Assembly (NCBI GenBank): GCA_003451645.1
Contig: DMER01000167.1
Location: forward strand, 9,084-27,273
Direction of reading: 5' to 3'
Source: Alphaproteobacteria bacterium
GTDB lineage: Bacteria; Pseudomonadota; Alphaproteobacteria; Micropepsales; Micropepsaceae
Length of the DNA: 18,190 bases
How positions within the stretch are numbered: the stretch's first letter is position 1; each line of letters opens with the position of its first letter. The translations under genes were made by a program, and so were the position numbers. Shown here in pieces: positions 1 through 18,190 of this stretch. The notes under the pieces were generated by a model. It ran no database searches, was not told the origin of the DNA, and saw nothing but the letters and a program-made list of their open reading frames with translations.

Positions 1-488
1 ATGAGGACGCTAATGTGTCCATCGGCGGGAGCGTGAAAATCGACGACGCGTTGGTTCCTGAGATCGACATCAGCTATTTCTTCGACGAGGATTGGTCGAT
101 CGAACTAATCGCCGCAACCAGCCCGCACAATGTCCGCTCGACCCTTGGCATCAACCTCGGTGACGCCTGGGTGCTGCCCCCAACCCTTACAGTCAAGTAT
201 CATCTGCCGGTGGATGGGCCTGTGCGCCCTTACATTGGCGCAGGGATCAACTACACCACCTTTTGGAACATTGATGAGCAACCTGGCCTGTCGATGGACT
301 ATTCCGATAGCTGGGGTTGGGCCTTGCAGGCGGGCATCGAAATCGACCTTGGAAATAACTGGTCCTTAAACATTGACGTTAAGAAGATAGACATCGACAC
401 AGATGTCAAAATCAATGGCGGCGCCATCACGGCCGATGTTGAGATTGACCCGCTGGTGGTGGGCATTGGGATTGGCTATCGCTTCTAG
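1..488 (+). CDS. ompW: OmpW family outer-membrane beta-barrel protein, 5' truncated by window edge
   Basis: OmpW proteins are small eight-stranded outer-membrane barrels, thought to let small hydrophobic compounds through. The frame is open from the first bases (first full codon at position 3), so the start and signal peptide lie outside the window. A GTG at 15 is in frame, but the residues before it (EDAN) continue the family pattern, so it is not the start. Visible family features are the alternating strands around VPEIDISYFFDEDWSIELIAA, the stretch LPPTLTVKYHLP, PYIGAGINYT, and the aromatic C-terminus GIGYRF, whose final Phe is typical of barrels inserted by the BAM machinery. Stop TAG is at 486-488. 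The next gene begins about 60 bases later on the same strand; no terminator is evident between them. Nothing connects it functionally to the sugar genes. Family assignment is firm; substrate is unknown. Confidence 0.9.
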   Translation, partial: EDANVSIGGSVKIDDALVPEIDISYFFDEDWSIELIAATSPHNVRSTLGINLGDAWVLPPTLTVKYHLPVDGPVRPYIGAGINYTTFWNIDEQPGLSMDYSDSWGWALQAGIEIDLGNNWSLNIDVKKIDIDTDVKINGGAITADVEIDPLVVGIGIGYRF

Positions 489-548
489 GCGCTATGCCCG
501 GTCATCCCGATCAACCCGCCCGGCGGCATTGCCATGGGCTGGTTTTTC

Positions 549-1775
549 ATGCGCGAGCGCACGCTTTTGATCGTGTCTGCAGGCGTCGAGGCGGTCCATG
601 GGATCCGCCGGGCGAAAGAGCTCGGGCTTCGCGTCATAGTGAGCGATCGCGATACATCGGCACCTGGATTTGCGTACGCGGATGATGGTTTTGAGGCCTC
701 CACCTACGATCCACAGGCAACCGCCGATGCGGCGGAAGACTATGCAAGACGGTGCGGCCCAATTTCTGGCGTGATCACCATCGGTGCAGATGTTCCGTTG
801 ACGGTTGCAACCGTAGCAGCCCGGCTAGGCCTTCCAGGGATTTCGCTTGAGGCCGCACGATTGGCGCAAGACAAGCTTGCGATGAAGGCTAGGCTTGCTC
901 AACAAGGCATCCCTGTTCCCGCTTTTGCGGCCATTCCGAACCTTGACGCACTAAAGCGCCACACGGATACCCGCGGGCTGGGTTATGTCTTGAAACCCGC
1001 CGACAGCCGTGGCGGTCGAGGGGTACAACGACTTTCTGCGGTCAAGGACCTTGCTGAGGCTTGGGAGGTAGCGGCCGGTCACTCGCCTTCTGGCCGCGTC
1101 ATGGTTGAAGAATTCTTGGATGGCCCACAAATATCGACCGAATCCATTCTGATCGATGGCCTGGGCGCAACGCCCGGATTCTCGGACCGCAACTATCCCT
1201 ATCTCGATCGATACACGCCCTATTTCATTGAGGATGGCGGCGATCTGCCGAGCAGCTTGCCGGTGCCCGTCCAAGCCGATGTGAAAGCCACTGTGGAAGC
1301 AGCTGGCCGCGCCTTGGGTGTTAAAACAGGCAACATCAAGGGCGACATGGTCGTGCACAATGGCAAGCCTTACGTTATCGAAATCGCAGCGCGAGCCTCC
1401 GGTGGTTACTTCTGCACCCGGGAGATACCTCTGAACACGGGAGTCGATTTCATTGGCGCCGTGATCCGGATCGCCCTTGGCGAGCGGGTATCGCTGTCCG
1501 AGCTTTCGCCCCGTTTCGAGCGCCCAGTGGTACAGCGCTATTTGTTCCCAACGCCCGGACGTGTCGTTTCTGTCAGAGGCTCTGATGCTGCTTCGCAGAT
1601 GCCTGGTATTGAGGAATGCCTTGTAACAGTGAAGCCAGGCAGCATTATCCGTCCGCCAACGGACAGTAACTGCACCGCGGCGATGGTCTTGGCAACGGGA
1701 AGCTCGCGTGCCGAGGCTCAAATGCGGGCGGCACAGGCATTGAACCTGATCGCGGTCGAAACGGTGCCTCTATGA
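549..1775 (+). CDS. ATP-grasp domain ligase (carbamoyl-phosphate-synthase-like), first gene of sugar-modification operon
   Basis: ATP-grasp enzymes join a carboxylate to an amine or similar nucleophile through an acyl-phosphate. The protein has an N-terminal Rossmann-like pre-ATP-grasp part (TLLIVSAGVEAVHGI, then VIVSDRD...APGFAYAD, residues 5-45), an ATP-binding loop GYVLKPADSRGGRG near 145-158, the MVEEFL strand near 185-190, and the Mg-binding stretch YVIEIAARASGG near 275-286. It is 408 aa from the ATG at 549. An in-frame ATG at 534 would add five residues; neither has a clear Shine-Dalgarno. I chose 549 because the nucleotide-fold strand starts right after it. The stop overlaps the next start as ATGA at 1772-1775, so it is likely translationally coupled to the deacetylase. 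From context I infer that it adds an acyl or amino-acid group to an amino sugar. The substrate cannot be read from the sequence. Family is certain; role is inference. Confidence 0.88.
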   Translation: MRERTLLIVSAGVEAVHGIRRAKELGLRVIVSDRDTSAPGFAYADDGFEASTYDPQATADAAEDYARRCGPISGVITIGADVPLTVATVAARLGLPGISLEAARLAQDKLAMKARLAQQGIPVPAFAAIPNLDALKRHTDTRGLGYVLKPADSRGGRGVQRLSAVKDLAEAWEVAAGHSPSGRVMVEEFLDGPQISTESILIDGLGATPGFSDRNYPYLDRYTPYFIEDGGDLPSSLPVPVQADVKATVEAAGRALGVKTGNIKGDMVVHNGKPYVIEIAARASGGYFCTREIPLNTGVDFIGAVIRIALGERVSLSELSPRFERPVVQRYLFPTPGRVVSVRGSDAASQMPGIEECLVTVKPGSIIRPPTDSNCTAAMVLATGSSRAEAQMRAAQALNLIAVETVPL

Positions 1776-2440
1776 GCATCCTGGTCGTTGCTGCCCATCC
1801 TGACGATGAAGTCTTGGGCGCAGGGTGCGCAATCGCGGCCCATGCGGACCGAGGCGAGGCCGTGCACATTCTGATTATGGCTGCAGGCCTGGACTCCCGT
1901 GGCGAGGCCGCGACGACTTCAGCGCATGACCGGCTAAAGGAACAGGCGCGTGCGGCAGCACTGGTGCTTGGCGCACGGTCGGTTGCCTTCCTCGATTTTC
2001 CCGACAATGCGATGGACACTGTCGGGTTGCTGCACGTAGTAAAGCCGATTGAGGCGATGATTGAGCAGACCTCTCCTCATACGGTCTATACGCACAGCGC
2101 CAGCGATCTCAACATTGATCATAAGATTACCGCTCGCGCGGTCATGACGGCGGCCCGGCCTCTGCCCGGCGCCAGCGTCAAGCGAATTCTGGCCATTGAG
2201 GTTCCTTCCGCTACGGGATGGGATGCACACGCAGCACCCTTTCAGCCCAACACGTTCCTGGATGCAAGCAATACTCTTGCCCGGAAACTCGCCGCCATGG
2301 AGTGCTACCCAGATGAGTTGCGCTCGTTTCCTCATGCCCGATCTCTGCGCGGCATTAAGGCCAGGGCGGTCAGTTGGGGAGCGCAGGTGGGCATGCCGGC
2401 GGCCGAGCCCTATCAATTGCTGCGAAACTTGCAGCCATGA
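1772..2440 (+). CDS. PIG-L/LmbE family sugar N-deacetylase
   Basis: PIG-L/LmbE enzymes are zinc-dependent and remove the acetyl group from N-acetylated sugars such as GlcNAc-PI or bacillithiol and mycothiol precursors. The 222-aa protein has the signature AHPDDE at residues 8-13, which supplies zinc ligands and the catalytic Asp, and the second zinc region YTHSASDLNIDH at 106-117 with His108, Asp112 and His117. Length is normal. The start ATG overlaps the previous stop, and its own stop overlaps the formyltransferase start in the same ATGA manner at 2437-2440. Deacetylase followed directly by N-formyltransferase suggests that an acetamido group is exchanged for a formamido group, or that a freed amine is used by the upstream ATP-grasp ligase. 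The sugar substrate is not shown by the sequence. Family assignment is firm. Confidence 0.92.
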   Translation: MSILVVAAHPDDEVLGAGCAIAAHADRGEAVHILIMAAGLDSRGEAATTSAHDRLKEQARAAALVLGARSVAFLDFPDNAMDTVGLLHVVKPIEAMIEQTSPHTVYTHSASDLNIDHKITARAVMTAARPLPGASVKRILAIEVPSATGWDAHAAPFQPNTFLDASNTLARKLAAMECYPDELRSFPHARSLRGIKARAVSWGAQVGMPAAEPYQLLRNLQP

Positions 2441-3381
2441 GCGGCCTAACCAATCTGCCCATTCTGTTTGTCGGTGCACGAATAGTTGGCAGATTGTGCT
2501 TGGAGGCTCTCCTTTCGGAAGGCGCGCGCATTGCCGGTCTCTTGGTGCTCGATGAGTCCAAGGCCGGTCAAACAGTTGCCCACGCTGATTTCGCTGACCT
2601 TATCGAGCAGCACCATGTCCCGGCTCGTCCCTTCCGTACACTGAAGGGCCTCGAAGGCCATTCACATGCGGCTTGGGCCAGAGAGCTACGCCCAAGGCTT
2701 GGTATCGTTGTCGGGGTTTCGGAACTGCTGGGACCAGAGATATTGTCCCTCCCGGAACTAGGTTTCATAGGCATGCACCCTACATTCTTGCCGGAAGGGC
2801 GTGGGCGAGCCCCCATACCCTGGGCCATTATTCTGGGGCTGAAGCAAACGGGCGTCTCCCTCTTTTATGCCGCAGAAGGCGCTGACACAGGCGACATCCT
2901 GCTGCAAGAACGCGCACCGATTTTCGAGGACGACACTGCATCCACTCTTGGTGCCCGCACGGACAACGTCGCGGCTCGATTGCTTGTGGACGCGGTTGAG
3001 AAAATTGCCACTGGGACCGCACCGCGAATACCTCAAGATCCTGCCATAGCGACCCACTGGCCGCGCCGCCGTCCTGAGGACGGTGTCATCGACTGGAATC
3101 GTCCGTCAGCGGATGTTGTAAGATGGATCAGGGCACTGACCCATCCCTATCCAGGGGCGTTCACGCATATCGGCGGCCAGAAACTATTCATCTGGGAGGC
3201 TGTTGCCACCACGGCACCCAGGGGCAACGTGCCCGGCGAAATCCTCGCGCGCGACGATGACCGGCTCACCATCGCAACATGCGACGGAGCGGTTGCCGCA
3301 ACTTCATTTCAGTGGGCGGATCAAAGCAACGGAATGACCTCGGAAGGAAATGTCATTGCCCGAATAAGGTCTGCAAGCTGA
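2437..3381 (+). CDS. Sugar N-formyltransferase (methionyl-tRNA formyltransferase-like, N10-formyl-THF dependent)
   Basis: This family moves a formyl group from N10-formyltetrahydrofolate to an amine. The 314-aa protein has an N-terminal formyl-transferase domain (about 5-190) with MHPTFLPEGRGRAPIPW at 113-129 and the loop EGADTGDI with Asp150, then the C-terminal domain marked by EDGVIDW and HPYPGAF. His114 and Asp150 match the His and Asp of the classical Asn-His-Asp triad, but the Asn position is Gly112. Genes for tRNA formylation normally sit beside def or rsmB; this one is locked between a sugar deacetylase and a GH57-like gene, so an amino sugar is the more likely acceptor, for example the PseC product. 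The start at 2437 is chosen for the ATGA overlap; an upstream in-frame ATG at 2374 lies inside the deacetylase and adds 21 non-family residues. The stop shares one base with the next start (TGATG). Confidence 0.9.
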   Translation: MSGLTNLPILFVGARIVGRLCLEALLSEGARIAGLLVLDESKAGQTVAHADFADLIEQHHVPARPFRTLKGLEGHSHAAWARELRPRLGIVVGVSELLGPEILSLPELGFIGMHPTFLPEGRGRAPIPWAIILGLKQTGVSLFYAAEGADTGDILLQERAPIFEDDTASTLGARTDNVAARLLVDAVEKIATGTAPRIPQDPAIATHWPRRRPEDGVIDWNRPSADVVRWIRALTHPYPGAFTHIGGQKLFIWEAVATTAPRGNVPGEILARDDDRLTIATCDGAVAATSFQWADQSNGMTSEGNVIARIRSAS

Positions 3382-5312
3382 TGAGCCTCAATCTCTTCGC
3401 CTTCTTTCACCTCAATATGATGTTCTCCTCTATTCCGGAAGAACGCAGACCTGAGGTCGTCGAGAAAGCCTATTGGCCATTACTGGATTTGCCTGAGGCC
3501 GTCGGATTTCCCATTGGCATAGAAGCGACCGGGCTCACTCTGGAGATCATCAACGCAATCGACCCGGGATGGATCGCGCGATTGCGCGAACGCATCATCT
3601 CCGGGCAAATCGAATTCATTGGATCGGGTTATGCTCAGATTATTGGTCCGCTTTGCCCTGCGATCGTGAATGAACAAAATTTGCGCCTCGGCAATCAGGT
3701 CTATGAGGCAATACTCGGCGCCCGCCCCAAACTTGCATTGATCAACGAGCAAGCCTATTCAGCCGGGTTGATCCCGCTATATCGCGCGGCAGGCTACCAA
3801 GCCATTTGCATGGACTGGGATAATCTCGCGCCCCATCATCCAGAATGGCCTGCGGAAACCCGGTTCTCGCCGCAACAAGCAATCGCTCCGGACGGCACCA
3901 CCATTGGGTTGCTCTGGACACAGACTTTTCTCTTTCAGAGGCTGCAACGGCTGGCCCATGATGATATCAGCCTCGATGAGTATTTGGAGACGATCTCCTC
4001 ATTTCGCACCCGTTCACCAAGAACCCTCTGCCTCTACAGCAACGACGCCGAGATATTCGGTGTACGGCCTAACCGGATGGCGACGGAGGAGCGTGTAGCA
4101 AACGGCGAGTGGCAGCGCATTCAATCGGCGTGGCAAGCGCTCGCCAGACAACCGGATGTCCGCTTTGTCAGCCCCAGCGAAGCCTTTGGGGACTACGCCA
4201 ATACGACCGCGCCGCTGCATCTTGAAACCTCCGCCTACCCCATTCCTGTCAAAAAGCAGCCAAAGTACAATGTCCTGCGATGGGCTCTGGCTGGCCGTGA
4301 TAACCTCGCCATCAATGCAGCTTGCTCCCGGCTAACAGACGCTCTGGAAGAAAAGCGCGTTACTACAGACATGGAATGGGCGCAGCTATGTCGTCTCTGG
4401 TCCTCCGATTTCCGCACCCACATCACAGAGCAGCGCTGGCACGCCTACCTGAACGAAGTCGCCGAACTGGAAGCCAAGCATGGTACTTCTCCGCCTCCAC
4501 CATGGCCACCCTCTAAGTCCGGCGTCCAACGCTCAGACGGCCGTTGGATCACGGTCGAAACTCCTGCGCTCAAGGCAACACTGAACCGGCGCAGGGGCCT
4601 TGCGATCCAGTCCTTGGCAAGGCACGGCGAAACTGCGCCGCCGATGATCGTCAGCCATTTGCATGGCCGGTTTCAGGGTATCGCTCTCCAATATGATTGG
4701 TACACGGCTAATCTGGTATTCGAAGCGTTGGATGGTCCGAAAGTCAGCGACTTGGATTGGGCGCACACAAGTATCGACCACTTGCCAGACGGTATCATCC
4801 GCGTAACGGGCACCATGCAAAGCCGTAAGGGGCCAATCACCAAAGCGATTACATTCGATGCGATAAAACCGCGTGTCACGGTCGACATCTGGGCCGATTG
4901 GCCTGAACCAGGGCGCGGCTCCTTGCGTGCCGCCCACATTTGCGTGGAACCAACGGCATTTGAATGGAAGGACCTGACGGCACGGTGCCACAACGGAGGA
5001 CATGATCAGGAAAGCTTCGCGTTGGGTCCTGGACCTATTGATCATGCTGCCGCTGTTTCATTCCAAGTGTCGGCAACTACGGGGTTGGGGTGCACGGATG
5101 GTATCCTGGACATCAGTGATGGGCGTCGAGGTTTCCGGATTGAAATTGACCGCGCTGTTGCCCCACTGATACCTATGATCGAACATCGCCCAGAAGTGGA
5201 AGGTCCCTTTTGCCGCATTCTGTTGTCTGCGCAGGAGACAGACGACACCCTCAAACCACACTCAGACAGGCGCCCGCCCTTGCATTTCCGGTACGCGATC
5301 CTTCTGCACTGA
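3381..5312 (+). CDS. Glycoside hydrolase family 57-like protein
   Basis: The 643-aa protein starts at ATG 3381, which shares one base with the preceding stop (TGATG). An open frame continues upstream to 3279 inside the formyltransferase gene, but those 34 residues are out-of-frame shadow. GH57-like marks are the N-terminal FHLNMMF with His10 (family HQP motif, degenerate), GQIEFIGSGYAQIIGPLCP near 75-93 (family pattern G-Q-x-E-x-x-G-x-G-Y), NEQAYSAGL with Glu123 at the nucleophile position, and YSNDAEIFG with Asp222 and Glu224 at the acid position. The C-terminal half (about 330-643) looks beta-rich, like the extra domain of mannosidase or amylase relatives. GH57 enzymes act on alpha-glucans and related glycans, which is surprising in a nucleotide-sugar operon. 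It could hydrolyse or rearrange a sugar intermediate, or process a glycan. Fold assignment is good; activity is unknown. Confidence 0.78.
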   Translation: MSLNLFAFFHLNMMFSSIPEERRPEVVEKAYWPLLDLPEAVGFPIGIEATGLTLEIINAIDPGWIARLRERIISGQIEFIGSGYAQIIGPLCPAIVNEQNLRLGNQVYEAILGARPKLALINEQAYSAGLIPLYRAAGYQAICMDWDNLAPHHPEWPAETRFSPQQAIAPDGTTIGLLWTQTFLFQRLQRLAHDDISLDEYLETISSFRTRSPRTLCLYSNDAEIFGVRPNRMATEERVANGEWQRIQSAWQALARQPDVRFVSPSEAFGDYANTTAPLHLETSAYPIPVKKQPKYNVLRWALAGRDNLAINAACSRLTDALEEKRVTTDMEWAQLCRLWSSDFRTHITEQRWHAYLNEVAELEAKHGTSPPPPWPPSKSGVQRSDGRWITVETPALKATLNRRRGLAIQSLARHGETAPPMIVSHLHGRFQGIALQYDWYTANLVFEALDGPKVSDLDWAHTSIDHLPDGIIRVTGTMQSRKGPITKAITFDAIKPRVTVDIWADWPEPGRGSLRAAHICVEPTAFEWKDLTARCHNGGHDQESFALGPGPIDHAAAVSFQVSATTGLGCTDGILDISDGRRGFRIEIDRAVAPLIPMIEHRPEVEGPFCRILLSAQETDDTLKPHSDRRPPLHFRYAILLH

Positions 5313-5388
5313 ACATCAAACACCTTGACCTCACGCTTAATTAACGGGATTCGGCAATGCTTTCTGAACCATAACAAAGGGTGACCCG

Positions 5389-6495
5389 ATGGCCCAGGTT
5401 CAGAACTCCGTTTCCTTCGCGTCCGATGATGATGAGGCGATGTTGCCCGCCCCTCTCGGTCCCGCGATCCGCCAACGCGATTTCTTGGAGCCTCAAATCG
5501 ACCTGAACGGCCAGACCGTGCTCGTCACCGGCGGGACAGGGTCGTTCGGTTATCAATTTGTCCGTATGGTGATCAATCGCTTCACACCGCACCGCCTGAT
5601 CATCTTTTCCCGCGATGAACTAAAACAGTTTGAGATGGCGGCGGCCTTCCCGCCAGAAAAATATCCCTTCATGAGATTCTTCATTGGCGATGTCCGCAAT
5701 CGCGATCGCCTCGACTTGGCACTGCGCGATGTCGACTATGTCGTGCACGCTGCTGCCATGAAGCAAGTTCCGATTGCCGAGTACAATCCGTTCGAGTGCA
5801 TCGCCACAAACGTGATCGGCGCCGAAAACATTGTTCAAAGCTGCTTGCGCCGGGGCGTAAAGCGCGTCATCGCTCTCTCCACGGACAAAGCCGCGAACCC
5901 GGTCAATCTCTACGGCGCCTCAAAACTGGCGTCCGACAAGATCTTCGTCGCGGCCAACAATCTTGCGGGCAAAAATGGCTGCCGCTTTTCGGTCGTTCGC
6001 TATGGAAACGTGGTTGGGTCACGCGGCAGCGTTCTGCCCCACTTCCAGAAACTGATCCGTGATGGCGCCTCCGCACTGCCGATCACAGATGAGCGCATGA
6101 CGCGATTTTGGATCACCCTCAATCAGGGTGTGAACTTTGTCTTGTCCTCTATGGCCATGATGCGCGGGGGCGAAATCTTTGTACCCAAAATTCCCAGCAT
6201 GCGTGTGACAGACATTGCGCGTACCCTGGCGCCGCATATCCGCCAGTCCGTCATAGGCATCAGGCCAGGCGAGAAGCTGCATGAGGTTATGATCCCGTCC
6301 GATGATGCACGCCAGACTCTGGAACTACGCGACCGCTATTTGATCCTGCCCGCGTTTCTCGACAACATCCGCCAGGATTACGAGCGCGATGGCGCGGTGC
6401 CCGTTCACGAAGACTTCTGTTACGCAAGCCACAGCAACCCGGAGCGGCTGGACGCGCGCGCGTTGCAAAACATGCTTGAAGAGTCGTTCTCATGA
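5389..6495 (+). CDS. pseB: PseB/FlmA-type UDP-N-acetylglucosamine 4,6-dehydratase (inverting)
   Basis: PseB performs the first step of pseudaminic acid synthesis: UDP-GlcNAc is dehydrated and epimerised to UDP-2-acetamido-2,6-dideoxy-beta-L-arabino-hexos-4-ulose. The 368-aa short-chain dehydrogenase-type protein has the NAD(P)-binding TGGTGSFG at 47-54, AAAMKQVP at 121-128, STDKAANP at 164-171 (active-site Asp166 and Lys167) and the YGASK motif with Tyr175 and Lys179. The combination of MKQVP, STDKA and YGASKL is characteristic of PseB rather than RmlB. About 38 residues precede the normal family start, including an acidic DDDE run. AAAGGG at 5376-5381, seven bases before ATG 5389, supports this start. 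A 76-base gap separates it from the GH57-like gene, the only real gap in the operon. Its stop overlaps the pseC start (ATGA at 6492-6495). Confidence 0.95.
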   Translation: MAQVQNSVSFASDDDEAMLPAPLGPAIRQRDFLEPQIDLNGQTVLVTGGTGSFGYQFVRMVINRFTPHRLIIFSRDELKQFEMAAAFPPEKYPFMRFFIGDVRNRDRLDLALRDVDYVVHAAAMKQVPIAEYNPFECIATNVIGAENIVQSCLRRGVKRVIALSTDKAANPVNLYGASKLASDKIFVAANNLAGKNGCRFSVVRYGNVVGSRGSVLPHFQKLIRDGASALPITDERMTRFWITLNQGVNFVLSSMAMMRGGEIFVPKIPSMRVTDIARTLAPHIRQSVIGIRPGEKLHEVMIPSDDARQTLELRDRYLILPAFLDNIRQDYERDGAVPVHEDFCYASHSNPERLDARALQNMLEESFS

Positions 6496-7700
6496 CTGTT
6501 CGCGCGGCCACACCGATGCTTTCTTATGGCCGCCAAAGTATCGATCGGCAAGACATTGACGCCGTAGTCACTGCTCTGCAGGCGGATCTTCTGACCACGG
6601 GACATTCAGTCCCCGCATTCGAGGGCGCGCTCTGCCAGGCGACAGGCGCAGCTCATACAGTCGCGGTTTGCAATGGAACCGCCGCTCTGCATCTGGCCGT
6701 GCGCGCGGCTGGTCTGGGGCCAGGTACCGCCACAATCGTGCCAGCGATCACGTTCGTCGCAACCGCCAATGCTGTGCGGCTCAATGGCGGCGAGGTCATC
6801 TTTGCCGATGTTGACGCTGAAACCGGGCTGATGACGCCGGACACGCTTTTGCGGGCCCTTCGCACACCCAACACACTACCCATTCGTGCCGTTATGCCGG
6901 TGCACTATGCCGGACCAATGGCCGGCATGGCGGCAATCGCCGGCATAGCGGGCGACAATGGCCTCACCATTATCGAAGATGCGTGCCACGCGATTGGTTC
7001 GCGAACGGAAGGAGGCGCAATCGCCGGCAATTGCAAGCACTCAAACATGACTTGCTTCAGCTTTCACCCTGTTAAAACCATCACCACCGGAGAAGGCGGG
7101 GCCATCACGACAAATGATCCGGACCTGGCGCATCTTCTGCGTCGGGACCGCAGTCACGGCCTCACGCGCAATGCCCTCGATTTTCAGAATTCCGATCATG
7201 CCTTTGATGAAAATGGCGCACCGAACCCGTGGTACTACGAGCTCCACGATGTAGGACCGAACTATCGTCTAACGGACATTCAGGCAGCGCTTGGCATATC
7301 GCAGCTGTCGCGGCTTCAGCAATTCGTGCGGAAGCGGGCTGACCTGAAAGACGCCTATGACGCGCTCCTCACAAGCTTTGCCCCAATCCTCCGTGTGCCG
7401 TCCGCCGACCCAGACCAGCACCCAGCTTGGCACCTCTATCCCGTCGCGATCGACTTCGCTCGCGCCAAGGTGTCTCGTGCCAGTGTGGTGCAAAAACTCG
7501 CGGCCATGGGTATCGGGACACAGGTGCACTATATCCCGGTCCACTTACAGCCCTACTACCGCAATCGCTATGGCCTCGCCAAATTGCCGGGTGCGGAAGA
7601 ATTCTATGCGAGGACACTGAGCTTGCCGCTGCACACGACGATGACAACGGATGATGTGGAGCGAGTTGTAATCTGTCTCGCGAAGGTTCTCAGATTATAG
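6492..7700 (+). CDS. pseC: PseC/FlmB-type UDP-4-keto-sugar aminotransferase (PLP dependent)
   Basis: PseC transfers an amino group from glutamate to the 4-keto product of PseB, giving UDP-4-amino-4,6-dideoxy-beta-L-AltNAc. The 402-aa DegT/DnrJ/EryC1/StrS-type enzyme has the phosphate-binding CNGTAALHLA around 60-69, EDACHAIGS at 162-170 (Asp that pairs with the PLP ring nitrogen) and SFHPVKTITTGEGGA with Schiff-base Lys195. It starts ATGA-coupled to pseB, the standard pse/flm pairing. It ends 17 bases before the convergent flaG-like gene, with no visible terminator. Its product carries a free amine at C4, a natural acceptor for the operon's formyltransferase or for a PseH acetyltransferase encoded elsewhere. 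A homologous aminotransferase for another 4-keto sugar cannot be fully ruled out, but the pair with PseB makes PseC the best call. Confidence 0.93.
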   Translation: MTVRAATPMLSYGRQSIDRQDIDAVVTALQADLLTTGHSVPAFEGALCQATGAAHTVAVCNGTAALHLAVRAAGLGPGTATIVPAITFVATANAVRLNGGEVIFADVDAETGLMTPDTLLRALRTPNTLPIRAVMPVHYAGPMAGMAAIAGIAGDNGLTIIEDACHAIGSRTEGGAIAGNCKHSNMTCFSFHPVKTITTGEGGAITTNDPDLAHLLRRDRSHGLTRNALDFQNSDHAFDENGAPNPWYYELHDVGPNYRLTDIQAALGISQLSRLQQFVRKRADLKDAYDALLTSFAPILRVPSADPDQHPAWHLYPVAIDFARAKVSRASVVQKLAAMGIGTQVHYIPVHLQPYYRNRYGLAKLPGAEEFYARTLSLPLHTTMTTDDVERVVICLAKVLRL

Positions 7701-7717
7701 AACGAAGACCCACTTCT

Positions 7718-8092
7718 TCACACGGAACGGTCAACTTGATGCGGCGGCTCCGGAGCGGGCGCGCTCTCAACCTGCCGGAAATACTGTAACACACGCAGGA
7801 CTTCTTCCCGGGGCCATTGCCACACAACCTCGCCCTCGGGCTGCTCAACTGATTTGTAGACGAACTTTCCGCTATCGGAATCAAGAGCCACTGTCAGCCT
7901 AGTTCCATCCACACGGATTTGCTGGCTCGGCTGATGGTCCCGCGTCAAGTGCGAAATCTTGGCGGCACCTTCGACCGCCTTTACGCTCTGCGGCTCAGAA
8001 CCGCCTTGGGTGCCCTCTGGTGGCTGCGCGCGATGCGGAACCGCGACGGCCGGAACACCTGCATTGCTCTGGATGTTTCCTGAAGCGCTCAT
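7718..8092 (-). CDS. FlaG-like flagellar protein
   Basis: This small 124-aa protein lies downstream of the two flagellin genes on the same strand. FlaG proteins have a variable, low-complexity N-terminus and a short conserved C-terminal part where a strand carrying an acidic residue is followed by a pattern like D-x-x-T-G-E-V-x-R-Q-I-P-x-E-E-x-L. Here residues 67-105 read TVALDSDSGKFVYKSVEQ, then GEVVWQWPREEVLRVLQYF, which follows that pattern loosely (VVWQWPREEVL in place of VIRQIPPEE). FlaG influences filament length in several bacteria; its mechanism is not settled. The N-terminal half is rich in Pro, Gln and Ser and probably disordered. No sigma-54 site was seen directly upstream, so it probably depends on read-through from flagellin A through the hairpin at 8138-8161. 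The match is to a weakly conserved family, so confidence is moderate. Confidence 0.7.
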   Translation of the reverse strand: MSASGNIQSNAGVPAVAVPHRAQPPEGTQGGSEPQSVKAVEGAAKISHLTRDHQPSQQIRVDGTRLTVALDSDSGKFVYKSVEQPEGEVVWQWPREEVLRVLQYFRQVESAPAPEPPHQVDRSV

Positions 8093-8137
8093 GACACGTC
8101 ACTGGTCTCACCCTTATCGTCGCGCCGTTTGAGACGC

Positions 8138-8161
8138 GGAGCCGGCTTTGCGGCCGGCCCC
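8138..8161 (-). terminator. GC-rich hairpin after flagellin A, without a U-tract
   Basis: On the minus strand, GGGGCCGGC pairs with GCCGGCTCC across a six-base loop, nine pairs with one G-U. No T run follows, so it is not a standard intrinsic terminator. It may be a weak terminator or a 3'-end stabiliser that sets the flagellin to flaG-like ratio. Confidence 0.35.
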
Positions 8162-8175
8162 GCCTTTCAATGCGG

Positions 8176-9000
8176 TTAGCGGAACAGACCTAACACGGCT
8201 GACGGCGCCTGATTGGCGATCGACAGTGCTTGGATGCCCAGCTGCTGCTTCGTCTGCAGCGACTGCAACTTCGCGCTCTCTTTGGCAAGATCGGCATCGA
8301 CAAGATTGCCAACACCCTTTTCGAACTCGTCGGACAGCTTGCCCACGAAGGTCTTGTGAATGTCGAGCTTCTTGGACCCCGTACCCAATTTGGCAAGTGC
8401 CAGATTGAGGCGGTTGATCGACGTTTCCAAGGTGGCAATCATCGCGCTGGCCTTGTCTTGCGTCGAGATCGTGTTGGTTGAACGAACGGTCACGTTCGCG
8501 CCGCCAAGCGACAAGACCTGTGCAGAGACGGTGATCGCGCCGCCGGCCGTCAGATTGGCCAACGCCTCGATCTTGGTCGTCGACCCGTCGACCAGGTTCA
8601 CGCCGTCAAACGTGGCATTGTCCACGATCTTGGTGATCTGATCGCGCAGAGCGACGAAGTCGGCATTGTACGATTCACGCGCATTGGAATCGATCGACGT
8701 GTCCGACGCGGCCAAGGCCTTTTCCTTCATCTCATTGAGAAGATCGGAAACGGCTTGACCCGCGGCAACCGCTGTATCAACCGAGCTGATCGCGCGGTTC
8801 AAGCTGTCGGTGACCGCCTTATAGCCAGCAACATCAGAGCGCATGCCTTGCGCAATGGCGAACACAGCGCCATTGTCACGCGGGCCTGAGATCTTCTGCC
8901 CAGTGTTGATGGCATTCTGCGTTTGCGAGAGCATCTTGTTGGTGGCGTTCAGGTTCTGCAGAGCAACCATCGCGCCATAGTTCGTATTCACGGATTGCAT
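8176..9000 (-). CDS. Flagellin A (274 aa, Caulobacter-type short flagellin)
   Basis: This is a structural subunit of the flagellar filament, exported by the flagellar type III system. The protein starts MQSVNTNYGAMVALQNLN and ends QALSIANQAPSAVLGLFR, the conserved D0/D1 helices at both ends. At 274 aa it lacks the large D2/D3 domains of enteric flagellins, as in Caulobacter. Start 9000 is chosen because GGAGGT lies five bases upstream; the frame stays open to 9066, but those residues (RPKAKRRN...) are not flagellin. The middle part contains many Ser and Thr residues (TSIDSNARES, STNTISTQDKAS), possible O-glycosylation sites for FlmG. It has its own sigma-54-type promoter at 9066-9081 and a 55-base leader with stem-loops. 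It closely resembles flagellin B: both share TNTISTQDKASAMIAT, LALAKLGTGSKKL and GNLVDADLAKESAKLQSLQT, so the pair is a tandem duplication. Confidence 0.97.
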   Translation of the reverse strand: MQSVNTNYGAMVALQNLNATNKMLSQTQNAINTGQKISGPRDNGAVFAIAQGMRSDVAGYKAVTDSLNRAISSVDTAVAAGQAVSDLLNEMKEKALAASDTSIDSNARESYNADFVALRDQITKIVDNATFDGVNLVDGSTTKIEALANLTAGGAITVSAQVLSLGGANVTVRSTNTISTQDKASAMIATLETSINRLNLALAKLGTGSKKLDIHKTFVGKLSDEFEKGVGNLVDADLAKESAKLQSLQTKQQLGIQALSIANQAPSAVLGLFR

Positions 9001-9026
9001 TTTGACCTCCATTCTGGTCCGGTTTC

Positions 9027-9054
9027 GGCGTTTTGCCTTGGGGCGTTTTGCCCC
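9027..9054 (-). promoter_or_regulatory. Flagellin A mRNA leader: tandem GGCAAAACGCC stem-loop motif
   Basis: Read on the minus strand, the predicted leader begins near 9055 and carries GGCAAAACGCC twice with a 15-base period (9042-9052 and 9027-9037). The first copy extends to GGGGC/GCCCC with loop AAAAC and would sit at the very 5' end of the transcript; the second has only three pairs. In Caulobacter, FlbT acts on the 5' leader of flagellin mRNA, so this is a candidate FlbT/FlaF target. Structure is seen; function is inferred. Confidence 0.5.
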
Positions 9055-9065
9055 GCCCCCTGCCA

Positions 9066-9081
9066 AGCAATCCTTGCGCCA
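9066..9081 (-). promoter_or_regulatory. Sigma-54 promoter of flagellin A
   Basis: The minus strand reads TGGCGCAAGGATTGCT: GG and GC separated by exactly ten bases, with TGGC at -24 and TTGC at -12. The consensus is TGGCACN5TTGC. Predicted transcription start is about 9055, giving a leader of about 55 bases. Caulobacter flagellin genes transcribed late in assembly use sigma-54, so this fits. Confidence 0.8.
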
Positions 9082-9210
9082 ACTGAGCCGCCGTGGCGAT
9101 CAAGCCAGCCGCCTCTGGCTAAGGCGTTGAAAACCCTGTGACCCAAGGAACCAGATGATGAATGAAGTCTTGCTGCATGCGCGCGCACGCATCGTACACG
9201 GAACTCTTTG

Positions 9211-9228
9211 CCCGGCAAAAAATGCCGG
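9211..9228. promoter_or_regulatory. ftr/FlbD-like palindromic element upstream of flagellin A
   Basis: CCCGGCAAAAAATGCCGG is an inverted repeat (CCGGCA/TGCCGG around an A-run). As I recall it, the Caulobacter ftr (II-1) element bound by the sigma-54 activator FlbD has the pattern C-C-CGGC-AAA-GC-G, which this matches. It lies about 165 bases upstream of the predicted start, farther than the roughly 100 bases known for Caulobacter. A second palindrome, TGCCGGACCGGCA at 9223-9235, overlaps its right half. The element also lies downstream of the terminator of flagellin B. Confidence 0.5.
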
Positions 9229-9254
9229 ACCGGCAAATCGTGCCGCATACTGAC

Positions 9255-9286
9255 AAAAAAATGCCGGGTTCCGTGAGGAACCCGGC
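9255..9286 (-). terminator. Strong intrinsic terminator of flagellin B
   Basis: Read on the minus strand, GCCGGGTTCC pairs perfectly with GGAACCCGGC over a TCAC loop (ten pairs), followed by ATTTTTTT. It begins 36 bases past the flagellin B stop. It separates the two flagellin transcripts, so flagellin A needs its own promoter, which is present. Confidence 0.93.
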
Positions 9287-9322
9287 GATTGAAGTCGCGG
9301 CTGCTCTTCGTCAGTCCAAGAC

Positions 9323-10147
9323 TTACCGGAACAACGACAAGATCACCTGCGGTGCCTGATTGGCGATGGACAGCGCCTGAACGCCCAATTGCTGCTTGGT
9401 CTGCAGCGATTGCAGCTTGGCACTCTCCTTGGCCAGATCCGCATCCACCAAATTGCCAACACCCTTGGTCAGTTCGTCTTGCAACTTCCCGACAAAGGAT
9501 TTGTGGATATTGAGCTTCTTGGACCCGGTGCCGAGCTTGGCGAGAGCCAAGTTCAGGGCATTCAGAGTGGTTTCAATGGTCGCGATCATCGCGCTGGCTT
9601 TGTCCTGCGTCGAGATCGTGTTTGTGGCCCTGATGGTGACGATCGTCGACCCAAGAGAGAAAACCTGCGCCGCAACGGTCACAAAGGCGTTGCCGTCCGC
9701 ATTGGCGAGAGCTTCAACTTTGGTGGTCGAGCCATCAATCAGGTTCAAACCATCGAATGTCGCATTGTCCACGATCTTCTGGATTTGATCGCGCATTGCG
9801 ACGAAGTCCGCATTATAGGCTTCCCGCGAATTCTGATCGATTGAAGTGTCAGAGGCGGCGATCGCCTTCTCCTTCATCTCCGTGATCAGGTCTGAGAGCG
9901 CCTGCCCTGCCGCCACCGCAGTGTCCACCGCGCTCACCGCGCGATTGAGACTGTTCGTGACCGCATTGAGGGCCAACACGTCCTTGCGCATACCTTGTGC
10001 CACGGCGTGGATCGCGCCGTTGTCCTTCGGACCGGAGACCCTAAGACCCGTATTGATGGCGTTTTGCGTCATCGACAGGTCTTGATTGGTCTTGTTCAGG
10101 TTTTGCAACGCGATCATCGCGCCGTAGTTCGTATTTACACTGAGCAT
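9323..10147 (-). CDS. Flagellin B (274 aa, Caulobacter-type short flagellin)
   Basis: This second filament subunit starts MLSVNTNYGAMIALQNLN and ends QALSIANQAPQVILSLFR, with complete D0/D1 terminal helices and no D2/D3 insert. It has the same length as flagellin A and differs mainly in the middle (ALANADGNAFVTVAAQVFSLG against the corresponding ALANLTAGGAITVSAQVLSLG) and at the extreme C-terminus. A purine-rich GGAAGGAAGGA lies about nine bases upstream of the ATG at 10147. It is preceded by a near-perfect sigma-54 promoter (10234-10248) and a 75-base leader with two stem-loops, and followed by the strong terminator at 9255-9286. The better promoter and terminator suggest that this is the more strongly expressed subunit. 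In Caulobacter, different flagellins occupy different filament zones; such a division here is only an inference. Ser/Thr-rich central residues are possible glycan sites. Confidence 0.97.
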   Translation of the reverse strand: MLSVNTNYGAMIALQNLNKTNQDLSMTQNAINTGLRVSGPKDNGAIHAVAQGMRKDVLALNAVTNSLNRAVSAVDTAVAAGQALSDLITEMKEKAIAASDTSIDQNSREAYNADFVAMRDQIQKIVDNATFDGLNLIDGSTTKVEALANADGNAFVTVAAQVFSLGSTIVTIRATNTISTQDKASAMIATIETTLNALNLALAKLGTGSKKLNIHKSFVGKLQDELTKGVGNLVDADLAKESAKLQSLQTKQQLGVQALSIANQAPQVILSLFR

Positions 10148-10186
10148 CTTTCTAGTCCTTCCTTCCGTTCTGGATGGTGGCCGTTG

Positions 10187-10218
10187 CGAACATTTTGTTC
10201 GAAGGCCTCAACGAGGCC
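10187..10218 (-). promoter_or_regulatory. Flagellin B mRNA leader: two adjacent perfect stem-loops
   Basis: Read on the minus strand, the leader begins near 10222 and has GGCCTC-GTT-GAGGCC (10204-10218) followed two bases later by CGAACA-AAA-TGTTCG (10187-10201), each with six perfect pairs and a three-base loop. The first sits almost at the 5' end. Position and spacing resemble the flagellin A leader, although the bases differ. They are candidates for mRNA stability control by FlbT, whose Caulobacter homologue binds a flagellin leader. Confidence 0.6.
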
Positions 10219-10233
10219 CTAACCAACGTCCCG

Positions 10234-10248
10234 GCAAACTCCGTGCCA
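10234..10248 (-). promoter_or_regulatory. Sigma-54 promoter of flagellin B
   Basis: The minus strand reads TGGCACGGAGTTTGC, matching the full sigma-54 consensus TGGCACGN4TTGC, with GG and GC ten bases apart. Predicted start is about 10222. It lies between flaF and the flagellin, so the flagellin can be transcribed independently of flbT-flaF. Confidence 0.93.
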
Positions 10249-10320
10249 ACCCATCGCCACCAAAACCCTTGATTTTTCAACCGCTCGACGTCTCCAAGCC
10301 CGTTCTCAATCACAAATCCA

Positions 10321-10331
10321 CCCGGCAAAAA
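10321..10331. promoter_or_regulatory. ftr/FlbD-like half element upstream of flagellin B
   Basis: CCCGGCAAAAA repeats the first 11 bases of the palindromic element at 9211, in the same orientation relative to its flagellin gene. The right half (GCCGG) is missing; CTTCACC follows. It is about 100 bases upstream of the predicted start, the usual distance for an FlbD site in Caulobacter. The sequence match is seen; binding is inferred. Confidence 0.4.
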
Positions 10332-10345
10332 CTTCACCACGGCAA

Positions 10346-10699
10346 TTAGCTCCGCCCCGCCAGGCCTGCCATGATGTCTTTGTTGACATCGATGAGCGGC
10401 TCCAAGGACTCGCCCTCCTGAACCACGCTGCTCGAGTAGCGCGAGACCCAAATGGCCAGGGAGATGATCCCGGCCCGGACAGAGTCCGGGAGAGAATTGC
10501 CTTCACTCGCACAATCGGATGCGAGAGCGCTCCAAACCCGCCGGTTCCAGTCCAGCACATCGATCAGCCTCACCGCGTCATAACGGCCGGCCTTCTCCAC
10601 TTCCATCAAGGCACCAGTCACTTGCGCGAACAGCCGGTACTCGGTCGTCCGCAAGGACTCGTTAGCATGCTGCGCTTTTTGATACGCCGTCACAGACAT
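10346..10699 (-). CDS. flaF: FlaF, flagellin biosynthesis regulator
   Basis: FlaF is an alphaproteobacterial protein needed for flagellin production. In Caulobacter it works against FlbT and is proposed to act as a flagellin chaperone or translation activator. The 117-aa protein starts MSVTAYQKAQHANESLRTTEYRLFAQVTGAL and carries the family stretch LDWNRRVWSALASDCASEGNSLPDSVRAGIISLAIWVSRYSS (about residues 50-90), ending VNKDIMAGLAGR. Length is normal. The start lies inside flbT: the two genes overlap by 38 bases in different frames, implying coupled translation. The stop at 10346 is close to the ftr-like half site of flagellin B. Identification is firm. Confidence 0.95.
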   Translation of the reverse strand: MSVTAYQKAQHANESLRTTEYRLFAQVTGALMEVEKAGRYDAVRLIDVLDWNRRVWSALASDCASEGNSLPDSVRAGIISLAIWVSRYSSSVVQEGESLEPLIDVNKDIMAGLAGRS

Positions 10700-11084
10700 A
10701 GTTCAGTCGCTCCTGCTCGAAATCGAAAAGCTTGCGGCACAGCATAAGTGCCTTGTAATGCTGCCCCGCCATCACGGCCTTGCTGATCGCGATGCAGCTG
10801 TCCATGGCCTCGCGATTGCTGATCGCGTTCATGAACTCGCTCATGCGCAGCGCGAACTCATCATAGAACTGCGTCGCAGCGTCTGGATCGAGATACATCA
10901 TCATGATCGGGAAATAGATGCGCCGCGCTGGCGTATTGGCATCGTCCGACTGCAGAATATCCTTCTCCCGAAGGATCGACGCCTTATTCTGCAGAACCAA
11001 GTGAGTGCGCCGGTCCCCATTTGTCAGGACGGCACCGTTTAGCACAAAGCGCTCATGCGGTTTCAGCGATAGTTTCAGCGGCAT
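10662..11084 (-). CDS. flbT: FlbT, flagellin mRNA post-transcriptional repressor
   Basis: FlbT binds the 5' leader of flagellin mRNA in Caulobacter and promotes its decay until the hook is complete, so filament subunits are made at the right time. The 140-aa protein starts MPLKLSLKPHERFVLNGAVLTNGDRRTHLVLQNKASILREKDIL, the typical family beginning, and contains ARRIYFPIMMMYLDPD followed by helical text. The last residues (DGVSKSAAC) overlap the start of flaF. The ribosome site is weak: GGGGG lies about nine bases upstream of the ATG at 11084. It is divergent from flmG, with 225 bases between the two start codons. Its presumed targets, the flagellin leaders, are immediately downstream. Confidence 0.95.
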   Translation of the reverse strand: MPLKLSLKPHERFVLNGAVLTNGDRRTHLVLQNKASILREKDILQSDDANTPARRIYFPIMMMYLDPDAATQFYDEFALRMSEFMNAISNREAMDSCIAISKAVMAGQHYKALMLCRKLFDFEQERLNYVCDGVSKSAAC

Positions 11085-11295
11085 TTCTGTGCCCCCAAGG
11101 CCTTTAATGGCAGATGCACACGCTGTACCCCCGCCTCATGAAGGCCCACAATAAAGCTGCAGGGTTAATACTTCACATCTGCACGATCAAATTATCTGTA
11201 TACAAACCATTACGGTCACATGCCGTGTCAAGATGAAGGCGCCCGCAACCTTAGCGCTTCCTTAAATGGCTCCATGCCTTACTCACGCCATCATG

Positions 11296-11302
11296 AAGGA
11301 GG
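11296..11302 (+). promoter_or_regulatory. flmG: Shine-Dalgarno that sets the flmG start
   Basis: AAGGAGG is a full anti-16S match seven bases before ATG 11310. Earlier in-frame ATGs at 11220 and 11274 lack such a site, so the gene start is placed at 11310 and the residues before it are considered untranslated leader. Confidence 0.85.
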
Positions 11303-11309
11303 CCGCTCG

Positions 11310-13088
11310 ATGACAATACCTGCCGCCCGCAAGACCGCTGGCTTTATGCATGCTACGCCCGATGCCAAGCAATCCGCGCTGAGCCGGATGGAATTGTTCG
11401 CGGCAGAAGCCGCGCGCGCCAAGGCGTCAGACTTGGCCTTTGCGGCAGCCAGTACGCTCAAAAAGGCGATCCAAGCCTATCACAAAGCAGACTGGCGCGA
11501 GGCCGCTCTCAACGCCGCATCTGCTGCTGACCTGGATCCTGACTCCGGCACCGCCTATCACTTGCTTGCTCTAGCACTGGACAATCTCGGCCAAATGAGC
11601 GCCGCTGCAGACATGTATCAAAAGGCATTGCGCTTGCAGCCGGATGATCCGGATATCTATTTGAATGTTGGGCTCGCCGCCTGGAAGATGAACATGCTGG
11701 AGCAAGCAGAGCGCGCCTTTCGCCTCTATATCGAGGCTCGACCGCACTGTCCAAAGGGCTATACGAATCTTGGCGGATGCTTGCGGGACATGGGCCGGTT
11801 TGACGATGCGATTGATCTCGTGCGCGATGCCATCTATCTCATTCCGCAGGCGGAGCTTCTCTGGAATACGCTCGGCACCATCTGTGGCGAAAACAGTGAC
11901 TTTGAGAATGCGGTCACCTTTTACAAGGAAGCGATCCGGATCAATCCGGAAACGGACCGTTTCTGGCACAACCTGGCCTATGCACTCACCCATATGGGCC
12001 CGCTGGACGAGGCGATGGCTAGCTACAACCGGGCGCTGGAGTTGAATACCACGCATGAGGGCAGCGCAACTGACAGACTTGAGATGATCCACGCGCGAGG
12101 TCTTTGCGGCGCGAGCATTGGTGCCCTCGACCAAGCGTGGACAGACTACGAGACCCGGCTCGATCCAGCCTATGGCAATGCGGTCCTTATCTCGGTAAAA
12201 CCGCCGGCTTGGCGCGGTGAGGACCTCGGCGGCAAGCGAGTTCTCATTGTTGGCGAACAAGGGATCGGTGACGAAATCATGTTCGCCGAGACCGTTCCCG
12301 ACCTCATCGAGGCCTGCGGACCGGACGGAAAGGTCATGATTGCATGCGACCACCGCTTGGTGCCCATCTTTCAGCGCTCCTTCCCGCAAGCCTTCGTCGC
12401 CCCGCAGTATAATGCCAAGAAGGGTGCCAAGACGATCCGGATTGCACCGTGGGCGGATGGTCCTTATGCTTGCGATGTCCACCTCGCGGCTGGAACCGCT
12501 TTGAAATATCTCCGTACCACGACCGAGATGTTTGGCAAGCACGGCTCTTACCTAAAGGCGGATCCGGACCGCACAGAGTTCTGGCGGCGCAAGCTTTCCT
12601 CAATTGGCTCGGAGCTCAAGGTTGGGATCTGCTGGCGGTCCGGCTTTCTGAACGTACAAAGACGTAAGCACTACGCGGCCATCGAGGACTGGGCCAAAGC
12701 CCTCAATGTACCGGGTGTGCGGCTCATCAATCTTCAGTATGGGGATTGTAGGGATGAACTCGCCCGCGCCCGCGCACTTACGGGGGGGGACATTGTGGCC
12801 TTTGAGGATCTTGATCTCAAAGACGACCTCAATGAGGCCGCGGCCCTCAGCGCCGCATTGGACCTTGTCATCTCGGCGCCAACGGCAACTGCCGCGATGG
12901 CCGCAGCGCTTGGGACCGAGACTTGGTTTGTGCTGCCTGGCCGCAGCTGGCCGCAACTGGGCACAGATCGCTATCCATGGTATCCGCGCACAAAGGTGAT
13001 TACGGCGCCCGGCTTCGGCGACTGGCCCACTATCCTGAACGGAATGAGCGATGCAATCCGCACACGGACAAATGAGCCGCCACTCTAG
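11310..13088 (+). CDS. flmG: FlmG-like TPR protein with GT9-like glycosyltransferase domain (flagellin glycosyltransferase)
   Basis: In Caulobacter, FlmG binds flagellins through N-terminal TPRs and uses its C-terminal transferase domain to attach pseudaminic acid in the cytoplasm. The 592-aa protein shows about five TPRs at residues 50-245 (for example AYHLLALALDNLGQMSAAADMYQKAL and YTNLGGCLRDMGRFDDAI), then a transferase domain: GKRVLIVGEQGIGDEIMFA near 315-333, KVGICWRSG near 439, and LDLVISAPTATAAMAAALG followed by WPQLGTDRYPWYP toward the end. The EQGxGDxxxFA and PWYP motifs are common in TPR-linked bacterial transferases. Position next to flbT-flaF-flagellins and one block away from pseBC fits the role. 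It converges on the transglutaminase-like gene with a nine-base gap. The start is set by the strong ribosome site at 11296. The donor sugar here may be a modified derivative. Confidence 0.9.
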   Translation: MTIPAARKTAGFMHATPDAKQSALSRMELFAAEAARAKASDLAFAAASTLKKAIQAYHKADWREAALNAASAADLDPDSGTAYHLLALALDNLGQMSAAADMYQKALRLQPDDPDIYLNVGLAAWKMNMLEQAERAFRLYIEARPHCPKGYTNLGGCLRDMGRFDDAIDLVRDAIYLIPQAELLWNTLGTICGENSDFENAVTFYKEAIRINPETDRFWHNLAYALTHMGPLDEAMASYNRALELNTTHEGSATDRLEMIHARGLCGASIGALDQAWTDYETRLDPAYGNAVLISVKPPAWRGEDLGGKRVLIVGEQGIGDEIMFAETVPDLIEACGPDGKVMIACDHRLVPIFQRSFPQAFVAPQYNAKKGAKTIRIAPWADGPYACDVHLAAGTALKYLRTTTEMFGKHGSYLKADPDRTEFWRRKLSSIGSELKVGICWRSGFLNVQRRKHYAAIEDWAKALNVPGVRLINLQYGDCRDELARARALTGGDIVAFEDLDLKDDLNEAAALSAALDLVISAPTATAAMAAALGTETWFVLPGRSWPQLGTDRYPWYPRTKVITAPGFGDWPTILNGMSDAIRTRTNEPPL

Positions 13089-13097
13089 CAGAACCGT

Positions 13098-14051
13098 CTA
13101 TTGCTGCTGATCCGCATGAACGGGTTGCGCCATACCTGGCCTGGGTGACTGGCCCATCGGCCTCACAACGCGCAAGAACTCCTCCCGCCGTTTAGGGGCC
13201 TGTGCAGGGGCAACGTGGACGGCAGCCGACAGCTCGCTATTGGCCGCGCCCTTGAAGACACCACGCGTAGGCGGCACATCGTGATGGTCCCGGCCGATGG
13301 CAACGCGAATGTGGCGTTCATTGACCGCCACATTGTTGGTGGGATCAAAGCCTGTCCAGCCATGCCCAGGAATATGCGCCTCTATCCAGGCATGCGCGGC
13401 CTCTGGGTCCGAACGGTCGCCAGTATCGCGCCGCGTATAGATGTAGCCAGAGACAAAGCGCGCTGGAATGCCCCACTGCCGTGCGGCCGTGAGCATGATG
13501 TGCGCGAGGTCCTGGTTGTTGCCTTGCCTGCGATCAAGCGTGGCGTCGATGTCAGCATCGATATCGCTGGGACCAGGCACATAGGCAAAACTGTCATAGA
13601 CCGCGCGGCACAGCCTGCGCAGTGCCGTCATTGGATCGCCGGACCGGCTTAGATTGCGGTCTCGCATGAATTCCTCAAAGGCAGCTGACGGCCGTGTCAA
13701 AGCTGTCGGCCGCAGGAGGTCAAAGTGCTCAGCTTGGAATTCAGGCGACGCCAGAGCCTGCCAAACGTCGGGCTCGACCCATTCAGGCGCCGGAATGAGG
13801 GGGCCCACTTCCACTGTTGAATCGGCCTCAATGACCAATTCCGTATGTGTCCCTGGTACAGAGAAATGATAGACAGCATTGCCGAAATGATCCGTATACG
13901 CCTGTAAATTGGCGCGCGGGCGCGTGCTCAATTGAAACGTTGTCAGCCTCTGCGCGCCCTCGCTCTTGGGCTGCATAACGACCTGCATAACTGACTCGCG
14001 GATTGGCGCGTCATAGCGAAAGCGTGTCACATGTTGGATCGAGTAATGCAT
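13098..14051 (-). CDS. Transglutaminase-like protein with Cys-to-Asn change at the catalytic position
   Basis: The 317-aa protein belongs to the bacterial transglutaminase/protease-like superfamily: an N-terminal beta domain (MHYSIQHVTRFRYDAPIRES, residues 1-90) followed by a papain-like core. In family members the nucleophile lies in G-x-C-Q-D-x-A-H; here residues 177-184 read GNNQDLAH, so Asn179 replaces Cys. His220 in AAHAWIEAHIPGHGW and Asp236 in GFDPTNN are kept. I checked the codons (GGC AAC AAC CAG GAC) on the minus strand, so this is not a reading error of mine. The protein may be a binding or structural partner instead of an enzyme, or belong to a subfamily with a different mechanism. 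It is last in the trio with Alpha-E and circularly permuted ATP-grasp genes; five bases separate it from Alpha-E. The C-terminal 45 residues are Pro/Gln-rich and unlike the core. Confidence 0.9.
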   Translation of the reverse strand: MHYSIQHVTRFRYDAPIRESVMQVVMQPKSEGAQRLTTFQLSTRPRANLQAYTDHFGNAVYHFSVPGTHTELVIEADSTVEVGPLIPAPEWVEPDVWQALASPEFQAEHFDLLRPTALTRPSAAFEEFMRDRNLSRSGDPMTALRRLCRAVYDSFAYVPGPSDIDADIDATLDRRQGNNQDLAHIMLTAARQWGIPARFVSGYIYTRRDTGDRSDPEAAHAWIEAHIPGHGWTGFDPTNNVAVNERHIRVAIGRDHHDVPPTRGVFKGAANSELSAAVHVAPAQAPKRREEFLRVVRPMGQSPRPGMAQPVHADQQQ

Positions 14052-14056
14052 GCGCG

Positions 14057-15019
14057 TTAAGCCCTCAAAAGATCTTCGACGCCATAGGCGATGAACGCAT
14101 CGAACACGCTCTCATGGATTTCAACACAGCGCTCCTGTACGTCGTGCAAGAAATGGTCGATGTCGCCACCCAGCAATTCGTCCACTTGTCCATAATCAAG
14201 GCTTGCCTTGAGGCGGCCGGCAAGCCGCTCGGCCTTGCGCTGCGGACCCCCGGCAGCACCCGGACCAATTGCGAGCAGCTCATCGTTCAATCGGTCCACA
14301 GAGAAACGCAGCGAATGGGGAAACTCCGCATCGAGAAGAAGAAATTCGGCGATCCGGTTCGGATCGACATCGGCGGTGTAAACCTTGCAATAGGCCTCGA
14401 AGCCTGTGCATTGCTTCAGAAGCCCGATCCAGTCGGCATAGCGCGGCGCGCGCAATTTGTAGGGTACATCGTCCGGCAGATCCCCAAAATAGACATCCAG
14501 AAGCCTGCTCACGCACTGCGCACGCTCCAAATAGCGGCCGATCTGGATGAAATGCCAGCCCTCGCCATGGCGCATGGTCGAATCCGTCAGTCCAGAGAAC
14601 ATCATCAGGTCGTCGATCACGCCATTCAGGAACGGCACCGGCGCCCGGCGCCATTCACGCTCAGCCTCCGGATCCGAGGCGCGCAGATAGAGGCGGTTAA
14701 GGCGGCCCCACATCTCTGTCGAGATCTGTTCGCGCATCTGCCGCGCATTATCGCGGGCATAACGGATGCACATCAACACGCTATTATTGGACTGGCGGTC
14801 AAAAGTGAGCCTGTGCGCGATGTCGGAGGGCGCGGCTATACCCCAACTTGCCATCGGGTTGGTGAGCGTGGCCAGCGCCCGCACCCAGCCCTCGGCCGTG
14901 TCTTCGGCCGCTTCTTCGAGCATTGCCTCCAATTTGACGTCAAGTACACGCGCGCCATGCTCTGCCCGTTCCAAGTAACGCGCCATCCAGTAGAGATTAT
15001 CCGCAACTCGCGACAACAT
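14057..15019 (-). CDS. Alpha-E domain protein (DUF403)
   Basis: Alpha-E proteins are all-helical and almost always encoded beside a circularly permuted ATP-grasp gene; comparative genomics predicts that they take part in an amide-ligase pathway making a peptide-like modification, but no reaction is established. The 320-aa protein starts MLSRVADNLYWMARYLERAEHGARVLDV, the family signature, and has the internal repeat-like segment GEGWHFIQIGRYLERAQCVSRLLDVYFG near 175-200. Start 15019 is preferred over the open frame to 15091 because GGAG lies about seven bases upstream of it and the first 24 residues of the longer form overlap the previous gene and are not family-like. Four bases separate it from the ATP-grasp stop. 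No membrane or signal sequence is apparent, so it is likely cytoplasmic. Confidence 0.93.
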   Translation of the reverse strand: MLSRVADNLYWMARYLERAEHGARVLDVKLEAMLEEAAEDTAEGWVRALATLTNPMASWGIAAPSDIAHRLTFDRQSNNSVLMCIRYARDNARQMREQISTEMWGRLNRLYLRASDPEAEREWRRAPVPFLNGVIDDLMMFSGLTDSTMRHGEGWHFIQIGRYLERAQCVSRLLDVYFGDLPDDVPYKLRAPRYADWIGLLKQCTGFEAYCKVYTADVDPNRIAEFLLLDAEFPHSLRFSVDRLNDELLAIGPGAAGGPQRKAERLAGRLKASLDYGQVDELLGGDIDHFLHDVQERCVEIHESVFDAFIAYGVEDLLRA

Positions 15020-15023
15020 CGGT

Positions 15024-16535
15024 CTACTCCGCCAGAACCCAAGTATCTTTTGACCCGCCACCCTGGCTGGAATTGACCACCAGGGAACCACGCTTCAGCG
15101 CCACGCGGGTCAGAGCGCCAGGGACAATCCTGGTCTGCTCCGCATGCAGAATATAGGGCCGCAGATCAACGTGCCGCGCTTCGATCCCGCCATCAACCAA
15201 TGAGGGGGCGGTTGAAAGTTGTATTGTGGGCTGCGCAATATAGTTGTCAGGATCGGCCTTGAGCTTGGCGGCGAAGGCCTCGCGCTCGCTAGCGCTGGCA
15301 TGCGGACCAATGAGCATGCCGTACCCGCCACTCTCGCCAACCGCCTTGACAACCAATTTGTCCAGATTGTCCAAAACATGCGCAAGCATTTTGGGCTCGC
15401 GGCAGCGCATTGTCTCTACAATGGGGATCAGCGGCTCTTCTTTCAAGTAGTAGCGGATGATATCGGGCGTATACGAATAAACGGCCTTATCGTCCGCTAC
15501 GCCCGTACCGAGCGCATTGGCGATCACAACATTGCCGGCGCGATAGGCGTTGAATATTCCGGGCACCCCCAATGTGGAATCATGCCGGAAGGCGAGCGGG
15601 TCGACAAAGTCGTCGTCGATCCGCCGGTAAATGACGTCAATGCGCCGCAAGCCATTGGTCGTGCGCATATACACAACGTTATCGTGGACCAGCAAATCGC
15701 GGCCCTCAACAAGCTCGACGCCCATGGCGCGGGCCAGAAACGCGTGCTCGTAATAGGCGGAGTTGAAAATGCCAGGCGTCAGAACGGCTATCCGAGGCTC
15801 TTCGCGCGCATGCGCGGCCAAAGCCTTCAGCGTGTGGAGCAGTTCTTGGGCATAATGCTCGATCGGGCGCACTTGCGCGGCGCGGTAAAGCTCTGGGAAA
15901 GCGCGTTTGACCACCTCGCGGTTGGCAAGCATGTACGAGACGCCAGAGGGAACCCGCAGATTATCCTCTAGCACGACCATCACGCCGTCCTCGCGCCGGA
16001 CAATGTCCGTGCCGCAGACATTGACATAGGCATCGAGCGGGACATTCACGCCGCGCATCTCGCGGTGATAATGCTTGGAACCGAACACCAAATCGCGCGG
16101 GATGACCTGATCGGTCAGGATGCGGCCTTCGCCGTAAATGTCCTTGAGGAACAAGTTCAGCGCCAGGATGCGTTGCTTCAGGCCGCGCTCCAGCTGATCC
16201 CACTCGGTGCCGCGAATGATCCGGGGCAAGAGATCGGTCGGGATGATCTTCTCCGTTGCCTGCTCATGCCCATAGACGGTGAAGGTGATCCCTTGATGCA
16301 GAAAGGTCTGCTCGCAGACCATCTGCCGCCGGACGATTTCATCAGGCGGCAGCCTGCACAAAGTCTCAAAAAGCCCAACAGCATGGGGCCTCGCGGTGCC
16401 TGAAGCCTCAAACATCTCGTCCCATGCCCGGTCGAGATGATAGCGGATGAAGGGGGCATCCGCGCCGGGCCGCGGAGGCTGCATGCTGGCTGCGGCCTTG
16501 TCTCCTTGGGTCCTCGCTGCCGCAAGCTCCGTCAT
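15024..16535 (-). CDS. Circularly permuted ATP-grasp protein (DUF404/DUF407 type)
   Basis: This is a ligase-fold protein of the circularly permuted ATP-grasp family, predicted to form amide or peptide bonds. It has 503 aa from ATG 16535. Family marks are FLKDIYGEGRILTDQVIPRDLV (about 150-170), VLEDNLRVPSGVSYMLANR near 220-238, LTPGIFNSAYYEHAFLARAMGVELVEGRDL near 280-310, GTGVADDKAVYSYTPDIIRYYLKEEPL near 365-390, and the nucleotide-binding loop KAVGESGGYGMLIGP near 415-430. It ends with HVDLRPYILH and NSSQGGGSKDTWVL. GGGGGAG six bases upstream supports start 16535; the frame stays open to 16628 but that part is unlike the family. It leads the minus-strand trio, so promoter elements should lie in the 194 bases shared with the divergent MoxR-like gene; I did not recognise any. 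The about 35 residues at the N-terminus are low-complexity. Confidence 0.95.
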   Translation of the reverse strand: MTELAAARTQGDKAAASMQPPRPGADAPFIRYHLDRAWDEMFEASGTARPHAVGLFETLCRLPPDEIVRRQMVCEQTFLHQGITFTVYGHEQATEKIIPTDLLPRIIRGTEWDQLERGLKQRILALNLFLKDIYGEGRILTDQVIPRDLVFGSKHYHREMRGVNVPLDAYVNVCGTDIVRREDGVMVVLEDNLRVPSGVSYMLANREVVKRAFPELYRAAQVRPIEHYAQELLHTLKALAAHAREEPRIAVLTPGIFNSAYYEHAFLARAMGVELVEGRDLLVHDNVVYMRTTNGLRRIDVIYRRIDDDFVDPLAFRHDSTLGVPGIFNAYRAGNVVIANALGTGVADDKAVYSYTPDIIRYYLKEEPLIPIVETMRCREPKMLAHVLDNLDKLVVKAVGESGGYGMLIGPHASASEREAFAAKLKADPDNYIAQPTIQLSTAPSLVDGGIEARHVDLRPYILHAEQTRIVPGALTRVALKRGSLVVNSSQGGGSKDTWVLAE

Positions 16536-16729
16536 GGCGTTCTCCCCCAACTCGAAGGCCTTCTGAGGCCAGAATCCGTCCCTACAGGTGATTTGGCGCA
16601 GTGGAGGCAAGTGCCCCCCTGGCGTCAAGGCCTTATCGCAGGCCCTGCCCTTGCCAATCCCCCTCTGGCCCGCATAGCCTCAGGCGCAATTGAGAATTTG
16701 TCACCGGGAAAAAGAGGACCAGGACGCCG

Positions 16730-17575
16730 ATGCGCTTTGAAGGGACCAAGGATTATGTCGCCACGGATGACTTACGCGTGGCCGTCAACGCCGCCATCAC
16801 GCTCGAACGCCCCCTCTTGGTGAAGGGGGAACCAGGCACGGGCAAGACCGTCCTGGCCTTTGAGGTCGCCAAAGCACTAGGCGCGCCGATCATCCAATGG
16901 CACATCAAATCGACAACTAAAGCGATGCAAGGCCTATACGAATACGATGCTGTGGCCCGTTTGCGCGATAGTCAGCTGGGGGACGAACGCGTCAAGGACA
17001 TCCACAACTACATCAAAAAGGGCAAATTATGGGAGGCATTCACCCATGGTCAGCGCCCGGTCCTGCTCATCGACGAGGTTGATAAGGCCGACATCGAATT
17101 CCCGAACGACCTGCTCCTAGAATTGGACCGCATGGAATTCTTTGTCTACGAGACCGGCGAGACCATCAAAGCGCATCAGCGCCCAATCGTCATGATCACG
17201 TCCAACAATGAGAAGGAATTACCGGACGCGTTCCTGCGCCGCTGCTTCTTCCATTACATCAAGTTTCCGGACCAAGAGGTCATGAAACAGATTATTGCCG
17301 TCCATTTCCCGCGCGTTCAGGACCGTTTGGTGGGTGAAGCGCTCAAGATCTTCTACCAAATCCGCGAAGTGCCCGGCCTGAAGAAGAAGCCTTCGACCTC
17401 TGAGCTTCTCGATTGGCTCAAATTGTTGATGGCGGACGACATCAGCCCTGAAACCTTGCGCGAAAAAGACCCGAACAAGCTCATCCCGCCGCTTCACGGT
17501 GCGTTGCTCAAGAATGAGCAGGATGTGCATTTGTTTGAGCGCTTGGCCTTCCTGGCGCGCCGCGAACGCAACTAG
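16730..17575 (+). CDS. MoxR-family AAA+ ATPase
   Basis: MoxR AAA+ proteins act as ATP-driven chaperones, usually with a von Willebrand A partner, in maturation of enzyme complexes. The 281-aa protein has Walker A GEPGTGKT at 33-40, Walker B VLLIDEVDKAD at 111-121, sensor 1 MITSNNEKELPDAF near 155-168 and arginine-finger candidates Arg170/Arg171 in FLRRCFFHYIKFP. The STTKAMQGLYEYDAVARLRD stretch (61-80) is typical of the CoxD/MoxR branch found beside CoxE-type VWA genes. The partner would normally be the next gene; the 615 bases after the stop show none, so it would lie beyond the window or be unlinked. AGAGGA about ten bases upstream supports the ATG at 16730. The gene is divergent from the ATP-grasp trio, with no evidence for a functional link. 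Confidence 0.92.
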   Translation: MRFEGTKDYVATDDLRVAVNAAITLERPLLVKGEPGTGKTVLAFEVAKALGAPIIQWHIKSTTKAMQGLYEYDAVARLRDSQLGDERVKDIHNYIKKGKLWEAFTHGQRPVLLIDEVDKADIEFPNDLLLELDRMEFFVYETGETIKAHQRPIVMITSNNEKELPDAFLRRCFFHYIKFPDQEVMKQIIAVHFPRVQDRLVGEALKIFYQIREVPGLKKKPSTSELLDWLKLLMADDISPETLREKDPNKLIPPLHGALLKNEQDVHLFERLAFLARRERN

Positions 17576-17590
17576 TTTTGCGGTGTCCAT

Positions 17591-17630
17591 CGTAACCAAA
17601 CGAAACAGAACGTAACAAAACGTAACAGGT
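17591..17630. repeat. Four-copy tandem repeat, 10-bp unit CGTAACAAAA
   Basis: Successive ten-base units read CGTAACCAAA, CGAAACAGAA, CGTAACAAAA and CGTAACAGGT, in perfect ten-base register. A further CAAAACGTAACAG lies about 80 bases on (17698-17710). A repeat of one helical turn puts each copy on the same DNA face, the layout used by OmpR/PhoB-type regulators that bind direct repeats. Repeat is seen; regulator is inferred. Confidence 0.8.
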
Positions 17631-17861
17631 TTTGTGCGTTTTTTTGGCTGAATTGAGCCGTTTTTGGCGCCGCGCGAGCCCGAAAACGCGATTCAGACAA
17701 AACGTAACAGCGAGGTTGACTTGTTTGGGAGGCATCTGGTCAGGAGGCGAACGCACAAGGCCCCTATGGCGCCGCGGCTCCGGCCAGACCCCGCGCGGCG
17801 TGCTCAGTCTCACATGAGGCGCTGAGGTGTCGGATAAGTTGTCACGCGCCGTCGTGTCACC

Positions 17862-17936
17862 CGGATGGAAGAAGGGTTTCACGCAAAGGCGCCAAGCGAG
17901 CGGATGCGTTGAAGGGTCTCACGCCAAAGCGCCAAG
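17862..17936. repeat. Tandem pair of a 35-36-base dispersed-type repeat
   Basis: Two copies (17862-17896 and 17901-17936) share CGGATG, a short variable spacer, then GAAGGGTNTCACGC, AAAG and CGCCAAG, four bases apart. A related text in the opposite orientation (CTTTCGCCTTCGCG..GCGAAAG) is at 18129-18156. Arrays of CGCAAAG/CGCCAAG-type text are common between genes in many alphaproteobacteria, so this is probably an intergenic repeat family. Confidence 0.7.
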
Positions 17937-18039
17937 ACGCCAAAGCAATCATGTTTTTTTGCCTTAGACTGATAGGTCCCTGATCAATTGTGGCGCGAAA
18001 TGTTGTGCGTCATGTCAGCTGAACGCCCCCCATCCCCGC

Positions 18040-18056
18040 CCCGGATCAAATCCGGG
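18040..18056. repeat. Short inverted repeat CCCGGAT-CAA-ATCCGGG
   Basis: Seven perfect pairs with a three-base loop, of a kind widespread between alphaproteobacterial genes (REP-like). It has no adjoining T-run on either strand, so it is not a standard terminator. Confidence 0.65.
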
Positions 18057-18062
18057 CCGGGA

Positions 18063-18094
18063 CTTCCCCCACATGCTGGCGCATGGGGGGGAAG
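18063..18094. repeat. Long hairpin with G/C-rich arms (CTTCCCCC.../...GGGGGGAAG)
   Basis: CTTCCCCCACATGC pairs with GCATGGGGGGGAAG: 13 of 14 positions pair (one A-G mismatch) around a TGGC loop. It directly follows the smaller inverted repeat, forming a composite of two stem-loops. It may be a REP-like element or an mRNA 3'-end structure; no poly-T follows on the plus strand. Confidence 0.75.
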
Positions 18095-18128
18095 ATGATG
18101 GACACACACCGGTCCCTTCGCGCCATGT

Positions 18129-18156
18129 CTTTCGCCTTCGCGTCTTTGCGCGAAAG
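18129..18156. repeat. Inverted copy of CGCAAAG-type repeat with terminal CTTTCGC/GCGAAAG pairing
   Basis: CTTTCGC at 18129-18135 pairs with GCGAAAG at 18150-18156. Its reverse complement (GCGCAAAGACGCGAAGGCG) resembles the units at 17862-17936, so the two lie in opposite orientation about 200 bases apart and flank the two hairpins. Confidence 0.55.
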
Positions 18157-18190
18157 TCTTGTTCGCTTCAGGCGCCATCAGTGTTCATGG

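What the first reader, a model, noticed from the sequence alone, without database searches (positions are those of the whole stretch)
549..7700. Six-gene operon adds ATP-grasp, deacetylase, formyltransferase and GH57-like steps to pseBC in a flagellin locus
Four coupled genes (ATGA, ATGA, TGATG junctions) precede pseB-pseC, and the block ends 17 bases from the flagellin cluster. Known pseudaminic routes use PseH acetyltransferase and PseG hydrolase after PseC. Here a deacetylase and a formyltransferase could replace acetyl by formyl (PseC's C4 amine becomes N7 of the nonulosonic acid; the C2 acetamido becomes N5), and the ATP-grasp enzyme could amide-link another group. The GH57-like protein has no place in known routes. 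This may be a flagellin glycan not yet described.
Basis: partly seen in the sequence, partly recalled or inferred. Interest (0 to 1): 0.75.

Follow-up and report, generated by a model that had tools for sequence, protein, structure and literature searches.

The report
Extended flagellin sugar pathway gene locus
These six genes are the downstream half of a larger gene set that probably builds an unusual sialic-acid-like sugar for coating the bacterial flagellum; one of them, a starch-enzyme-like protein, recurs in such gene sets in many bacteria and its job is unknown.

Summary
The six genes are real and correctly placed, but they are half of a larger locus. Upstream on the same contig are NeuB, a cytidylyltransferase/PseG-like fusion, methyltransferases, an alcohol dehydrogenase, a split transketolase and an SDR; downstream are flagellins, FlaF and an FlmG-like TPR protein. 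Much of this order recurs in relatives.

The core is ATP-grasp plus the GH57-like protein. In the 80 best loci found with the latter, ATP-grasp is seen in 69; of 42 with full flanks, 40 hold a nonulosonate gene. PIG-L and formyltransferase are an optional pair, in 4 of 80 loci, each time between those two genes; the tree needs at least four changes. In the 120 listed formyltransferase homologs ArnA's Asn is Gly (119) or Ala (1).

The closest studied system is Shewanella sfmABCDE, needed for a flagellin modification that likely is a nonulosonate with an extra 236-264 Da group. I read this locus as a related pathway that amide-links an acyl group and swaps N-acetyl for N-formyl. The GH57-like enzyme is a conserved, unexplained component. 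The chemistry is inferred.

The parts
549..1775 (+). ATP-grasp ligase with LAL_C2 domain; candidate carboxylate-amine ligase acting on a nonulosonate or its precursor
   Evidence: Pfam LAL_C2 78.6 bits and ATP-grasp families; nearest solved relatives include an L-amino acid ligase, 3vot; a match in all 12 relatives' loci and 69 of 80 loci
1772..2440 (+). PIG-L family N-deacetylase; optional cassette, first gene
   Evidence: PF02585 88 bits; AHPDDE and H117 invariant in 5 of 5; with FT in 2 of 12 relatives and 4 of 80 loci, two of these four being the same genomes as the two relatives
2437..3381 (+). Two-domain formyltransferase-family protein (G112-M113-H114 ... D150); optional cassette, second gene
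   Evidence: PF00551, PF02911; ArnA 163.7 bits in PDB with Asn aligned to G112; Gly in 119 and Ala in 1 of the 120 homologs listed, of 2238 found
3381..5312 (+). GH57-like protein (GH57 barrel plus C-terminal mutarotase/GH38-like beta domain); E123 and D222 align with E123 and D214 of TLGT
   Evidence: PF03065 55.3 bits; alignment to 1k1w; model pLDDT 90.8, pTM 0.92; fold matches
5389..6495 (+). PseB, UDP-GlcNAc 4,6-dehydratase (inverting)
   Evidence: TIGR03589 505.4 bits over cut-off 407.75
6492..7700 (+). PseC, UDP-4-amino-4,6-dideoxy-AltNAc transaminase
   Evidence: TIGR03588 459.2 bits over cut-off 423.5
7718..8092 (-). FlaG-like small protein, convergent with pseC
   Evidence: weak FlaG match, 16.5 bits, far below its cut-off of 154; a relative near the flagellins in 7 of the 12 relatives' loci
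8176..9066 (-). flagellin, first gene (ORF as listed; the true start may be further in)
   Evidence: ORF translation; relatives have one to three flagellin hits in this place
9323..10147 (-). flagellin, second gene
   Evidence: ORF; used as query, hits in 10 of 12 relatives' loci
10346..10699 (-). FlaF
   Evidence: PF07309 108.9 bits
11220..13088 (+). TPR protein with C-terminal domain, probable FlmG-like flagellin glycosyltransferase (start may be 11310)
   Evidence: TPR Pfam matches; domain plan and place as FlmG in PMC7591256 (passages); no glycosyltransferase family matched

Best explanation
The block is the downstream half of a locus that makes a modified pseudaminic-type nonulosonic acid for flagellin. 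PseB and PseC make UDP-4-amino-4,6-dideoxy-AltNAc (family-level evidence). With no clear PseH found, the C4 amine is acylated by the ATP-grasp ligase with a carboxylic acid built by the split transketolase and SDR, tailored by methyltransferases and in some lineages FeADH (inferred, about 0.4). In this lineage the PIG-L enzyme removes the C2 N-acetyl and the formyltransferase-family enzyme puts on a formyl group, giving a 5-N-formyl sugar as in haloarchaeal 5-N-formyl-legionaminic acid (inferred, about 0.4). The PseG-like half of the fused protein removes UDP, NeuB condenses with PEP, the cytidylyltransferase half makes the CMP sugar, and the FlmG-like TPR protein loads flagellin (by family). 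The GH57-like enzyme is probably a cytoplasmic retaining glycosidase or transglycosylase acting on the same substituent or its precursor (about 0.35); its substrate is unknown.
For: PseB and PseC pass curated cut-offs. NeuB and a PseG-like/cytidylyltransferase fusion are on the same contig. Gene order recurs in relatives and in a named, annotated Solidesulfovibrio plasmid. GH57-like genes occur in 10 of 385 alphaproteobacterial genomes; all 10 have NeuB against 169 of 385 overall (Fisher p 2.3e-4, genomes not independent), and in all 10 the gene lies near at least one of NeuB, SpsFG, PseB or PseC. Among 42 full-flank loci, 34 hold a TPP enzyme, an SDR and ATP-grasp together; 29 have transketolase, 5 an acetolactate-synthase-like enzyme, none both. 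Shewanella sfmABCDE has the same enzyme kinds (NeuB, TPP enzyme, 3-oxoacyl-ACP reductase, methyltransferase, ATP-grasp), deletions shift flagellin migration, and the authors assign a 274 Da nonulosonate with a single acetyl plus a 236/250/264 Da moiety. PseH passes the cut-off in 0 of 12 GH57-bearing genomes. PIG-L and FT relatives lie at neuB in Halorussus and near NeuB in L125.
Against: No product, substrate or glycan mass is known for this organism. In Shewanella the ATP-grasp deletion (sfmE) was milder than the others: cells kept a filament and swam, and the flagellin shift was slightly smaller, which suggests an outer decoration rather than an obligatory step; on checking I lowered the C4-ligation odds from 0.45 to 0.4 and the whole from 0.6 to 0.57 for this. 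Absence of PseH is weak: the model passes its cut-off in only 1 of 14 control genomes, which one is not told; FlmH of Caulobacter is only 26% identical to PseH; 11 of the 12 genomes have sub-cut-off matches. PseI and PseG cut-offs are not met (147.7 against 340.25; 93.4 against 153.55), and the NeuB protein scores slightly higher with the N-acetylneuraminate synthase model (159.5), so pseudaminic stereochemistry is not proven. The formyltransferase lacks the usual Asn. An outer-membrane-like gene lies between the SDR and ATP-grasp genes. ATP-grasp was not found in 4 of 42 full-flank loci (L039, L084, L109, L111) nor in the stretches of G139 and G388 among the 10 class genomes. The GH57-like barrel also matches CE4-type deacetylases and ArnD, at lower Z.
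Confidence: 0.57

Rival explanations
1. Protecting-group scheme: the formyltransferase caps the C4 amine made by PseC, the sugar is hydrolysed and condensed, then a deacylase (PIG-L, or even the GH57-like barrel) removes the formyl group and the ATP-grasp enzyme acylates the freed amine, as ArnA/ArnD do for L-Ara4N (ArnA/ArnD logic recalled). Not exclusive of the general frame above.
Against: Most loci with ATP-grasp lack FT and PIG-L, so ligation does not need protection in general. In haloarchaea a stable N-formyl product is known.
Confidence: 0.2
2. The ATP-grasp, GH57-like, TPP and SDR genes build a second sugar or acid that is joined to an ordinary nonulosonate after CMP activation or on flagellin, not on a UDP intermediate. 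Overlaps with the best explanation except for the substrate.
For: In Shewanella the 236 Da part is a separate moiety on a mono-acetylated nonulosonate, and the ATP-grasp mutant is milder than the others. GH57 enzymes act on glycosides. Odds raised from 0.25 to 0.28 on checking, for the milder mutant.
Against: None of the eight window proteins scanned matched a glycosyltransferase family; window proteins beyond 13088 were not scanned. The Shewanella authors infer full assembly before transfer.
Confidence: 0.28
3. Ordinary Pse5Ac7Ac pathway with an unrecognised acetyltransferase elsewhere; the extra genes serve an envelope polysaccharide.
For: Weak PseH-model matches exist in the genome. On the Solidesulfovibrio plasmid the series has no flagellin in the stretch.
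Against: Position between NeuB/SpsFG and the flagellin cluster recurs in relatives. O-antigen polymerisation or ligation genes were not looked for by profile.
Confidence: 0.12

Closest known systems
Shewanella oneidensis sfmABCDE flagellin modification operon (PMC3765264; abstract, passages and Discussion section read)
   Same: NeuB, TPP enzyme, SDR reductase, methyltransferase and ATP-grasp; PseB/PseC homologs in the genome; flagellin target; no clear PseH
   Different: sfmB is a single-chain ilvB-like TPP enzyme, here a split transketolase; no GH57-like, PIG-L or FT in the five-gene operon; the paper finds no clear PseG, PseI or PseF either, while a PseG-like domain and NeuB are here; candidate transferases there are MAF proteins. 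Sfm sequences were not compared here.
Caulobacter crescentus FlmA/B/H/D/NeuB/C and FlmG (PMC7591256; passages read)
   Same: PseB, PseC, PseG and PseI functions; TPR-glycosyltransferase acting on flagellins
   Different: Acetylation assigned to FlmH; no ATP-grasp, GH57-like, PIG-L/FT or TPP enzyme in the pathway table seen
Halorubrum sp. PV6 5-N-formyl-legionaminic acid pathway (PMC6137143; abstract and passages read)
   Same: N-formyl nonulosonate with a candidate formyltransferase in the locus; another haloarchaeon, Halorussus, has PIG-L and FT at neuB
   Different: Legionaminic type; N-glycan of the S-layer; the words deacetylase, PIG-L and LmbE do not occur in its main text; the formyltransferase gene was shown transcribed, its activity is not reported in the passages read
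PseJ formyltransferase (PDB 6ci2, 6ci4)
   Same: Formyltransferase fold, pseudaminic context by its name
   Different: Scores 42 bits against the FT profile while ArnA scores 163.7; FT here is two-domain
GH57 4-alpha-glucanotransferase TLGT (PDB 1k1w, 1k1x)
   Same: Barrel, aligned Glu/Asp pair, C-terminal beta domain
   Different: 12-14% identity; gene context is nonulosonate synthesis, not starch or glycogen

Membership tests
CMP-pseudaminic acid pathway | PseB and PseC over curated cut-offs | tested here: met
   505.4 and 459.2 bits
CMP-pseudaminic acid pathway | PseH N-acetyltransferase | tested here: inconclusive
   No match over cut-off in own genome (26.4 bits best) nor in any of 12 genomes; the model passes in only 1 of 14 controls, not named; own genome 83% complete
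CMP-pseudaminic acid pathway | PseG, PseI over NCBIfam cut-offs | tested here: not met
   93.4 of 153.55 and 147.7 of 340.25 bits; NeuB_NnaB scores 159.5 of 399.65; the NeuB Pfam cut-off is met
CMP-pseudaminic acid pathway | Product is Pse | not testable with these tools
   Needs NMR or MS
Shewanella Sfm-type flagellin modification | NeuB, TPP enzyme, SDR, methyltransferase, ATP-grasp in one locus | tested here: met
   by enzyme kind, not by comparison with Sfm sequences
Shewanella Sfm-type flagellin modification | Nonulosonate with 236-264 Da substituent on flagellin | not testable with these tools
   No mass data
GH57 | Family profile and catalytic Glu/Asp | tested here: met
   PF03065 55.3 bits over 21.2; E123 and D222 invariant in 45 of 45, aligned to TLGT E123/D214 (their role recalled)
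GH57 | Glycoside hydrolase or transglycosylase activity | not testable with these tools
   No substrate known
ArnA/Fmt-type formyltransferases | Asn-x-His ... Asp catalytic residues (role recalled) | tested here: not met
   Gly (119) or Ala (1) at the Asn column in the 120 listed of 2238 homologs; His in all 120; Asp D150 invariant in 5 of 5, a strict Asp pattern matched 78 of 120 and the other 42 were not all examined
PseJ | Closest similarity to PseJ | tested here: not met
   42 bits against 163.7 for ArnA
PIG-L deacetylases | AHPDDE and downstream His | tested here: met
   Invariant in 5 of 5
FlmG flagellin glycosyltransferase | TPR N-terminus with GT-B C-terminus, acting on flagellins | tested here: inconclusive
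   TPR part found; no glycosyltransferase family matched; position beside flagellins fits

The most novel reading that the evidence does not exclude
A GH57-fold enzyme, so far tied to starch-type glucans, is a general cytoplasmic step of nonulosonate biosynthesis (ten phylum labels in the tree, most of them from MAGs), working with a TPP enzyme, an SDR and an ATP-grasp ligase to make and attach an undescribed acyl or glycosyl-acyl side chain; a formyltransferase family lacking the catalytic Asn and a PIG-L deacetylase form a plug-in that changes the other amide.
Probability: 0.4. Interest if true: 0.8.

Novelty: new variant of a known kind. Interest (0 to 1): 0.6.

Why it matters
Flagellin nonulosonates affect motility, phage binding and immune recognition (recalled), and their side chains are hard to predict from genes. 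Here a recurring enzyme set (TPP enzyme, SDR, ATP-grasp, GH57-like) marks loci likely to make a decorated nonulosonate. It may give the unexplained 236-264 Da group on Shewanella flagellin a wider genomic family, and it gives the GH57 fold a candidate biosynthetic role.

Tried and rejected
A four-gene core (reader): rejected, because PIG-L/FT is absent from 10 of the 12 relatives' loci fetched and not seen in 76 of 80 loci (several of these are short contigs).

PseG replaced by the GH57-like enzyme: rejected for this locus, as a PseG-like domain is present although below cut-off.

FT as a PseJ orthologue: rejected on scores.

GH57-like gene in viruses: 156 stretches matched a pattern in viral contigs but none encoded a relative; in plasmids one record only.

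Wider search for the FT clade at E <= 1e-60: 2 of 385 class genomes (own and G398) and 1 of 398 phylum genomes (own). The cassette is rare in sampled genomes. Flagellins of the genomes of L092 and L106 were found, but not within the fetched flanks; L106 has FlaG in its flank.

Literature, all ten searches: (8 papers with 4 of 6 terms; GH57 + pseudaminic acid, 0; 18; TPP + pseudaminic acid + flagellin, 2; 5 of 6 PIG-L/formyltransferase/legionaminic terms, 0; ArnA residues, 0; PseJ terms, 7; flagellin glycosylation + transketolase + neuB, 0; ATP-grasp + flagellin glycosylation, 2), 77 (glycoside hydrolase family 57 + flagellin, 1, unrelated by its title and abstract start). Passages only were read of PMC7591256, PMC3426422, PMC5109656, PMC6137143 and PMC5207246. 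Subscription papers are missing from that library.

A first motif count failed through a wrong pattern and was redone. A control by random stretches was not run. The 80 loci are the best of 129 confirmed, found by two short peptide patterns, so they lean to close kin. The GH57 tree has 44 rows: 43 of the 80 loci plus the window; of 44 loci picked by hand L060 was dropped for one stop, and 36 were not picked. Counts by tblastn miss diverged or unassembled genes, so they are lower bounds.
Full report
1. What is there. The window holds the six genes at the stated places. Pfam gives ATP-grasp with an L-amino acid ligase C-terminal domain, PIG-L, formyltransferase N and C domains, GH57, and a dehydratase and aminotransferase; NCBIfam names the last two PseB and PseC over curated cut-offs. 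The junctions are ATGA, ATGA, TGATG and, for pseB-pseC, ATGA; 76 bases separate the GH57-like gene from pseB, and the next gene is convergent, 17 bases on.

2. It is half of a locus. The window is bases 9084-27273 of an 89,115-base contig of an 83% complete genome. Upstream (L020) are, on the minus strand, a cytidylyltransferase/PseG-like fusion (open at the contig end) and NeuB; then on the plus strand a methyltransferase, an FkbM methyltransferase, an iron-type alcohol dehydrogenase, a split transketolase (two genes) and an SDR reductase, named. An outer-membrane-like gene (OmpW, name recalled), partly read as N, lies between the SDR and the ATP-grasp gene. Downstream are a FlaG-like protein (weak match), two flagellins, FlaF, a further small gene (FlbT, recalled) and a TPR protein of the FlmG plan. 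PseI and PseG cut-offs are not reached, and the NeuB protein scores slightly better with the N-acetylneuraminate synthase model than with PseI, so 'pseudaminic' is the likely class by PseB/PseC, not a proven product.

3. Conservation. Of 41 genomes (own and 40 relatives) 15 have the GH57-like gene. I fetched the loci of 12 of the 14 relatives, plus own. All 12 have an ATP-grasp match: in 9 it is next to GH57 on its upstream side, in 2 PIG-L and FT stand between, and in one of another family (L029) it lies about 6 kb away. PseB and PseC are in 8 of the 12 stretches, after GH57 in 7 and before it in L029; flagellin is in 10. The complete genome of strain SO-S41 is among the relatives (G011, same length as AP024629).

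4. Across bacteria. A scan of one genome per species gave 129 relatives, the best 80 kept. In these 80 tblastn saw ATP-grasp 69, SpsFG 51, PseC 51, MT 48, TKC 48, NeuB 47, flagellin 45, TKN 45, PseB 44, SDR 38, TPR 36, and FT and PIG-L in the same 4; two of these 4 (L038, L096) are the two cassette relatives. ATP-grasp is the same-strand upstream neighbour within 1.5 kb in 59 of 80, a count that leaves out all four cassette loci by its rule. In 42 loci with at least 8 kb on both sides, 40 have a nonulosonate gene, 38 ATP-grasp, 34 a TPP enzyme, 24 flagellin; transketolase (29) and acetolactate-synthase-like (5) do not occur together, nor do they in the 80. The two without a nonulosonate hit at that threshold are L104 (a weak SpsFG hit) and L111. 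Organism labels in the tree span Pseudomonadota, Bacillota, Gemmatimonadota, Actinomycetota, Chloroflexota, Acidobacteriota, Thermodesulfobacteriota, Myxococcota, Verrucomicrobiota and Planctomycetota; the named isolates seen are Pseudomonadota and, on a plasmid, Solidesulfovibrio, so the other phyla rest on MAGs. That plasmid has the same series ending ATP-grasp, 'glycoside hydrolase', pseB, pseC, with no flagellin annotated in the stretch. In an even sample of 385 alphaproteobacterial genomes GH57-like occurs in 10, all with NeuB, against 169 of 385 overall (Fisher p 2.3e-4; three of the ten share a family and two others a genus). All ten have the gene near at least one nonulosonate gene, NeuB in nine, but an ATP-grasp hit in only eight of the stretches (G139 and G388 lack it).

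5. The cassette. In a tree of 44 GH57-like proteins the five cassette carriers need at least four changes, forced by supported branches, so the pair was gained or lost repeatedly at one spot. Related pairs occur at nonulosonate synthase genes without GH57: L125 (NeuB, then FT 36% and PIG-L 27%) and Halorussus (neuC, PIG-L, neuB, FT; 41% and 37% to the window's proteins). Halorubrum PV6 carries 5-N-formyl-legionaminic acid with a candidate formyltransferase. Two further FT relatives, in Palleronia and Ruegeria, lie in other polysaccharide loci near an ATP-grasp gene.

6. An oddity in FT. The alignment to ArnA and Fmt puts G112 opposite their Asn, while His and Asp are kept. Of the 120 best homologs listed (2238 found) 119 have Gly and one Ala. 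The four FT relatives checked from other loci also have Gly; a second, shorter Halorussus formyltransferase has Asn. So formyl transfer by this family is likely but not assured.

8. Mechanism. PseH passes no cut-off in 12 of 12 genomes, a weak negative since the model passes in only 1 of 14 controls. Shewanella sfmABCDE offers the best guide: the same five enzyme kinds, loss of flagellin modification in mutants, and a mono-acetylated nonulosonate carrying an extra 236/250/264 Da group. Its ATP-grasp mutant is milder, with a filament and a slightly smaller shift, which fits a ligase that adds the outer group as well as it fits a PseH substitute; the odds were lowered for this. I infer that the ATP-grasp enzyme attaches an acid made by the TPP enzyme and SDR, that methyltransferases tailor it, and that PIG-L and FT exchange the other amide. 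What GH57 does in this is a guess.

9. Verdict. It is a new variant of flagellin nonulosonate pathways with one truly unexplained conserved enzyme.

Noticed in passing
window 2437-3381; P0121-P0240: Formyltransferase family with Gly in place of the catalytic Asn in 119 of the 120 homologs listed; may use another acyl group or a changed mechanism.
   Followed up: partly
window 13098-17575: Run of genes that look like transglutaminase, alpha-E domain, circularly permuted ATP-grasp and a MoxR ATPase (names recalled from the translations) next to the flagellin cluster; by eye the first two are also there in L096.
   Followed up: no
window 1-488; L020 8739-9571: OmpW-like (name recalled) outer membrane gene interrupts the glycan genes; part of it just before the window reads N.
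   Followed up: no
L134 (Ruegeria sp. B32 plasmid): Large inverted duplication on both sides of a formyltransferase gene: the same protein accessions appear in mirror order.
   Followed up: no
L087, L108, L051: An acetolactate-synthase-like TPP enzyme stands in place of the split transketolase; the two types were not seen together in the 80 loci.
   Followed up: yes
L132 (Halorussus caseinilyticus): Archaeal nonulosonate locus with PIG-L and two formyltransferases, one Gly-type and one Asn-type.
   Followed up: partly
L030, L031, L027: G011 and G019 gave split matches to the GH57-like query, perhaps from an insertion; G003 has one in-frame stop.
   Followed up: no
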